This document shows, one piece after another, positions 1-64,000 of a stretch of 64,000 nucleotides of DNA. This stretch comes from Trichomonas vaginalis G3 (taxonomy: Eukaryota > Parabasalia > Trichomonadida > Trichomonadidae). The notes beneath the pieces are model-generated. The model searched no databases, was not told the DNA's origin, and saw only the letters and a program-made list of their open reading frames with translations. The position numbers and the translations under genes are program-made. The stretch is taken from the NCBI RefSeq assembly GCF_026262505.1, contig NC_067208.1, positions 7,635,962-7,699,961 of the forward strand. Reading direction: 5' to 3'. Position 1 is the stretch's first letter. The number at the start of each line of letters is the position of its first letter.

Positions 1-1
1 A

Positions 2-400
2 GAAAGTTCTGACAGAAGATATGTAGTTGTCAGAACGTCAGATTCTCATATGCAAGATACAGAATATTTTGACGCTTTGTCAGAATGTTTGACATCTGAC
101 TTTTACAACCACTTGTTCTCATATTTTATGACATTAGATATTTCTAAGTTCAATCCAAGACAAATTCCACATACCGAAGAGAGACAAACATTGTTAGAAG
201 CAAACAAGAGTGTATATGAACTGTTCATAGATGAAACTGACTTTGTGTCATTAGATGAAAGGTCATTGTACGATTCGTATAAACAATATTGTCAAGAATA
301 TGGTTATATGACAGCGTCTAAACGAACATTCTTGGCAAATGTCAAAAGTCTTTTAGATGTTCAGAATGGTGTATATACAAAGAAAAATTTTTATGAGTAA
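2..400 (+). CDS. D5-like primase-helicase, C-terminal end (5' partial)
   Basis: The frame is open from the window edge, so only about 132 C-terminal residues are seen. They contain RRYVVVRTSD, then EYFDAL and a FNPRQIP stretch, followed by LYDSYKQYCQEYG and SKRTFL. This order is typical of the end of the D5/P4-family superfamily-3 helicase and the winged-helix domain after it, which unwinds and primes replicating virus or plasmid DNA. The Walker motifs and primase domain would lie left of the window. The gene lies 38 bp upstream of a same-strand small gene. It is notable because replication in Polintons is normally attributed to protein-primed polymerase alone. The family call is by motif resemblance. 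Confidence 0.72.
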   Translation, partial: ESSDRRYVVVRTSDSHMQDTEYFDALSECLTSDFYNHLFSYFMTLDISKFNPRQIPHTEERQTLLEANKSVYELFIDETDFVSLDERSLYDSYKQYCQEYGYMTASKRTFLANVKSLLDVQNGVYTKKNFYE

Positions 401-438
401 ATTTTAAAAAAAATATTTTTTTTTATCCGATAGAAAAG

Positions 439-858
439 ATGACAAAATATATTTCAGTAAACAAGTACATGTCAGGACTTAAAGAAGAACTAGACCCATT
501 CACATATTTGAATGTTTACTTCTACCATTTTGAAAAGTCTTCATTCAGCAAAGTTTGGAACATCGAACCAGTTAAGTTTGCTATTGTGACTAAAAATGGT
601 GCGAAATTTGAAGACTTAGACATAGAAGGTTTGTTAGCAGTCAAAGAAAGTTTTGACAGAAGGTTCTCAAACCTTAAAGAAGGCAAAGCATACAAACTTG
701 TTATACCTTATGAACCAAAGAAAGCAGACGACTATGAATATTATGAGTCTAAGATAGTTGAAGTTCAAGGTAAATTGGGTAAAAAGATTTTAGAGTCTAA
801 GCCAGTGTTTACTCCTAAAGAGGAAGAGAACATTGACATTGACCCAGAAATGTTCTAA
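439..858 (+). CDS. Hypothetical Maverick protein, 139 aa
   Basis: No family recognised. It is a mixed charged, soluble-looking protein ending in an acidic tail (NIDIDPEMF). The tail resembles that of the 157-residue protein at 35673-36146 in the type-II Maverick (EEIDPEAI), and both occupy a place next to replication genes, so they may be distant counterparts; this is inference. The ATG follows an A/T-rich leader with a TTTTATCCGATAG element 38 bp after the helicase stop. No membrane segment or signal peptide. It converges on the gene at 875-1324 with a 16-bp gap. Confidence 0.7.
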   Translation: MTKYISVNKYMSGLKEELDPFTYLNVYFYHFEKSSFSKVWNIEPVKFAIVTKNGAKFEDLDIEGLLAVKESFDRRFSNLKEGKAYKLVIPYEPKKADDYEYYESKIVEVQGKLGKKILESKPVFTPKEEENIDIDPEMF

Positions 859-874
859 AAATAAAAGTTTATTT

Positions 875-1324
875 TTACATGTCAAATTTCTTTTTCTCTG
901 GAACTGGTTCAGATTCTTTCTTCTCTTCTACTTTTTTCTCTTTCTTTTCTCTCTTCTTCTTTTCTGGTGGAGTTATGTCAAATTTCTCCGAACCATATTT
1001 CTGTAAAAGTTCTTTGTCCTTTAATAGCTCATCTATTCTGTTTTCTATTTCATCTTCAAGAACAGCGCATGTGTCTTCTTTGCATTCTAAGAAGTTTTGT
1101 TGGACTTCATCTTTCCAATCGGCGTCATCTCTGTCAACAAGTCTGTCATTGACAAATTTTAAGACTGCTCTTTGTAATGTTTTATGGTTCTTGTCATATT
1201 CCCAGAAACAGAACTTTAGAACAAATTCACCTTTCTTGTTTACACTATGTAAGATTTTATGGTCGACAGATGTTTTGCTGTCAAAAAGCTTGTCTCGAAT
1301 ATAGATAGCGAAATCGCTAGACAT
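875..1324 (-). CDS. Hypothetical protein with lysine/glutamate-rich tail, 149 aa
   Basis: No recognised domain. The first 110 residues are a mixed globular-looking region with KFCFWEYDKN. The last 40 are almost wholly Lys/Glu/Pro (runs such as KKKREKKEKK), a likely disordered or nucleic-acid-binding tail. Start chosen at the ATG giving MSSDFAIY; it faces the ATPase gene across only 36 bp, so both probably use one bidirectional promoter. A long antisense ORF over the same bases is a mirror of the K/E codons and is not annotated. Confidence 0.65.
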   Translation of the reverse strand: MSSDFAIYIRDKLFDSKTSVDHKILHSVNKKGEFVLKFCFWEYDKNHKTLQRAVLKFVNDRLVDRDDADWKDEVQQNFLECKEDTCAVLEDEIENRIDELLKDKELLQKYGSEKFDITPPEKKKREKKEKKVEEKKESEPVPEKKKFDM

Positions 1325-1360
1325 TTTCTAAAAGATAAAAATTTTAATTTTTCTAAAAAT
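1325..1360. promoter_or_regulatory. Divergent promoter interval
   Basis: 36 bp of almost pure A/T separate the start codons of the 149-aa gene (minus) and the ATPase gene (plus). The strand toward the ATPase reads AAAGATAAAAATTTTAATTT. Similar T-rich leaders precede other Maverick genes here. Promoter role is inferred only from position. Confidence 0.4.
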
Positions 1361-2236
1361 ATGTTAGAAAAAAAGTTTGCTGACATTGACAAGAAATTTG
1401 AGAATGTTTTAAACAAGAACAAGAGGAAGTTAGAAAATGCTCAGATAAAGCCTATACATGACAAGTTCTTATTTGCTCAGAATGGTATAACAGGTCTAAT
1501 TGCACCACCTGGGTCGGGTAAGACTTTCACTTATCTTAAAATGGCTGCACAACAACAAGAACTAGATGAGAAGAACCCATTCTATGAGTTAGTTGTTATT
1601 TGTAGTACTTCTGGTCAATTTGACCAAACCGTCAATTCGTTCAAAGATATTATAAAGAAGTCTAAGTTAGTATGTATAAAGGATACTGAGTTGTTAGATT
1701 GGATAAAGAAGTACCAAAGAAGAGTTTTGAAGTATAATGCTATAAATGAGTATATAAATTCTAAGTTTAAAGACCCAAATGAGGAAATGCAGAGAATATT
1801 AGAGAAGAAACACTTCAGAAACAAACAGAAAGAGATAGAATACATTTCGAAGAAATTGCAATCTTACGATTGGAAGACATACCCTCATAGATGTCTTCTT
1901 ATCTTAGATGATTTCGCCTCTCATCCTTTGTTAAAGAACAGAGAACAAGACATGTGTCGAATTCTTAAGAAGCTCAGACACTTTAACATCTCAGTCGTAA
2001 TATGTGTACAGACAGCAAAGAGTTTAAGTAAGGATGTTAAAAGAATACTTACTGACATTATACTTTTCCCCGGATTGTCCGAAGACGATTTCATGGAACT
2101 TATGAAAGAGTCCATGGCAGGTAAGTTTGACAGACATGAACTATGGGAGAAGTACAAAGTCATACAAGACCCTCATACTTCTTTCAGAATTCATATCTAC
2201 GCAAACAAAGTTCAAATTGTAAAAAGTCAAGCTTGA
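1361..2236 (+). CDS. Maverick packaging ATPase (HerA/FtsK-like)
   Basis: Predicted genome-packaging ATPase that would drive element DNA into a capsid. Of 291 residues, the Walker A motif APPGSGKT lies at about 48-55 and Walker B LLILDD at about 179-184. After Walker B come a basic helix and a sensor-like region. Length fits the Polinton/adenovirus-IVa2-type ATPases. The homologue in the type-II element (45773-46660) has the same spacing and the same DDFA after Walker B. Start: the ATG at 1361 is used because the upstream in-frame ATG at 1259 lies inside the divergently transcribed neighbour. The downstream KilA-N gene is convergent, 16 bp away. Confidence 0.85.
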   Translation: MLEKKFADIDKKFENVLNKNKRKLENAQIKPIHDKFLFAQNGITGLIAPPGSGKTFTYLKMAAQQQELDEKNPFYELVVICSTSGQFDQTVNSFKDIIKKSKLVCIKDTELLDWIKKYQRRVLKYNAINEYINSKFKDPNEEMQRILEKKHFRNKQKEIEYISKKLQSYDWKTYPHRCLLILDDFASHPLLKNREQDMCRILKKLRHFNISVVICVQTAKSLSKDVKRILTDIILFPGLSEDDFMELMKESMAGKFDRHELWEKYKVIQDPHTSFRIHIYANKVQIVKSQA

Positions 2237-2252
2237 AAAATAAATGGTTCAT

Positions 2253-3077
2253 TTACTCTGATTGTTTGAAGTTGTCAAAATACTCTGTTATTTTTTCCTT
2301 TAACAATGGCAAATCTTCTTTGAATGTAAGTATTGTACAACCTTTCATATCATAGTGTGTTTGAGGTAACGTATCTTGAACTATTTGTTTCACATCTTCA
2401 TTCGGTGTCATTGAAATCGGTAAGTTTTCGCGATAGAACCAATTTCTGTCAGATTTGTAAATCTTAGCAAGGTCGTAAAAGCTTTTGTTGTTTCTTCTGA
2501 CTAAATGCAACATAACCATATCTTTATCTTCTTCATTTTCCATCTCTTCAGTATAAATCATATACTTATAGTTCTTTTCCTTACCTTTTGGTACCGAACG
2601 TGGTATTCTTTTCTGAATGCTTTTGTCTTTTGCTTCAATGACTTCATTTTTTGCTTGAAGTTTCTTTTCCATCTCTTCACGTTCTTGTCTATGAATTTCG
2701 TCAAGAAGTCTGTAAATATACCAAGCATAACGAGGCGAAGCCCACATTGCAACAGCATTTACAAGAAGTCTATGTACATACCAACCTCTCAAACCATTTG
2801 GCAAATTTTTACGATTTTCATGAGTTTTAGGCGACCCCGAAAAAAGTCGGTCTCGCTGTGCTTCGCTCAAAAGTTCTTGTGTGCTTTGGTTTTTGAACCA
2901 ATCGTCTGTATGTTTGGTATCTGGAGCAAAACATGCTGTCAAAATACTTTGCATTTGGTACATATCGTCTTTGACCGAACGAATGAGACGGAGTTGTTTG
3001 TTAAACTGTATGTACTCGTATTCTTCATTTATGGCTTCATGGACTATAACTGTTGTTGTGTTCTCTGTTGTTGACAT
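2253..3077 (-). CDS. KilA-N domain protein
   Basis: About 274 residues. The central block VHRLLVNAVAMWASPRYAW is the characteristic core of KilA-N DNA-binding domains found in large DNA viruses and phages. A charged coiled stretch (EMEKKLQAKNEVIEAKDK) follows, then a conserved C-terminal domain with RRNNKSFYDLAKIYKSDRNW that may be a second DNA-binding or nuclease-like unit. It is a close paralogue of 37000-37827 in copy 3. Residues differ mainly between WFKNQ and ENRKN, where the DNA holds a GC-rich palindrome-like insert. Start set at MSTTEN; an upstream ATG would add a hydrophobic stretch read from the promoter. The leader is shared with other KilA-N genes here. Confidence 0.82.
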   Translation of the reverse strand: MSTTENTTTVIVHEAINEEYEYIQFNKQLRLIRSVKDDMYQMQSILTACFAPDTKHTDDWFKNQSTQELLSEAQRDRLFSGSPKTHENRKNLPNGLRGWYVHRLLVNAVAMWASPRYAWYIYRLLDEIHRQEREEMEKKLQAKNEVIEAKDKSIQKRIPRSVPKGKEKNYKYMIYTEEMENEEDKDMVMLHLVRRNNKSFYDLAKIYKSDRNWFYRENLPISMTPNEDVKQIVQDTLPQTHYDMKGCTILTFKEDLPLLKEKITEYFDNFKQSE

Positions 3078-3164
3078 ATCTGTCTTTATATTCCGGATAA
3101 AAAAATAAATAAAAATAAAACTAACTTTATTTTTTATTTCGGGAAAATTCATGACAAATTCAAG

Positions 3165-3212
3165 AGGTGAGAAAAGAGGTGAAAAAACAGGTGAGATCTC
3201 ACCACTTCACCT
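3165..3212. repeat. AGATCT-centred intergenic palindrome (GGTGA variant)
   Basis: Repeated GGTGA steps run into GGTGAGATCTCACC and then into the complementary CACTTCACCT. It has the same architecture as the GGGTAGA...AGATCT...TCTACCC palindromes at 21310, 27677, 39428, 40546, 48316 and 62893, but with a different repeated pentamer. It separates oppositely oriented genes. No function known to me. Confidence 0.7.
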
Positions 3213-3247
3213 AAACATTATTTTTGCTGAAAAAGTGTCATTTTTTC

Positions 3248-3442
3248 ATGTCCGAAGACTCGAAGGTGCAACACTTCCAAAATACCGACGAACTCAGAAG
3301 AGCAGCATGGCAGTATCTTCTTGACAACTTCTTTGAGTTCTCCAGGTACACCTTGGAAAATGCTGAAGAACTCCGACACAGAGAATTTGGAGAAATTGCA
3401 CTCCAATACTACCTTGACAAACAAAGGGTAAACAAAGGGTAA
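3248..3442 (+). CDS. Small hypothetical protein, 64 aa
   Basis: Short protein MSEDSKVQ... rich in aromatic and charged residues (AAWQYLLDNFFEF, EIALQYYLDKQ), likely helical. Start taken at the ATG that closely follows the motif AAAAAGTGTCATTTTTTC, which also precedes the gene at 3483 and others. No family recognised. One of a run of short same-strand ORFs between 3.2 and 6.8 kb whose codon use is visibly less A/T-rich than the flanking replication genes. Confidence 0.5.
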   Translation: MSEDSKVQHFQNTDELRRAAWQYLLDNFFEFSRYTLENAEELRHREFGEIALQYYLDKQRVNKG

Positions 3443-3482
3443 ATTAAGACTAAAAACTTAACGTTTAAAAAGTGACATTTTT

Positions 3483-3683
3483 ATGAGCTCCGAGTCACCG
3501 AGAAAACTTGGTCAGATGTTAGCAGCTTACTTCCCTGAGGAGGATGGAAGCGTTACATACGTAAGGTTCAAAAACAACGAACCCGGAATTGCGTACAAAA
3601 TTCGCAATTACATGACCATGGAAGAGTACGAAAGGTTCCTACAAGAGAAACCAGCTCTAAACAACTCAGAAAAGAAAGAATAA
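3483..3683 (+). CDS. Small hypothetical protein, 66 aa
   Basis: MSSESPRKLGQM... with an acidic loop and YMTMEEYERFLQEK near the C-terminus. No recognised family. The ATG directly follows the motif AAAAAGTGACATTTTT, the clearest copy of the recurrent upstream box in this part of the Maverick. It follows the 64-aa gene by 40 bp on the same strand. Confidence 0.5.
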   Translation: MSSESPRKLGQMLAAYFPEEDGSVTYVRFKNNEPGIAYKIRNYMTMEEYERFLQEKPALNNSEKKE

Positions 3684-3711
3684 AAAGTTTAACTCGTAAT
3701 TGTTTATTTTT

Positions 3712-4302
3712 TTACTTGTATGGGCAAGCTGCAAGAATGAAGTCGACTATCTCAGTCTTTGTTTTGACGAGCTGGACGGCTCTTGCGAGTACGTCTGTTT
3801 TGCGGTCTCCAGCTGGTGTCTGACCTTCGTAATTGCGCATGTTCTTGAGAGCTCCAACTGTAAATGATTGTAGGATGAAGAGTCTCTCAGACTGCTTGAG
3901 GTAGTCTTCACGGTCACGAACCGAATCTGTGGTACGAGTCGAATCGGTCGATTTGAGGGAAGAGACTGAAAGCCTGTCGTCTTCCATAGGGGCAGTAGCA
4001 TACTCTTTGCGTAAGCGGTTCAGACCTTCTTCGAAGTCTTGGTCTCTCTTGGACTGAGATTGGAATTTGAATTGGGGTGGAGCTTGCTGGAACATCCAAG
4101 GGTTGGGGAAGTAAGGCATAGGCTGAGGAGGGTAGTTCGGGAAGCCTTGTAGTGGAAATTGGTAGTAACCTTGAGGTGGAAATTGGTAGTAATTTGGTGG
4201 AGGGACTTGCTGGAACTGAGGTTGCTGAGGAGACTGTTGTGGTTCTGCAGCTTTCGGTTCTTCTGGCTTTGGAAGGCGTTCAGGAAGAGGAACGTCAGTC
4301 AT
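3712..4302 (-). CDS. Proline/glutamine-rich protein, 196 aa
   Basis: The N-terminal 75 residues are Pro/Gln/Tyr/Phe repeats (QFPPQGYYQF, PNYPPQPMPYFP), low-complexity and probably disordered. After residue 80 comes a more ordered part with a Ser/Thr stretch (SLKSTDSTRTTDS) and a helical C-terminus (ILQSFTVGALKNM, TEIVDFILAACPYK). This could be a structural or scaffold protein, but no family is recognised. ATG precedes MTDVPLPERLP; the leader lies in the CCTGTCGGAAGG repeat region. Confidence 0.6.
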   Translation of the reverse strand: MTDVPLPERLPKPEEPKAAEPQQSPQQPQFQQVPPPNYYQFPPQGYYQFPLQGFPNYPPQPMPYFPNPWMFQQAPPQFKFQSQSKRDQDFEEGLNRLRKEYATAPMEDDRLSVSSLKSTDSTRTTDSVRDREDYLKQSERLFILQSFTVGALKNMRNYEGQTPAGDRKTDVLARAVQLVKTKTEIVDFILAACPYK

Positions 4303-4310
4303 CCGTTTGT

Positions 4311-4511
4311 GTCCTGTCGGAAGGAAAAACTTTTCCTGTCGGAAGGAAGAACTTTTTCCTGAAGTTCGACCAAAAAGTTCTCAATTTTCGAAAATTTGAA
4401 TGGTTTACGGACGGACAACTGGAAGAGTTCTTCCTGTCGGAAGGAAAAATTTTTCCCTTTGTCCGGAAAATTTTTCCAGTTGTCGGGAAAATATTTTCCT
4501 GTCGGATGGAA
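4311..4511. repeat. Dispersed CCTGTCGGAAGG repeats
   Basis: At least four copies of a unit close to TTCCTGTCGGAAGGAAAAA occur at about 4313, 4333, 4430 and 4498, each followed by a run that can fold back on the next TTTTTCC. Spacers have lesser copies (TGTCGGGAAAAT). No gene is supported in this stretch; ORFs reading through it are the repeats translated. Confidence 0.6.
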
Positions 4512-4520
4512 GGACTCGGA

Positions 4521-4890
4521 ATGCCAGAAGGATTTGACGAGGCAATTTACCTATTGAATTAACGACTGCGTAAAAGACTACTTGCGCAAGGTAATGAAGC
4601 CCAAGGTCAAGTTCACCGCTATTTCTGGAAGGGCTGTCTTGAATCTCGAGACTTCGACTGGAATTCCAATTCAAATACCAGACGGGACAGCCTACGATGG
4701 CATAAAGGACGCCAAAAGAGAAGCTCTTGTTAAGTTCCTAAACAAACGTCCTTGGATAAAAATACCAAACAAGGAGAACCCCCTACCCCATATGAAATTG
4801 GCAATTCAGTCTCTCCTTCACTTCTCGGGTCAGCCGTTCTACATAACCTGTGAAGGCGACATCCAACCAGTTCTAAACCTTAACGTTTAG
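4521..4890 (+). pseudogene. Small Maverick gene with a probable frameshift
   Basis: An ORF of about 99 residues starting MKPKVKF (ATG at 4594) runs to 4890, with VLNLETSTGIPIQIPDG and KLAIQSLLHFSGQPF. The frame is open further upstream to a stop at 4555. A separate short ORF starting MPEGFDEAIYLL at 4521 ends at 4562 in another frame, and the sequence continues sensibly (DCVKDYLRK) one base out of frame. I read this as one gene broken by a one-base change near 4560. The alternative is an intact gene starting at 4594. No family recognised. Confidence 0.45.
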
Positions 4891-4917
4891 AGTAAAAACA
4901 TTTTTTTCATTTTTTGA

Positions 4918-5501
4918 ATGAAGCAAGTTAAATTCGTCCCACACCAATCTCAATGGACCGATGAAGAGTTTCAAGCCATAGTTGAAGACGTTGAGAACGA
5001 CATAGACGGCGAACTTGAAGGAGCTCAAATCACAATTGCAACCAAAATTGCAGAGTCAAGGAACAGATAGCTCCACTTAAAGCTACCAAAGCTACTCTTG
5101 ACCTCATGGATAGTTACCGTTTAGATGTCAAGAGTGGAATAAGACAATTAAAATTAAAACTTCTAAACTACGAAGCTATACTCCAAAAGTTAGCAGAAAT
5201 GAGAAGACTTTACCAGAGCTACTTACATGTAAGGGACTTACCTTCAAGCAGTCCGACCAAAGATGAATTTGTTGACATTGTCCCAATTTTGTCCGAAAGT
5301 CAGCTCAGATGTTTCGAACTGCTCCCAACATATCCAGAATATGAACGTTTGCCTGAACTCTTTCGGTTCCTCAAAAAACGTTTTTTGGTTCTCATGTTCG
5401 AAACTTTTATCGGAAGAGACAACAAACGTTCAGAAGAAGAACAAGATATTATTTTAAACTTGTTGTATGACATAACTGTCATAACAAGCTTTTTGAAGTA
5501 A
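4918..5501 (+). pseudogene. Hypothetical Maverick gene, frameshifted
   Basis: A 50-residue ORF (MKQVKFVPHQSQWTDEEF...) ends at 5070. From about 5061 a second frame is open to 5501; upstream of its first ATG at 5106 it already reads APLKATKATLDL. The two join smoothly with one frame change near 5060, so the original product was about 190 residues, mostly helical, with LKLKLLNYEAILQKLAEM as a possible coiled coil. No domain recognised. If the frameshift is a sequencing error, this is one gene. Confidence 0.45.
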
Positions 5502-5532
5502 AACCGCCATTCTCAAACCACTTCATTTTTCG

Positions 5533-6215
5533 ATGTCCGAACAAGCACCGAAGCCAAACTCAATGGCAGATGTCCTTTCAAGGTTGCCAGACAAGCGCCC
5601 AGTTCAACTTCAAATTGCCCAATTGAAAGCTCATCTGACAAACACCATTAAGACTCTCCAAAGTAGTCTTATGACAGAGATGACCAATCTCAAAGCCAAT
5701 GTCCTCACGAACCAAGCTTCCAATGAGAAAGTCCTGAACGATTTCGCGGAAACCTTGCGCCAATACGACATAGAGAACCGAACCTTGCCGACTCATCTAC
5801 CGTTTCTTCGAAGAGATAGACGCCATCTGGAAGGTACTCGGAAAGGACAGAACATGCAACACCGTACTTCGTGAACACAGAATTGCCGAAGGTATTATCA
5901 AAGAAGAGGAAGAAGAGGAAGAAGAGGAAGAAGAGAAACACGAAGAAGGAAGGTTTGGGCAACCCTTGTTGCCGATGACGCTTACGAAATTTCCCAACCC
6001 TACCCATACCAAATCCGCAACAAGGAGACAGGCAAGGTTCTTACCCCAGTCCTCAACAACTTGGGACACTTGAACCTTAACCTTCGGAATTACGGTTCAA
6101 TTCCATGGGAAGCTTGTCGCAATTCAATGGGTTCCAAATCCACAAGAAGACGAGGGTCAGACACATTGACGGTGACAAGCTCAACAACCGTAAGGAGAAC
6201 CTCGAGTGGTTCTAA
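5533..6215 (+). pseudogene. Broken NUMOD4/HNH-type endonuclease with acidic linker
   Basis: Three regions appear in three successive frames. 5533 to about 5800 encodes a helical N-terminus (MSEQAPKPNSM...). Then an IIKEEEEEE acidic run to about 5940. From about 5950 the frames give WATLVADDAYEIS, IRNKETGKVL, HGKLVAIQWVPNPQ and finally VRHIDGDKLNNRKENLEW. The last two blocks are the signature of HNH homing-type endonucleases with a NUMOD4 module. At least three one-base shifts separate the parts (near 5805, 5945 and in 6095-6150), so no nuclease can be made from the sequence as given. Fusion of the acidic N-terminus with the nuclease is my reading of one continuous decayed gene. Confidence 0.6.
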
Positions 6216-6305
6216 GAGTAAAAAAATTTTATTTTAGGGGGAAACCCCAAGTAAATTTAGGTGTTTATTTGGATAAGTATGTTAAATTAAGGGTAATTTG
6301 CAAAA

Positions 6306-6527
6306 TTAGTTCCCGACCTTTGAATTGGGCTCTTTCGTTATCCCAGTTGCGTAGGAGGTCGTCCCAGAGGAGTTGTAGAATTGCCAATCCAAGGACGATT
6401 TGTCCTCCCAGGCATTGAGGATGTACTGCTCGTAGAGTTTCATGACCTCTGCCTTGCACCAGACACCCTCTCCCTTGGAACGTAAGGCTTCTTCGAAGTG
6501 CTCGAATGCGATTGGCTGCGTGACCAT
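6306..6527 (-). CDS. Small hypothetical protein, 73 aa
   Basis: MVTQPIAFEHFEEALRSK... with CKAEVMKLYEQYILNAW, a predicted helical protein of unknown function. It is divergent from the gene at 6558. The short interval holds AAAAAGTGTCATTT on the minus strand, the box seen before other small genes of this Maverick. Start set at the first ATG after the box. No homologue elsewhere in the window. Confidence 0.5.
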   Translation of the reverse strand: MVTQPIAFEHFEEALRSKGEGVWCKAEVMKLYEQYILNAWEDKSSLDWQFYNSSGTTSYATGITKEPNSKVGN

Positions 6528-6557
6528 CCGAAATGACACTTTTTGTCCGTTTGGTCA

Positions 6558-6803
6558 ATGTTTGTGTCTCGTGCCATAGTCGACGAAAATACAGACAAAC
6601 AGGTTATATATGAGTTTGAGACCAAGAATGGTGTAACTCGACCTGTCCGATTCAAAGACTCCGAGGGCGACCATGAAATTAAACGGAAATTAGCTAGGAA
6701 GGAATATAAAATGGACTGGTTGCCACCACCTCCACCTCCACCACCTTTACCTGTTCCTCAAGTAAATAAGCCTTTCCCGTTCCCAAGAATTCCCACATTT
6801 TAA
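6558..6803 (+). CDS. Small protein with polyproline tail, 81 aa
   Basis: Starts MFVSRAIVDENTDKQ, has a short beta-type region (VIYEFETKNGVTRPVRF), then a run of eight prolines followed by LPVPQVNKPFPFPRIP. No family recognised; polyproline tails are common in exposed or protein-binding segments. It ends 22 bp before the end of the convergent polymerase gene. Confidence 0.5.
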   Translation: MFVSRAIVDENTDKQVIYEFETKNGVTRPVRFKDSEGDHEIKRKLARKEYKMDWLPPPPPPPPLPVPQVNKPFPFPRIPTF

Positions 6804-6825
6804 TTCAAATTCGAATAAAAATTTT

Positions 6826-8970
6826 TTATTTCATGCAATGTTTTATTTCTGTGCCGTCTTCAAGTATGCCCCAGTACTTACGCTTGGAGAGGACATGAAC
6901 TTCGGTGAAAATTTTGTCCAATTTGAATTGACCCATCTTTTCACCGACCATTCCCATTTCAATGAGTTTGTTGTATCCTTCTTCGTTCGTCATGAGTGCG
7001 TCAATGTTCTCATAGTAAACCACACTTTGGATTTGACTTCGGAGAAGAATTTGTTGTAGTTGTCAAGGACTGCCTTTGCGAACTGAGGGTAAGACCAATG
7101 TTCGACAATAGGTTTTAATGTGGTTACTAAGCCACTTTGACCTTGAGTGAATTCGTACTTCAAAACAAAAGGAGAAAACCTTTCAACAAAGTTGTCGACC
7201 TTCTCATAATGTTTACTCTTCATCTCTTGAGGTTTCTTAATGGAATATCCCCATGTCGAATTCATAAGCAATTTGAGTGTCATTGCAAGTTTGGGGTTTG
7301 AAGCTTTCCTAATATCATACAGTTGTTGTATGACTTTTCCAACTGTATAGTTCCTTCCCGGGAACTCACCATCTTCGTTTGGAATTCCAGTCGGAATATA
7401 TTGGACAAACCTCATGTATGCAGCGTTAAGGTCGACATAGTATATCTTTTCATCTGAGTCGAACTTGTCGCAACCAATTGGTCCAGTTTGTGGAAATTCA
7501 AGTGAGTCTCTTATCTTCTGAGAAACTTCTCCTGTTATCTCATAAACATCGTCGAAGCAACCTGTTTCATATAAAACCTTCTGACCTAACTCAGATGCTC
7601 TCCAATACAATTTGACGTCAATTGGATGTCTCAATGGAAGTTTGTTTATAGCATCTTGAAGTTCTTGCAACCTCATTGGAAGTTCTTCTGGTTCAGGTTG
7701 GTATCCGAACAATCCAACTCCTTGTGGAATTGTGTACTTCTTTTGTACTAGAACTTTGTCTGGAACAACTTTTGGTCTTGCTAACAGTGAAAAGTTTGTT
7801 TCGTCTTTTGGTACAAAAGTTTCTGTCAGCTTGTCATCTGGAATTGGTTCCAACAAACCTTTCTCGAAAAGAATGTTTACAGCTCTGACAATGTTGCACT
7901 TGCCTTTTCCGAACAATGGGTTTGTAAGACTTTCGTTCAACATGAAGTGGTTGTGGACAATTACAATCTTCAACCATGGTAAATTGTCAACAACATAGTC
8001 GTCATGTGAAGAACCTTTAGCTGTAGGTATGTTGACTCGGATATTGACATTTGCCAACGGTGCAATTTTTGCCAATTGACCTCTGAGAATGTACCTTGTC
8101 TTCACACATGACTCAAGATACTTCATCTTCTCATCTGTAACAAGACCAGAGTTCCTGAGACATGTAAGAATGCAAGGTTCATTGACAATTGTTTCAATTG
8201 AATTGTAAATTCCATACCTTGTCAAGTCAATGTCAGACTTATTTATGAACGGGAAGTATCCAGCATGTTGTCTGACTGCTTGAGGGTTAGGTTGGTACCA
8301 TTCGAACTTGACACTTGCAATTCCTTCAATTGCATTCAAAATGTCTGAGTCGGAGTCAACCATTTGTTCTCTCTTTGTAGTCTTGAAAGCGTCAAGAAGT
8401 TTTGCAGCTGTTTGTTCATTGCCATTTGCATAGTAAATGTGACCATCCAAATCTGTTATGGTCAATCTGAGATTGTCCTTTCTTATTTCCGTCTTGTATG
8501 CAGCAAGTACTCCCATGAAGCCTTCTTTGTTCTTTCCTTCGTCAAAGTTTACTGTAAAGGTTCGACCAGATGTAATTTGACTTCTAACTTCACGATACTT
8601 TTCATATGCATATCTTGTTCTTTCCATGGGAGCATGACCATCCTCTGCACTACCTTTTTTCCTTCTCAAAGGATGCAATTGTTCGTCATGTTTCCAGTAG
8701 AATCTGGCAAAGCCGTCGTGTCCTTCAACTTGAGGTTCACTAACATCGAAAGGCATGTCCATAAGACGTTCTTCTTCTAACCTCTCTAGTCTGTTTGGAT
8801 AATTGGCACGTGCTGTTTCCAAATCCATTTCGTAGCAGACCAGCCAGTTTGTCATAGACTTTTATGGGTCTTCCCTTCCTATATTTAAACTTCTTCGAAA
8901 CTCTCCAACCATATCTTTGCAACTCTGCTTTTATTCTAGCAGACTTTCTATCCATTCTATATGGGGGCAT
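6826..8970 (-). pseudogene. Family-B DNA polymerase (Maverick type), frameshifted and C-terminally short
   Basis: Replicative DNA polymerase B of protein-primed type, expected to copy the element. Read from MPPYRMDRKS at 8970. A one-base shift near 8855 enters the main 600-residue frame, and another near 7020 enters the last 65 residues. Palm motif A reads YYVDLNAAYMRF, motif B KLLMNSTWGYS, and motif C YYENIDALM, where the usual DTD would be NID. The protein ends about 60 residues after motif C at EIKHCMK, so most of the thumb is missing. About 710 residues against about 1250 codons for the copy-3 gene. The exonuclease motifs are not evident. It may be inactive or a very divergent lineage. 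Confidence 0.75.
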
Positions 8971-9166
8971 TTTTATAAAAATAAAAAAATATTTTTTTCT
9001 TTACTTACATAACCGCCTGCTGCCATAAGTCTTTGACGCCAACCCATACCAGCTAATGAAGGTTGACTTGGTTTAGTTTGGAAACTAAACTTTGGTTTTG
9101 GTTTATCTTCAGTTTTTGGTTTTTCTTCTTCTATCGGTTTTTCGTCACTTTTCGGTTCCTCTGACT

Positions 9167-9583
9167 TTACTCACCTGCAGGAACAGTTGTGTCGTCAACA
9201 TCTTCATAAATATCATATGCCATTTGTTTTTGTTTTCCTTTCAACTTTTTGTGTTTGTTGTAAAGTTTAGAATATTTCGACTCTAAGTCAATGAGATGTT
9301 CTATAATGAACTGTTGGTCAGTGAAGTAAACTTTTCCATCTGTTGTCTCGAAAGCTCCTTCAGACTTCAATATTTTATTTGTGAGAGTCTGTTTCTTTTT
9401 TGAGATACTAGCCGTTCCATTTCTATGAAAAGTGACTTTGTAGTTAGGGTTTGTATTTCCAGACCTGGCACTTTCTATTATTGAATTTTTCTCTTCATCT
9501 GTAAGTTCTTTGACAGGTTTTGACAATGGTTCTGAACTTTTTGTTTGTGGTGTCAAATCTACCGTTTCAACTTCTTCGGTCAT
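9167..9583 (-). CDS. Hypothetical Maverick protein, 138 aa (possibly longer by frameshift)
   Basis: N-terminal low-complexity TVDLTPQTKSSEPLSKPV, then a small domain with NYKVTFHRNGTASISKKKQ and a helical ELESKYSKLYNKHKKLK-type end. The copy-3 gene 30096-30529 has a comparable middle (YYVSQSKDGKIYVRKRK), so they may be counterparts; inference. Downstream, a shifted frame is open to about 9005 and encodes KSEEPKSDEKP followed by LAGMGWRQRLMAAGG, suggesting the original protein was about 55 residues longer. The leader TTTTTTACTGAGATGAA is the same as that of the next gene upstream. Confidence 0.6.
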   Translation of the reverse strand: MTEEVETVDLTPQTKSSEPLSKPVKELTDEEKNSIIESARSGNTNPNYKVTFHRNGTASISKKKQTLTNKILKSEGAFETTDGKVYFTDQQFIIEHLIDLESKYSKLYNKHKKLKGKQKQMAYDIYEDVDDTTVPAGE

Positions 9584-9602
9584 TTCATCTCAGTAAAAAA
9601 TT

Positions 9603-9752
9603 TTAGTTTGGTTTGTTTTCAACTGGTTGTTGTTTTTTAAGTCGGTCTAAAACTTCCTGAGGTATAGGAAGAACTTGACAAACACGTTGTGTAACTGCTG
9701 GAAGCCGACAAATCCATCTTGAACCCATTTGTCTCAATGCTGTATTGTTCAT
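9603..9752 (-). CDS. Small basic protein, 49 aa
   Basis: MNNTALRQMGSRWICRL... with PAVTQRVVQVLPIPQEVLDR and a KKQQPVENKPN tail. Below usual ORF cut-offs but bounded by the same TTTTTTACTGAGATGAA leader as the next gene. Its start lies only a few bases after the stop of the gene at 9759-10167, so the three genes form a tight same-strand series. Resembles the small basic virion-associated proteins common in Polintons only in size and charge. Confidence 0.45.
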   Translation of the reverse strand: MNNTALRQMGSRWICRLPAVTQRVCQVLPIPQEVLDRLKKQQPVENKPN

Positions 9753-9758
9753 TTCATC

Positions 9759-10167
9759 TCAGTAAAAAACTTTACATTCCCAAGTTTGAGGTGGTTGCGG
9801 TTGGTTATTGTTTACCCATTGTTGTGCATGGTTATATCCTCTGTTAAAGAATCTTTCACCTTGGTCCATATAGTGTCCTGCTTGGTTATAGTAGTCATTT
9901 GCTTTGTTATAATAGTTTCCTGCTTGTCTTCCTACATTGTCCATCCATCCTTGAACTTTTCCTCTTGTTTCAGGATTTGGAATAAGATTTGCATCTCGTG
10001 CTACATCCCAACCTTTCTGTACAGTTTGTATAATAGGTTGTGCTTTCTCTTTAAGTATACCTAATGTACTCAAAATCTTCCTTCCAACTCCAAATACACC
10101 TCTGGCTATTGTTCCCACTGGGGCAAAAATCTGGATGCAACTCCTGCTAATGCCCAAATAAACCCAT
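9759..10167 (-). pseudogene. Putative minor virion protein, 5' end frameshifted
   Basis: In copy 2 the intact start (23105) reads MGLFGALAGVASRFLP then VGTIARGVFGVGRKIL: a hydrophobic glycine/alanine-rich N-terminus. In copy 1 the same start at 10167 is shifted by one-base losses, and the frame recovers at VGTIARGV. The rest is helical, with NYYNKANDYYNQAGHYMDQ and a Gln/Pro end. The hydrophobic N-terminus plus repeats resembles the protein at 47784-48311 of copy 3 in layout, suggesting a shared role as a membrane-active or internal capsid protein; this is inference. Confidence 0.5.
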
Positions 10168-10185
10168 TTCTTATGGGTTAAAAAA

Positions 10186-11128
10186 ATCGAATCCAAACAA
10201 GGACCCCTATGTTTCTAAAGCGACAAAGAAAGCACTCATGATAAAAATCTTAGTTCAACACCAAATGCTTGGTTTATGGATATCTTGGAAAACATTCCGA
10301 GAGTTAGAACAGATGGACCACCATACTGGCTAATATTTGTTGGTCAAAACACAAGATACTGTGAAGCCATACATTACAGTCCAAAGCTATTTAGATATCT
10401 TAGCAGCTTTGACAATATTCGTTGACAAATACATCCAACAAAACTGAACATCTGACTGTGAAAGTTTCAAATCAGATGATGTAAAAACTATCTGCGTTCA
10501 AAAAATGTAAACAATATTTCATTGTCGACCAAACCATTCTGCTCTTGGTGTCATTGACGGTTGTATAAAAATGTTAAGACTTAAACCAACCACAAGGTGG
10601 TGAAGCAAATGAAATGTCATATGACGACAAATATAGACACTTCTCCATGGCAAAGATGAGACAAGTTTTAAATATTTACAATAGCCGTAAACAAAAAGGT
10701 TTGGGAAACTCCTCCGAAGAAATGAAAAACAACCCTGACTTAGAGAAAGACTATATATTTAATAATTTAGTCAAAAGAGACAAACAAGAAAGAATGCCGG
10801 GCTTCAAACTTCAGAAGAGTGACAAAGTAAAAATAGAAATACTAAACGCGACCCATATGAAAATACTATTGACTATGACAACAATGGAACCCGACAGGTA
10901 CTCACATTCGTGTTCGTAAAAATAGAAGAAAGTATACAAGAGAATATTATGAAGTTTTAGGCAAACATGGCAAAATGTACAGACTGCAAGCAGAAGATAA
11001 AACTACTATTGTCAGACCTCGTGTTCAAACTTGTCAAAGTTCAAGGTGGTATACTTTCAAAGACAGTTTCTAACAAATATAAGACAACTCCTGACGAATA
11101 TGCTAAAGAAGTTGAAAATGACGACTAA
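10186..11128 (+). pseudogene. Maverick integrase, decayed copy
   Basis: Base by base it follows the intact integrase gene at 23123-24082 but has lost the ATG and carries at least ten small indels, most of them one-base losses in runs (for example TTT to TT, TTTT to TTT, CC to C). No long frame remains; the largest open piece is 10614-10919. Substitutions are few. The pattern is either very recent pseudogenisation or uncorrected homopolymer error. Divergent from the gene at 9759-10167 as in copy 2. Confidence 0.8.
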
Positions 11129-12535
11129 AAGCATTTCTATACCATGCGTAAACTGTCATGTAAGGTGGCATGTAGTCTTTACTTTGTCCCGTTGTTTGCG
11201 TATATCCTGAAACGCGATGTGTATGGTTTCCTCCTCCCTCAGTGTTACTCCAGTAACAATCTATAGCAAACTTAACGTCGTCTTTAACATCATATCCTTT
11301 ACCTTTTGTCATTGCTGCCCAATCCCAATATCTATGCTTATGCCAACCTGCTTGAGATGTTACTTAAATCTATGTAGTGACTGTGTGCAGGTAAATTTTC
11401 ACTGAAATCGTTTTACTTCCACCTGTTTCCTTTGAAGAGTTTGCACAATACAAAAACCTGTCGACTATTTGAGTCCAAGTTCCAAACCAAGTACTACTTC
11501 TGGTCTGGTAGAGTTCATTGACGTATAAATAGAGCCTATAGGATATAATGTTTGAAGTATTTCTGTCTTTAATGTTTGAAGCTCTGTTTTGTCTGCTTTC
11601 TTGTCATATAAATCTTGAGCAGTGAATTTAATATTATGTTCATCCTTCATGACATAAACATCTTTACATCTAATGTTTTTCATCGTCGTTATGTCGTCAT
11701 CCGATGTTAAACCTTGTGGAAAGTTAGGAGGTTTACAATATATTGCATCCCCACCAGTTTCTTCAACCGTTCCTTCATACTTCTATAGCAACAGTTGTAA
11801 AATTGTATGTGTATGGTTCTTGTCTGCTTTCTTCTCTAACTCATCGTTAACATAAGTTTTTATCTGCTTTAAGGTCTAAACATCCTGAAACCATCCTGTA
11901 TCGGCTTTAGTTTTTAAAATCTTCGATGTCCGTTCATGGTACCAGTCAACCCTTTCTATAATTTCTTTATCTTTTTCATCCACATATTCCTTATCCGCCT
12001 TCTTCACTAACACACTAGCCATAAGTCCCTTATCTACCTTATTTTCAAGGCTAACGTTTAAGTCTGTTATTTCAGATATAGAAATGTGTATGAGTCTTTT
12101 TAGAATATTCGTTTTCAGCTCTTGTCACTTTCACTTGACATTTTATTGTCAACATATGTTTTGTCTGCTAGTTCAGGATGAGTATGTTCTTTTGTTGCAT
12201 AAGCATTGTTAGCTCTTTCTTCTTCTTTTGCTATTGCATTCGTCTACATATTCTTGTCAGCTTTGTTGTCAACATCTGCTTTCAAAAAAGTTCATTTATA
12301 GGTTTCTCGTTTAAAAGTTCCTTTTGTTGGATTTATACAGACAGTATTGTTCTTCTTGTCTTGAAACAGAAACCATCTGTCATTGGGTTTAATGTCAGTT
12401 TTTAAGTTTCCTTCTTTCAATGACTCAGATATCTTAGAATAGTTTGAAAAGTTTGTTGTGTTTCTTATTTAGAGCTTGCATAATGAGTTGTCGGTTGTGT
12501 TGTATTTCTCTCATGGAAGCAATATCTTTCGACAT
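11126..12535 (-). pseudogene. Collar-domain fibre gene, decayed and mosaic
   Basis: Counterpart of 24079-26079. The N-terminal start (12535) and C-terminal collar (KGKGYDVKDDVKFAI) align with copy 2, but frames are broken throughout. Two structural differences stand out. The 66-bp repeats present six times in copy 2 are absent here. The segment 11465-11683 encodes KADKTELQTLKT and LYPIGSIYTSMNST, which match the type-II fibre at 41861-43756 rather than the type-I one. So this copy is a chimera of two fibre lineages as well as a pseudogene. Confidence 0.7.
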
Positions 12536-12553
12536 TTTTATTCTAGATAAAAT

Positions 12554-13399
12554 ATGCTTCCAATAGAAAAAGAAAATTCAAGAGTTGCTACAACTAAACC
12601 ATTAGATGAACTTTTTACTAATGTCGGTCAAAAGTTTGAGACAGAGACCGTAAAGCATGAAGGCTATCGTTTTGACTACCATTAAGATGGCTAAAGAGAC
12701 CCATCTGTCACAAAAGCTATTGGCTTTCGTAGAATGAAGTTTGTGTCTGTAGAAGATAAAAGTTTTCCATTTATTGTAAGGTTTCATATAGATTATATAT
12801 CTGAAGGGAAACGAAAAATGTGGGAAGAAATTGAGCTAATACAAGTTGACCTTTCATCTTCTCTACAGACTGCGTTAAAAAATATAGAAGAATAAAATAA
12901 ATTCATGTTATGCAAAATATGCTGATGAATATGCAAATACCGAGAGCACACTTTATGTGAGAATTGTATATGACAAACAAAATTCACAAGTGTCATTTCA
13001 ATCTACGAAGACAATCCAAAGAAAGACGAACAAATATATACAGAATTCACTGCAATGTCATGGTATTATTTGCAAAGAATGTTAAATCAAAACGAACTTC
13101 CTTTAGCAAATATTTACAGTCGATATGCAAGAGATGAACCATATTTATTTAAAGATGTTTTCGACCCAGCTGCTATTATTGTTCATGCTTCATTTTCTGG
13201 CGCCCAAAACTCTTTCTTATGCTTGGCAAATGACTTTTACGAAAAACCTACAAAGTTATACGAACCACCAAGTGGAAGTATTTCAGACTTTCAAGTATGG
13301 TTTACTACAGATGGAAGAAAAAGAATAATTCCATTATACCATGTGTTTTACTTAGAACTTAGTTTCATATACAACTACTATCGAACGGTAAAAATATAA
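12554..13399 (+). pseudogene. Putative minor capsid protein, decayed copy
   Basis: Colinear with the intact 282-residue gene at 26098-26946 but with several small indels; the last 114 residues (from about 13055, SWYYLQRMLNQN) remain open. The copies share nearly all bases elsewhere. See the intact copy for content. Confidence 0.8.
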
Positions 13400-13403
13400 T
13401 TTT

Positions 13404-13646
13404 TTAATACGGTTGAGGTGTTGGATTTGGTTGCCAACTAGACTGTGGTGCAGGTTCAGGCTGTTGTATAACAGGAGCTTGTTCTTCTGGTTCAGGGTCT
13501 TTAGGTATAATACAACGAACTGACCTACTCTTTTACCAATATTTTTGACTCCGTTCCAAATTCCTCTTCCTACGGTTTTTTATTCCATTCCATATACCTC
13601 TTCCAACATTTCGAAAGAAGTTTCCTATCTTACTGAAGAAACCCAT
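13404..13646 (-). pseudogene. Glycine-rich/proline-rich small protein gene, frameshifted; empty-site allele
   Basis: Encodes MGFFSKIGNFFRNVGRGIW with repeated GxWNGxK units, then a Pro/Gln tail (KDPEPEEQAPVIQQPEPAP). One-base shifts break the middle. It matters because it is the uninterrupted form of the gene that in copy 2 is split by the type-II Maverick: the sequence TTTAGGTATAATAC here is the empty insertion site. The hydrophobic amphipathic N-terminus suggests a small membrane-associated virion protein (inference). Confidence 0.65.
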
Positions 13647-13664
13647 TTTACTATATGTAAAAAT

Positions 13665-14026
13665 CTAATGTCCGCCTAGTCTCTTACGTTTCCTGTTGAG
13701 TTCCATAGCATTCTTTAACTGGAGCTCATACATTCTGTTTCTCCTCTGGTAGAAAACATATTCTGGGTCAACTCCTGTGTTCGCGTCATCTGCATAAAGT
13801 TGTTTATATCCCACTTCAGGGTTTGTATAAAACTCTTTCCATCTCATATTTGCATACCATGGGGCAAACCTAACGCAGCGTCATTTGACATGGCAGTTTG
13901 CATTTGTACATCTGTTGGCACTTGACCATAGTTTGCCATTGCAGTTTGTATTCTAACTTCATTTGGAATATTCTCTGGGTTTGGTTGTCCAGGTTGCTGT
14001 GCATTCGCTAAGTTCTGTGCGTCCAT
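13665..14026 (-). pseudogene. Hypothetical 120-aa Maverick protein, one-base frameshift
   Basis: Same gene as 49152-49514, which is intact. Here one T is missing in the ATGGTGG stretch near 13858, splitting it into two overlapping 60-residue frames. Otherwise nearly identical. The content is described at the intact copy. Confidence 0.7.
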
Positions 14027-14049
14027 TTAATATTAGATAAAAATATCTC

Positions 14050-14181
14050 TTACGAGTACATATGCTGAACATTTGCAGGCATTGGTTCATCTTCATATTC
14101 TCTGTACTTTTCTGCCACGTCAAATAAATAAATGACACAATGGAAAAAACCTAAAACAAGTAGTCCGATTTCAAACCACAT
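14050..14181 (-). CDS. Small single-pass membrane protein, 43 aa
   Basis: MWFEIGLLVLGFFHCVIYLF is a clear membrane span, followed by a charged tail (AEKYREYEDEPMPANVQ). Its 5' end overlaps the 3' end of the methyltransferase gene by 31 bp on the same strand. The same ORF is at 49538-49669 in copy 2, with a single-residue difference, so it is conserved. No family recognised; tiny membrane proteins are typical of virion-encoding elements. Confidence 0.5.
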   Translation of the reverse strand: MWFEIGLLVLGFFHCVIYLFDVAEKYREYEDEPMPANVQHMYS

Positions 14182-14984
14182 TTACTTACTAATAAAATTT
14201 CTTTGTTATGACACTTTCTCCAGTTTATAGGTCCTCTCTCATATTCTATCTTGTCATATATAAACTCATAGTCATGTATGTCCTCTAACCATCTCATAAC
14301 GGTTTCCAAACCACTTTTATCGGATGTAAAGTAAAAGCATGGATGGTTATGTATAACGTCTAAAGTTTCTAAAGAGTCTCTCAAAGTCCAGTCTACTTGG
14401 TATTGAAAATCCCATGTGTTATAGAACGGCGGGTCCACTATAAAGAAAACATTTTCCTTGTCTTTATATTTTTCATACAAATCTGTCCAATGACATCTCA
14501 CAAACTCTATACCCTCAATATATTTTTCTATGTCCTCTTTGAAAACATTTGTATAGTTAAGATATAAAACTTTTGACATAAGTGTTTCAATGTCATGAAC
14601 TCTTATAGAACCACTATATAATAGTCTAGCAGATATACTATCCCAGTCTATATATTCTGCTTTTTTCAAAACCTCTCTCACAATATTTTTCTTATCTAAT
14701 GGTATACGTTCCATCTTACCTATAGGTATCTTTTCTTTTAACTCTTTCAATATATTGTTTGTGTCTGGAATATGTTTGAGACGGTTCATATAGTTGTCGA
14801 AGTCATTGCATATAATCTTTGAGTCTGGGAATATTATATGGCACAAATGGGATATATAGAAACTTCCACCAAACAAATCTACAAATGTTAGACCATTCGG
14901 TAGTTTCTTAAGTTCTCTCAATATAATATTTTTACATCTACTCTTATTTCCAAAGAACGGTAACGGTGGTTTTGTAAAATTCAT
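14151..14984 (-). CDS. Dam-type DNA N6-adenine methyltransferase
   Basis: 277 residues. Methylates adenine in DNA using S-adenosylmethionine. PFFGNKSR (residues 9-16) and FVDLFGGSF (34-42) form the cofactor site of the D12/Dam class; DPPFYNT (about 184-190) is the catalytic motif; YFTSDKSG lies near the C-terminus. It is intact and nearly identical to the 272-residue copy at 49654-50472; the five extra C-terminal residues come from a one-base change that removes the stop. N6-methyladenine is the known DNA methylation of T. vaginalis, and its genome has several such methyltransferases. Located last before the right terminus. Confidence 0.9.
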   Translation of the reverse strand: MNFTKPPLPFFGNKSRCKNIILRELKKLPNGLTFVDLFGGSFYISHLCHIIFPDSKIICNDFDNYMNRLKHIPDTNNILKELKEKIPIGKMERIPLDKKNIVREVLKKAEYIDWDSISARLLYSGSIRVHDIETLMSKVLYLNYTNVFKEDIEKYIEGIEFVRCHWTDLYEKYKDKENVFFIVDPPFYNTWDFQYQVDWTLRDSLETLDVIHNHPCFYFTSDKSGLETVMRWLEDIHDYEFIYDKIEYERGPINWRKCHNKEILLVSKCGLKSDYLF

Positions 14985-15118
14985 TTATATATAATAATAA
15001 AAATGTTTTTTCCTGAAAAGTGACAGAAAAGTGACAAAACATGAAAACATATATAATTTGTGAAAAGCTCCTGGAAGACCCGTATATATAAGAACTTCAT
15101 TTATAATAATCATCTTCA

Positions 15119-15153
15119 GGGCTAGAAGGCACGAAGTGCCTGGAAGCCCCACT
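15119..15153. repeat. Right terminus of Maverick copy 1 (hairpin)
   Basis: GGGCTAGAAGGCAC-GAA-GTGCCTGG... forms a hairpin (AGGCAC/GTGCCT), and the element ends ...AAGCCCCACT. Copy 2 ends with the same layout but a changed stem (GGCGC/GCGCC) at 50685-50718. Compensating changes keep the stem paired. It is followed by ACC and a run of 14 T, then by host sequence. Confidence 0.7.
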
Positions 15154-15170
15154 ACCTTTTTTTTTTTTTT

Positions 15171-16211
15171 ACCAAAACTCCCTAGGAAATGTGTGTATCT
15201 AAACTTTGATACCGCTCCTAAAGATATTTGGAAGTATTTTTATAAAACTTTACCAAATTCAGAACCAATCAATGGCACAAACGTTTCAGCTATGTCAAAA
15301 AATAATGAATGCTTCATTTACAATTGCTATTTTCATGGGAACACAGATGATAGCATCATTACTTTTAAAATTAATAATAACAAAATGCTTATCTCAGATT
15401 GTTTATTTTATGAATGTAGTTCGACAAATTATGTTGGTGGAGCTATAAACTTTAAATGTGATAGTTCAATTATTCAGTACAGAACGTGTGGCTACAAATC
15501 AAAAGCGAATTCTGATACAGCGCATCATGCATATATTTATTTACCACCTAGTTCGACTAATATAAACTACCTTTATGCAAGTTCTTTTCTTGATTGCGGA
15601 GATTTGAATTACATGGAAACAAATTTTATTGGTTACGGAAAAATTAGAGTTAAATCAATTAATACTAGTTCCTGCACAGCAAGAAAAAACGCAGGAATAA
15701 ATATTGTTGGCCCAACTAATATTGGCATCATAACATATTCAACATTTTCTCAAAACAAAGCAAATGATCAAATTGTAGTTTTTTTTCGGGTTTTAAACAT
15801 CATATGCATAATTGTAATATTTTGAATAATACATGCACAACCAATGATGTAAATCATAGAGGAACATGTTATTCATATCAAGCAACTGTTCTAATTGATC
15901 ATTGTTCATTTTTTGGAAACTCGCCAACTAAACGAGAATTTTCTACATATAATTTCTCTACGCCCAGTTCAATTACAGTCAAAGAATGTTTCTTTGATAG
16001 AGAAAATAAAGAAGGTCCGATTACATCTGGATCGATCACATTTGAGAATATTTCTAGTGAATATTCGATTAATCAACTTCCTCATTTTTCCACAAACAAA
16101 TGTGAAGCTGAATATCCTATGTTGAACGATCTTACTCTGACAAATGGCAAAGCAGTTTATCACCGAGTTGTTCCCTTCATTACTGCCTGTTTTATTTCCA
16201 TCAAAAAGTAA
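15171..16211 (+). pseudogene. Cysteine-rich repeat (beta-helix-like) surface-type family, copy 1, broken
   Basis: Repeats of the form CxFYxCSSxxxGGAIxFxCDSSIxQYRTC recur along the chain, resembling right-handed beta-helix or polymorphic-membrane-protein-like repeats; T. vaginalis has large families of such putative surface proteins. The 5' end is lost at the Maverick junction (no credible ATG). A change in the T-run near 15780 shifts frame between the first 220 and last 135 residues. The C-terminus ends in a hydrophobic stretch (VVPFITACFIS), a possible membrane anchor. Two further copies lie at 17950-19042 and 55695-60333. Family assignment is by repeat pattern only. Confidence 0.5.
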
Positions 16212-16214
16212 AAC

Positions 16215-17671
16215 AATGATTATCAAAAAGATTGATGCAATTGATCCAAGTGAACTTGACATCCTCTATTCGGAAGTTCTTAACCAAGAGCCATTCAACT
16301 CAAAGAACTGTTTGTTTATCGCACAATTCTTGAATTACGCGATTTGTGAAACTAAAGTTGTTGATGTGAAATCTATGGTTTCTACATTGTCTATCATTTC
16401 CGCTCTTCCTATTTCTAACATTGACAAGGGCAATGGCATTTCTGCATCAGCATCGACAAGTCTTGAAGAAATGAACACAGACATGCATCCACTCGAGAAA
16501 TCATCAAGACTGAAGCGAAAATGAGTTTCGATGAACCTCCAAGTTTCTAAGATTTGTACAGTTTCAACTTAACTATATATTCAAACGAACAAGACGAACA
16601 ACAGATCATCTCAGCATTCAAAAATGCACGAACTTGGGCCATCCTTTCTATGATGAATCATTTGCATAAGAGTGAGACTGAATCATCCGGCAATACTTGC
16701 GTTGTGCATGTGAAATTAAAGACTTGCAAGTCAATTTGAGTACTATTCTTGATTCATTTTGTTCTTGGTCCTCTGTTTGCCCATCTTTCACATTTTGTTG
16801 GATCACACTTATTTCAGACAGTAGATTCATTTATACACTTCTTTGTAACAACGAAGGATGGAGTGATTATTGTGTTTTATTATCTGATTTCGTTGTTACA
16901 GTTGGTTCTATCAACACGAATAGTGAATCATTCAGTAAGATATACAATTCATTACTTCGTCTTGTTTTAGTTTTACTTCACGATTTCAACAATTTCGTTG
17001 TTGGTTGTTGTGATGTTTTGATTGATGTTTCTCCGATTCATTTGACACAATTAAGAAACATATTTTTATCTCTACAACCGAATGAAAACGTATCTAAGAT
17101 TCAAATTCAATTCGACAAAACAGTCAATTTCACAGACATCATGAACAACATTTTCAATGATAATTCATATGATGAAAATGTTCTAAAACAGATTTTTCCA
17201 CAAGTCAACAGTCTTAAAGAGAGTGTCATTTTTGTTAGTTTCCTTTTGTCGAATATGCCAAACTTGCAACAGTTAAAGACGAACACGACAACAGACGAGA
17301 TCAAAGTTTGTTTGTCTTTCATCAGTGTTCTTAATCTTTGCCAAACACCAGAACAGCGTACTATGATATGTAACTCTGTTTTAGACCAAGTTCGAAGTGA
17401 AAACACTAAATAATCTATTGGTGCATCTAAAATGATCCTTTATGTCATTGTTTCACAAGATGCAGAAAGAAACAACTTCCCTGTTAAAGATGTTCTTATT
17501 AAAGTTATCGCACAGAGAATTTCGACACCTGCACCTCATCCACAACAACTTCAATATTTAGTTAGAGACATTTTGTCACAACACGCTTTCTGGTCTCTCC
17601 CTTCTATCAAGATGAATTCCTCTGTTGTCAACTTCTTCATGGCTGCTAAACAAGCATTCCAAAAGAAATAA
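16215..17671 (+). pseudogene. NOT1: NOT1 (CCR4-NOT scaffold) C-terminal pseudogene
   Basis: The C-terminal Not1 domain is recognisable: FTFCWITLISDSRFIY, GWSDYCVLLSDF, LLRLVLVLLHDFNNF, HLTQLRNIFLS and, after a stop at 17411, MILYVIVSQDAERNN and QHAFWSLPSIKMNSS. These follow the order in CNOT1, the scaffold of the mRNA deadenylase complex. 16215-16524 and about 16554-16739 probably belong upstream but are in other frames. 16697-17671 is one frame interrupted only by TAA at 17411-17413. There is no N-terminal two thirds. It lies between two broken copies of the surface-type family, suggesting that the locus was moved together. Confidence 0.72.
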
Positions 17672-17949
17672 AAATAAAATAAAAATATCATATTTTGAAT
17701 TTCTACTCTAAATTTCATCTTTTCTTTTCTTTCAATTTCTTTCTTCATAAAAAAGAGAGATCTAGCTTTTATAGTATCAGTAATATGAAGATTTGTTATA
17801 TTCAGAAATATGGGACATAAGGAATTATGGTAAAACAATTTATATTAAGAGTTGCAAGATAAAAAAATACATATTTGTCACTTTTTGACTTTTCTTGATT
17901 GGTTTCAAGAGATTCCAATCAAGAAAATCACTTATCAAATGATTAAAAT

Positions 17950-19042
17950 ACGCAAACAAAGAATAATCTCTATCATGATGAATCTCCAACAGAGGTTTGG
18001 GAACAGTTTTATGAAACAACTCCAAACACAGAACCTCTCAGTGGTCCAAATGTTAAAGCAGAAACTACATCAAATGAATGTTTTCTCTATGATTGCATGT
18101 TTATTACTATTACAACTAATAGTGCCATTTATTTTGAAAAATCAAACAATAAATTTCTTAACTCATATTGTTCATTTGATAACTGCAGCAGTAATACAGA
18201 TGGTGGATCTATCTACTTTAATTGTGATAGTTCCATTGTCCAATATCGAACATGTGGCTACAAATCAAAAACAAACTCTGAATATGGACATCATTCATCT
18301 GTTGAATTAGTTGATAAATCAAATAATAAAAATTATCTTTATGAAAGTTCTTTTTATGAATGCGGAAATTTAGAAAAAAATGTGGACAAATTATCTTCAA
18401 TATGGAAATATTGAAGTTAAATCACTCAACACAAGTTTCTATGAAGCCAGCTATTACTCAGGGATTCTTCTAAATACACCAACTAGAATAGGTAACGTAA
18501 CATTTTCGTCATTTTGTAGTTCCACATCATCTAATTCAATTTTAGGTCTAAATATTAAAAACTACACTTTTAAATTTTGTAATGTTTTGAATAATCATCA
18601 AACAAATGATGATTCTATTACATTTTGTGCTTTTGGTGCAACTGTTCAGATTGAAAACTGCTCATTTCTTGAAAATGCAGGACCAAGAGTAGAATTTTAT
18701 CAATCTATTTATGAAGGATATGATGGTTCAATTACAGTTAAAAATTCATTCTGTGACAAAATTGATAAAACATATGGATTAGTTATTACAAATAATGTTA
18801 AAAATATATGTTCTATTTATTATCTTTCTCACTTTTCAACATATCTCTGTGAAACAGGTTTTCCTATTTTATGCATAAAGAATAATATTATTACAAATTA
18901 TGAAGAAACTTATCTTCCTTCATCTAAATTTATTTTTATTTTTTTGTATCATTTGTTTAAAAGAATAAAAATAAACAATCTTAATGTATTAATTTTTCTC
19001 ATCATATCAATGCTTTTGAAATTTATAAATAACTTGTTTTGA
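17950..19042 (+). pseudogene. Cysteine-rich repeat surface-type family, copy 2, frameshifted
   Basis: Frame 1 from about 17950 reads ESPTEVWEQFYETTPNTEPL, then the family hallmark GGSIYFNCDSSIVQYRTCGYK, and stops at 18414. One base out, the frame from 18380 continues with IEVKSLNTSFYEASYYSG to 19042. The C-terminus is strongly hydrophobic (NVLIFLIISMLLKFI), a likely anchor. One single-base shift near 18395 explains the split. No start codon with a convincing signal peptide is visible. Close to the copy at 55695. Confidence 0.5.
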
Positions 19043-19157
19043 CTACATTCAATTTCGTACATTTTATAGAAGATTAATCAATAGAAAGAATCATTCAATT
19101 CGATGAACCAGTATTTAATTCATTTATTCAGGCATATATCATCATTCCAGATTCACC

Positions 19158-19349
19158 GTGTTACAAGAAACATCCAGAGATCTTGTTAAAGCAGCTATTG
19201 CAAAGACAGCATATATACATATGAAGAGTGAATCAAAAAAAATAGCATCAAAGGTAGCAGCAGCAACAGAGTTGATTTCACGAGATATTTTTGGAAGTGA
19301 ATACATCCGAGATATCGCTAAAGATTTCACTAAACAATTATGTGCATGA
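19158..19349 (+). pseudogene. Helical fragment, possibly NOT1 middle region
   Basis: A 63-residue open stretch, SRDLVKAAIAKTAYIHMK then VAAATELISRDIFGSEY, without a proper start. The pattern AxxTxxLIxRDF... resembles the DUF3819-type region of NOT1, which lies before the Not1 C-terminal domain; a decayed NOT1 C-terminus lies 1.5 kb upstream, so this could be another piece. The match is weak. A same-length antisense ORF is its shadow. Confidence 0.3.
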
Positions 19350-19363
19350 TTAACACTTCTCAT

Positions 19364-20814
19364 AGCTCCTATGCGTATTTCTCATCTATTGCTTAAGGCT
19401 CCAGTCCCACCCTTTCAATTTTTAAAATTGAATATATCCGTCAATAAGAGTTTTCATGACTTATAATTAAAGATATTATATTAGTGTAATATAAGCTATA
19501 ATATTATAATGATGTAGGGTGTAGCATTGCTAGAACGTTATTTGTAAATTTCACTATTATCAACTTTGAACGACATAATTCGTCCTATAAACAAAAGGAC
19601 TCTGTCATGTTGTAGGATATTAGTATAGTATATTATTTATATTAGTAAACATGACTTTTACTTCTCCCTGATTGAGTTATTTTTTCAACAAAGAAAAATG
19701 AAAAAGTTACTTTTTTACAAAATCTAATAATAAGTGATCCATAATTTTATTATTAATAAACATGTTACTACATATAATTTAGATATATCTAAACATTGAA
19801 TAGCATTAGCTTCTTTCGATTTTTATCAAAGTAAATAAAATTACCGCATGAAAAAAATTGACATATTTTGACAAAGAAGGAAAAACTTTTAGTTCCGCTC
19901 TGTCACTTTGTTAGAATGCTATTGATGTTTATTATTATGTCTTAGTTTAATTTTATATATAAATGAGAAATGAGGAATTAGATTCGCAATACCATCACGA
20001 AAATAGCATTTTTAAAAGCTTTTAATTCTGTATGAGATAAATAGATATGAAAAGTAAAATCTGATATGAATATAATTTAATATGAACTATTATATTATAG
20101 TTGAGATTGCTTGTCAAAACGGTTTTTTGACAAGTCAGTATTCAATTTTTCAAAAGTATATTCAAAAAATTGAATGATATCTCAACGTATAAGAAAAAAC
20201 TTTTAGTTCCACTCTGTCACTTTGTTAGAAAAATTATATAGTTTCTATTGACACTATCATTATACCCAGCTGTGAAAGGTATATTGAGGAATTAGGTTTG
20301 CAAGATTGTAATTTTTGTTATTTTTTTCCAAATTGAGAGGATTTTTGACGATAGAGTTGGACAATTTTTGAATAACAATTTCATTACCTTAAGCATTATA
20401 AAAATTTGAACAAATTTTATGACGTAATAGTATAAGTTATAATTTATTAATTTCCAAAAGAAATGACCAAAAAATTCCTTTCCAATATGTTGAATCAAAT
20501 CGATTTTATAAATAAAATTTAAACATTAAACTTGATTTTTATAAAAGTGACATTTATCTACTTTCAATAACTTAATCCCAAGGTAAGAAGCTAATCCAAT
20601 CATATAAAAATGTTATAATTAACCACATGTTTATTCATTTATGATATCATTATGCTTCAAAATCTATAATTATAAAATTCAAATTATCAATTATCAAAAA
20701 ATCTTTATTTGTCATATATCAAATAGAAAAGTTAACATATATCATATTTCAAACTATAATGTAATAGACCTTCAACCGACCTAGTTGATCCACAGGAATT
20801 AAGGAAAAGACGAC
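19364..20814. other. AT-rich intergenic DNA with a diverged repeat pair
   Basis: No gene is supported. The phrase ACTTTTAGTTCC-CTCTGTCACTTTGTTAG occurs at about 19886 and 20200, 310 bp apart, and a second shared phrase (GAGGAATTAG...GCAA) follows each at about 19972 and 20286, so this is a decayed tandem duplication. A strong fold-back structure (20096-20190) sits just before the second copy. The rest is A/T homopolymer-rich. Confidence 0.6.
20096..20190. repeat. Three-arm palindrome
   Basis: An outer stem GTTGAGAT (20100-20107) pairs with ATCTCAAC (20179-20186). Inside are two perfect hairpins: CTTGTCAAAA with TTTTTTGACAAG (20110-20134) and ATTCAATTTTT with AAAAAATTGAAT (20140-20175). Together they form a three-way junction of about 90 nt. 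It could be a structured RNA or the end of a fold-back element; sequence alone does not decide. Confidence 0.6.
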
Positions 20815-20905
20815 GAAGCCGCTAAGCGGCTCAGATGGACTCAGAGAGTCCTCATAAAAATAAAGTTAATTTTAAAAATATTTTTTATTTTTTACTTTTA
20901 ATAAA

Positions 20906-21136
20906 ATGAGTACTAAAATTACTGAAGCAACAAAACAAAAGTTTTTAGTTGAATACATTAAATCAGGAACTATTCCAGAAGGTTTTTATGTTTATCAAAT
21001 GAAAGATGGTAGAGTTCAATTTAGAAAAATTAAGCAGCCATTAAATAAAGATGGAATATTAAGAAAGATTAAATTATATGAAGATAATATAGCAGAACTG
21101 AAGAAGAAATTAGAAGAATTCGAAAAATCAGATTAG
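20906..21136 (+). CDS. Small coiled-coil Maverick protein, 76 aa
   Basis: MSTKITEATKQKFLVEYIKS... then GFYVYQMKDGRVQFRKIKQPL, and a C-terminal coiled coil (EDNIAELKKKLEEFEK). About 80 percent identical by eye to the 27741-27977 protein of copy 3, which shows selection or recent common origin. Preceded by the long T/A leader usual for these genes. The basic strand-turn-strand core resembles the YYVSQSKDGKIYVRKRK core of the 30096-30529 protein. Function unknown. Confidence 0.65.
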   Translation: MSTKITEATKQKFLVEYIKSGTIPEGFYVYQMKDGRVQFRKIKQPLNKDGILRKIKLYEDNIAELKKKLEEFEKSD

Positions 21137-21161
21137 ATATAAAATTTTATTTTTATATAAA

Positions 21162-21302
21162 ATGAATTTTACTAATAAATTATTAATTATCGTTTCATTA
21201 CTTCTCATCTCCCGTGAAGCTCGTTTATGGTATGAATCTATAAAAGAGTTTGAAGACAGCAGCGATGACATTCCTGAATCATGCCAGCATATTTACTGTT
21301 AA
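21162..21302 (+). CDS. Small secreted-type peptide, 46 aa
   Basis: MNFTNKLLIIVSLLLISREA forms a classic signal-peptide or membrane-anchor N-terminus, followed by a short acidic tail with one late cysteine pair (SCQHIYC). It starts 26 bp after the preceding coiled-coil gene on the same strand behind a TTTTATATAAA leader. No copy is visible at the equivalent place in copy 3, so it may be specific to this Maverick type. Could be spurious given its length. Confidence 0.4.
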   Translation: MNFTNKLLIIVSLLLISREARLWYESIKEFEDSSDDIPESCQHIYC

Positions 21303-21517
21303 AATTCACAAGGTTAGAAATGAGGTTAGATATCGGGTTAGATCTACCCTAAGCCGCGTAGCGGCGAGACCCAAAGGGTCTAAATTAATTTTATCATTTA
21401 TGAAAAATTTAGTATATACAGAAATTAAAAAATTTTTGAGTTAATTTATTTTTAAAAAAATTATTTTTTTTACTCTGGGTGTTAAAATCTATGATAAAAA
21501 AAATAAATAAAAAAATT

Positions 21518-21713
21518 TTAACGTTAATTTTTTAAAGTTTATTTTTTAAAAAATATTTTTTATTTTGAGTAGTGTCAAAAATATTAACGTTAATTTTTAA
21601 GTTTATTTTTAAAAAAATTTTTTATTTTGTGAAGTGTCAAAAAATTTAACGTTAATTTTTAAGTTTATTTTTTAAAAAATATTTTTTTATTTTTGTAAAT
21701 GTCAAAATATTTT
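21518..21713. repeat. Three direct repeats of a promoter-like unit
   Basis: Units beginning TTAACGTTAATTTTTAAG start at 21518, 21584 and 21646, each continuing with T-rich and A-rich runs and ending in GTGTCAAAA. The unit resembles the leader before the TIR-encoded gene of copy 3 (TTAATTTTTAAGTTTATTTTTA). No ORF lies here. Confidence 0.6.
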
Positions 21714-21738
21714 ACGTGTCACACGGTTTTTTGCAGAT

Positions 21739-21790
21739 TCTAGTAATTTGAGTACTAAGGGGCGTAGACCCTTGGTACCCAATTACTAGA
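21739..21790. repeat. Subterminal hairpin of Maverick copy 5
   Basis: TCTAGTAATT pairs with AATTACTAGA, enclosing GTAC/GTAC and AAGGG/CCCTT inner stems. The position just inside the terminal TACTAACT parallels the GC-rich hairpins next to the termini of the other Mavericks. Confidence 0.65.
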
Positions 21791-22444
21791 TACTAACTAC
21801 CGTTGGGAAAAATTGAATACCCGAGGTTCAGCATACATATAAAAATGAAAGACTTAGAGCCTAGGGTTAAGCAGGAAGATAGAGGGTACATATGAGATTA
21901 TCCTCAGTAACTCTCAGGCAAATCTGAGTTTTTGGTCAGATATATAAGATTATTGTGAACGAAAAATTATCTAATATAGGCCTAATTGTCATGTGCACAT
22001 ATAGACATATGTATATATTATATGTTTCTTGTGTTATTATAGGTTAAATCCATATTTTGATATGTGAGATAAATTATATCTTAACACAGAAATCGTTTTT
22101 TTATATTATCACAGTAGATATGAGGGGTACTATATGAGTTATAATATATATTATTAGGAATAAGTATATAGATCCAAAATAATGGGAATGCATAATTTAT
22201 GGCGAACTCAAAACATTTATTTTTATATTATGAGGTTATAAAATTGTTTTATTCATATATTATATGTGCTCTGTGCTATTGAAATGTGCTTAAAATGATT
22301 CTGCACGCGCAATCACAAAGCAAAACTTCGTAGCGAGCAACAGTTTGTGCAAGGACAGGGAATTTATATTTTTATCCTTACATAAACTTATAATGTGGTT
22401 AAAATGTTCGGTTTGCTCTCACATTTGTTCCGCACTGTGACATC

Positions 22445-22625
22445 GTGAACAAAGTTTCCGATCTGAGTGCATATATGCAGGGTCTTTCCATGGCACCCTG
22501 CATACATGTACTCAGATCGGGAATATTGTCCACTTTTGTTCCACGATGTGACATCGTGAACAAAGTTTCCGATCTGAGTGCATATATGCAGAGTCTTTCC
22601 ATGGCACCCTGCATACATGTACTCA
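22445..22625. repeat. 112-bp palindromic tandem repeat in MULE fragment
   Basis: Each unit has a hairpin whose arms are CCGATCTGAGT and ACTCAGATCGG around GCATATATGCAGGG/CCCTGCATACATG, and a second small palindrome GATGTGACATC. About 1.6 units. Long ORFs in this stretch on both strands are artefacts of the repeat. Confidence 0.75.
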
Positions 22626-22659
22626 GATAAGAAATTTGCTTAATTGTTTGACATGAATG

Positions 22660-22855
22660 TCACATTCGAAAATCGTTTCTCGAAAGGAGTTTACAATTAC
22701 AATATATTGTCCTATTGTATTGTAATTGTAAACTCCTTTCGAGAAAAGCTTTCACTTTGTGGCACGAATATCACATTCGAAAATCGTTTCTCGAAAGGAG
22801 TTTACAATTACAATATATTGTCCTATTGTATTGTAATTGTAAACTCCTTAGTTCG
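22660..22855. repeat. Two long perfect hairpins
   Basis: Two tandem copies of CGAAAGGAGTTTACAATTAC...GTAATTGTAAACTCCTTTCG, each with arms of about 35 bp around TATATTGTCCTATTG. The second copy's distal arm is cut at ACTCCTTAG. The reverse complement of the same pair lies at 58586-58770. Confidence 0.8.
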
Positions 22856-23004
22856 ATTCCTTCATTTTATTAAATTATAAATATACAATTCTTTCTAATC
22901 TTCCTTTTTCATAATTCATTTCTCATTTAAATTCTAAATAATCTAACTCTACTAATCTAGATTTTTTCTAATATCAATTTTTCATATACAAACTCTTATT
23001 TTTT

Positions 23005-23105
23005 CTCAAAATCTTCCTTCCAACTCCAAATACACCTCTGGCTATTGTTCCCACTGCGGGTAAAAATCTAGATGCGACTCCTGCTAATGCGCCAAATAAA
23101 CCCAT
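23005..23105 (-). pseudogene. Putative minor virion protein, 5' fragment
   Basis: Intact start MGLFGALAGVASRFL, then VGTIARGVFGVGRKIL, cut at 23005 by the MULE junction. It shows the true N-terminus of the gene that is frameshifted at 9759-10167: a glycine/alanine-rich hydrophobic amphipathic segment. Divergent from the integrase gene, 17 bp apart. Confidence 0.65.
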
Positions 23106-23122
23106 TTCTTATAGGGTAAAAA

Positions 23123-24082
23123 ATGACGAATCCGAACAAGGACCCCTATGTTTCTAAAGCGACAAAGAAAGCACTCATGATAAAAATCTTTAGTTCAACA
23201 CCAAATGCTTGGTTTATGGATATCTTGGAAAACATTCCGAGGTATAGAGAAGATGGACCACCATACTGGTTAATATTTGTTGGTCAAAACACAAGATACT
23301 GTGAAGCCATACCATTACAGTCCAAAGCTATTTTAGATATCTTAGCAGCTTTGACAATATTCGTTGACAAATACCATCCAACAAAACTGACATCTGACTG
23401 TGAAAGTTCTTTCAAATCAGATGATATTAAAAACTATCTGCGTTCCAAAAATGTAAACCAATATTTCATTGTCGACCAAAACCATTCTGCTCTTGGTGTC
23501 ATTGACGGATGTATAAAAATGTTAAGAGACTTAAACCAACCACAAGGTGGTGAAGCAAATGAAATGTCATATGACGACAAATATAGACACTTCTCCCAGG
23601 CAAAGATGAGACAAGTTTTAAATATTTACAATAACCGTAAACAAAAAAGTTTGGGAAACCACTCCCCCGAAGAAATGAAAAACAACCCTGACTTAGAGAA
23701 AGACTATATATTTAATAATTTAGTCAAAAGAGACAAACAAGAAAGAATGCCGGACTTCAAACTTCAGAAAGGTGATAAAGTAAAAATAGAAATACCTAAA
23801 CGCGACCCATATGAAAATACTATTGACTATGACAACAATGGGAACTCGACAGGTACTCACATTCGTGTTCGTAAAAATAGAAGAAAGTATACAAGAGAAT
23901 ATTATGAAGTTTTAGGCAAACATGGCAAAATGTACACACTGCAAGCAGAAGATAAAACTACTATTGTCAGACCTCGTTTCAAACTTGTCAAAGTTCAAGG
24001 TGGTATACTTTCAAAGACAGTTCCTAACAAATATAAGACAACTCCTGACGAATATGCTAAAGAAGTTGAAAATGACTACTAA
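23123..24082 (+). CDS. Retrovirus-like (rve) integrase of type-I Maverick
   Basis: 319 residues, intact. It should cut the element ends and join them to target DNA. The catalytic core is visible: WFMDILE with Asp33, LTSDCESS with Asp92, and HSALGVIDGC with Asp128 exactly 35 residues after Asp92, where this family usually has Glu. It lacks the usual N-terminal zinc-binding part. The C-terminal 100 residues are basic (HIRVRKNRRKYTREYYEVLG) and resemble the small beta-barrel DNA-binding domain after the core. Convergent with the fibre gene, stops overlapping by four bases. Whether Asp128 supports catalysis is unknown. Confidence 0.85.
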   Translation: MTNPNKDPYVSKATKKALMIKIFSSTPNAWFMDILENIPRYREDGPPYWLIFVGQNTRYCEAIPLQSKAILDILAALTIFVDKYHPTKLTSDCESSFKSDDIKNYLRSKNVNQYFIVDQNHSALGVIDGCIKMLRDLNQPQGGEANEMSYDDKYRHFSQAKMRQVLNIYNNRKQKSLGNHSPEEMKNNPDLEKDYIFNNLVKRDKQERMPDFKLQKGDKVKIEIPKRDPYENTIDYDNNGNSTGTHIRVRKNRRKYTREYYEVLGKHGKMYTLQAEDKTTIVRPRFKLVKVQGGILSKTVPNKYKTTPDEYAKEVENDY

Positions 24083-26079
24083 GCAATTCTATACCATGCG
24101 TAAACTGTCATGTAAGGTGGCATGTATTCTTTACTTTGTCCCGTTGTTTGCGTATATCCTGAAACGAAATGTGTATGGTTTCCTTCTCCCTGAGTGTTAT
24201 TCCAGTAACAATTTATAGCAAACTTAACGTCGTCTTTAACATCATATCCTTTACCTTTTGTCATTCCTGACCAATCCCAATATCTATGCTTATGCCAACC
24301 TGCTTGAGATGTACTTAAATCTATGTAGTGACTGTGTGCAGGTAAATTTTCACCTGAAATCGTTTTACTTCCACCTGTTTCCTTTGAAGAGTTTGCACAA
24401 TACAAAAACCTGTCGACTATTTGTTCCCATGCACCAACACCAAACATTACTTGAGGACCTCTTGCATCCATAGATGTATAAATAGAACCTACTGGGTTCA
24501 TTAAATCAAACATATGAGATATTATAGGATTGTCTCTTTTGAACTTAAAATATAGTGCAACTATTTCAGGTTTCTTCTGGTTTGTGTCAGAATATTTTTT
24601 ATAATATAATCTTATGTTTTCAGGGTAGGTAAAATCTTGACTATAATATTTATTTCTGTCATCTGTATAATAATATACTATTCTCGTTTTTTCTATTGCA
24701 TTATATCTTTTATATCTATAATAATCTAAATATAATGTTAGCTTTTGTTCATCTACATGTGGTGTTCTGTCGTCATCTCCATAGTCATAATAATGTGGTG
24801 CCGGAGCTGGGTCAGGTAATATCATATCCACCATTTCATAAACTCTTAAATATTTCTTTTGTTCGTCTCCATATAAGTTTAAGTAGCAGTTGTTGTCTAA
24901 TGGAACTTTAACTTGTGTACCATCATTCTTTTTATAGCTTACATACATTTCATTGTTATTTTTCGGAATGAGTTTATACCGTGTACCATTTTCTAAGGAC
25001 TGTACCAACTGCCATCTAAAATATTTATTTTCTTCATTGACAGAAAAGTCACCAACAATAGTTTCAATATTTTTTGTTCCTATCAAACTTTGGTATATTT
25101 CATTGACATATGTTTTATCTGCTTTATTTTCAAGGCTAACGTTTAAGTCTGTTATTTCAGAAGATGTATGTGTATGTCCAACGTCACTTTTCCTGTTTAA
25201 GGTTTCTTGTAAGTTTGTAATATTTGCAATGGTATGTGTATGTCCAACGTCACTTTTCCTGTTTAAGGTTTCTTGTAAGTTTGTAATATTTGCAATGGTA
25301 TGTGTATGTCCAACGTCACTTTTCCTGTTTAAGGTTTCTTGTAAGTTTGTAATATTTGCAATGGTATGTGTATGTCCAACGTCACTTTTCCTGTTTAAGG
25401 TTTCTTGTAAGTTTGTAATATTTGCAATGGTATGTGTATGTCCAACGTCACTTTTCCTGTTTAAGGTTTCTTGTAAGTTTGTAATATTTGCAATGGTATG
25501 TGTATGTCCAACGTCACTTTTCCTGTTTAAGGTTTCTTGTAAGTTTGTAATATCAGATATAGAATGTGTATGAGTCTTATCTGCTTTTGTCTCTAATGTT
25601 TCCTTAAGACTTGGTATTTGGTTAATATAATGTATATGAGTCTTTTTAGAATATTCGTTTTCAGCTCTTGTCACTTCACTTGACATTTTATTGTCAACAT
25701 ATGTTTTGTCTGCTAGTTCAGGATGAGTATGTTCTTTTGTTGCATAAGCATTGTTAGCTCTTTCTTCTTCTTTTGCTATTGCATCGTCTACATATTCTTT
25801 GTCAGCTTTGTTGTCAACATCTGCTTTCAAAAGAAGTTCATTTATAGGTTTCTCGTTTAAAGTTCCTTTTGTTGGATTTATACAGACAGTATTGTTCTTA
25901 TTGTCTTGAAATAGAAACTCATCTGCTATAGGGTTTAATGTCAGTTTTAAGTCACCCCCTTTCAATGACTCAGATATCTTAGAATAGTTTGAAAAGTTTG
26001 TTGTGTTCTTATTTAGAGCTTGCATAATGAGTTGTCGGTTGTGTTGTATTTCTCTCATAGACGCTGTTTCATTTGACAT
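24079..26079 (-). CDS. Fibre protein with six 22-aa repeats and phage-type collar domain
   Basis: 666 residues. An N-terminal helical part (RQLIMQALNKNTTNFS) carries KADxxYVDxxI-type segments as in phage tail fibres. Six near-identical repeats of NITNLQETLNRKSDVGHTHT (from about residue 170) probably form a trimeric shaft. The C-terminus has NPVGSIYTSMDARGP, AWEQIVDRFLYC, NLPAHSHYID and YMPPYMTVYAWYRIA, the signature of phage tail-collar or baseplate gp10-type domains. A role in host attachment is expected. The type-II Maverick has a counterpart with a collagen-like shaft (41861-43756). Start MSNETASM follows a TAAAAATG-type leader divergent from the next gene. Confidence 0.8.
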   Translation of the reverse strand: MSNETASMREIQHNRQLIMQALNKNTTNFSNYSKISESLKGGDLKLTLNPIADEFLFQDNKNNTVCINPTKGTLNEKPINELLLKADVDNKADKEYVDDAIAKEEERANNAYATKEHTHPELADKTYVDNKMSSEVTRAENEYSKKTHIHYINQIPSLKETLETKADKTHTHSISDITNLQETLNRKSDVGHTHTIANITNLQETLNRKSDVGHTHTIANITNLQETLNRKSDVGHTHTIANITNLQETLNRKSDVGHTHTIANITNLQETLNRKSDVGHTHTIANITNLQETLNRKSDVGHTHTSSEITDLNVSLENKADKTYVNEIYQSLIGTKNIETIVGDFSVNEENKYFRWQLVQSLENGTRYKLIPKNNNEMYVSYKKNDGTQVKVPLDNNCYLNLYGDEQKKYLRVYEMVDMILPDPAPAPHYYDYGDDDRTPHVDEQKLTLYLDYYRYKRYNAIEKTRIVYYYTDDRNKYYSQDFTYPENIRLYYKKYSDTNQKKPEIVALYFKFKRDNPIISHMFDLMNPVGSIYTSMDARGPQVMFGVGAWEQIVDRFLYCANSSKETGGSKTISGENLPAHSHYIDLSTSQAGWHKHRYWDWSGMTKGKGYDVKDDVKFAINCYWNNTQGEGNHTHFVSGYTQTTGQSKEYMPPYMTVYAWYRIA
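25170..25565. repeat. Six tandem 66-bp repeats inside the fibre gene
   Basis: In-frame units of 66 bp (22 codons) are almost identical at the DNA level, so they were recently amplified or homogenised. Copy 1 has lost them. An antisense ORF (24953-25573) is purely their reflection. Confidence 0.85.
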
Positions 26080-26097
26080 TTTTATTATAGATAAAAT

Positions 26098-26946
26098 ATG
26101 CTTCCAATAGAAAAAGAAAATTCTAGAGTTGCTACAACTAAACCATTAGATGAACTTTTTACTAATGTCGGTCAAAAGTTTGACTTAGATACTATAAAGC
26201 ATGAAGGCTATCGTTTTGACTACCCATTAAGATGGTTAAGAGACCCATCTGTCACAAAAGCTATTGGCTTTCGAAGAATAAAGTTTGTGTCTGTAGAAGA
26301 TAAAAGTTTTCCATTTATTGTAAGGTTTCATATAGATTATACATCTGAAGGGCAACGAAAAATGTGGGAAGAAATTGAGCTAATACAAGTTGACCTCTCA
26401 TCTTCTCTACAGACTGCATTAAAAAATATAGAAGATAAAATAAATTCATGTTATGCAAAATATGCTGATGAATATGCGAATACCGATAGCACACTTTATG
26501 TGAGAATTGTATATGACAAACAAAATTCACAAGTGTCATTTCAAATCTACGAAGACAATCCAAATAAAGACGAACAAATATATACAGAATTCACTGCAAT
26601 GTCATGGTATTATTTGCAAAGAATGTTAAATCAGAAAGTTGAACCTCTTTTAGCAAATATCTACAGTCGATATGCAAGAGATGAACCATATTTATTTAAA
26701 GATGTTTTCGACCCAGCTGCTATTATTGTTCATGCTTCATTTTCTGGCGCCCAAAACTCTTTCTTATGCTTGGCAAATGACTTTTACGAAAAACCTACAA
26801 AGTTATACGAACCACCAAGTGGAAGTATTTCAGACTTTCAAGTATGGTTTACTACAGATGGAAGAAAAAGAATAATTCCATTATACCATGCGTTTTACTT
26901 AGAACTTAGTTTCATATACAACTACTATCGAACGATAAAAATATAA
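26098..26946 (+). CDS. Putative minor capsid (penton-like) protein, type I
   Basis: 282 residues, intact. FDYPLRWLRDPSVTKAIGF is followed by FRRIKFVSVEDKSFPF and alternating beta-type segments to the end (PLYHAFYLELSFIYNYY). The type-II protein at 46677-47558 has the same layout (YEYPRHWVEYVGGEKAIEI). The P-x-W-x-I segment also appears at 30860. A beta-rich single jelly-roll capsid protein, as in Polinton penton proteins, fits, but no diagnostic motif proves it. Divergent from the fibre gene across 18 bp; convergent with the proline-rich gene. Confidence 0.5.
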   Translation: MLPIEKENSRVATTKPLDELFTNVGQKFDLDTIKHEGYRFDYPLRWLRDPSVTKAIGFRRIKFVSVEDKSFPFIVRFHIDYTSEGQRKMWEEIELIQVDLSSSLQTALKNIEDKINSCYAKYADEYANTDSTLYVRIVYDKQNSQVSFQIYEDNPNKDEQIYTEFTAMSWYYLQRMLNQKVEPLLANIYSRYARDEPYLFKDVFDPAAIIVHASFSGAQNSFLCLANDFYEKPTKLYEPPSGSISDFQVWFTTDGRKRIIPLYHAFYLELSFIYNYYRTIKI

Positions 26947-26950
26947 TTTT

Positions 26951-27054
26951 TTAATACGGTTGAGGTGTTGGATTTGGTTGCCAACTAGACTGTGGTGCAG
27001 GTTCAGGCTGTTGTATTACAGGAGCTTGTTCTTCTGGTTCAGGGTCTTTAGGTA
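26951..27054 (-). pseudogene. 3' part of gene split by the type-II Maverick
   Basis: Encodes KDPEPEEQAPVIQQPEPAP and SSWQPNPTPQPY, the proline/glutamine tail of the small protein whose 5' part lies at 48990-49133. The 21.9-kb insertion separates the two. Confidence 0.8.
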
Positions 27055-27256
27055 AGTTAGTATGGCTAAGTCGTGTACTGAGGCACTGCGCGCCTCCGTA
27101 CACCACTTAACCTTAAATATTTACAAAACCATTAACGTATATTTTACAACACAAACGACAACACTAACTTAACATTAAATATTTACAAAGCCGCCAACCA
27201 CTTCACTTCACTAACGTTTTCACAAACGACTTCACTAATGTAAAAAATAAACGTTC

Positions 27257-27577
27257 TCACTTACAAAAGTATTGCAACTCCTCCCATTGCTGTGCTTCAC
27301 ATAACAGCTCATAATCTTCTGACTCACTTTCTTCTTCATATAGGTCAAAATCACTGTCAAAATAAATGTTAGTAAGTTTTGACAAAGCTAATGAAACACG
27401 TTTACCGTTTGTATCGTATGCTTGTATAAACTTTCCATTCTTCATTCCTTCATAAACGCTCAAACTAACTTTACCCTTTCTCCCTCGTATCTGATAGAAT
27501 GTATTTTCACGAGGAACGAAGAATAAATTCTTGAACTCATGACCGTTGTAGTTTGTTATCTCAATAGTTTTCGTCAT
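27257..27577 (-). CDS. TIR-encoded 106-aa protein, left copy
   Basis: MTKTIEITNYNGHEFKNLFF, then VPRENTFYQIRGRKGKVSLSV and an acidic tail (DLYEEESESEDYELL). The small basic beta-type core resembles a Tudor/SH3-like or DNA-binding fold in size only; no family recognised. It lies entirely within the inverted repeat, so each complete element has two identical copies, both reading outward from the element interior toward its ends. A third, diverged copy at 62489-62809 keeps the frame with substitutions, indicating a real gene. Confidence 0.75.
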   Translation of the reverse strand: MTKTIEITNYNGHEFKNLFFVPRENTFYQIRGRKGKVSLSVYEGMKNGKFIQAYDTNGKRVSLALSKLTNIYFDSDFDLYEEESESEDYELLCEAQQWEELQYFCK

Positions 27578-27676
27578 TTATATAAAAATAAAATAAAAAA
27601 TTATTTAAAAATAAACTTAAAAATTAATGATATCACCACCCTCACACGTATGAAAACATAGCGCAAAAATAAATTT

Positions 27677-27722
27677 AGGGTAGAAGGGTAGATCTAACCT
27701 CATTTCTACCCTCATTTCTAAC
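27677..27722. repeat. AGATCT-centred palindrome
   Basis: TAGGGTAGAAGGG-TAGATCTA-ACCTCATTTCTACCC followed by another CTCATTTCTAACCC. Mirrored in the right repeat at 48318-48363. Confidence 0.8.
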
Positions 27723-27740
27723 CCTGTTGAATTCATTGCT

Positions 27741-27977
27741 TTATAACTCTCTTCCTTTCTCCAACTCTTCTAACTTCTTCCTAAGTTCAGCAATGTTGTC
27801 CTCATGTAATTTAATCTTTCTCAAAATTCCTTCTTTATCTAATGGTTGCTTTATCTTTCTAAACTGAACTCTACCATCCTTCATAGTATGAATGTAAAAA
27901 CCTTCTGGAATAGTTCCTGATTTAATGTATTCTACCAAAAACTTTTGTTTCATTGCTTCAGTGACTTTATTTGTCAT
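27741..27977 (-). CDS. Small coiled-coil Maverick protein, 78 aa
   Basis: MTNKVTEAMKQKFLVEYIKS, a GFYIHTMKDGRVQFRKIKQPL core and a coiled coil (EDNIAELRKKLEELEK). Counterpart of 20906-21136. Start set at MTNK by that alignment rather than the ATG three codons earlier. The last codons lie in the terminal repeat. Function unknown; the position next to the terminus is conserved in both Mavericks. Confidence 0.7.
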   Translation of the reverse strand: MTNKVTEAMKQKFLVEYIKSGTIPEGFYIHTMKDGRVQFRKIKQPLDKEGILRKIKLHEDNIAELRKKLEELEKGREL

Positions 27978-28024
27978 TTCAATCAAATAAAAATTTTAAT
28001 ATTAAATAAAAATAACGTTATTTT

Positions 28025-28465
28025 TCAGTAAGGAAACGCAGGAGTTTTACGATTTATTTGAGGAGTAGGTTCTGGTTTAAATGTTGGAGTCGGTTTAGGA
28101 GTTGACTTTTGAACAGGAGTTTGTACTTCCATAGGTTCAGGAGTCATTGAAGGTTTTGCTTGTGAAGGCATTGGAGTTTGTTTAACTTCAGCTACTTCAG
28201 TATTATTTACAACATTTGCTTTATTTCTTTTCAACATCATAACTGCTCCTGCTGTAGCTAGCAAACCTAGTGGGAGACCATATTTTATATAAAGACTTGA
28301 CCAAATGCTATTTTTGACAGCAGCTGGTGGAACACCTAACCTTGGTGAGACTGCTCTTTGCCATTGTGCAGCTCGTAAGAAATATTCAATAGGTGCTCCA
28401 TAATCGTTTGGTAAAGTTTGTTTCATAGATGGTGAAGGTTCACGAGAGCTTGATGAAGAACTCAT
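28025..28465 (-). CDS. Single-pass membrane protein with proline-rich tail, 146 aa
   Basis: Serine-rich start (MSSSSSSREPS), a globular part (EYFLRAAQWQRAVSPRL), one membrane span at about residues 81-101 (LYIKYGLPLGLLATAGAVMM) followed by KRNK, then a long Pro/Thr/Lys tail (TPKPTPTFKPEPTP). It lies just downstream of the probable capsid gene on the same strand. A minor virion membrane protein would fit this place and build; no family motif proves it. Confidence 0.6.
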   Translation of the reverse strand: MSSSSSSREPSPSMKQTLPNDYGAPIEYFLRAAQWQRAVSPRLGVPPAAVKNSIWSSLYIKYGLPLGLLATAGAVMMLKRNKANVVNNTEVAEVKQTPMPSQAKPSMTPEPMEVQTPVQKSTPKPTPTFKPEPTPQINRKTPAFPY

Positions 28466-28495
28466 TTATAAACTTTAAAAATAAACGTTCATCCT

Positions 28496-29833
28496 TTATT
28501 CCTCACTGTCGTCCGTAGCTAAGTTATAGTCATCTAATCTTATTATTGGGATTCCATTAGCACGCACCTGAATGGCAAAGCAACAATCCCTCATAAATCC
28601 AATAAGTGGCTTTGGTACATTTTCAGTTGCTAGTTCAATAGGTCCTTTAACAGACAATTTGTATGTTATTGGAGCAGTAGATGTTTGACCTTGCTGGAAG
28701 CAAAAGTCCACTTCTGTTGGAAAAACCACATAAGAAATGTGTGTTGTCATAGCTATCCCATTTATGTTCCACACTACCATCATCCACAATGACCTCATAA
28801 CATCTTCATTAAATCCAATCATATCATTGTTTGTATTGCAAGCGTTCGCAACCATTTCATAAAATACAGGTCCATATGATTTTTCAGGTTCTGCAGGCAT
28901 ATTTTCCATAAGCTCCCATGGAAAGCTGAAGATATTTAAACTTAGGGTTCTCAAAATTAACATAATAGTTGTCTTTCTTTCTAAATAGTGCCCAAATACT
29001 TTTAACATTAATAGGCGTATAAGCTGCTGTAAATGTTGCACTTGAACTATCTGTATTCTTGAGAATGAACCGTCCATAGGAATCCAATCCATAACTTTAA
29101 CAGGAAAACATAAAGCCTCGTTTGTATAATGTTCTACAAGTTCTGTATAAATGTTAGGGTCTAAAGAGAATGACTTTGGATGAATGAAACATTCATTAAA
29201 ATCCATCTTTGTTCGAAATAGTTGCTGGGTTACAGTTGTAATAGTAACTGTTCCACTAGCTTCTATGCCTTCGTTATCATAGTGAATGGTTCATTCCATG
29301 GAACAAATTTATTTGTCGGTGGATTTGAATCTGAAGCAAATGCAACTTTAAGAGTTGGATTGAAAGCAATGATATCATTTATAGATATAGATGTGCATTG
29401 TAAGCGTCGCTACTGAACTTTACTTTAAGCTGAATGTTTCCTGCAAAAGCTGAATAAATCGAATAGCTTCTAATGGAAGGAATCTTCTAACAGGAATTCT
29501 TAAACGAAGCTTAAAATCAAATGACTTTCCTGCTGTAATTGGACCACTAACAATTTGTCCTGTTCTGCATGTTCCCGAATGACTCCATACATCTTCATGT
29601 CGAGTCTTTGAGAAAACATCTACTTTCTTTATTTGTTCGGTAGTTTGTGAGTTTGAAGTTATATATGCTTCTTCTCTTGCGTTGTCTTGAGAATATACGA
29701 TACGACCATTTGCAAGGATTTGATATCCAGCAACTGCATAGAAAGCGTCATCGAAACCAATCCAAAATCCTGGTGGGTTTGTTTTATTGGAACCTGAACC
29801 AATTTCTTTATCTACAATAAATTGACCTTCCAT
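28496..29833 (-). pseudogene. Probable major capsid protein, several frameshifts
   Basis: About 446 codons from MEGQFIVDKE at 29833. N-terminal part: PGFWIGFDDAFYAVAGYQIL and NGRIVYSQDNAREEAYITS, like the first jelly roll of Polinton capsids. Shifts follow near 29440, 29350, 29060 and 28915; pieces in other frames read IIAFNPTLKVAFASDSNPP, SIWALFRKKDNYYVNFENP and YLQLSMGAYGKY. The last frame has EKSYGPVFYEMVANACNT and ends ...YNLATDDSEE. Size, all-beta look and place in the gene order support a double jelly-roll capsid; no structure check was possible. As given it cannot encode one chain. Confidence 0.55.
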
Positions 29834-29851
29834 TTTATACGTAATGAATGT

Positions 29852-30069
29852 TTATTGTAAAGGTCCAACATATTTTCCACCAGGAGGTGAGAGATTGAAT
29901 GTTACCATGTGTTATCTTTAGCAGTTCCAGGTTGTGATGGAATCTTTGCGTCAGAATATTTTCTATTAGTGTCACCAATTTGAACTGCATTGTCTATGAT
30001 ATCGAAATATGAGCGAATCTGATGAATATGCTCTGCTGGAGTAAATTCGTTTAACTGTTCGTTCTGCAT
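29852..30069 (-). pseudogene. Small capsid-adjacent gene, one frameshift
   Basis: MQNEQLNEFTPAEHIHQIRS, then YFDIIDNAVQIGDTNRKYSD; after about residue 53 the frame stops, and one base over continues VTFNLSPPGGKYVGPLQ to a stop at 29852. About 72 residues in total. It ends 19 bp before the capsid start on the same strand, so likely co-regulated. No family recognised. Confidence 0.5.
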
Positions 30070-30095
30070 GTATTTACTTCGATAAAAATATCTAT

Positions 30096-30529
30096 TTACT
30101 TCATTATTCTCACTCTTCTTCTTGGCATTCGTGGTGGAAGTTGTTTCTTGACATTTTCAATGAACTGTACATTCTCTTTTGTCTCAACTTCTTTCACTGG
30201 TGGGTCAGGATTCTTTGACTCGGTTTGTTTTCAATGAAATTCACGAACTTTGCAATAAGCTCTTGGTTCGTTATTGAAAGTACATCTGGCTTCTTTTCTT
30301 CTGGTTCTATTGACTTTTCAGTTTGAACAGAAGGTTTTATATGGGCTTCGTGGACTTCACCCTTGCCATACACCTTAATGTTGTCGCTTTCTGCATTCGC
30401 TAATGGAACCTTTCTTTTTCTTACGTATATTTTACCATCTTTACTCTGACTTACGTAATAGAAAGGATGTTGTATTCCTCTTGCGTCATTTAATATAATA
30501 GACTCTCGCTCTGATTTTGACAAGCTCAT
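30096..30529 (-). pseudogene. Hypothetical protein with basic beta-core, one frameshift
   Basis: From MSLSKSERESIILNDARG, with FYYVSQSKDGKIYVRKRKVPL, then a charged region; the frame stops at 30194, while one base over it continues with NPDPPVKEVETKENVQF and a basic end PPRMPRRRVRIMK. The basic core resembles those of 9167-9583 and 27741-27977, suggesting a small Maverick-specific fold. The true start is MSLSK, since the upstream extension reads through the divergent promoter. Confidence 0.5.
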
Positions 30530-30574
30530 TTTACATCGGTTAAAGTTTTTAATTTTGTTTTTATCTGCAGTCAA

Positions 30575-30835
30575 ATGACTCAGACAAGCCTACGGACAAG
30601 ACCCAAGGGGTCATAGATGTTGAAGCATTGAAGAAAGAAATTCGTGAGCAAATTTTATCCGAACTGAAGGAACAAAAAACAAGAACAAAAGCCAGAGAGA
30701 CCAAAGAGAAAACTTAGTGAAAAACAACTTGCTGCATTAGCTGCTGGAAGACAAAAGAACCCACGTTTGCTGGCGAAGAAAGCTAGAGAAGAAGCTGAAG
30801 CAAAAGCTAAAGAAGCTGAAGCAAAGAAAGAGTAA
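30575..30835 (+). pseudogene. Lysine/alanine-rich basic protein gene, frameshifted
   Basis: A helical stretch DVEALKKEIREQILSELKEQ, then one base out RPKRKLSEKQLAALAAGRQ and a repetitive KAREEAEAKAKEAEAKKE end. Strongly basic and helical, as expected of a DNA-condensing core protein; that role is inference. The beginning is uncertain: the first ATG (30575) soon meets a stop, so at least two shifts are needed. Confidence 0.45.
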
Positions 30836-30859
30836 ATGGTTTATTTTTATCCGAATTAA

Positions 30860-31715
30860 ATGTATAGACAAATACCTTTAACTGTTGCGTTCAGTAGTGA
30901 AAACCCTGACGTCAAAATAAAGGGGAACAGAGTAACGTTTAAGTTTCCAACAGACTGGATTGTGAACATAAATGAAGAGAAGTACATTGGCATAACATCT
31001 ATGTATATAACACGTGCTTTCAGAAAGGTTGACTTTATACTTCAAGTCGAGATAGAAAATGACGAACAGTCTTTAAGCGCCCAAAACATTCACATATACA
31101 AATACTTTAAAGACGATACAACATTGTTGCAATGTATGATTTCATTTAATGAGATGTTCGAGAAAAAGTTCAACATTGAAGTACAAACTTTACAGCCTTT
31201 ACGTGAGTTTCTTGCACAACTGAAAGAAGAAGGTAGTCAGCCACAACTTATAGACTTTCATTATGAATTTAATGAAAATGAAGATGGAACTCATGACTGT
31301 CAGTTTGTTATATATTCACCATTCAATGAAGTAGCTAAAAGAAAGAAAATCCATTACGTATAAGATTTCAAATCTCTGAACCCAATGAAGACTTCAAGAA
31401 TGTTTTCAATTATGATGCAATGCTTCCGAGGAAAAATGAATTTTCAAAGATTGTAACACCTGGCATTTGGGATAGAAAGCAAGCTATATTATATTCAAAC
31501 TTAAGTAAGGGAGTTGAAAATGAGTTCATTGGTCATACAAGAACTTCACCATTCCAAATCCTAAATACTATAAATTAACTGGCTTCAATCGTGAGTTTTG
31601 GATAGACATGTTCTCCACTCATGACCATAACTGCCCAGTGTTCTTACCTCCAGACCATAAGGACTGTCTCTACATTGAAGCACAACTCTTAAACTCTACC
31701 ATCGCAGTATTGTAA
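30860..31715 (+). pseudogene. Putative minor capsid protein, frameshifted
   Basis: The first 167 residues are open: MYRQIPLTVAFSSENPDVK, then RVTFKFPTDWIVNINEEKYI and GITSMYITRAFRKVDFILQV, a P-x-W-x-I layout shared with the proteins at 26098 and 46677. After 31363 the sequence continues in other frames with RFQISEPNEDFKNVFNYDA, YYKLTGFNREFWIDMF and IEAQLLNSTIAVL. At least two one-base shifts (near 31360 and 31550). Original length about 285 residues. The role is inferred from resemblance within this window. Confidence 0.5.
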
Positions 31716-31819
31716 ATGACCACATGGGCTTCGCCCTTGCGCTAGCGGCTTATTTTTATCACGAATGACCTCATTGCTGACAAAAATAAATGACCTTATT
31801 ATTTTTCTCATTCATGACC
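31716..31819. repeat. GC-rich mini-palindromes between convergent genes
   Basis: GGGCTTCGCCC and GCGCTAGCGGC stand in an otherwise A/T-rich interval with repeated AATGACCT phrases. Similar GCCGC-based palindromes recur through the Mavericks. Confidence 0.6.
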
Positions 31820-34800
31820 TCAGAACTTAAGCTTTCTTATGAATGAAGTCTTAGTCTGAATAGAAAAGTTAAACTTTTCAGCAAAGCAAGGACTAGAAGA
31901 CTTACATAAGTCAAATCCAATCTCTTGACCATCATGAAGTGCTTTGTAAAGTTTCATAACACTGAACTCAGAGTCTTTGTCAAATTTTCCTTGCGGAACC
32001 ATTAAACCTTTATCTTCATCATAGCACTGAGAGTCAGGAAACATTTCATTAGCGGTTAAAGCAATAACATCTTGCTTCACGCCTTTCATTCTGCAGTGAA
32101 ATGCAACTTCATTTAAATCATTCGTGAGTAAGTCTATGTAAGTCTTCTTTCCACAAAATATTGACTTGTATGCTAAACTTTGTTTTCCAGGTTTATTTCT
32201 GCAAAGTCGCTATGAAATTGACCAAGGTTTTTACCAATGAGAACTCTTCCATAACGTTTCTCAAACTCTTCAGCTAAACGAGGGATATCTTCATTGTAGA
32301 GATGCATACTGTCGTATCGCTATAAAAGATGTCCATTCCTAAGTCTTCAGCAGTACAGAATACTTCACACATTATTCTCTTCGACATAGATAGAATATTA
32401 ACACCAAGTGGACAGAAGTTAAAGTGTCTGCAAATGCTTTTCGTTAGCTTGAAAATAGTTTTATCTGAACCATCCAAACCTTCGAACTTCACTATATGGT
32501 TGTAGTTTCTGATGGCATATCTTATAGCATCTTTGTCATTACTATGGTTATTTTTGACTCAATAGGAGATAGAATAGTTTTGCCATAAATACTGTTCAGA
32601 ATGAGCTTTATATTTTCTTGCAAAGGATTTCCTTCTTTCTTATACTTTAACCTTAACTCAAACAACTTCTTTACTTCATCTCTTATTCTAATATCTCTGT
32701 TTCCATCGTAATAGTATCCTTGCAACACTTCACATTTGACACCTTGATATTTTATGAGGTCTTGTAATGTTATATGGTCAACATACATTAAACAGCAAGT
32801 GTTTGAACTTCTGGGAACGTTAAGTTCTGGATTTAGTTCAGGGTCACAAACTATTAAAGGAAAGTGTCTATGTATTCCAATCTCTGTTATCTTAATGAGA
32901 ACAAAGAAGCCAGACATAAACTTTTCACCAATGGGTTCCTTTTGGTCGTCATCGAATAAATGTCTCATGAGATACTCTGTGCTTAACATCTTCATCCTTC
33001 AATACCTTTGGAATCCTTCTAAAGTATAAAGTCTTGCTATAGCTGATGGATATAATGAAACAGCGTCGAAGTCAGCAATGAGTTTCTTTTCGCTCTTTTG
33101 TTTCATGTTATCTGACAGCATACATCTTCCACCTTGAATACATCTGAAATAAATTCTCTTGGTTTATTTGAGAGGTCATATAAATTTCCATTCGGGAAGT
33201 ACACTCTGTTCTCAAAAATTTGTTAGCAATTGAACAAATACTAACGTAGTCATAACGTTTAAATCAAATTCTTTCAATATGTCATTGCGGAACTTAACAA
33301 AACCTTCTCTTAAAATTCTTACATCTTGTTTGCAATAAAATGTGCTATATTTTTCTAAGTCGAAGTGGTTTTCATCTATTCTGCAACCTTTGATGGAATC
33401 TATGTTTTTCATGAATGTATCGCATCCTGGATAAACTTACATGCTTCAGAAATGACACCAGTTCTGTTGTCATTTGCTAACAAAACACTGCTGTAGTAGT
33501 TGTATGGAAATACTTCTTTCGGTCCTGTTTGTAAGTTAAACATAGCAGGAAATAGTTTAAGCTTCTTATTTATAACACTGTAAGAGTCTTTTATAATAAT
33601 TGCCCTTCCTTTATATAAGCCAGTTATTTGCATTGTTCGTGAACCTTTAATGATGGGAGTTCCTTTCACTTCTGTCATGTGTCTTAAGATGAAGTTTATA
33701 TCATAAACTGAGGTTATGGAAATTATTAAACTCTTGTCAGGAAGTCGCTCCAAAAATTCTGTTGCACAGTTCTGACCCCATTGCTTTCACTCACTGAACC
33801 ATCTTCACTGTCGTAAAAGATGTTAAAAGCTTTATGAAAGCCGTCGTGCTACACTCAAAGTCAGCAAGAAAAAACGTGCTCAGGAATGAATTGCACTTAT
33901 TTTTATTTACTTCTTTTGATCGGCTTCTTTCTTCAGTTGTACACAATACTTTGGAGCATATGTCAAATCTTTAAATGGTGCAAGGTTCTGTTTATATAAG
34001 TCAGTCGTATATGTGAAAGTTCTCCATAAGAAATAGGTTCGAAATATTTGCACTCCCACAATGTTTTCATAACATCCCATAGCGGTGTAGTTCTATCATG
34101 CGAACTACATATTTATCTTCTCTCTTTGTATAAATCTTCATCTGTTTCTCAATGTTCATTCCACCACACTCCTTCAAGATTCTATATAGTTGCGAATGAA
34201 TAATGTTGTCATTGGAAGTTCTTTCATTTAGCATGTAGTGGTCTTCAACAAGAAGTAAGTCAATAGTTCGAACAGTTTCACATTCTTTTGTATGTATCTC
34301 TTTATTTCATTATGTCTTGAGTCATTGAAGTAACCAATGGTAACATTAAATGCTATACCTGTTGCGTCAGAAATTTCTTGTACTTTACTTTGAGGAAAGT
34401 CTCTAACACGAATGACTTCTCTCATGTGGTCAAAGTCTCTCCATCTACTCCAGCCTGAATGCAAGCATAAACGAAACAATTGTCTTCTGTCATAAGTGCT
34501 GCAGTTCTTTTGTTCAGTTCATTGAAGATTTGGTAGCGTTCAAGATTTATAGGTAATGTGCAAAGATACTTCCAGAACTGACCGCTTCTTTTCTTATAAA
34601 ACTTCTTTTCACAAGGATTTCATTCCAGAAGTCATCTATAGTCTTGTTTATTCCTTTTGTTTAAGTCTGTTCAATAATTTTTTCTGTCTTTCTGTCAGTG
34701 TGCTTTCATCTCTATATGGTCTCTTTTTTGGTTTGCCTTTCTTTACATCTGACATCGTTAAGCCTTCATATTCTGTTAAATCATACATCTTTATTTCGGT

Positions 34801-35580
34801 AAGATTCTTTATGTTTGTCAAGAAGAAGTCATAGTGCATTTCAACAATACCTGCAGCATTTGCTTCTATCTCTGATATAAAGTTCTCCTTCAAGAGCTGA
34901 TGTAGTAATGTTCCAATATTATTGAGGTTTAACGTAGAACATTCATACTTTCCACCAAGTTTATAACATACCATCCATCTTTGTTGGGAGTTTATTTTAA
35001 TTTTCTCTAAGAGTCTCATGAAAACCTTACCAAAATGTTTGTGTAAGTAGTCTCTGTTTGGTTCATCTAAAGCTTCGATGTTAAAGTCAATGAGTCTATT
35101 GCCTGACTTCACATTTCTCTTCCTATTCTCTTCATCTTTCTTTAACCATCTCTCACCTTCTTTTGGTTTGTCGTCAATGGAACGAATGACATCGTTAGCT
35201 TTGCGAACTTGTTCTATAGCACTTTTAAATATCTCTCTTCTCTGTTGTTTCAGTGTGTCGTCTCTTCTTCTTGTTTCACCAACGTTTGCATTTGTTATGT
35301 CAAACATTTCTCTTCTTACTTCATGAGGTACTGAACGTCTATGATATAAGTCAATAGCAACGTCATTTAAAGGAAAAGTTCTTGCATGGACTTCGTCCTC
35401 GCCGCGTTGCGGCTTTATGAACTCATGAATTCTATCATAACTTATTGCACCATTATAGTCATTGAGGATGTCAGCGAGTGCTTTTTTGTTTGTCGCGTAA
35501 TGTTTTGCAACATCTATGTTAGCTTCTGTAAGAAGTTGTTTTATTTCCGAGTGTTCTAACTTAGACAACTTCCGATACAT
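31820..35580 (-). pseudogene. Protein-primed DNA polymerase B of type-II Maverick, multiply frameshifted
   Basis: About 1250 codons, the usual Polinton length. The N-terminal 310 residues (34648-35580, MYRKLSKLEHSEIK...) match the terminal-protein-like region. Pieces in shifted frames give TEDNCFVYACIQAGVDGE, REVIRVRDFPQSKVQ, an exonuclease III-like FYCKQDVRILREGF, motif B KLILNSIYGKT and motif C IFYSDT. A one-base shift immediately after motif C destroys the DTDS sequence; the other frame continues MHLYNEDIPRLAEEF. At least seven shifts occur between 31820 and 34700. As written the element could not replicate on its own, but see the finding on base-call quality. Confidence 0.82.
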
Positions 35581-35672
35581 CTTTAGTAGGAAATAAAAAA
35601 ATATTTTTTTGAAAAAATTAGATTAGATTTTTTAAAGTTATTTTTCAAAATAATTTTAATATTTTTATTTTA

Positions 35673-36146
35673 ATGAAACACATGCAAGATTGCAAGTTCT
35701 TTTCATACAATGCTCTCGCTACTGCCATCAAGAATGAGTTCAATAATGCTTCAAATGTTAATGTTATCTTTAACAAGAAGTTTGTGAAAGAATCTAAGTT
35801 TGGTCAGTATGTCAAACCATTAGCTATCGTCATTGACCGCAAACGTTATACTTCACAAGAGTTAGCAGTAGTTTTGAAACAAAAGAGTTTCTTCGTGAAT
35901 GTCAAAGATACTCATTATACTGTCATAAAGAACTCTAACATTGACTTCTTCAGTATTGCTTTAAATCTTTCCGAACAGAAAGAATATAAGAAGGGTGAAA
36001 CAAATGTGAAATATTATCCTTCATCTCTGAAGACAATAACGAACAAAGATGTCATACAAAAGTTCTTACCAAAGGTTGAAGAAGCTTCTATTGACATTGA
36101 CGAAGAAAGTGAAATGGTTGAAGAAATAGACCCTGAAGCTATTTAA
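35673..36146 (+). CDS. Hypothetical Maverick protein, 157 aa
   Basis: MKHMQDCKFFSYNALATAIK..., FGQYVKPLAIVIDRKRYTS and an acidic end (SIDIDEESEMVEEIDPEAI). Divergent from the polymerase gene across 92 bp of A/T DNA. The acidic end is like that of 439-858 in copy 1, next to that element's helicase gene. A single-stranded-DNA-binding role would suit the size and acidic tail, but I see no diagnostic motif. Intact, unlike its neighbours to the left. Confidence 0.65.
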   Translation: MKHMQDCKFFSYNALATAIKNEFNNASNVNVIFNKKFVKESKFGQYVKPLAIVIDRKRYTSQELAVVLKQKSFFVNVKDTHYTVIKNSNIDFFSIALNLSEQKEYKKGETNVKYYPSSLKTITNKDVIQKFLPKVEEASIDIDEESEMVEEIDPEAI

Positions 36147-36284
36147 GCAAAAATATATTTTTGAAGAACTGAAGGTGTCACCACGTCACCATGTGTCACC
36201 AGGTTATTTAACTTCTTTTAAAAATGATGACAACATGACATTTTGACAACAGTCCAGGAAATAAATTTTATCGTTAATGTTTAC

Positions 36285-36727
36285 GTTAATGTTTTTCATT
36301 AAATTTGTCAAAGTGCAAATCTTCACTTCGTCAAAAAGTTAATGTTTTTCATTAAATTTTGTCAAAGTGCAAATCTTCACTTCGTCAAAAAGTTAATGTT
36401 TTTCATTAAATTTTGTCAAAGTGCAAATCTTCACTTCGTCAAAAAGTTAATGTTTTTCATTAAATTTTGTCAAAGTGCAAATCTTCACTTCGTCAAAAAG
36501 TTAATGTTTTTCATTAAATTTTGTCAAAGTGCAAATCTTCACTTCGTCAAAAAGTTAATGTTTTTCATTAAATTTTGTCAAAGTGCAAATCTTCACTTCG
36601 TCAAAAAGTTAATGTTTTTCATTAAATTTTGTCAAAGTGCAAATCTTCACTTCGTCAAAAAGTTAATGTTTTTCATTAAATTTTGTCAAAGTGCAAATCT
36701 TCACTTCGTCAAAAAGTTAATGTTTTT
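36285..36727. repeat. 54-bp minisatellite, about eight copies
   Basis: The unit is GTTAATGTTTTTCATTAAAT, then TTTGTCAAAGTGCAAATC, then TTCACTTCGTCAAAAA. Copies are virtually identical; the first lacks one T. Within each unit TCAAAGTG and CACTTCGTCAAA form an imperfect palindrome. The 18-residue repeating ORF is an artefact, because 54 is a multiple of three. Confidence 0.9.
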
Positions 36728-36729
36728 GG

Positions 36730-36945
36730 TTAGTCTTCATATCGATATTTTACAACAGTTCCCCAATGTATAAACTTTTCATACGCTTTTTCATAAGCTT
36801 TATATACCTTCAGAAATTTTGCATAATCTTTAGAAGCATTTAGATATTGTTTAAATGCTTTATATACCTTCAGAAATTTTGCATAATCTTTTACATGTTG
36901 TTCGTTCTCTTCTTCTGTCATGAGTTCCGAATATTCTAAATTCAT
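36730..36945 (-). CDS. Small internally repeated protein, 71 aa
   Basis: MNLEYSELMTEEENEQHVKD, then two copies of DYAKFLKVYKA (an exact 39-bp duplication plus flanks), ending KFIHWGTVVKYRYED. Helical, charged. No family recognised. It begins right beside the minisatellite, so local duplication seems frequent here. Could be expressed behind the TTTTATTTTTTTATAAA leader. Confidence 0.5.
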   Translation of the reverse strand: MNLEYSELMTEEENEQHVKDYAKFLKVYKAFKQYLNASKDYAKFLKVYKAYEKAYEKFIHWGTVVKYRYED

Positions 36946-36999
36946 GTTCTTTCATATGAGATAAAATTTTATAAAAAAATAAAATTAGCTTAGATTTTT

Positions 37000-37827
37000 T
37001 TATTCTTCCTCTTTGAAGTTATCGAAATATTCTGTTATTTTTTCCTTCAGTAATGTTAAGTCTTCTTTGAATGTAAGTATTGTGCAACCTTTGATGTCAT
37101 AGTGTGTTTGAGGAAGAGTATTTTTGACAATTTCTTTTATTTGCTCATTCGGTGTCATTGAAATCGGTAAGTTTTCACGATAGAACCAATTTCTGTCAGA
37201 TTTGTAAATCTTAGCAAGGTCATAAAAGCTCTTGTTGTTTCTTCTGACTAAATGCAACATAACCATATCTCTATCTTCTTCTTTCTCCAACTCTTCAGTA
37301 TATATCATATACTTATAACTCTTTTCCTTTCCTTTTGGTACTGAACGTGGTATTCTTTTCTGTATGCTTTTGTCTTTGGATTCAATGACTTCATCTTTTG
37401 CTTGAAGTTTCTTTTCCATCTCTCCACGTTCTGCTTTATATAGTTCATCTAACATCATGAAAATATAACAAGCATAACGAGGTGAAGCCCACATTGCTAC
37501 AGCATTTACTAAAAGTCTATGAACATAATAACCTTTCAAACCAGGTGCCAAATTCTTGCGATTTTCGTACGGAATCTCTTCCCTCGGTTTTCCGAGGGAA
37601 GCAATCATATGAGGAAATTCTTCTAAAAGTTCTTTTGCCTGTTGGTTTTCAAACCAATGATATGCTTGCTTTGTAGAAAGAAGAGCGTTCATTATACTTT
37701 GCATTTGGTACATATCGTCTTTGACCGAACGAATGAGACGTAACTGTTTGTTATACTGTATGTATTCGTATTCTTCATTTATGGCTTCATGAACGATAGC
37801 AGTTGTTGTGTTCTCTGATGTTGACAT
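37000..37827 (-). CDS. KilA-N domain protein
   Basis: 275 residues from MSTSENTTTAIVHEA. YYVHRLLVNAVAMWASPRYA is the KilA-N core; a charged coil (EMEKKLQAKDEVIESKDKSI) and a conserved C-terminal domain (RRNNKSFYDLAKIYKSDRNW, LPQTHYDIKGCTILTF) follow. Closely related to 2253-3077 in the type-I element, although the rest of these Mavericks is very different, which points to exchange of this gene. The one divergent stretch (between FENQ and ENRK) carries the palindrome TCCCTCGG/CCGAGGGA in the coding sequence. Confidence 0.85.
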   Translation of the reverse strand: MSTSENTTTAIVHEAINEEYEYIQYNKQLRLIRSVKDDMYQMQSIMNALLSTKQAYHWFENQQAKELLEEFPHMIASLGKPREEIPYENRKNLAPGLKGYYVHRLLVNAVAMWASPRYACYIFMMLDELYKAERGEMEKKLQAKDEVIESKDKSIQKRIPRSVPKGKEKSYKYMIYTEELEKEEDRDMVMLHLVRRNNKSFYDLAKIYKSDRNWFYRENLPISMTPNEQIKEIVKNTLPQTHYDIKGCTILTFKEDLTLLKEKITEYFDNFKEEE

Positions 37828-37849
37828 TTCTGTCTTTACATACAAAATA

Positions 37850-38190
37850 AAAAAATAAATAAAAATAAAACTAACTTTATTTTTCTGTGATAAAGAAATG
37901 TTAAAAATTCATGGTTACATATGTGAAAAGAAGTCACGAACAAATGAAGGTCATAAGATTCAGCACATAATTCTGAATTGAATGGTGTGTCATACATGTC
38001 AAACCGTCAAGAATTGAAGGAGATACGAGGCTATAAAGATTTTGGATATTTTCTGACACACACCCTGAGGGAAAAGTGACAAAACACGACGATAGAAAAA
38101 GTGACAAAATGGGAGAAAGTTGTTCCCCGACCAAAATGCAATCATGTTGAAAAAGTGACATTTGTAAAGTTGGACGATAGGATTTCCTGA
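37850..38190. other. Intergenic DNA with GTGACA boxes
   Basis: No credible gene. Contains three or more AAAAGTGACA phrases (near 38077, 38099 and 38151), one with a following TTT. Long minus-strand ORFs here run into the repeats at 38194 and are not supported. Confidence 0.5.
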
Positions 38191-38193
38191 AAA

Positions 38194-38426
38194 AGTGCAA
38201 GACTTGTCTTGAATCAGGACAAGATTTGTCTTGAAAAAATACAAGACTTGTTCTGAAAAAATACAAGACTTGTCTTGAATCAGGACAATTGTTCTCAAAT
38301 TTGAGAACTTTACAAGAAAAACTGACTAAAAAGTGCAAGTCTTGTTCTGAATCAGGACAAGATTTGTCTTGAAAAAATACAAGACTTGTTCTGAAAAAAT
38401 ACAAGACTTGTCTTGAATCAGGACAA
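38194..38426. repeat. Duplicated CAAGACTTGTCTTG palindrome cluster
   Basis: A block of about 95 bp with phrases GTGCAAGACTTGTCTTG, AATCAGGACAAGATTTGTC and AAATACAAGACTTG is present twice (about 38194-38288 and 38331-38426). Each is a mosaic of small palindromes. No gene. Confidence 0.75.
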
Positions 38427-38662
38427 AACTTTACAAAATGTAAACCTTACATAACCGTTTCTATCGTACATGATATTTAGTTGACATTGTAAACTATCTT
38501 CATGTAAAGTATGGCGGTTTGAAACCGTCGGGAACCTTCACTTTTTTGACGAACTTTCCGCAGCAATTTTTGGAATTTTGTGAAAACTCAACGGTTTGAC
38601 ACATGCCATATGTCATTTTACTCAGAATTTTGTGCTGAATTCAGCAAAAATAATGAGTTCAT

Positions 38663-39325
38663 TTACTCACAATATTTTTGTACAAAACGACCCCAAACTT
38701 TTAACTTCTTTTCTGCAGTTTCTAATGCTATCTTAGCGAGTTCATATTCTCTAAATTCTCTCTTTAAATCTTCTTGTTCCCATTGGTCTAGTTCGTATGG
38801 AGAGTCTCTATAACCATAATATATCTCACGTTCATGTTCTAATTGTTTTTCGCACATTTTTCTAACTTCTTCTTCAAACAAATGTTTTGCATTCTCTACT
38901 GTATCTTCGAGTTCTTCTTCATCTAACTTCTCATGAACTTTCTTGTCTATGGAATCCATAATTTTTCCAACTGCTATGCAATATTTTGGAGAAGCCCACA
39001 TTGCTATATAGTTTATAAGTCTTGCGTCTACATACGTTCCTCTAACCTGTTTGATTTCATCAGGAATTCCTGCATGAATTTTGTATAAAAAGCAACCGCC
39101 GGAATTCAGACGGTTGCTATATTCTTCACAAAATGCCTTATAATACTCTTCCCAGGACTTATTTTCCAACAACTTTCTAAAGTCTTTCCTAAACTGCTGA
39201 CACATATTTGTTGCATTTATATAACCATCCTTGTCTCTACGTAAGACTTCAATACCGTTATAAGTGCCTTTTGTGAATGTTTCGCCATTATATTTGTTAG
39301 TGAATGTTTTTGCTTCGACTGACAT
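38663..39325 (-). CDS. KilA-N domain protein, second type
   Basis: 220 residues. The N-terminus has the textbook KilA-N element DGYINATNMCQQFRK (residues 34-48), followed by a WEEYYKAFCEEYSN helix and IAMWASPKYCIAVGKIMDS. The C-terminus is a long charged helix (KHLFEEEVRKMCEKQLEHE). KilA-N proteins bind DNA in large DNA viruses and phages; the target here is unknown. It shares its upstream leader (AACTTTATTTTT side) with the neighbouring KilA-N gene and with 39493-40431. Intact. Confidence 0.88.
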   Translation of the reverse strand: MSVEAKTFTNKYNGETFTKGTYNGIEVLRRDKDGYINATNMCQQFRKDFRKLLENKSWEEYYKAFCEEYSNRLNSGGCFLYKIHAGIPDEIKQVRGTYVDARLINYIAMWASPKYCIAVGKIMDSIDKKVHEKLDEEELEDTVENAKHLFEEEVRKMCEKQLEHEREIYYGYRDSPYELDQWEQEDLKREFREYELAKIALETAEKKLKVWGRFVQKYCE

Positions 39326-39427
39326 TTCTGTTCTTACCTACAAGATAAAAAGTTAGAAAAAAATAAAACTAACTTTATTTTTTTCTATCTTAAGGAAATT
39401 CATTATTTTTGTGTTGAATTCAGCAAA

Positions 39428-39485
39428 AATATATTTTAGGGTAGATGGTTAGATCTAACCTCATTTCTACCCTCATTTCTACCCC
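39428..39485. repeat. AGATCT-centred palindrome
   Basis: TAGGGTAGATGGT-TAGATCTA-ACCTCATTTCTACCC and a further CTCATTTCTACCCC, between two same-strand genes. Confidence 0.8.
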
Positions 39486-39492
39486 AGTTATT

Positions 39493-40431
39493 TTATAAAC
39501 ATTTTACATGATATACGTTATGAATTCGTGAGATTCTAAACAGTTTTGTAGCTTCTATTTCTTCTTTTAGTACATCGAATGTTTTAACAATGCCGAAGGT
39601 TTCTTTATACTTCTTCTTGACGTCAGATAATAGGAAATCGTCAGCAGTTGGATAGTTTTTGTTCAGAAATGCTAACATGTCCATTTTATCTTCTGCTGGT
39701 TTCTCTACTTCTTTCTTTAAGTCAGCATAGTCGTTTCTCATACGTTCTATCTCTTTGACGGAGTAGTTATATTTCCTCATTGCTGCTTTACATTTAGAAC
39801 ATTGTGGATTCATTTTTGCGTTATACATTGAAATTTGACCTGCTAGAACAACTAAGGCGTCAATGGTTTTCTTTAACTCAAAAGCAGTTGGTTTTATCTG
39901 TTCATTCCATACCTTACCTCTTCTATCTTTATCTCTTATCTGCCATACACATTCTGCAACTAATGAAACAAAGTTGTCGTATGTCTTAAATTCTTCGGAT
40001 TTATATATGTCAGAGATGTTCTTATATACCATGTCGCAATCTTTGTCCATAACTTTATGGTTGCAATGATATCCTAGAAACTCATAATTTACTTTACGTA
40101 TGAACTTCTTTATTTCTACTGAGTCAGTTGGTTTCACTTCTATTTCATCGAATTCATGAATAGTGAGCTTTTGTTGTTGGATTTCAGGCAATTTGGGTAA
40201 ATGGTCAATAATGTCCTGCATGTCATAAAGATATTCTTCATTTTCTTCATCCTGTGCGGTACAGTCTAAATTACTTGTTAAAAGTTCTTGCTTTATCTTC
40301 TGGATTTTTGTTTCAAAAGTATATGAAGAAGGAATAAAGCTTTTCATCTCTACTAACATAGATGTTGGATTCATGACTAACGAATTTGGTGCTGTTGTTT
40401 GAATTGTTGTTGTGCCGATTGTTGAAATCAT
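39493..40431 (-). CDS. Hypothetical protein, 312 aa
   Basis: Start set at MISTIGTTTIQTTAPN, by analogy with the STxxTTT starts and shared leader of the KilA-N genes; an upstream ATG would add a hydrophobic stretch read from that leader. Middle: CDMVYKNISDIYKSEEFKTY and a possible metal site CSKCKAAMRKYN. C-terminus: YPTADDFLLSDVKKKYKETF, which looks like a winged-helix end similar to that of D5-type helicase C-domains. No family is certain; probably DNA-related. Confidence 0.6.
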   Translation of the reverse strand: MISTIGTTTIQTTAPNSLVMNPTSMLVEMKSFIPSSYTFETKIQKIKQELLTSNLDCTAQDEENEEYLYDMQDIIDHLPKLPEIQQQKLTIHEFDEIEVKPTDSVEIKKFIRKVNYEFLGYHCNHKVMDKDCDMVYKNISDIYKSEEFKTYDNFVSLVAECVWQIRDKDRRGKVWNEQIKPTAFELKKTIDALVVLAGQISMYNAKMNPQCSKCKAAMRKYNYSVKEIERMRNDYADLKKEVEKPAEDKMDMLAFLNKNYPTADDFLLSDVKKKYKETFGIVKTFDVLKEEIEATKLFRISRIHNVYHVKCL

Positions 40432-40506
40432 ATCTTTTATACAAAATAAAAAAATAAATAAAAATAAAACTAACTTTATTTTTTTCATCTTAAGGAAATT
40501 CATGAA

Positions 40507-40592
40507 AATTCAAGACCCTTTGGGTCTCGCCGCTTAGCGGCTGAGGGTAGAAATGAGGGTAGAAATGAGGGTAGATCTAACCATCTACCCTA
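40507..40592. repeat. GC hairpins plus AGATCT-centred palindrome
   Basis: GACCCTTTGGGTC and GCCGCTTAGCGGC palindromes are directly followed by three GGGTAGAAATGA units running into TAGATCTAACC-ATCTACCC. Both repeat classes touch here, as they also do at 21310-21385. Confidence 0.8.
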
Positions 40593-40714
40593 AACATTAT
40601 TTTTGGTCATGGACTTCGTCCTCGCCGCTTTGCGTCTTTATGTTAAAATAAATGGTACCATTAATAATACATGACTGTTCTCATTCATGTCTGATTTACA
40701 TCTAATGAAAAAGT

Positions 40715-41800
40715 TTAGAAGAATTTTCTTATTCTTTCTGGCATATTTTTGTCTTTCCAGTACTCCCGCTCTAATGGTCCCAGATGTGTTGGCTTCGACT
40801 CTCTCAAGTTCTTAGATGGTATAACATCTTCAACGCCTCCTTCATATCTTACTTTATAAGTGTCATCGTTTGTGTTATAGCCAAGTATTTCAATAACCAC
40901 TCCTCGCTTTGCTTCGTCAATGGTTTCAGCAAGTTTGCCATTACTACTTTCGACTAATTTATGATGAGGGTAAAACGCTATGGAGTCGTCAGCAGCTTTT
41001 ATAAGATATCCATTACCTTGCGTAGAGTCTACGATATAATAATTTCTACTTAACCTTAAACGTTTCTTTGTCAACGGTTTGTCGTCAAGAACTACACGAA
41101 CTTTTGTACCAGGAATGAGGGTAAATTGTGTTGAATTTCTGATATTTTGTGTTTGGCTTCGTTTCTTTTGTATATACTTTTCTTCTTGTTGTTGTGTCAT
41201 TGAATTTGGTGTATGTCCTGTTGTAGAATGTGTTGAGGAATTATATACTTCGAGAAAATGTTTCATTGTTTCTTCGGTAAAGTCTCGCTCTTGATTTAAA
41301 TCTCTGAGCGTTCTTATGAAGCGGTTTATGATGCCGAGTATGTTATGGTTATGGTCTTCAGTAGTGTAGTGAGTTATGTTATGCTTAATGAGAAATTCTG
41401 TGATTTCGTTGCTGAGGTATGCACTGTCTTGGTCTGATGTTAAAGTACTTGGGCTATGTTCTGCTACAAACTTTTGTAAAACTCTTAACACTTCACGAGT
41501 TCCTTTGTTCCTCATTGGATATGCATATGCTTTACGAGTGTTAACATTTATGAAGATGAGGAATGGTTTATGTCCTCCTTTTCTGCTTTGAATGAGAGTG
41601 TCAAATTGGTATGCGTCAGGAGTGTTGGAGTAAATTGGTAAAAAGTAGTCGTAAGGGTTTATTTTTGTTTGATGTACAACATTTTTGTCAAAGAACCTTT
41701 TCACTTCAGCTCTGTTAGTAAATCCCCAACTCTTTGCAGCTTCATTGAACTTCTTAAATGACCTCCATGGATGTTGTTCGAATACTTCTTTCAAGCTCAT
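40715..41800 (-). CDS. Retrovirus-like (rve) integrase of type-II Maverick
   Basis: 361 residues, intact. The core shows AYQFDTLIQ (Asp67), LTSDQDSAYL (Asp123) and NHNILGIINRFIRTL, where residue 159, exactly 35 residues after Asp123, is Asn instead of Glu. The surrounding RFIRTLRDLN pattern makes the alignment secure. The C-terminal half has a basic linker, then a Tudor/chromo-like module (YKVRYEGGVEDVIPSKNLR) that could bind histone tails and guide integration. The first 40 residues are a helix-turn-helix-like region (SWGFTNRAEVKRFF). Same strand as the fibre gene, 60 bp away. Catalytic competence is doubtful with Asn. Confidence 0.88.
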   Translation of the reverse strand: MSLKEVFEQHPWRSFKKFNEAAKSWGFTNRAEVKRFFDKNVVHQTKINPYDYFLPIYSNTPDAYQFDTLIQSRKGGHKPFLIFINVNTRKAYAYPMRNKGTREVLRVLQKFVAEHSPSTLTSDQDSAYLSNEITEFLIKHNITHYTTEDHNHNILGIINRFIRTLRDLNQERDFTEETMKHFLEVYNSSTHSTTGHTPNSMTQQQEEKYIQKKRSQTQNIRNSTQFTLIPGTKVRVVLDDKPLTKKRLRLSRNYYIVDSTQGNGYLIKAADDSIAFYPHHKLVESSNGKLAETIDEAKRGVVIEILGYNTNDDTYKVRYEGGVEDVIPSKNLRESKPTHLGPLEREYWKDKNMPERIRKFF

Positions 41801-41860
41801 TTATGTAAAGTTAAAGATTTTATTCAAGACGGTAAGCCCGCAAAGCAGGCTCAAGCGCGT

Positions 41861-43756
41861 TCATTGAACGCGGTACCATGCAAATACAGTCACAAATGGT
41901 GGCATGTAATCTGCACCCGAGCCTGTTGGATTTGTTGTGAAAGTATGGACATGATTTCCTCCTGGTTCAGTTGGTCGAAAAGTCTTTTTTGCTGAATTGT
42001 TATAAGATGGAGATAAAACATCATTGCCAGCTTTATATTCTGAGTTGTATAATGGATGGTCTCGTAATGAGTGGCTATGGTCGCCAGAAAAGTTTGTCGT
42101 TCCTGTATGAGTGTGCGGTGGAAGGTTTGCTTCAGTAATTTTCTTCGAACCTCCTGTTTGCTTTGAAGAGTTAGCACAGTATAAGAATTTGTCTACAATC
42201 TGCTGCCATGTACCAAAACCTAAAACTGTTGCTGGATTTGTTGAGTTCATTGACGTATAAATAGAGCCTATAGGATATAATGTTTCAAGAATCTGAGTCT
42301 TTAATGTTTGAAGCTCTGTTTTGTCTGCTTTCTTGTCTAACATTGCGGGTAGTTCATATGCTTCAAAGTTTCTGGCATGATCTTCGATATTCCTGCAACT
42401 CTTATCTAAATTGTTAAGAGTATCTTTTACGCTTGTACTCGGATTCTCTAATGGTGCACTTGAACCAAGGTCAAAGTTCAATATTATGTCGTCTGCTCTA
42501 ACAGTAGTAAAGTCTGCTTTCTTAAGTATTTCTTGAATGTATGCAATGAGAACAGAGTACCTTGGAAAATATTCGAACAATATTTCATTAGCTGTTGGTT
42601 TTGGTGGTTCTTCTGGAGTTTCTGTTGTTTCAGTTCCTTCTGGAGTTTCTGTTGGAGTTTCTGCATCTCTTGACTTCAATGCTCTTGCTCTCAAAGACCT
42701 AAATGTTAGAGCACCGGGTTTTACAAAGGACTTTATAAATGCTTTAATAGTTCCTGGTAAGTTATTGTTAGCATTAAGTAAGTTCCTTATGCTTCCATCA
42801 TGTACGTCCATAGCACTATGTAAAAAATCTATACTTTTCTTGTAGTCAGCAATAGACTGACTGTGATTTTTTAAAGATTTATCAATACCTTTAAGCCAAT
42901 CTTCATGCATGTCTGATACTGAGCCAAGAATATCATTTGCTTCCTTTAGTGTATTTTGTGCTTCTCGTAAAGTATCCAATCCCGTACGTGCATTGTTTGC
43001 TATACGTCTTACAGTATCTATTTGACTCCTTGTTTCTTGCATCCAACCAGATAAAGTTTTAATAGTATCCGAACCATTTGAAATGAAGTTCAAAGCATTT
43101 TTAACGTCATCTAAAACTTCTTCACCAAGTACTGCCCATATCTTTCCGATTTGGTATTGAAGAACTCCATATGAAGCAGCTGTTAAACCAGTATTTATAA
43201 GGTTCCATATCCATGATTTAGCAGTTTTTCCATCCTTTCCATCCTTTCCATCCAAACCGTTTTCGCCTTGAGGTCCTTGTATTCCTTGTATTCCTTGTAT
43301 TCCTTGTGGTCCTTGTGGTCCGGTGTCACCCTTCTCTCCTTTCAGTTCATCTTTATGTTCGTTATAATATTCTAATGTCATAAGGTGTACATCATTACTG
43401 CTACCAGCAACGCCGAGAATTTGTTTCTCATTCATGACTAAATTCTTTAGGCATTTAATGTTGTCGTCAAATCGAAAGCTCTTTAACAATTCAATGAGAA
43501 CATTCAGTACTTTCACTAATGAGGCATCTACTGTAGAATTTATATATTGCACCGTTCCATCATTTATGATAGGAACTTTACTTATTGTAATGAATGGGTC
43601 ATAAGTGTTAAAAGTATCGAAATCAATGACTTTTTTAGTTTTTCCATCGTCAATGACTAAATCATTGCCTTCAATGGTTAAAGTTGAGTTTTCATTTACT
43701 AGTTCATGTGCTCTTCTTGCTTCATTTGTTTCATACGCATATGCAGCAATAGTCAT
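41861..43756 (-). CDS. Collagen-like fibre with phage-type collar domain
   Basis: 631 residues, intact. Residues about 140-177 are Gly-X-Y repeats (GDTGPQGPQGIQGIQGIQGP), which should form a collagen-like triple helix. A long helical shaft follows, then a proline-threonine linker (TPTETPEGTETTETPEEPP). The C-terminal 140 residues have LYPIGSIYTSMNSTNPA, FGTWQQIVDKFLYC, NLPPHTHTGTTNF and YMPPFVTVFAWYRVQ, the tail-collar/baseplate gp10-type end of phage fibres. Likely the host-attachment spike of the particle. It ends inside the palindrome CGCGTTCATTGAACGCG. Divergent from the 43774 gene across 17 bp. Confidence 0.85.
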   Translation of the reverse strand: MTIAAYAYETNEARRAHELVNENSTLTIEGNDLVIDDGKTKKVIDFDTFNTYDPFITISKVPIINDGTVQYINSTVDASLVKVLNVLIELLKSFRFDDNIKCLKNLVMNEKQILGVAGSSNDVHLMTLEYYNEHKDELKGEKGDTGPQGPQGIQGIQGIQGPQGENGLDGKDGKDGKTAKSWIWNLINTGLTAASYGVLQYQIGKIWAVLGEEVLDDVKNALNFISNGSDTIKTLSGWMQETRSQIDTVRRIANNARTGLDTLREAQNTLKEANDILGSVSDMHEDWLKGIDKSLKNHSQSIADYKKSIDFLHSAMDVHDGSIRNLLNANNNLPGTIKAFIKSFVKPGALTFRSLRARALKSRDAETPTETPEGTETTETPEEPPKPTANEILFEYFPRYSVLIAYIQEILKKADFTTVRADDIILNFDLGSSAPLENPSTSVKDTLNNLDKSCRNIEDHARNFEAYELPAMLDKKADKTELQTLKTQILETLYPIGSIYTSMNSTNPATVLGFGTWQQIVDKFLYCANSSKQTGGSKKITEANLPPHTHTGTTNFSGDHSHSLRDHPLYNSEYKAGNDVLSPSYNNSAKKTFRPTEPGGNHVHTFTTNPTGSGADYMPPFVTVFAWYRVQ

Positions 43757-43773
43757 ATTTTAATGAGAATAAA

Positions 43774-44538
43774 ATGTTGTTCTATTTGCAAAGTACAGAC
43801 CCAAACGAATACGGGACAGTAAAGCTTCAAACAAACTTAGGTCTTCAGAATGAAGCACTTGCTTTCAGAGTTGTTGACTTCAATACTATCGCAACTTTTG
43901 TCATAACAGATGAAACAGATTTCATAGAGATTGAAATAGATGACAAAAGAAGTTTTATAACATTTCCTAACAGAGCAGAGTATAGAATAGATAAAATTGC
44001 TGGAGTCATAGATACTCTCATAAATGAAGAAACTATTGACAACATAGATGTCGAACTCTCTTCTGAGGGAACATTGAAGTTCAGTAGCAAGAAAGAGTTC
44101 AAGATAACACGAATGAGTCATAGAGTACAACTTCTTTTGGGAGCATACCATATGACATTTCCTTTGAAAAGTGTTGACAAAACGATTGAGATGAAATCTG
44201 TTCCATACGTATGTTATGGCAATTGTTTGTACATTGAGTCAAAAATAGCTAATGTCACAGGTATTTCAGGAGTTAATAGTAAAGGTTCAGTAGAATATAA
44301 ATCCTTCTGTTATGCAGTCAATTCAATGTTCATTCCAAACGTTCCTGTCATAGCAACTCATTTAGGTAAATGGGTTCGCATTAGTCCTCATAATTTGAAA
44401 GACATGCAATTCAGACTTGTTGACTTTCAAGGAGAGCCTGTAGAACTGAAGGCACCAGTGCGAATGACTGTTGAAGTTGACTTTTTAGAAAATATTAAAT
44501 GCAACAGCTTACAAGAGAACTCAGAGCTAAAAATATAA
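43774..44538 (+). CDS. Putative penton-type minor capsid protein, 254 aa
   Basis: MLFYLQSTDPNEYGTVKLQT..., KITRMSHRVQLLLGAYHMTF, VPYVCYGNCLYIESKIA and, near the end, FRLVDFQGEPVELKAPVRMT. A C-terminal segment of the form R-L-x-D-x-x-G-x-x-V-E-L preceding a beta strand is common in Polinton and adintovirus minor capsid proteins, as I recall them. The whole chain looks beta-rich. The last 40 bp overlap the next gene in another frame. Intact. Confidence 0.55.
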   Translation: MLFYLQSTDPNEYGTVKLQTNLGLQNEALAFRVVDFNTIATFVITDETDFIEIEIDDKRSFITFPNRAEYRIDKIAGVIDTLINEETIDNIDVELSSEGTLKFSSKKEFKITRMSHRVQLLLGAYHMTFPLKSVDKTIEMKSVPYVCYGNCLYIESKIANVTGISGVNSKGSVEYKSFCYAVNSMFIPNVPVIATHLGKWVRISPHNLKDMQFRLVDFQGEPVELKAPVRMTVEVDFLENIKCNSLQENSELKI

Positions 44539-44738
44539 AGTATGAATGTTATGTATTAGGTCATGAACTTTGGTTGTTGCTGTTTGATGAAACAAATGAG
44601 TTAGTTATGTCAGTCAAGAGAACAGAAAAATATTGTGTTAGTGAAAACTGCACCAAGTCAATAAGATTAGGTTTGCATTATGAAGATGAGTTCGATACTG
44701 TTGAAGAAGTTTTGGATAGATATTACAAATTGCTTTAA
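44499..44738 (+). CDS. Small hypothetical protein, 79 aa
   Basis: MQQLTRELRAKNIKYECYVL..., LLLFDETNELVMSVKRTEKY and an acidic C-terminus (DEFDTVEEVLDRYYKLL). No family recognised. Its first 40 bp overlap the end of the putative penton gene, and its stop overlaps the stop of the convergent gene in the shared TTAA at 44735-44738. Extreme packing supports a real gene. Confidence 0.6.
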   Translation: MQQLTRELRAKNIKYECYVLGHELWLLLFDETNELVMSVKRTEKYCVSENCTKSIRLGLHYEDEFDTVEEVLDRYYKLL

Positions 44739-45349
44739 TTTACTAAAACATATTTCAAACAAAGTTTATATTCTGTTGAAAGTTTTGTATATTCATTCGA
44801 ATATTTATACTTAAACTCAACTCCTGGAGTACCTGGTGTTTCAATGATGCGGATGTTACCTATTTTCATGAATATTGGCGTTTGACCACAGCATTCGATT
44901 TCAGGGTCGAGATAGTCAATGACACATTGTTTCCCTGTTATTCGTGAGATAACATTTTCAAGGTCCTCCTTTGTTAGAATTATTTGGTTCTTACTTATAA
45001 GATTTGTCAAAAGCTTCTTATCGTCTTTGAGTAAAATTGTTTGGTATAACTGAAGAAGGTAATGGTCTACGTTATCTGAAGGATTTGTTTGAACATTTAT
45101 GTAAGGGTTGTCGTTGGCTTCTCTTGAAAGAATTTGGTCCAGTGGTGGATACTCTAACTTAACATCTGATGTAGCGTTAGCGTTTGAAGCTGAGTTTAAA
45201 TTCACGGATTTCAGCTCTGGTTCTTTTTCTTTCAAACACTCCGAACTATAGTTCTTTATGACAATATTGTTTGTCGTTCGTGAGTCAACATTTGATGTTG
45301 GTTCAATTGGAACATTAACGGCACCAGCTAAGATGGATTTGCTTCTCAT
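44735..45349 (-). CDS. Hypothetical protein, 204 aa
   Basis: A low-complexity N-terminus (Asn/Ser-rich, NLNSASNANATSDVKLEYPP), then a helical segment (LLQLYQTILLKDDKKLLTNL), and a C-terminal domain with GKQCVIDYLDPEIECCGQTP and VEFKYKYSNEYTKLS. It has cysteines but no His-Asp/Glu-Gln-Cys arrangement that would mark the adenovirus-type protease of other Polintons. No family recognised. Divergent from 45375. Confidence 0.6.
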   Translation of the reverse strand: MRSKSILAGAVNVPIEPTSNVDSRTTNNIVIKNYSSECLKEKEPELKSVNLNSASNANATSDVKLEYPPLDQILSREANDNPYINVQTNPSDNVDHYLLQLYQTILLKDDKKLLTNLISKNQIILTKEDLENVISRITGKQCVIDYLDPEIECCGQTPIFMKIGNIRIIETPGTPGVEFKYKYSNEYTKLSTEYKLCLKYVLVN

Positions 45350-45374
45350 TTCATATAGAATAAAAACCTTTTAT

Positions 45375-45776
45375 ATGTATGAAATGAACAATATACTCGA
45401 CAAGGGTTTGAATGTAAAGCTAACGAATGAAAATATTGTTGAATTCACTGAGACAGGTGCTGTGTATAAAGATGTAGAACTACTGAACAAAAGAGCTAAG
45501 GGAAGAAGCAGGAACATGAACAAAGGGTGGAAGCCTATAAAAATTTATGTCAATGATGGCTCAGGAGGTTCAAACATAAAGTATGCAGAAAGTTATAGAG
45601 TTTATGCTCTCAAAGGTGAAAAGCCTTCATTTAAGAACAGCTATTCTAACACATATCCTCAAAAGCTAACGGATGGGGAAGTGGATGATATGAATGACAG
45701 CAAAAATATTAACAGAAATGGCGACAGAGATGCATGGAATTTGTTTACCATCAGTCAATTGAAGGTTAAACTTTAA
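45375..45776 (+). CDS. Hypothetical basic protein, 133 aa
   Basis: Start at MYEMNNILDKGLNVKL, chosen because earlier in-frame codons lie in the divergent neighbour. KRAKGRSRNMNKGWKPIKIY and NDGSGGSNIKYAESYRVY are followed by a polar end. Basic pI; no recognised family. The stop overlaps that of the convergent ATPase gene in TTAA at 45773-45776. Confidence 0.6.
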   Translation: MYEMNNILDKGLNVKLTNENIVEFTETGAVYKDVELLNKRAKGRSRNMNKGWKPIKIYVNDGSGGSNIKYAESYRVYALKGEKPSFKNSYSNTYPQKLTDGEVDDMNDSKNINRNGDRDAWNLFTISQLKVKL

Positions 45777-46660
45777 AACAATGTTGGTCGTTCCCATGGA
45801 ATATTTTTGACTTTAATGGTATTAGTCATGATATGAATCTCAAGGTATGAACGAGGAGAGATGAGAGACTTATATGCTTCCCAAATTTCTTCAAAAGGTA
45901 ATGTTATACCTGACTGTTTCCAAATGAGTTCAATATCATAACGTGAGAAACCTTGAAAGATAACGAAGTCAGTTATGAGACGTTTTATGTTTAAAGCAAG
46001 GAAACGCCATGTTTGCATAAGTATTGCTACAGTTAAATGGTAATGTCTGACTTTAGTTATGATGTTAGCTAATGGTGAGTCAGGCTTTGACACTAAACCT
46101 TTTCCGGCGAAGTCGTCACAAACGAGCAGAGTGTTTGAAGGATACTTTTTGAAGGGGTATTTTGAAAGTTTTGATAGAATGTAATTTGTCAGTCGTTTCA
46201 TATCGTAAACTCCTGAGTACTGACGTAAGTGGTGTTTGTCAATAATTCTTTCCATCTCCTCAGAAGTCTTTTGCATTCCTGACTGTATGAACTCTACGAT
46301 GGCATAATATTTCCTCTTACGTCGAATGTAACGTTGAAGAAATTCAATGAGTTCACTGTCTGGAACTTTAACGACAGAGGCTTGAACTTTTGACATAAAT
46401 GTTTTCGCTGTTGAGTCCATAGAGTCTGAAGTTGCTGATATAATGATTTGGTCATAGTAAGAGTCATTTCCTAAACGTTCTGTTATGAGTATATGACGAA
46501 TGATGTTAAATGTCTTTCCTGACCCCATCTTTCCACAATAAAAGTACACACCGTTTGAACAGAACTCATAGTCCTTGCTGAAAGGAAGAATGAGAGAAGA
46601 GTTAAGTTTGTCTGTGGTTTCGTTCATGTCTTCATCTACGTCATGTATTAAATGCTTCAT
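45773..46660 (-). CDS. Packaging ATPase (HerA/FtsK-like), type II
   Basis: 295 residues, intact. Walker A GKMGSGKT at 43-50 and Walker B NTLLVCDDF at about 176-184, followed by AGKG. The central RRKRKYYAIVEFIQSGMQK corresponds to the basic helical region of the type-I ATPase (KKYQRRVLKYNAINEYI), with the same spacing. Expected to power DNA packaging into the particle. Divergent from the 46677 gene across 16 bp, so expression is probably coordinated with capsid genes. Confidence 0.87.
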   Translation of the reverse strand: MKHLIHDVDEDMNETTDKLNSSLILPFSKDYEFCSNGVYFYCGKMGSGKTFNIIRHILITERLGNDSYYDQIIISATSDSMDSTAKTFMSKVQASVVKVPDSELIEFLQRYIRRKRKYYAIVEFIQSGMQKTSEEMERIIDKHHLRQYSGVYDMKRLTNYILSKLSKYPFKKYPSNTLLVCDDFAGKGLVSKPDSPLANIITKVRHYHLTVAILMQTWRFLALNIKRLITDFVIFQGFSRYDIELIWKQSGITLPFEEIWEAYKSLISPRSYLEIHIMTNTIKVKNIPWERPTLF

Positions 46661-46676
46661 TTTATCTCCATTAAAA

Positions 46677-47558
46677 ATGCAAGTCAGAAATATTCAGAAC
46701 ATAGCACCGAGTCTAACTGACAAGAGTATAAAGATATACTATGAACACGTTATGATGAAACCAACCAAAATTCAAGAAAGTCAGTATACTTATGAATATC
46801 CAAGACACTGGGTAGAGTATGTAGGAGGTGAGAAAGCTATTGAAATAAGACAAGTTAGAAGTATTCCAGCAGGAAGAACAATATTATTGAAGAACTTTAA
46901 TGTTTTGAGATATAATGATGAAACAAAGAAGCAAGATAGTTTCCCTGTTGCTGTGTATGTGAACCTAGACACAGGAGATGACATGAAAGTTTTTAACACA
47001 AAGCTTCAAACGGTATTGAAAGAACAACTGACTGCGGAAGGACATCCATTACCTTCTGAAGTTACCATAGCATATAATTTTGAAACAAACTCAATAGATT
47101 TTAAAGTCGTCTCTGCAAAGAAGTCAGGATTTACATTTAATGAAGCAGATGTATATTCGAATGAAAACTTCAAAGCTATTGCATGGTTAGATAATGACGA
47201 TTGCTTTAAGAAAATATTTAAATACAGTGACTCAACGATGTCAATAGATGACCTTCGTGGAATGTTACCATCGACGTTTACAGTAGAAGGTTCAGCAGGA
47301 TTGCCTACAAGATTGTCAATTGGTGGTATTTGGTCTCGTGAGAACATTGTTATAAAATCCAGTATAAGTGAATTTGCTGAAGAATCTATATTATGTCTTT
47401 CAAACTACATGTATTCGCCACCGAAGCATTATAGTATAACAAACTTTGTCAGTAAGTTTAACATAAGACTTGTCGAACCTTCTTCAATGAAAGATGTTGT
47501 GCTACCTAAAGATGGAAAGGATGGACTCATTATTGAGATGATTTTAATTGCATACTAA
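46677..47558 (+). CDS. Putative minor capsid protein, type II
   Basis: 293 residues from MQVRNIQNIAPSL. YTYEYPRHWVEYVGGEKAIEI and QVRSIPAGRTILLKNFNVL mirror YRFDYPLRWL...AIGFRRIKFV of the type-I protein at 26098. The rest is beta-rich and ends MILIAY. Same layout and similar length, so orthologous role; capsid function is inferred. The stop TAA is immediately followed by the ATG of the next gene in the same reading frame. A partial frameshifted copy is at 63697-64000. Confidence 0.6.
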   Translation: MQVRNIQNIAPSLTDKSIKIYYEHVMMKPTKIQESQYTYEYPRHWVEYVGGEKAIEIRQVRSIPAGRTILLKNFNVLRYNDETKKQDSFPVAVYVNLDTGDDMKVFNTKLQTVLKEQLTAEGHPLPSEVTIAYNFETNSIDFKVVSAKKSGFTFNEADVYSNENFKAIAWLDNDDCFKKIFKYSDSTMSIDDLRGMLPSTFTVEGSAGLPTRLSIGGIWSRENIVIKSSISEFAEESILCLSNYMYSPPKHYSITNFVSKFNIRLVEPSSMKDVVLPKDGKDGLIIEMILIAY

Positions 47559-47783
47559 ATGAGCTTGTTCTTGAAGGTCATTCATGATGAAATAACTGTT
47601 GTAGAAGATGTTAGCAATTGTTCAGACATTTTGAAGCGAATAGATGAGATAAGAAAGAAGTTAGATAGACCGCAAAGCGGTGAGGGCGAAGCCCGTGAGA
47701 ACGCTTATGTTTCATTGACTTTCTCCAGTAACGAGAACTTTTATGAGATAATATTGAAGAGAGATGATTTTAATATGGTGTAA
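47559..47783 (+). CDS. Small hypothetical protein, 74 aa
   Basis: MSLFLKVIHDEITVVEDVSN, then DILKRIDEIRKKLDRP and NAYVSLTFSSNENFYEIIL. The middle RPQSGEGEARENA is encoded by a GC-rich palindromic insert (GACCGCAAAGCGG then GGGCGAAGCCC), like a mobile mini-palindrome that stays in frame. It starts directly after the previous stop and ends directly before the next ATG, all in one frame. No family recognised. Confidence 0.6.
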   Translation: MSLFLKVIHDEITVVEDVSNCSDILKRIDEIRKKLDRPQSGEGEARENAYVSLTFSSNENFYEIILKRDDFNMV

Positions 47784-48311
47784 ATGGTAGCTTGGGCAGC
47801 TTTAGGCGCAATGGGAACAAAAGCATTAGCATTTGGAGCAAAAGCACTTGGAGCTTATGACGCAGTAAATAAAATGAGTGGAGGAAGGGTTTCGAAGACA
47901 TTAGATGCAAATAAAGGAAAGATTGGAGGCTGGGTTGCAAAGAAGTTAAGATTAAATAAAATAGGGCTCATAAATAAAGCATCCAATTTGGTTGCGACTG
48001 AGTCAGAAAATGCTTTAGGAAAGGACGATGAGTTTGCAAAACACGCAAAAGACTTTAATGACCAGATGAAAGGTGAAACAATGCATTTAAATAGATTCGA
48101 TGGAACTAAAGAAAATGTTTCTTCTCCACCAGCGGTTTATCCATACGGACCTTATGGAATGTATGGAAACCCTTACGAAAGACCATTTGACCCATTGACT
48201 GGTGGAAGTAACTGGTATCATTACGGCCGAAGAAGAAAGACAGTCAAGTTGGAGACAGACGTGAAGAAAGCAACTAAAAAGAAACCAAGGAAGAGAGTTA
48301 TAAAGCAATGA
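47784..48311 (+). CDS. Putative internal/membrane-active virion protein, 175 aa
   Basis: The N-terminal MVAWAALGAMGTKALAFGAK and ALGAYDAVNKMSGG form an Ala/Gly-rich hydrophobic-amphipathic segment. The middle has WVAKKLRLNKIGLINKASNL. The C-terminal part has PYGPYGMYGNPYERPFDPL and a very basic end (KKATKKKPRKRVIKQ). A hydrophobic start with a basic tail fits a protein VI- or VII-like virion component; inference. The last codons are inside the right inverted repeat. Third gene of the TAA-ATG series. Frameshifted copy at 62947-63473. Confidence 0.6.
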   Translation: MVAWAALGAMGTKALAFGAKALGAYDAVNKMSGGRVSKTLDANKGKIGGWVAKKLRLNKIGLINKASNLVATESENALGKDDEFAKHAKDFNDQMKGETMHLNRFDGTKENVSSPPAVYPYGPYGMYGNPYERPFDPLTGGSNWYHYGRRRKTVKLETDVKKATKKKPRKRVIKQ

Positions 48312-48989
48312 ATTCAACAGGGTTAGAAATGAGGGTAGAAATGAGGTTAGATCTACCCTTCTACCCTAAATTTATTTTTGCGCTATGTTTTCATACGTGT
48401 GAGGGTGGTGATATCATTAATTTTTAAGTTTATTTTTAAATAATTTTTTATTTTATTTTTATATAAATGACGAAAACTATTGAGATAACAAACTACAACG
48501 GTCATGAGTTCAAGAATTTATTCTTCGTTCCTCGTGAAAATACATTCTATCAGATACGAGGGAGAAAGGGTAAAGTTAGTTTGAGCGTTTATGAAGGAAT
48601 GAAGAATGGAAAGTTTATACAAGCATACGATACAAACGGTAAACGTGTTTCATTAGCTTTGTCAAAACTTACTAACATTTATTTTGACAGTGATTTTGAC
48701 CTATATGAAGAAGAAAGTGAGTCAGAAGATTATGAGCTGTTATGTGAAGCACAGCAATGGGAGGAGTTGCAATACTTTTGTAAGTGAGAACGTTTATTTT
48801 TTACATTAGTGAAGTCGTTTGTGAAAACGTTAGTGAAGTGAAGTGGTTGGCGGCTTTGTAAATATTTAATGTTAAGTTAGTGTTGTCGTTTGTGTTGTAA
48901 AATATACGTTAATGGTTTTGTAAATATTTAAGGTTAAGTGGTGTACGGAGGCGCGCAGTGCCTCAGTACACGACTTAGCCATACTAACT
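48287..48989 (-). repeat. Right terminal inverted repeat of copy 3
   Basis: Mirror of 27055-27757, ending CCATACTAACT. It contains the second copy of the 106-aa gene, the AGATCT palindrome (48318-48363) and the GAGGCGCGCAGTGCCTC hairpin. No difference was seen on inspection, which argues for recent insertion. Confidence 0.95.
48467..48787 (+). CDS. TIR-encoded 106-aa protein, right copy
   Basis: Identical in sequence to the product of 27257-27577, because it lies in the other inverted repeat. The two genes are maintained as a pair by repeat identity. Leader TTTTATTTTTATATAA precedes the ATG. Function unknown. Confidence 0.75.
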   Translation: MTKTIEITNYNGHEFKNLFFVPRENTFYQIRGRKGKVSLSVYEGMKNGKFIQAYDTNGKRVSLALSKLTNIYFDSDFDLYEEESESEDYELLCEAQQWEELQYFCK

Positions 48990-49133
48990 AGGTATAATAC
49001 CAACAAACTGACCTACTTTTTTACCAATATTTTTGACTCCGTTCCATACTCCTCTTCCGACAGATTTTATTCCATTCCATATACCTCTTCCAACATTTCG
49101 AAAGAAGTTTCCTATCTTACTGAAGAAACCCAT
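48990..49133 (-). pseudogene. 5' part of gene split by the type-II Maverick
   Basis: MGFFSKIGNFFRNVGRGIW, then repeated RGxWNGxKxxG units and GQFVGIIP. The frame then meets a stop made by the Maverick end. The rest is at 26951-27054. The repeated GxWNG units suggest a small amphipathic membrane-binding protein. Confidence 0.8.
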
Positions 49134-49151
49134 TTTACTATATGTAAAAAT

Positions 49152-49514
49152 CTAATGTCCGCCTAGTCTCTTACGTTTCCTGTTGAGTTCCATAGCATTC
49201 TTTAACTGGAGCTCATACATTCTGTTTCTCCTCTGGTAGAAAACATATTCTGGGTCAACTCCTGTGTTCGCGTCATCTGCATAAAGTTGTTTATATCCCA
49301 CTTCAGGGTTTGTATAAAACTCTTTCCATCTCATATTTGCATACCATGGTGGCAAACCTAACGCAGCGTCATTTGACATGGCAGTTTGCATTTGTACATC
49401 TGTTGGCACTTGACCATAGTTTGCCATTGCAGTTTGTATTCTAACTTCATTTGGAATATTCTCTGGGTTTGGTTGTCCAGGTTGCTGTGCATTCGCTAAG
49501 TTCTGTGCGTCCAT
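49152..49514 (-). CDS. Hypothetical protein, 120 aa
   Basis: Starts MDAQNLANAQQPGQPNPENI; then two related segments, VRIQTAMANYGQVPTDV and VQMQTAMSNDAALGLPP. The C-terminal half has WYANMRWKEFYTNPEVGYKQ and a basic end (MELNRKRKRLGGH). No family recognised. Intact here and frameshifted by one base in copy 1. Same strand as the genes on both sides; virion-associated by context only. Confidence 0.65.
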   Translation of the reverse strand: MDAQNLANAQQPGQPNPENIPNEVRIQTAMANYGQVPTDVQMQTAMSNDAALGLPPWYANMRWKEFYTNPEVGYKQLYADDANTGVDPEYVFYQRRNRMYELQLKNAMELNRKRKRLGGH

Positions 49515-49537
49515 TTAATATTAGATAAAAATATCTC

Positions 49538-49669
49538 TTACGAGTACATATACTGAACATTTGCAGGCATTGGTTCATCTTCATATTCTCTGTACTTTTC
49601 TGCCACGTCAAATAAATAAATGACACAATGGAAAAAACCTAAAACAAGTAGTCCTATTTCAAACCACAT
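49538..49669 (-). CDS. Small single-pass membrane protein, 43 aa
   Basis: MWFEIGLLVLGFFHCVIYLF, then AEKYREYEDEPMPANVQYM. Conserved with 14050-14181. The start overlaps the methyltransferase stop by 16 bp. Confidence 0.5.
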   Translation of the reverse strand: MWFEIGLLVLGFFHCVIYLFDVAEKYREYEDEPMPANVQYMYS

Positions 49670-50472
49670 TTACTTACTAATAAAATTTCTTTATTGTGAC
49701 ACTTTCTCCAGTTTATAGGACCTCTCTCATATTCTATCTTGTCATATATAAACTCATAGTCATGTATGTCCTCTAACCATCTCATAACGGTTTCCAAACC
49801 ACTTTTATCGGATGTAAAGTAAAAGCATGGATGGTTATGTATAACGTCTAAAGTTTCTAAAGAGTCTCTCAAAGTCCAGTCTACTTGGTATTGAAAATCC
49901 CATGTGTTATAGAACGGCGGGTCCACTATAAAGAAAACATTTTCCTTGTCTTTATATTTTTCATACAAATCTGTCCAATGACATCTCACAAACTCTATAC
50001 CCTCAATATATTTTTCTATGTCCTCTTTGAAAACATTTGTATAGTTAAGATATAAAACTTTTGACATAAGTGTTTCAATGTCATGAACTCTTATAGCACC
50101 ACTATATAATAGTCTAGCAGATATACTATCCCAGTCTATGTATTCTGCTTTTTTCAAAACCTCTCTCACAATATTTTTCTTATCTAATGGTATACGTTCC
50201 ATCTTACCTATAGGTATCTTTTCTTTTAACTCTTTCAATATATTGTTTGTGTCTGGAATATGTTTGAGACGGTTCATATAGTTGTCGAAGTCATTGCATA
50301 TAATCTTTGAGTCAGGAAATACGGTATGACATAAATGGGATATATAGAAACTTCCACCGAACAAATCTACAAATGTTAGACCATTCGGTTGTTTCTTAAG
50401 TTCTCTCAATATAATATCTTTACATCTACTCTTATTTCCAAAGAACGGTAACGGTGGTTTTGTAAAATTCAT
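49654..50472 (-). CDS. Dam-type DNA N6-adenine methyltransferase
   Basis: 272 residues, intact. PFFGNKSR (9-16), FVDLFGGSF (34-42) and DPPFYNT (184-190) mark the D12/Dam class. Nearly identical to 14151-14984, differing at a few positions (for example LKKQPN for LKKLPN). Two intact copies, while most neighbouring genes in copy 1 are broken, could mean that the enzyme is under selection or simply that this end is better sequenced. It could mark element or host DNA with N6-methyladenine. Confidence 0.9.
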   Translation of the reverse strand: MNFTKPPLPFFGNKSRCKDIILRELKKQPNGLTFVDLFGGSFYISHLCHTVFPDSKIICNDFDNYMNRLKHIPDTNNILKELKEKIPIGKMERIPLDKKNIVREVLKKAEYIDWDSISARLLYSGAIRVHDIETLMSKVLYLNYTNVFKEDIEKYIEGIEFVRCHWTDLYEKYKDKENVFFIVDPPFYNTWDFQYQVDWTLRDSLETLDVIHNHPCFYFTSDKSGLETVMRWLEDIHDYEFIYDKIEYERGPINWRKCHNKEILLVSKCGLK

Positions 50473-50718
50473 TTATATATAATAATAAAAATGTTTCACC
50501 CGAAAAGTGACAGAAAAGTGACAAAACATGAAAACATATATAATTTGTGAAAAGTGACATAAAAAGTGACATTTAAAAAGTGACACCATTAATATGATGT
50601 AAATAACAACGGTTTTGGTTTTGTCACCGGCTGGTCGGCTGGGGTTCGGTCCTCCTCTTGGGTCTTGGGTAAAATTTCTTATGGGCTAGAGGGCGCAACG
50701 CGCCTGGAAGCCCCACCT
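50473..50718. promoter_or_regulatory. Terminal non-coding region with clustered GTGACA boxes
   Basis: Upstream of the methyltransferase start: AAAAGTGACAGAAAAGTGACA, then AAAAGTGACAT, AAAAAGTGACATTT and AAAAAGTGACACC within 90 bp. Then a GC-rich stretch (CACCGGCTGGTCGGCTGGGG) and the terminal hairpin. Copy 1 has only the first two boxes. Promoter or end-binding role is inferred from clustering. Confidence 0.45.
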
Positions 50719-51070
50719 ACCTGACCTTTATATGCTTTAAATAGCTCTAAACATAGTATGTATATGTCTTGAATAAATATTTATCCATTTCATGTTATTT
50801 ATTTTCCAACTGCAAAACAATTTTTTAGGATTCCAGTACAAAATATTCCTCTTAAATGTTTTCAATTTTGAGAAAAAGGCATGATTCTCGTATGAAAAAA
50901 ACTCCACCACCGATACTTAGGATGCATGGAGTTTTTTATAGGAATAATGATTATCTTGCTCTGAAAAAGGGAATATTAATTGATAGAATTTGAGAAAGTT
51001 GTTAATTCAACTTTAAATAAAATTGAATTTTAATTTTAACAAAAATTTTTATATAAAAACAAACAATATA
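50719..51070. other. Intergenic DNA with a terminator-like hairpin
   Basis: Host A/T-rich spacer between the Maverick end and the DENND6-like gene. The only structure is AAAAAACTCCA (50895-50905) paired with TGGAGTTTTTT (50937-50947) around a 31-base loop. No gene seen. Confidence 0.6.
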
Positions 51071-52477
51071 TTATACAGGCGCTAATATTAAGTCAGAAGC
51101 CAAGTATGTTTTAATAATTTCGTAATCTCTGTTGATAAATTTCAAAATACTTGAGTTAGACTCGCATCTCTGCTTGACTTCCATGACATTGCTCAATATA
51201 TCAACAAGTTCATGCTCAGATTTCTTGTTGCATAATTTAGAAATATCATATTTTTCTAATGTCGAAATTAGGTTCTCTATTGTACAGTATCTCTTCCATA
51301 TCCTACTCAAGAACGATGATCTAAGTAACTTTTTCGCAAAAGTCGAGGATTTGAATGAAATTTGGACGGTTTTCAATTTAATTTGACTTTCTAAGATGGA
51401 ATCATCGATTTGGCCAAGGAACTCTGCATAAGGATCGAAACTTCTGATCGAATCCAATGCTTGTGTAATCGCATCTGTTAATTTTAAGGTATTAAAGTAG
51501 AAAAACTGGCGAAGCTCTTCTTGGATGTTTCTTTTGCATTCCTTGATAAAGTTCCATTGTTGCTTTTGATCACCAAAGCCGTTCGATTCATCATGAAAGC
51601 CAACAGAAAAAATATGGTCAAAAAAGTGGGATTTCGTCATTGCTATTGGATTGGATACACCTATTATGAGGTTTTTCGTATTTTCTTTCGATTTAATGTT
51701 CTGAAATCGAGTATCGGATACAGATATGAAAGGTAAAATTGAATCTGATGGTAATTCTGGGAAAATTAACGATTCTAAAGCTAAAACGCACGAAGAAGCA
51801 ATCGTAGGTGTGGATCCATACACTAAAAGTGATTCATTTAAAATGGCCACTTCCCATAATTTTAAAATATCAATACTTCGGCCATGTACGAGTAACGATT
51901 GTAATGAGAAGGCCGTTGTAAGGTCAAATCCTAGAAAGTTATCATTTAAGTAGTATATTTTTGATAATGGAGTCCATCCAACTCCTCCGTAAAAAGATAT
52001 GAGCTGTTGCTGGTTATGAGTGTATGATATTGGCATAGAGCCGTCGAACATCGGTAATTCTATAACTTCATCTGGCTTCAATGGAAAATTTCCAAACCAT
52101 TTTGTCAAAAAATCTTCAATAAAAGTTAAAATATCTGTGGTAATTGAACCTAGTACTAATGATGATTGTAAAAGTCTTGTAAAAGGATAAATATATGGTA
52201 ACTCTGATGCAATAACAAGAGTATTTTGTTTGTGACCGCGGGGAGCCGTAGAATCTGGCCGGCTTACGTACATCGCATAACAAAATGATTTTGATATCTT
52301 GAATATGAATAATGTCGATTCTTGGTCTGATTGAATAACTGTGTCTGGAAATGAACAACATTGAAGAGAAATCATCTCATTTTCGGAAAACTTGTTCTTC
52401 CCTACGGAGCCAATGACTTTTGGTCCATAGACAGAATCAAATTCTAATAGAAAAGCAGATGTTACATTCATTTCCAA
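51071..52477 (-). CDS. DENND6: DENN-domain protein of the DENND6 (FAM116/AFI1) family
   Basis: 468 residues, intact, no introns seen. Predicted Rab guanine-nucleotide exchange factor in membrane traffic. The order FLLEFDSVYGPKVIG, ISLQCCSFPDTVIQSDQE, FCYAMYVSRPDSTAPRGHKQ, TLVIASELPYIYPFTRLLQS, LKLWEVAILNESLLVYGSTP and KNLIIGVSNPIAMTKSHFFD corresponds to the upstream-DENN and central DENN regions of animal DENND6 proteins. C-terminal 150 residues are helical and less conserved. In animals DENND6A acts on Rab14; the trichomonad partner is unknown. Single ATG giving MEMNVTSAF fits the family start. It lies next to the Maverick but is undamaged. Confidence 0.85.
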   Translation of the reverse strand: MEMNVTSAFLLEFDSVYGPKVIGSVGKNKFSENEMISLQCCSFPDTVIQSDQESTLFIFKISKSFCYAMYVSRPDSTAPRGHKQNTLVIASELPYIYPFTRLLQSSLVLGSITTDILTFIEDFLTKWFGNFPLKPDEVIELPMFDGSMPISYTHNQQQLISFYGGVGWTPLSKIYYLNDNFLGFDLTTAFSLQSLLVHGRSIDILKLWEVAILNESLLVYGSTPTIASSCVLALESLIFPELPSDSILPFISVSDTRFQNIKSKENTKNLIIGVSNPIAMTKSHFFDHIFSVGFHDESNGFGDQKQQWNFIKECKRNIQEELRQFFYFNTLKLTDAITQALDSIRSFDPYAEFLGQIDDSILESQIKLKTVQISFKSSTFAKKLLRSSFLSRIWKRYCTIENLISTLEKYDISKLCNKKSEHELVDILSNVMEVKQRCESNSSILKFINRDYEIIKTYLASDLILAPV

Positions 52478-52645
52478 AAAAAATTAATTAAGTACGATTA
52501 ATTTAGATTCAATTGATGTTCGGTATATAGAGCAATAATTACAGTAAGTTATTCAGCAATAATACCAAAGCATTTTTGGGTCTACACACCTGTGTATGAA
52601 TTTCTAAATTTATAAAAAAAATTGTAACGTTTCAGGAACAAAAAA

Positions 52646-53593
52646 ATGGATTCATCTCGTTCTGGACGCAATACAATCAGAGTTTCACGTAAGCTTAGAA
52701 CATCTTCAGCTAAGAACAATCAGCCAAAGCAAAAAAAGTTAATAAAACCAGCTGAAATTCATGAGTTACGATTCAATACTCAGAAAGTTCTTCAGCAAAA
52801 TAGATTACTGAAAGCGCAATTGAATAGACTTAAAGATCGCATTAACACTACAACTAAAAATATCAATAAAACAGTATCAAATACTCGAGATGTTCAATAT
52901 GATCATACTAACGAGAATATATGCAGACAGTTAAATGATAGCATCATTATTGCTCAGCACACTATTGATCAACTCGATGCAGAAATACAAGAAAAGCAGA
53001 ATGATGATAGAATCGCGTTAGTTGAAGAGCTTGAAACAGAATTGAAGGTTGCATATGGCGAATACATGAGATTATATGAGAAGACACATCAAGGAAATAC
53101 ATCAAATGCTGATCTCGTCAAAAGATTAAATGCAGCAAGCCAGAGATGCTCAAAGAGAAATGCTCATGAACTTGATATTGCTATCATTGATACAAAGGAA
53201 GCTAACAAGATGCTTCAGGATAAAGTTGACGCTTATAATAAGAGAGCAGAGAAGGTTAAGATAGAAAGAGTCATCAACGAGAGGCAAGAGAAAGGTATGA
53301 GCCACAAATACGCGTTAATATCAATTGATGATACAAAAGCTAACAGAACTCAGAAATATAATTCAATTGTTACTTCTCTTAATGAAGAGATGGATCAGTA
53401 TAATGCAAACGTAGATAAATTAATTGATCTTATTGGTAAAAAGCGAAATACAATCAAGGAATACATTAGAAAGAAGATGAACAATGAACTTGACAATGAA
53501 GAAGAAGAAGATGTAGAAGGTAGAGAAGAAGAAGAGGAATTCGAAGAAGCTCAAGAGGATGAAGGTGTTTTTGAGGAAGAAGAAGAAAAATAA
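52646..53593 (+). CDS. Coiled-coil protein with acidic tail, 315 aa
   Basis: A basic, serine-rich N-terminus (MDSSRSGRNTIRVSRKLRTS), then almost continuous coiled coil from about residue 40 to 280 (VLQQNRLLKAQLNRLKDRIN; EELETELKVAYGEYMRLYEK), and a Glu-run tail (EEEEEFEEAQEDEGVFEEEE). Typical of cytoskeletal or axonemal helical proteins; no named family recognised. Divergent from DENND6. Its 3' end and trailer (AATAAATATTCTGCG) are duplicated at 55580-55680, showing a local segmental duplication. Intact, good codon usage throughout. Confidence 0.8.
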   Translation: MDSSRSGRNTIRVSRKLRTSSAKNNQPKQKKLIKPAEIHELRFNTQKVLQQNRLLKAQLNRLKDRINTTTKNINKTVSNTRDVQYDHTNENICRQLNDSIIIAQHTIDQLDAEIQEKQNDDRIALVEELETELKVAYGEYMRLYEKTHQGNTSNADLVKRLNAASQRCSKRNAHELDIAIIDTKEANKMLQDKVDAYNKRAEKVKIERVINERQEKGMSHKYALISIDDTKANRTQKYNSIVTSLNEEMDQYNANVDKLIDLIGKKRNTIKEYIRKKMNNELDNEEEEDVEGREEEEEFEEAQEDEGVFEEEEEK

Positions 53594-53858
53594 TTTTAAT
53601 AAATATTCTGCGTTTTGTTTACTTTGTTTACTTTATTTTGGAAAGTTCTAAAATTTCGAACCGCAAAAAAGCTGAATATTACTGTATTTTAGCAAAAAAT
53701 TGACTGCAGAAAAAAATTTAAATGTTTATTTTAAAATTTTTTCTTGCCGTCAATACTATTTTAAAATTACCATACTCAACATTTAATTTGGGAGGGAAAA
53801 AATCGTTCGCAAATTCAAATTTTCAGAACATTTAAAAAGTGACGACTATTTTCAATGA

Positions 53859-55229
53859 ATGGATTATAAATTTAATGCAGAAAGTTCAAAAAGCATCATA
53901 CATGATAATGAAAAAATTGATAACCAAGAAAATATAGATGAAAAGGAACCTGTAGATAGCGAAGTTCTACAAAATTTGATTGAAAAATTTCATCAAGATT
54001 TAGATGAAGGAAATCCAGAAGAATCAGTTCAAAATTTTGCAAATTTAATAGAGATGACTCATAATTTCCTTATCGAAAAGGAAATATATTTAAATTTACT
54101 CAAAACAAATTTTATTGAAGATATAATTGACTTTTTAATGATGTTTGATGACAACAGAGATATTGTAAATGATGTGTTAGTACTAATTCAGAATCTTCTT
54201 ACTCAAGATATTTTGATTATCGATAATTTAGTTGAAAATTCGGGATTAGAGCCAATACTTAACATAATTTCATCAACAGATGATGATAATATTGCATTGC
54301 AATGCTTAATGATTATTAAAATTGCATTAGTAAGCGAAAAGGCCCAAATTATTTTAGATACAACACAATTTCCAGATTTAATTGATAATTTACTTCAGAA
54401 ATTCGATAGATATGAGATACTAATAGAGTCTGCATCGATTATAGATGTTTCTATTGCACATTTACAAAAAATGAAAATTCAATTTTTCATTTTAGGTCTG
54501 AAATTCTTTGATTTCATAAAGGGTATATCAGATGATGAACTTTCGAATACTCTTTACGATAAAATTTTAGGTTCTCTTGAAAATTTTTCATTTTCTAGTT
54601 GTAAGAACGTTATTTGGCTTCTTGAAAACAATATCATTGGATTCTGTTTCTCGGAGATACCAAATATATCTCCAATTTTCATTGGAAGAATTTTATTAAT
54701 TTTGGTTGGAATATTTAATTCATTTCCGCAGTTTATTACTGATGAAGAAAGCGAAAGCAGTCATAATATAAGAGAGAACATGCGACAAGTAGCAAATCAG
54801 CTTCCAATCGATGAAATAATTAAATTATTTGATTTATTTATTTCAGAAGCTGACGTTAAATCGGTTGGAGTAGCTTTAACGCTATTAGAACTTGCTGTAC
54901 AATATGATGAATCCATTTTTCTCCATCTTTTGGAAAAAGATTTTTCAGAAAAATTTCAGGATTTAATGATTAACACTCCAAATAAGGTCAAGATATATTG
55001 CATTCACTTTTTATATGAATGCATGCCTTATTTCGCGAGTTCTATTGTTAATTCCCTGATAAATGAAGAAATTGTTGAAATTTTTGAAAATTTAATCGAA
55101 AGTGATGTCGAACTCTCAGAGAAAGTATTCCAGATTTGCTTATCCATATATAATCTCATCGATTCTGACTCTCCAATGAAGGAAATTCTGGATAATATCA
55201 TTGATCAAAATTATTCTGCATCAGAATAA
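53859..55229 (+). CDS. ARM/HEAT-type helical repeat protein, 456 aa
   Basis: After an acidic N-terminus (about 45 residues) the chain is a series of amphipathic helix pairs: IEDIIDFLMMFDDNRDIVND, LEPILNIISSTDDDNIALQ, FLHLLEKDFSEKFQDLM, consistent with armadillo-like repeats and protein binding. The opening helix set (LIEKFHQDLDEGNPEESVQN) resembles many trichomonad ARM proteins. No specific family recognised. The start MDYKFNAESS lies 23 bp after AAAAAGTGAC, the box also found before Maverick genes; an earlier ATG four bases upstream is out of frame and stops at once. Confidence 0.8.
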   Translation: MDYKFNAESSKSIIHDNEKIDNQENIDEKEPVDSEVLQNLIEKFHQDLDEGNPEESVQNFANLIEMTHNFLIEKEIYLNLLKTNFIEDIIDFLMMFDDNRDIVNDVLVLIQNLLTQDILIIDNLVENSGLEPILNIISSTDDDNIALQCLMIIKIALVSEKAQIILDTTQFPDLIDNLLQKFDRYEILIESASIIDVSIAHLQKMKIQFFILGLKFFDFIKGISDDELSNTLYDKILGSLENFSFSSCKNVIWLLENNIIGFCFSEIPNISPIFIGRILLILVGIFNSFPQFITDEESESSHNIRENMRQVANQLPIDEIIKLFDLFISEADVKSVGVALTLLELAVQYDESIFLHLLEKDFSEKFQDLMINTPNKVKIYCIHFLYECMPYFASSIVNSLINEEIVEIFENLIESDVELSEKVFQICLSIYNLIDSDSPMKEILDNIIDQNYSASE

Positions 55230-55470
55230 GATATTTCATATGTATTTGTTTTTACCATGTTATGTTAATGTAAACTATACTATTCTATCTCTTCCCAACA
55301 ATTAGATAAGCGTTATATTTATTTAAGTTTTAGCAATGTTTAAGTTTTACTATTTTTTATTTAACAAATGCAGTGATAAAATGAATTAATGCAAGAAAAT
55401 GCTATCTGAACAAGGATAAAATGTATATTCAAATTAATTTCAAGAATTTAATGAGAATAATTAACATAAT
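55230..55470. other. A/T-rich spacer, nothing recognised
   Basis: No ORF, repeat or strong palindrome seen. Confidence 0.6.
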
Positions 55471-55575
55471 TTACTGATCGTCAGCTAAAACTGCTGCACC
55501 TGGATGCATCATCTTCTTTCCTGTTGCAATTGCAGCGATATCAAGAGCCTTTTGAGCATCAACTCCAGCAATGAA
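55471..55575 (-). pseudogene. Orphan C-terminal gene fragment
   Basis: Encodes IAGVDAQKALDIAAIATGKK, then MMHPGAAVLADDQ and a stop. The composition (C-terminal alanine-rich helix, higher GC) is that of a conserved host protein, but I cannot name it. It breaks off abruptly where the duplicated tail fragment starts, so it is a translocated piece. Confidence 0.5.
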
Positions 55576-55579
55576 ATGA

Positions 55580-55646
55580 TCAAGAAGAAGAATTCGAAGA
55601 AGCTCAGGAAGAGGAAGTTGTTTTAGAGGAAGAAGAAGAAAAATAA
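55580..55646 (+). pseudogene. Duplicated 3' end of the coiled-coil gene
   Basis: EEEFEEAQEEEVVLEEEEEK plus stop and the following AGTTTAATAAATATTCTGCG match the end and trailer of 52646-53593 with a few changes. Evidence of a small duplication with no start. Confidence 0.75.
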
Positions 55647-55694
55647 GTTTAATAAATATTCTGCGATTTGTTTACTTTATAATTTCACTTTTAA

Positions 55695-56192
55695 TTGAAA
55701 AAAATATGAACATCTGATTGGGGAAAAAATTGAGAAGTTTACAAGTCAAAAGGAAGTATTTCATAGTTCCAAGTCGGCTGATTCTGTTTGGAAACTCTTT
55801 TATGAAACAGATCCTATTTCAGAACCTTTCGCTGGAAAGATTGTTACAGAATCATCAACAGAAAACGAGAGTTTCATCTTTCAATGTGTTTTCGTCAAAA
55901 TCATCTTTAATAGTGCCATTTTCTTTGAAAGATCAGGTAATAAGTTTCTTAACTCATATTGTTCATTTAATGACTGCAGTAGTAATACAAAAGGTGGATC
56001 TATCTATTTTCAATGTGATAGTTCCATTGTCCAATACCGAACATGTAGCTACAAATCAAAAACAAGCTCTGAAGAAGGGCATTTTTCATATATTAAATTA
56101 GTTGATGAATCAAATAATAAAAATTATCTTTATGAAAGTTCATTTTGTGCATGCGGAAATTTAGAAAAATCTCAAATAATTAGTCTTTATTA
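55695..56192 (+). pseudogene. Cysteine-rich repeat surface-type family, copy 3, 5' part
   Basis: Open frame YEHLIGEKIEKFTSQKEVFH..., then DSVWKLFYETDPISEPFAGK and GGSIYFQCDSSIVQYRTCSY, up to SLY at 56190, where the MULE begins. No convincing start codon, so the 5' end may also be lost. Continues at 59760. The family has beta-helix-like repeats with regularly placed Cys; closest to the copy at 17950. Confidence 0.55.
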
Positions 56193-56984
56193 GAGGCGTG
56201 CTGAACCGTTGGGTGGAAATTGAATACCCACACTTCAGCATGGACCCTTCTGATGGAGATAGACCCAACATGTATATGGATGAATATTAGGACATTAGGT
56301 ATAGATGAACATATATAGGAATGAGGACCACCTTGGGTCAGCATCAGATATCGAATTTTAGAACCATCTAATTTTCATTCAATATTCTATAAGTGCAATG
56401 TATGTTTCCTATATATAAAGGTTTGATAATAGTTAGGTCTCAATATAGATCTTTGGTCCCAATTTATATTATGAATATCATCAATTTGTGTGTTTTTAAC
56501 ATTATATATTAGTATTGTGTTGATATAATGCTATATTATGTAGTGGTAGGTGTGTCTTGATATAAATTATGTTATTGATCGGGATATGAGTACAAATGCA
56601 AGTTATCCCGGGGTGAGGTCAGGGCTATCGCGTCCTAATTCATAGGGAAGGGTTATCATGCCTAGTATGTGTGTGTTGTGCTATCCGTTTGTCCATTGGA
56701 TGGCACAGCACACACAATCACAAGACAAAACCTCGAAGCGAGGAACAGTTCTTGTAAGGATGTGGTAACTATATACCTATTCTTACAAGAACTTGTATAG
56801 TGGAGCAATGTTTCGAATTGCTCCACTTTTCCTCCCATCGAGGTTATCCCGAGGTGAAGTCATAGCAATGGGGCTCATATTGATGGTGCACCATTGCTAT
56901 GACTTGCACCTTCGTATGGTACTATCCATTATGAATTTTGAAATAATTTTGCAATTGAAATAATCTTAAATTTAACAAAAAAGG

Positions 56985-58300
56985 CCGAGAAGGGGGTCCT
57001 TTCTCAAGGTCAGGGCCCCCTTCTAGTCTTTCTGGTGTCGGAAGGAGTGGCTTTTTCCAGTATTGCCGCTCCTTCCGGCATCATCTTTGCATTTCGCAAT
57101 TGTCGCGGCAAGTGCATTCTGGCACCACAGGTGCACTTGCCGCGACATATGATTGCGAGTGTCTGCTGCTCAGCCCCGGATTCGCAGCAGACACTCGCAA
57201 TGCGAACCAAAGTTCGCCAGAAAGACCGGGAAGGGGGTCCTTTCTCAAGGTCAGGGCCCCCTTCTAGTCTTTCTAGAACTGTAATTTGACTTATTTTGCC
57301 GAATCTCAGGGAAAACCGTCCGTGATTTGAACGATCTACTGAGATTCGGCAAATTTGATTGTAAGCGAGGCTCTGGCCTTTGCTTGGGCCAGGGCCTGTA
57401 TTTGTATGTCTTTCAGGGCCGAGTTCCTGCGAGACCGTCGACATGATCGACGATCATCGCAGAACTCGGCCCTGAGGATGAATTTTGCAGGCTCTGGCCT
57501 TTGCTTGGGCCAGAGCTTCGTATTTTCTACTTCCCAGGGCCGGATTCCACTCCTGCCGCCCGGGATAAGGGCGGCATTTGGGAAAGCCGGCCCTGGGGAA
57601 TGTAAGCCATGCCCTGGCCTTTGCTATGGCCAGAGCCTGTATTTGTATGTCTTTCAGGGCCGAGTTCCTGCGAGACCGTCGACATGATCGACGATCATCG
57701 CAGAACTCGGCCCTGAGGATGAATTTTGCAGGCTCTGGCCTTTGCTTGGGCCAGAGCTTCGTATTTTCTACTTCCCAGGGCCGGATTCCACTCCTGCCGC
57801 CCGGGATAAGGGCGGCATTTGGGAAAGCCGGCCCTGGGGAATGTAAGCCATGCCCTGGCCTTTGCTATGGCCAGAGCCTGTATTTGCATGTCTTTCAGGG
57901 CCGAGAAGAGAGGAGATCGCCAATGATGTGGACGATCTCCCTCAAACTCGGCCCTGCGGATTGTATTTACAAGCTCTGGCCTCGGAAAAGGCCAGAGCTT
58001 CGTATGGACGTTCTCTCGGGACTGGATTCCTCTCCGGCCGCCCCGAATCAGGGCGGTCTTTGAGGAAACCGGCCCCGAGGATTGTTTGCGAAGCTCTGGC
58101 TTTTCCTGAGGCCAGAGCTTGTGATTTTCGTTCAAAGCCAAGTTCCTCTCGGATCAGGCCTAATGAGGACGGCCGTCGAGGAACTTGGCTCTGAGGGGAT
58201 GAATTGTTGGCTCTGGCCTCGATGAAGGCCAGAGTTTTGAATGGAATGTTTTGATGGGATGAGCCTATGAGCAGTAAGCTCGTCCCATCAAAACATTCGT
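56985..58300. repeat. GC-rich hairpin array
   Basis: At least fifteen consecutive perfect or near-perfect hairpins separated by 10-25 bp. Short ones share GCTCTGGCC-TTTGCTT-GGCCAGAGC; longer ones between them have arms such as CAGGGCCGAGTTCCTGCGA, TGTCGCGGCAAGTGCA and ATTGCGAGTGTCTGCTGC. A unit of about 240 bp (57369-57608) is repeated at 57609-57848. In an A/T-rich genome the GC content is striking. Long ORFs on both strands here are by-products of the stop-poor GC palindromes. Confidence 0.85.
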
Positions 58301-58572
58301 TTAAAAATTGAATTAAAAATTATCGTAGGCATTCAAAAATTAAAACAATTAATATGTAGAATATTATTATGTAATAATAATAGAATAAAATATATATAAA
58401 ATTATGTAAAATTTTCAAAAAATATTGGAAAATGGAATTTTGAAAGAAAAAATAAGAGTTTGTATATGAAAAATTTAGATTAGTAGAGTTAGATTATTTA
58501 GAATTTAAATGAGAAATGAATTATGAAAAAGGAAGATTAGAAAGAATTGTATATTTATAATTTAATAAAATG

Positions 58573-58790
58573 AAGGAATCGAACTAAGGAGTTTACAATT
58601 ACAATACAATAGGATAATATATTGTAATTGTAAACTCCTTTCGAGAAACGATTTTCGAATGTGACATTCGTGCCACAAAGTGAAAGCTTTTCTCGAAAGG
58701 AGTTTACAATTACAATACAATAGGACAATATATTGTAATTGTAAACTCCTTTCGAGAAACGATTTTCGAATGTGACATTCATGTCAAACA
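58573..58790. repeat. Two long A/T hairpins
   Basis: AGGAGTTTACAATTACAAT arms of about 35 bp twice, with the CGAGAAACGATTTTCGAATG linker; mirror of 22660-22855. Confidence 0.85.
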
Positions 58791-58804
58791 ATTAAGCAAA
58801 TTTC

Positions 58805-59117
58805 TTATCTGAGTACATGTATGCAGGGTGTCATGGAAAGACCCTGTATATATGCACTCAGATCGGAAACTTTGTTCACGATGTCACATCGTGGAACAAA
58901 AGTGGACAATATTCCCGATCTGAGTACATGTATGCAGGGTGTCATGGAAAGACCCTGTATATATGCACTCAGATCGGAAACTTTGTTCACGATGTCACAT
59001 CGTGGAACAAAAGTGGACAATATTCCCGATCTGAGTACATGTATGCAGGGTGTCATGGAAAGACCCTGTATATATGCACTCAGATCGGAAACTTTGTTCA
59101 CGATGTCACAGTGCGGA
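58805..59117. repeat. 112-bp palindromic repeats, three copies
   Basis: Unit starts at about 58807, 58917 and 59029, each with a CTGAGTACATGTATGCAGGG/CCCTGTATATATGCACTCAG hairpin and a GATGTCACATC palindrome. The older-looking copy at 22445 has two units. Confidence 0.85.
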
Positions 59118-59759
59118 ACAAATGTGAGAGCAAACCGAACATTTTAACCATATTATAAGTTTATGTAAGGATAAAAATATAAATTCCCTGTCCTTGCACA
59201 AACTGTTGCTCGCTACGAAGTTTTGCTTTGTGATTGCGCGTGCAGAATCATTTTAAGCACATTTCAATAGCACAGAGCACATATAATATATGAATAAAAC
59301 AATTTTATAACCTCATAATATAAAAATAAATGTTTTGAGTTCGCCATAAATTATGCATTCCCATTATTTTGGATCTATATACTTATTCCTAATAATATAT
59401 ATTATAACTCATATAGTACCCCTCATATCTACTGTGATAATATAAAAAAACGATTTCTGTGTTAAGATATAATTTATCTCACATATCAAAATATGGATTT
59501 AACCTATAATAACACAAGAAACATATAATATATACATATGTCTATATGTGCACATGACAATTAGGCCTATATTAGATAATTTTTCGTTCACAATAATCTT
59601 ATATATCTGACCAAAAACTCAGATTTGCCTGAGAGTTACTGAGGATAATCTCATATGTACCCTCTATCTTCCTGCTTAACCCTAGTCTCTAAGTCTTTCA
59701 TTTTTATATGTATGCTGAACCTCGGGTATTCAATTTTTCCCAACGGTTCAGCACGATAC

Positions 59760-60333
59760 TCTTTATTATGGAAATATTGAAATTAAGTCAATCAACACAA
59801 GTTTCTGTGAAGCATTTAAAGACTCTGGACTTCGTCTAGAAAATCCGACAAGTCTATGCAACGTATCATATTCATCATTTTATAATACCACATCAAATTA
59901 TTCAATCTTGGCTGTAATTGATCGCCAAATCAGTGGTAACTTTGATTTTAAGCTTTGTAATATTTTGAATAATGACTGTATAGAACCTGATTATGGAATA
60001 TTTTATTCATATGGATCATATGTTCTTTTTGAAAACTGTTCATCTCTTGGAAACACAGGACCAGGAGTAGAATTTTATGAAGATTATATTGGTTCAATTA
60101 TAATTAAAGATTCTTTCTGTGACAGAAAATATAATACATATAGAAATGTTGAACTAAGTAATGTGAAAAATACATATTCTATTCTTTATCTTTCTCACTT
60201 TTCATTATATATGTGTGAAGCAGAGTTTCATATTTTAGAGAGAAAAAAGAATTGTATCACGTGTCATGAAATTGTTTATCATTATTCGCATCATTTCGTT
60301 ACTTCTTTTTGTATTGTTTTAGTAAAGAAATAA
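59760..60333 (+). pseudogene. Cysteine-rich repeat surface-type family, copy 3, 3' part
   Basis: After the duplicated TCTTTATTA the gene resumes (YGNIEIKSINTSFCEAF...), with FKLCNILNNDCIEPDYG and CSSLGNTGPGVEFYEDY, and ends HHFVTSFCIVLVKK, a hydrophobic end as in the other copies. The frame is open from the junction to the stop, so apart from the MULE this half is undamaged. Confidence 0.55.
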
Positions 60334-60342
60334 AATCTGTAA

Positions 60343-61387
60343 TGCATGAAAAATAGCGTGACTTCATTTTTGACAGTTTACAAATGTAAAGTGTTGCATC
60401 CTTAAAAACTTGGAAATATATACATTCATGAATTATCTTGTATATTAATTGAAAATCCATAAAACCCTAACAATATTTTTTCTTAAAAAAAACTATAAAA
60501 ATATAAATAAAATTAATCGTTAAATAAAAATATTTGATATTAGAATTTTATTGGAAAAATAAAAAACTTAATATTTTAAAGAAATACTTAAATACTTGAA
60601 TGTTTTAACTTTTACATTATCATATAGACTCTCAAATTATTAGCCATTTTGGCTGAGAACTATGGTCTGCGAGGTACATAGATAGAATCAGTACCTCGCA
60701 GACTATAGTTCTCTATATGGCGCCGAAAATTTTTGGTGAAATGTCGTCGCATTTCATCAAAAATTTTTCGGCGCCATAGGAAGAATTGGAGGGTGTGAGA
60801 TACTATTACATGCTATAGTACTCACACCCTCCAACTCCCAATCAAAATCGCATAAAATTTGCTACTTATCTTCAGATTACCTCCCATTATAAAATATATC
60901 ATTGCTATCTCATTGTACTATATTTCCACCCTATTGTATTTAAAAATATAAAATTTTTTGATAATATATTTTTATATCTTGAATTTTCAAACAATATATT
61001 CACAGATAATATAATGGGAAATCTATCTCAACCTAGCCTTAAAGTACCAAACTCCTGCTTGCATTCTCACTCACAAATATTAAACATCCATCTCCAAAAA
61101 ACTAAATTCTTCACAATTTTTTTAAAATTGAGAACATAAAAAACGTATGCATTCAATAATTTAAGATACTAACAAATATTAAAAACTTCAAAATATCAGA
61201 TATTAACGTTTTTCAATTAAAAAAAATATCATTTTGCTTTTCAATTCGAACATAAATCTTAAATATTTTTAATTAATATCTGATTTACAGCATTATTATC
61301 CATTTATAAATCTGACAAATAAATGACAAAACCATCAGAAATAGTATCACTTTTTGTCAAAAGTGAAGTCACGCTATTTTTCATGCA
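60343..61387. mobile_element. Small hairpin-bearing inverted-repeat element
   Basis: Ends TGCATGAAAAATAGCGTGAC and its mirror, extending about 30 bp, define 1,045 bp. Inside are three perfect hairpins in a row: 60654-60716 (GAGAACTATGGTCTGCGAGG arms), 60717-60778 (TATGGCGCCGAAAATTTTTG arms) and 60787-60835 (GGAGGGTGTGAG arms). The remainder is A/T-rich and has no gene. Flanking target duplication is not clear. The hairpin style matches the MULE at 56193. Confidence 0.65.
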
Positions 61388-61389
61388 CA

Positions 61390-62146
61390 ACACAAAAAGT
61401 GTTTCAAAATTCTGAATATCGTTCAACCTGCCAAAAATTCAGTACCAAAAGGAAAAACAAAATACGAAGCAGTATATATAAACTTAATATGGCATGTCGA
61501 TATTCATTTTTTAAACATCGTCAGGGTGAATATCTTTATGCGGTTATTGACGATAAATCCCGAAAAATTTTAGCATGGGCTCACTTGGAAACAAAAGAAG
61601 CTGCGCAAACAAGTAGAGTAATTGACCAATGTTTCCAAAAATATGGGAAGCCCTTTGCTATATGGAGTGATAACGGAACAGAAAATTTTGGGTTTTTTCG
61701 AAATTTATTACAAAATGCGAACGTTCAAAGTATTACAATTCTCCCACATTGCCCATATATGAATGGGAAAATTGAAAGGTTTTGGCAAAATGTGGAAATT
61801 GAAGACGCCACATGGAATGATATACAAAGTCTTATAGAAAATTACAATTCAAACCCACACACAAGTTTACCAAAAAAACCGGCATTACATACATGGTACA
61901 CACCTAACAAATTTTACGAAATTTCAGAAAAATATGATTCAAGTAAATTACCGCTTTGGATTGTAGATGGAGTTGTTAAAGAACTAAGAGAGTCAATAAG
62001 AAATTTCAACGCTTCAAGAAGGAATCAAAGAAATTGACGAAGTTCCAGAATTTTATTCAACAATTCTTAATCAATTAACAAAAACTATACCGAAACTTAT
62101 CTTACCATCCAAATCAAATCACATTACATACGGAATAAACATTTAA
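61390..62146 (+). pseudogene. DDE (rve-type) integrase/transposase gene, frameshifted
   Basis: The first frame gives VPKGKTKYEAVYINLIWHVD with the first catalytic Asp. A one-base shift in the T/A run near 61518 enters GEYLYAVIDDKSRKILAWAH, then IWSDNGTEN and CPYMNGKIERFWQ, giving Asp and Glu 34 residues apart. A second shift near 62015 leads to KEIDEVPEFYSTILNQ and a stop at 62146. The 5' end is cut at the small inverted-repeat element. It resembles IS3/IS481-like integrase-core families rather than the Maverick integrases here, which lack the Glu. Element termini not found. Confidence 0.65.
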
Positions 62147-62306
62147 TCTTTTACCATTAAAATTATATTTATACGTTATTTAATTTTTTTACGTCTAAGT
62201 TGAATAGGATAATAGCCGAAGATATAAAGTAACTATAGTTTACAAGCTAAGGAACAAATCAGCATTGAAACTAAAAAATGCTGAAATATTATAATAAATT
62301 GAAGAA
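62147..62306. other. Host spacer before Maverick copy 4
   Basis: A/T-rich, no gene or repeat recognised. Confidence 0.5.
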
Positions 62307-62488
62307 AGTTAGTATACATATCATGGGTACGGAGGCACTGCGCGCCTCCTTACCCCTGATATGTGAATTTGACACTTTACAAAACCGTTAACGTATATTT
62401 TACAACACAAACGACAACACTAACTTAACATTAAATATTTACAAAGCCGCCAACCACTTCACCTCACTAATGTAAAAAATAAACGTTC

Positions 62489-62809
62489 TCACTTACAAAA
62501 GTATTGCAACTCCTCCCATTGCTGTGCTTCACACAACAGTTCATATTCTTCTGACTCACTTTCTTCTTCATATATGTCAAAATCACTGTCAAAATGAATG
62601 TTAGTAAGTTTTGACAAAGCTAATGAAACACGCTTACCGTTTGTATCGTATGCTTGTATAAACTTTCCATTATGCTTGTAGTCATAAACGCTCAAACTAA
62701 CTTTACCCTTTCTCCCTCGTATCTGATAGAATGTATTTTCACGAGGAACGAAGAATAAATTCTTGAACTCATGACCGTTGTAGTTTGTTATCTCAATAGT
62801 TTTCGTCAT
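62489..62809 (-). CDS. TIR-encoded 106-aa protein, copy 4
   Basis: Same length as the copy-3 protein, with a few replacements (SVYDYKHNGKF for SVYEGMKNGKF, NIHFDSDFDIYEEE). The frame is kept despite divergence, which supports coding and purifying selection. The acidic tail is retained. The upstream A/T leader is a little shorter than in copy 3. Confidence 0.75.
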   Translation of the reverse strand: MTKTIEITNYNGHEFKNLFFVPRENTFYQIRGRKGKVSLSVYDYKHNGKFIQAYDTNGKRVSLALSKLTNIHFDSDFDIYEEESESEEYELLCEAQQWEELQYFCK

Positions 62810-62946
62810 TTATATAAAATTAAAATAAAAAATAAACTTAAAATTAATGATATCACCACTCCCACACGTATGAAAACATCCATTTAAACTTAGGGTAGAA
62901 GGTTAGATCTAACCTGATATCTACCCTCATTTCTAACCTGTTGAAT

Positions 62947-63473
62947 TCATTGCTTTATAACTCTCTTCCTTGGTTTCTTTTTAGTTGCTTTCTTTACGTC
63001 CGTCTCCAACTTGACTGTCTTTCTTCTTCGGCCGTAATGATACCAATTACTTCCACCAGTCAATGGGTCAAATGGTCTTTCGTAAGGGTTTCCATACATT
63101 CCATAGGGACCATACGGAAGAACTACTGGTGGAGAAGAAACATTTTCTTTAGTTCCATCGAATCTATTTAAATGCATTGTTTCACCTTTCATCTGGTCAT
63201 TAAAGTCTTTTGCGTGTTTTGCAAACTCATCGTCCTTTCCTAAAGCATTTTCTGACTCAGTCGCAACCAAATTGGATGCTTTATTTATGAGCCCTATTTT
63301 ATTTAATCTTAACTTCTTTGCAACCCAGCCTCCAATCTTCCCTTTATTTGCATCTAATGTCTTCGAAACCTTCCTCCACTCATTTTATTTACTGCGTCAT
63401 AAGCTCCAAGTGCTTTTGCTCCAAATGCTAATGCTTTTGTTCCCATTGCGCCTAAAGCTGCCCAAGCTACCAT
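62947..63473 (-). pseudogene. Putative internal virion protein, copy 4, one-base frameshift
   Basis: Homologue of 47784-48311. Loss of one G in a GGG run near 63372 separates the hydrophobic N-terminus from the rest; the remaining 107 residues (VATESENALGKDD... to KKKPRKRVIKQ) are open. The change could be a homopolymer base-call error. Confidence 0.7.
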
Positions 63474-63696
63474 TTACACCATATTAAAATCATCTCTCTT
63501 CAATATTATCTCATAAAAGTTCTCGTTACTGGAGAAAGTCAATGAAACATAAACGTTCTCACGGGCTTCGCCCTCACCGCTTTGCGGTCTATCTAACTTT
63601 TCTTATCTCATCTATACGCTTCAAAATGTCTGAACAATTGCTAACATCTTCTACAACAGTTATTTCATCATGAATGACCTTCAAGAACAAGCTCAT
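63474..63696 (-). pseudogene. Small hypothetical gene, copy 4, two-base deletion
   Basis: Homologue of 47559-47783, with the same in-frame GC palindrome insert (CCGCTTTGCGG, GGGCTTCGCCC). AAGAAAGAAG has become AAGAAAAG near 63600, shifting the frame. The stop-start junctions with both neighbours (TAAATG) are conserved. Confidence 0.65.
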
Positions 63697-64000
63697 TTAA
63701 TATGCAATTAAAATCATTTCAATAATGAGTCCATCCTTTCCATCTTTAGGTAGCACAACATCTTTCATTGAAGAAGGTTCGACAAGTCTTATGTTAAACT
63801 TACTGACAAAGTTTGTTATACTATAATGCTTCGGCGGCGAATACATGTAGTTTGAAAAGACATAATATAGATTCTTCAGCAAATTCACTTATACTGGATT
63901 TTATAACAATGTTCTCACGAGACCAAATGCCACCAATTGACAATCTTGTAAGCAATCCTGCTGAACCTTCTACTGTAAACGTCGATGGTAACATTCCACG
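63697..64000 (-). pseudogene. Putative minor capsid protein, copy 4, partial and frameshifted
   Basis: Homologue of the C-terminal part of 46677-47558. One extra T in a T-run near 63858 shifts frame between EESILCLS-type and NYMYSPPKHYSITN segments. The 5' part lies outside the window. Confidence 0.7.

Follow-up and report, generated by a model that had tools for sequence, protein, structure and literature searches.

A hairpin-array element of Trichomonas vaginalis, probably a non-autonomous TvMULE-like transposon, shares its non-coding core with families that have other ends

INTRODUCTION

The TvMULE transposons of Trichomonas vaginalis are described as elements of 2.1 to 3.0 kb with one intronless transposase gene (PMC2725143, PMC6446971). 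Their target site duplications (TSDs) are given as 9 to 11 bp and their terminal inverted repeats (TIRs) as 20 to 38 bp (PMC6446971); the original TvMULE paper gives TSDs of 10 to 14 bp and reports an unidentified repeat in addition to the TvMULEs (PMC2725143). The repeat families of this parasite also include 43,572 entries named "Repeat unknown" (PMC7845603), and 29.89% of the IR-78 repeat annotation is unclassified (PMC12589397).

Outside T. vaginalis, the Mutator/Foldback element Tm1 of root-knot nematodes has composite terminal repeats made of tandem units (PMC3169594). Template switching at inverted repeats has two published signatures, homogenisation of the arms and inversion of the spacer (PMC8604942, PMC8794818).

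Here we analyzed an element in a 64,000-nt window of the T. vaginalis G3 genome (the whole stretch of DNA under analysis, to whose positions all coordinates refer unless a contig is named). The original prediction, made from the letters of the sequence, described this element as a MULE built almost entirely of perfect hairpins. We examined its boundaries, its copies and relatives, and the evolution of its hairpins.

RESULTS

The element is 3567 bp long, from 56193 to 59759 of the window, and these coordinates are exact. This span had been predicted together with 9-bp duplications and matched ends. Span and duplications proved exact, with the TSD TCTTTATTA on either side, and the matched ends were confirmed as imperfect TIRs of about 48 bp (Table 1). 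A 17-mer, CGTGCTGAACCGTTGGG, is identical at both ends, and by eye the 5′ TIR includes an inverted motif of its own, TGCTGAA...TTCAGCA. No transposase was found in the element, in agreement with the predicted lack of a gene; its longest stop-to-stop frame has 164 codons and lies inside the repeat array. The frame at 53859-55226 of the window, outside the element, gave no match in a protein search. Rfam gave no family at gathering score over 56000-60000, and of the 32 sub-threshold matches most were to microRNA models and one, to SmY, scored 29.3 of 39 bits. The element had also been called GC-rich. This applies to its middle (45% GC over 56001-58000) but not to the whole element, whose 41% lies within the 25-43% of the other 2-kb stretches of the window.

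Table 1. Positions of the features of the hairpin element, and of a second family copy, in the window.
Feature	Position	Strand	Remarks
Left 9-bp TSD, TCTTTATTA	56184..56192	.	Same 9 bp again at 59760-59768
5′ TIR (GAGGCGTGCTGAACCGTTGGG...), about 48 bp, imperfect	56193..56241	+	By eye
Four 5′-part hairpins: 56668-56716, 56747-56793, 56799-56827 (perfect), 56852-56911	56668..56911	.	Hairpin finder
Module M1, hairpins 56988-57024, 57033-57083, 57101-57147 (perfect), 57152-57201 (perfect), 57219-57274	56980..57340	.	
241-bp unit, 2.3 copies	57360..57905	.	Hairpins per unit: short, long, short, long
Conserved hairpin block, module M2	57890..58320	.	21 aligned rows, several element families
Quasi-palindrome	57896..57958	.	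Corrected independently in L013 and in the L045-L047 group
Two AT-rich hairpins, arms AAGGAGTTTACAATTACAATA	58586..58765	.	Hairpin finder; first one perfect
111-bp hairpin unit, 2.9 copies	58807..59126	.	
3′ TIR (GTATCGTGCTGAACCGTTGGG... on the − strand)	59712..59759	-	By eye
Right 9-bp TSD, TCTTTATTA	59760..59768	.	
Second family-A copy, 5′-truncated	21799..23012	-	Truncated before the block; 111-bp units at 22420-22628

Using a symmetric, strand-neutral hairpin finder on a 3595-bp stretch, we obtained 21 non-overlapping hairpins at a score of at least 20, compared with 0, 0, 0, 1, 1 and 0 in six dinucleotide shuffles of the stretch. Elsewhere in the window, 13 of 15 stretches held 1-5 hairpins, and the remaining two held 7 and 12; the one with 7 includes the truncated second copy of the family. 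The predicted array of more than twenty perfect palindromes was thus found in number but not in perfection, as only 4 of the 21 hairpins are perfect (3 of 18 at a score of at least 24, with a mean arm identity of 87%). Similarly, the tandem units predicted at 112 and 240 bp are present, but their sizes are 111 and 241 bp. Folding in silico, a check proposed with the prediction, gave a minimum free energy (span at most 160) of −1474 kcal for the + strand and −1376 kcal for the − strand, below the values of about −580 to −830 kcal for ten background stretches that are not GC-matched to the element; an eleventh stretch, which overlaps the element, gave −1015/−909. The hairpins are local and the TIRs only about 48 bp, not the long TIRs pairing with each other of a Foldback element.

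The element belongs to a family, here family A, with further copies in the genome. Its first 208 bp had 22 genome matches at 99-100% identity, one of them across 115 bp only, and its last 257 bp had 26 matches at 94-100%. Both ends are present in 16 copies, which represent 12 insertion sites because five copies occupy one site. All of these sites but L020, hence 11 of 12, have a TSD, which is 10 bp long at eight of them, 11 bp (as printed) at two and 9 bp in the window copy. Seven of the fetched copies share flanks and are therefore duplicates of one insertion. In two cases a 5′ end and the paired 3′ end are far from each other, by 43 kb on C6 and by 47 kb on C32, and nested insertion is the simplest reading.

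Other copies without palindromes had been named in advance as the outcome that would speak against the prediction. The genome search gave no such outcome, since the hairpins are present in 21 of 21 family-A copies that retain the block (the window copy and L009-L028). Copy L048 has an internal deletion and is without the hairpin block. Unit number varies: copies hold anything from a few 111-bp units to the roughly 25 of L014 (estimated from BLAST spacing), and in the 241-bp array most other family-A copies, judged by their overlapping alignments, are consistent with one unit less than the window copy.

We then looked at the core outside family A. A search with 57360-58340 gave, among 40 scored of 201 candidates, cores that are 81-91% identical outside the family. 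Nineteen core-bearing relatives were fetched; their longest core alignments are 76-90% identical, and 86-93% in the block. TIRs and TSDs were established for three core-bearing groups, A, D and E/F, with TSDs mostly of 9-10 bp; this grouping does not include loci L029-L035 and L042-L044. Group D (L036, L037, L040 and L049) has the TIR GGGACGAACTTTAAATTG, and group E/F (L038, L039, L041, L045-L047 and L050) has the TIR GAGTCGATACGAAAAGCAGA, both unlike that of the window element. The TSDs of three scored group D elements, L040 being left out, were printed as 10, 10 and 12 bp, where the 12 includes a boundary shift. A 9-bp TSD flanks 7 of 7 group E/F elements, that of L039 being a T-run. Rfam on copy L049 gave no family at gathering score. 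We noticed by eye that the ends of the groups have a common terminal pattern (GAGGCG, GAGTCG, GGGACG), which may be a remnant of shared ancestry.

The outer parts of A had no BLAST match at E 1e-3 to those of L038, L039, L041 and L045-L047, whereas the core and the 111-bp units do match. In the comparison of A with E/F, it is the non-coding middle that is conserved, not the ends. Non-autonomous transposons usually show the opposite, with conserved ends and a free middle.

Parts of the core are widespread. A core 29-mer had 157 genome matches at up to 3 mismatches, against 0 for a control, and no exact match in viral contigs. One M1 arm occurred 306 times at up to 1 mismatch and, among the first 100 places listed, often as a +/− pair 31-32 bases apart. 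Among 40 scored of 210 candidates, M1 was found at other loci without the 5′ part of the element, at some of them twice in tandem. M1 may also occur without the core, because several M1 loci are absent from the 100 of 157 core places listed. A tandem array on C5 was considered as rDNA and rejected, as Rfam on one unit found no rRNA.

The TSDs lie in the 8-11 bp range taken for MULEs: those of D have 10 bp and those of E/F 9 bp, and family A has mostly 10 bp, with 9 bp at the window copy. The imperfect TIRs of about 48 bp are short, if slightly above the published 20-38 bp of TvMULEs. Compared with the original description, in which TvMULE TSDs are 10-14 bp (PMC2725143), lengths of 9-10 bp agree at the low end only. 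Consistent with the species, a 19-base stretch from a terminal repeat published for T. vaginalis (PMC2725143) had 385 matches in this genome, against 0 for a control. A genome search with the window TIR gave 45 matches at up to 1 mismatch, which correspond one-to-one with known 5′/3′ ends, and 7 further matches at 2 mismatches, all CATGCTGGACCGTTGGG; no autonomous relative sharing this TIR was found in it. By coordinates, no PF10551 frame lay between two matching TIRs among 150 scored of 687 candidates, with patterns that allowed 2-3 mismatches and, in one of the searches, 100 of 128 matches listed. Two lone E/F ends (C4:4828311 and C5:32331748) have a PF10551 frame on their inner side, at 4.4 and 4.7 kb. 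Another search by pattern gave no matching far end near either, and we regard these frames as a lead, not as a link to the E/F elements. The predicted class is thus supported by TSD length and short TIRs, but the element has no transposase and none was found between matching TIRs in these searches. Since TSDs and TIRs fit but no autonomous partner was found, we call the element MULE-like rather than a proven MULE.

To follow the hairpins between copies, we used a block alignment of 21 of the 25 distinct block sequences, leaving out L021, L010, L017 and L027, which are near-copies within family A. At the hairpin 57896-57958, 17 of the 21 aligned rows have 5-13 mismatches in 24 outer positions (the 13 in L023 result from a one-base insertion), and four rows have none. 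In L013, six adjacent changes in the right arm produced the exact complement of the left arm, and the hairpin is perfect for this reason. The other family-A copies retain the older form, L027 with one extra change. L045-L047 were corrected oppositely, so that the left arm now matches the right, as was L050; L045-L047 additionally carry a C-G to A-U double change in this hairpin. The L013 correction was spotted by eye in the block alignment and then checked, and is absent from the automatic cluster hits. Furthermore, the loops are exact reverse complements of each other in three pairs of close copies, L036/L037, L038/L039 and L045/L047. Multi-base arm correction and exact loop inversion, the marks of template switching at a quasi-palindrome, are thus both found.

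We also tested clusters of mutations for direction. In 1190 tests at a length of at least 10 nt, the reverse complement explained 15, the reversed sequence 2, the complement 0 and forward repeats 22; these counts are pairwise and not independent, with 8 distinct cores among the matches. Two of these cores, matched over 10 nt in A and F, are not long enough for an event. With stricter settings, an earlier run on 414 clusters had given 9 for the reverse complement, 15 for forward repeats, and 0 for both reversed and complement. One change cluster in L026, a candidate flip, was really a homopolymer-length misalignment.

Although genuine, these correction events are not constant. Within one molecule, the arms mismatch at 7-15% (non-Watson-Crick, with G.U counted as a mismatch), versus a stem-column difference of 6.8% between family representatives in the aligned block, the latter from 10 of the 21 rows and a structure derived from the same alignment, hence partly circular. 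Arm-to-arm mismatch, in the comparison proposed with the original prediction, is therefore at or above copy-to-copy difference. Because most rows and stems keep mismatches, arm correction is not constant and far from complete. The predicted hairpin-templated correction is borne out by the events in L013 and L045-L047 and the three loop inversions, but it is not ongoing everywhere, with 17 of 21 rows uncorrected.

We next compared stems with unpaired positions. Across nine other representatives, divergence in the block was 0.077 in stems and 0.196 in unpaired positions, 2.5 times less in stems, and none of 430 label rotations was equally extreme. The structure in this test came from the window copy alone, hence the test is not circular; the nine of 21 rows were hand-chosen so that each family or subfamily had about one. 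Conservation is alike in AT and GC stem columns (0.063 and 0.071; 10 of 21 rows, likewise hand-chosen, partly circular structure). In the 21 rows, whose kinship inflates all pair counts, 98.2% of cells are paired versus 29-48% when slid, cells changed on both sides number 28 versus 9.1 in shuffles (0/500), and covariation is 0.049 versus 0.025 (0/500). Only 7 of the 104 pairs are doubly changed, a count attained in 25 of 500 shuffles; the count of 20 further pair types was attained in 88 of 500. Taken together, a constraint on pairing in the core is supported.

Wobble pairs were then counted as a sign of RNA. G.U exceeded A.C by 271 to 156 in 204 distinct hairpins, with an excess in 18 of 19 elements, but these counts are pseudo-replicated. 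By hairpin cluster, 10 of 16 were for the excess, 3 against and 3 tied (Wilcoxon p 0.21); this test has little power because the clusters are coarse, the two largest holding 83 and 53 of 210 hairpins. In the block the excess was absent (13 vs 14 pair columns). Wobble asymmetry was accordingly dropped as proof of RNA. The selection for structured RNA put forward in the original prediction is thus supported as to structure, by stem conservation, but not as to RNA specifically, where the wobble excess fails clustering.

DISCUSSION

We observed insertion at many sites with TSDs, the lack of a gene, a shared core, correction events, loop flips and stem conservation. The explanation that we consider probable is a non-autonomous TvMULE-like transposon with a core of arrayed palindromes, which are repaired by template switching and whose pairing is selected. 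On this view, the element would be a non-autonomous TIR transposon that has been active recently, and a putative transposase, most likely Mutator-like (TvMULE-type), would move it in trans, the superfamily being equally putative. It would be one of several families with a common non-coding hairpin core and differing TIRs. Its array may evolve via duplication and loss of the 241-bp and 111-bp units. Arms would occasionally be re-matched by a template switch to the opposite arm while a quasi-palindrome is replicated, and loops could be flipped by the same process. Atop these mutations, selection, as the presumed cause, may keep the core stems pairable via an RNA transcript or single-stranded DNA. 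We also speculated, tentatively and with less belief than doubt, that the core forms a structural module, of RNA or of single-stranded DNA, which is both mobile and selected and which several families share or which has outlasted their ends, with this non-coding structure under constraint while the TIRs turned over.

A related possibility is that the core is a gene for a structured non-coding RNA, or a source of double-stranded RNA for a small-RNA pathway of the parasite, carried by transposons. The stems are conserved, the + strand folds better than the − strand (−1474 vs −1376; −180 vs −170 by RNAalifold), and G.U exceeds A.C in 18 of 19 elements before relatedness is corrected for. T. vaginalis is also reported to have PIWI-like Argonautes, 34-nt small RNAs and small-RNA reads that map to repeats (PMC7845603). 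However, wobble strand bias is not significant once clustered and is missing from the block, and no Rfam family reached gathering score; we hold this reading possible but doubtful.

The array might instead be purely mutational, with template switching and slippage making and repairing palindromes, and a functionless core shared via recent common descent or recombination. The direct template-switch signatures, the freely varying unit number and the occurrence of M1 without the 5′ part of the element are all consistent with this. Neutral arm correction alone, however, would not slow divergence between families, and yet the stems are 2.5 times less diverged; moreover, the equal conservation of AT and GC stem columns, though from a partly circular structure, argues against GC-biased repair alone. 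We rate this account as unlikely.

Alternatively, the hairpins could act as single-stranded or cruciform DNA, for instance as transposase or replication signals that aid amplification. Conserved stems without significant wobble strand bias would suit such a role, as would the inverted motif seen by eye in the TIRs, but TIRs normally carry the cis signals of a transposon, and here they differ between families; we hold this role quite improbable. Finally, palindromes are a known difficulty for sequencing, but an assembly artefact from inverted reads or chimeras, the outcome feared in the original prediction, is scarcely credible: family A has 21 copies with this structure, of which seven go back to one insertion by duplication, other families have it too, and an assembly fault does not fit the clean TSDs that flank 3 elements of D, 7 of E/F and 11 of the 12 family-A sites.

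Returning to the transposon with template-switched, selected palindromes, a core that is conserved between families while the ends are not suggests that non-coding structure has a function in mobile DNA. In addition, the families form a natural record of quasi-palindrome correction and loop flipping via template switching. As both directions of correction occur at one hairpin, the shares of mutation and selection in hairpin pairing are measurable.

The original prediction knew of no described element with this design, and we likewise found nothing alike in the literature searched, though it may be listed in Repbase. Foldback elements have two long ends that pair with one another. Sponge-mitochondrial and double hairpin elements, the latter likewise mobile repetitive hairpins, are short single units in mitochondrial DNA. 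The element is like TvMULEs in its short TIRs, TSDs of about 10 bp and very similar copies (PMC2725143, PMC6446971). Unlike them, it has no gene, consists mostly of hairpins and had no TIR match to a transposase-bearing element in the searches run. With Tm1 it shares 9-bp TSDs, richness in inverted repeats and non-autonomous members (PMC3169594); unlike Tm1 and Foldback elements, it has short TIRs and a middle filled with many local hairpins. The core resembles the repetitive hairpin elements of sponge mitochondria in being mobile, repetitive, and structurally and compositionally divergent (PMC2800124), but here the whole array is part of a transposon that has TIRs and TSDs and resides on chromosome-size contigs. 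Arm homogenisation and loop inversion are as described for template-switch mutation of inverted repeats, with the difference that the published cases concern RNA genes and yeast coding sequence, and those reported here lie inside transposon families (PMC8794818, PMC8604942).

Genomic surroundings of the hairpin element

The hairpin element lies between two open frames, and we read these flanking frames separately. Because the right-hand frame matches the beta-helix profile PF13229 below threshold (20.4 of the 25.9 bits required), the element may have interrupted a gene of the beta-helix type. Next to the element, a further frame encodes an integrase core (rve, PF00665) and is probably part of another mobile element. 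Elsewhere in the window, three tandem arrays were observed, the one of 66-bp units within open frames on both strands, and a stretch including the other two holds 12 hairpins. In this eukaryotic genome, two window proteins carry phage baseplate Gp10_C domains, one together with phage tail repeats and the other with a collagen-like stretch.

Coordinates of features in the window and of loci elsewhere in the genome
Sequence	Position	Feature	Details
Window	24079-26079 (-)	Gp10_C protein	
Window	25166-25553	66-bp array	5.9 copies, 100% identity
Window	36001-39595	Hairpin-bearing stretch	
Window	36285-36727	54-bp array	8.2 copies, 99%
Window	38188-38431	44-bp array	units palindromic
Window	41861-43756 (-)	Gp10_C protein	
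Window	55699-56193	Left flanking frame	
Window	59719-60333	Right flanking frame	
Window	61345-62037	rve frame	
C4	4828311-4832959	Lone E/F terminal repeat and PF10551 frame	
C5	310-838 kb	Long array (includes L049)	unit ~6.3-6.8 kb
C5	32326706-32331777	Lone E/F terminal repeat and PF10551 frame	
C6	17129821-17173169	Family-A 5' and 3' ends	43 kb apart
C32	152250-198808	Family-A 5' and 3' ends	47 kb apart

Distant, unpaired and amplified element ends

In the whole-genome search, the family-A ends on contigs C6 and C32 have no closer partners, and each pair may reflect either insertions nested in one another or a relative of far greater size. For the lone terminal repeats of the E/F group on C4 and C5, pattern search found no matching far end. 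A frame matching the MULE transposase profile PF10551 lies 4.4 or 4.7 kb inward of these repeats, and both loci are candidate places to look for an autonomous partner.

The family-D hairpin element recurs in successive units of the long C5 array, as seen from the terminal repeat places (100 of 128 listed). One unit (L049) was read with Rfam and is not rRNA. Apparently, a family-D insertion was incorporated into an amplified unit.

The original TvMULE paper (PMC2725143) describes an 'unknown repeat', whose terminal 19-mer occurs 385 times in the genome. Among 100 places listed, this 19-mer is frequently paired, 29 bases apart, and by eye the opposite-facing places are spaced from ~1.4 kb to 73 kb, which hints that the same ends may bound small as well as very large elements.
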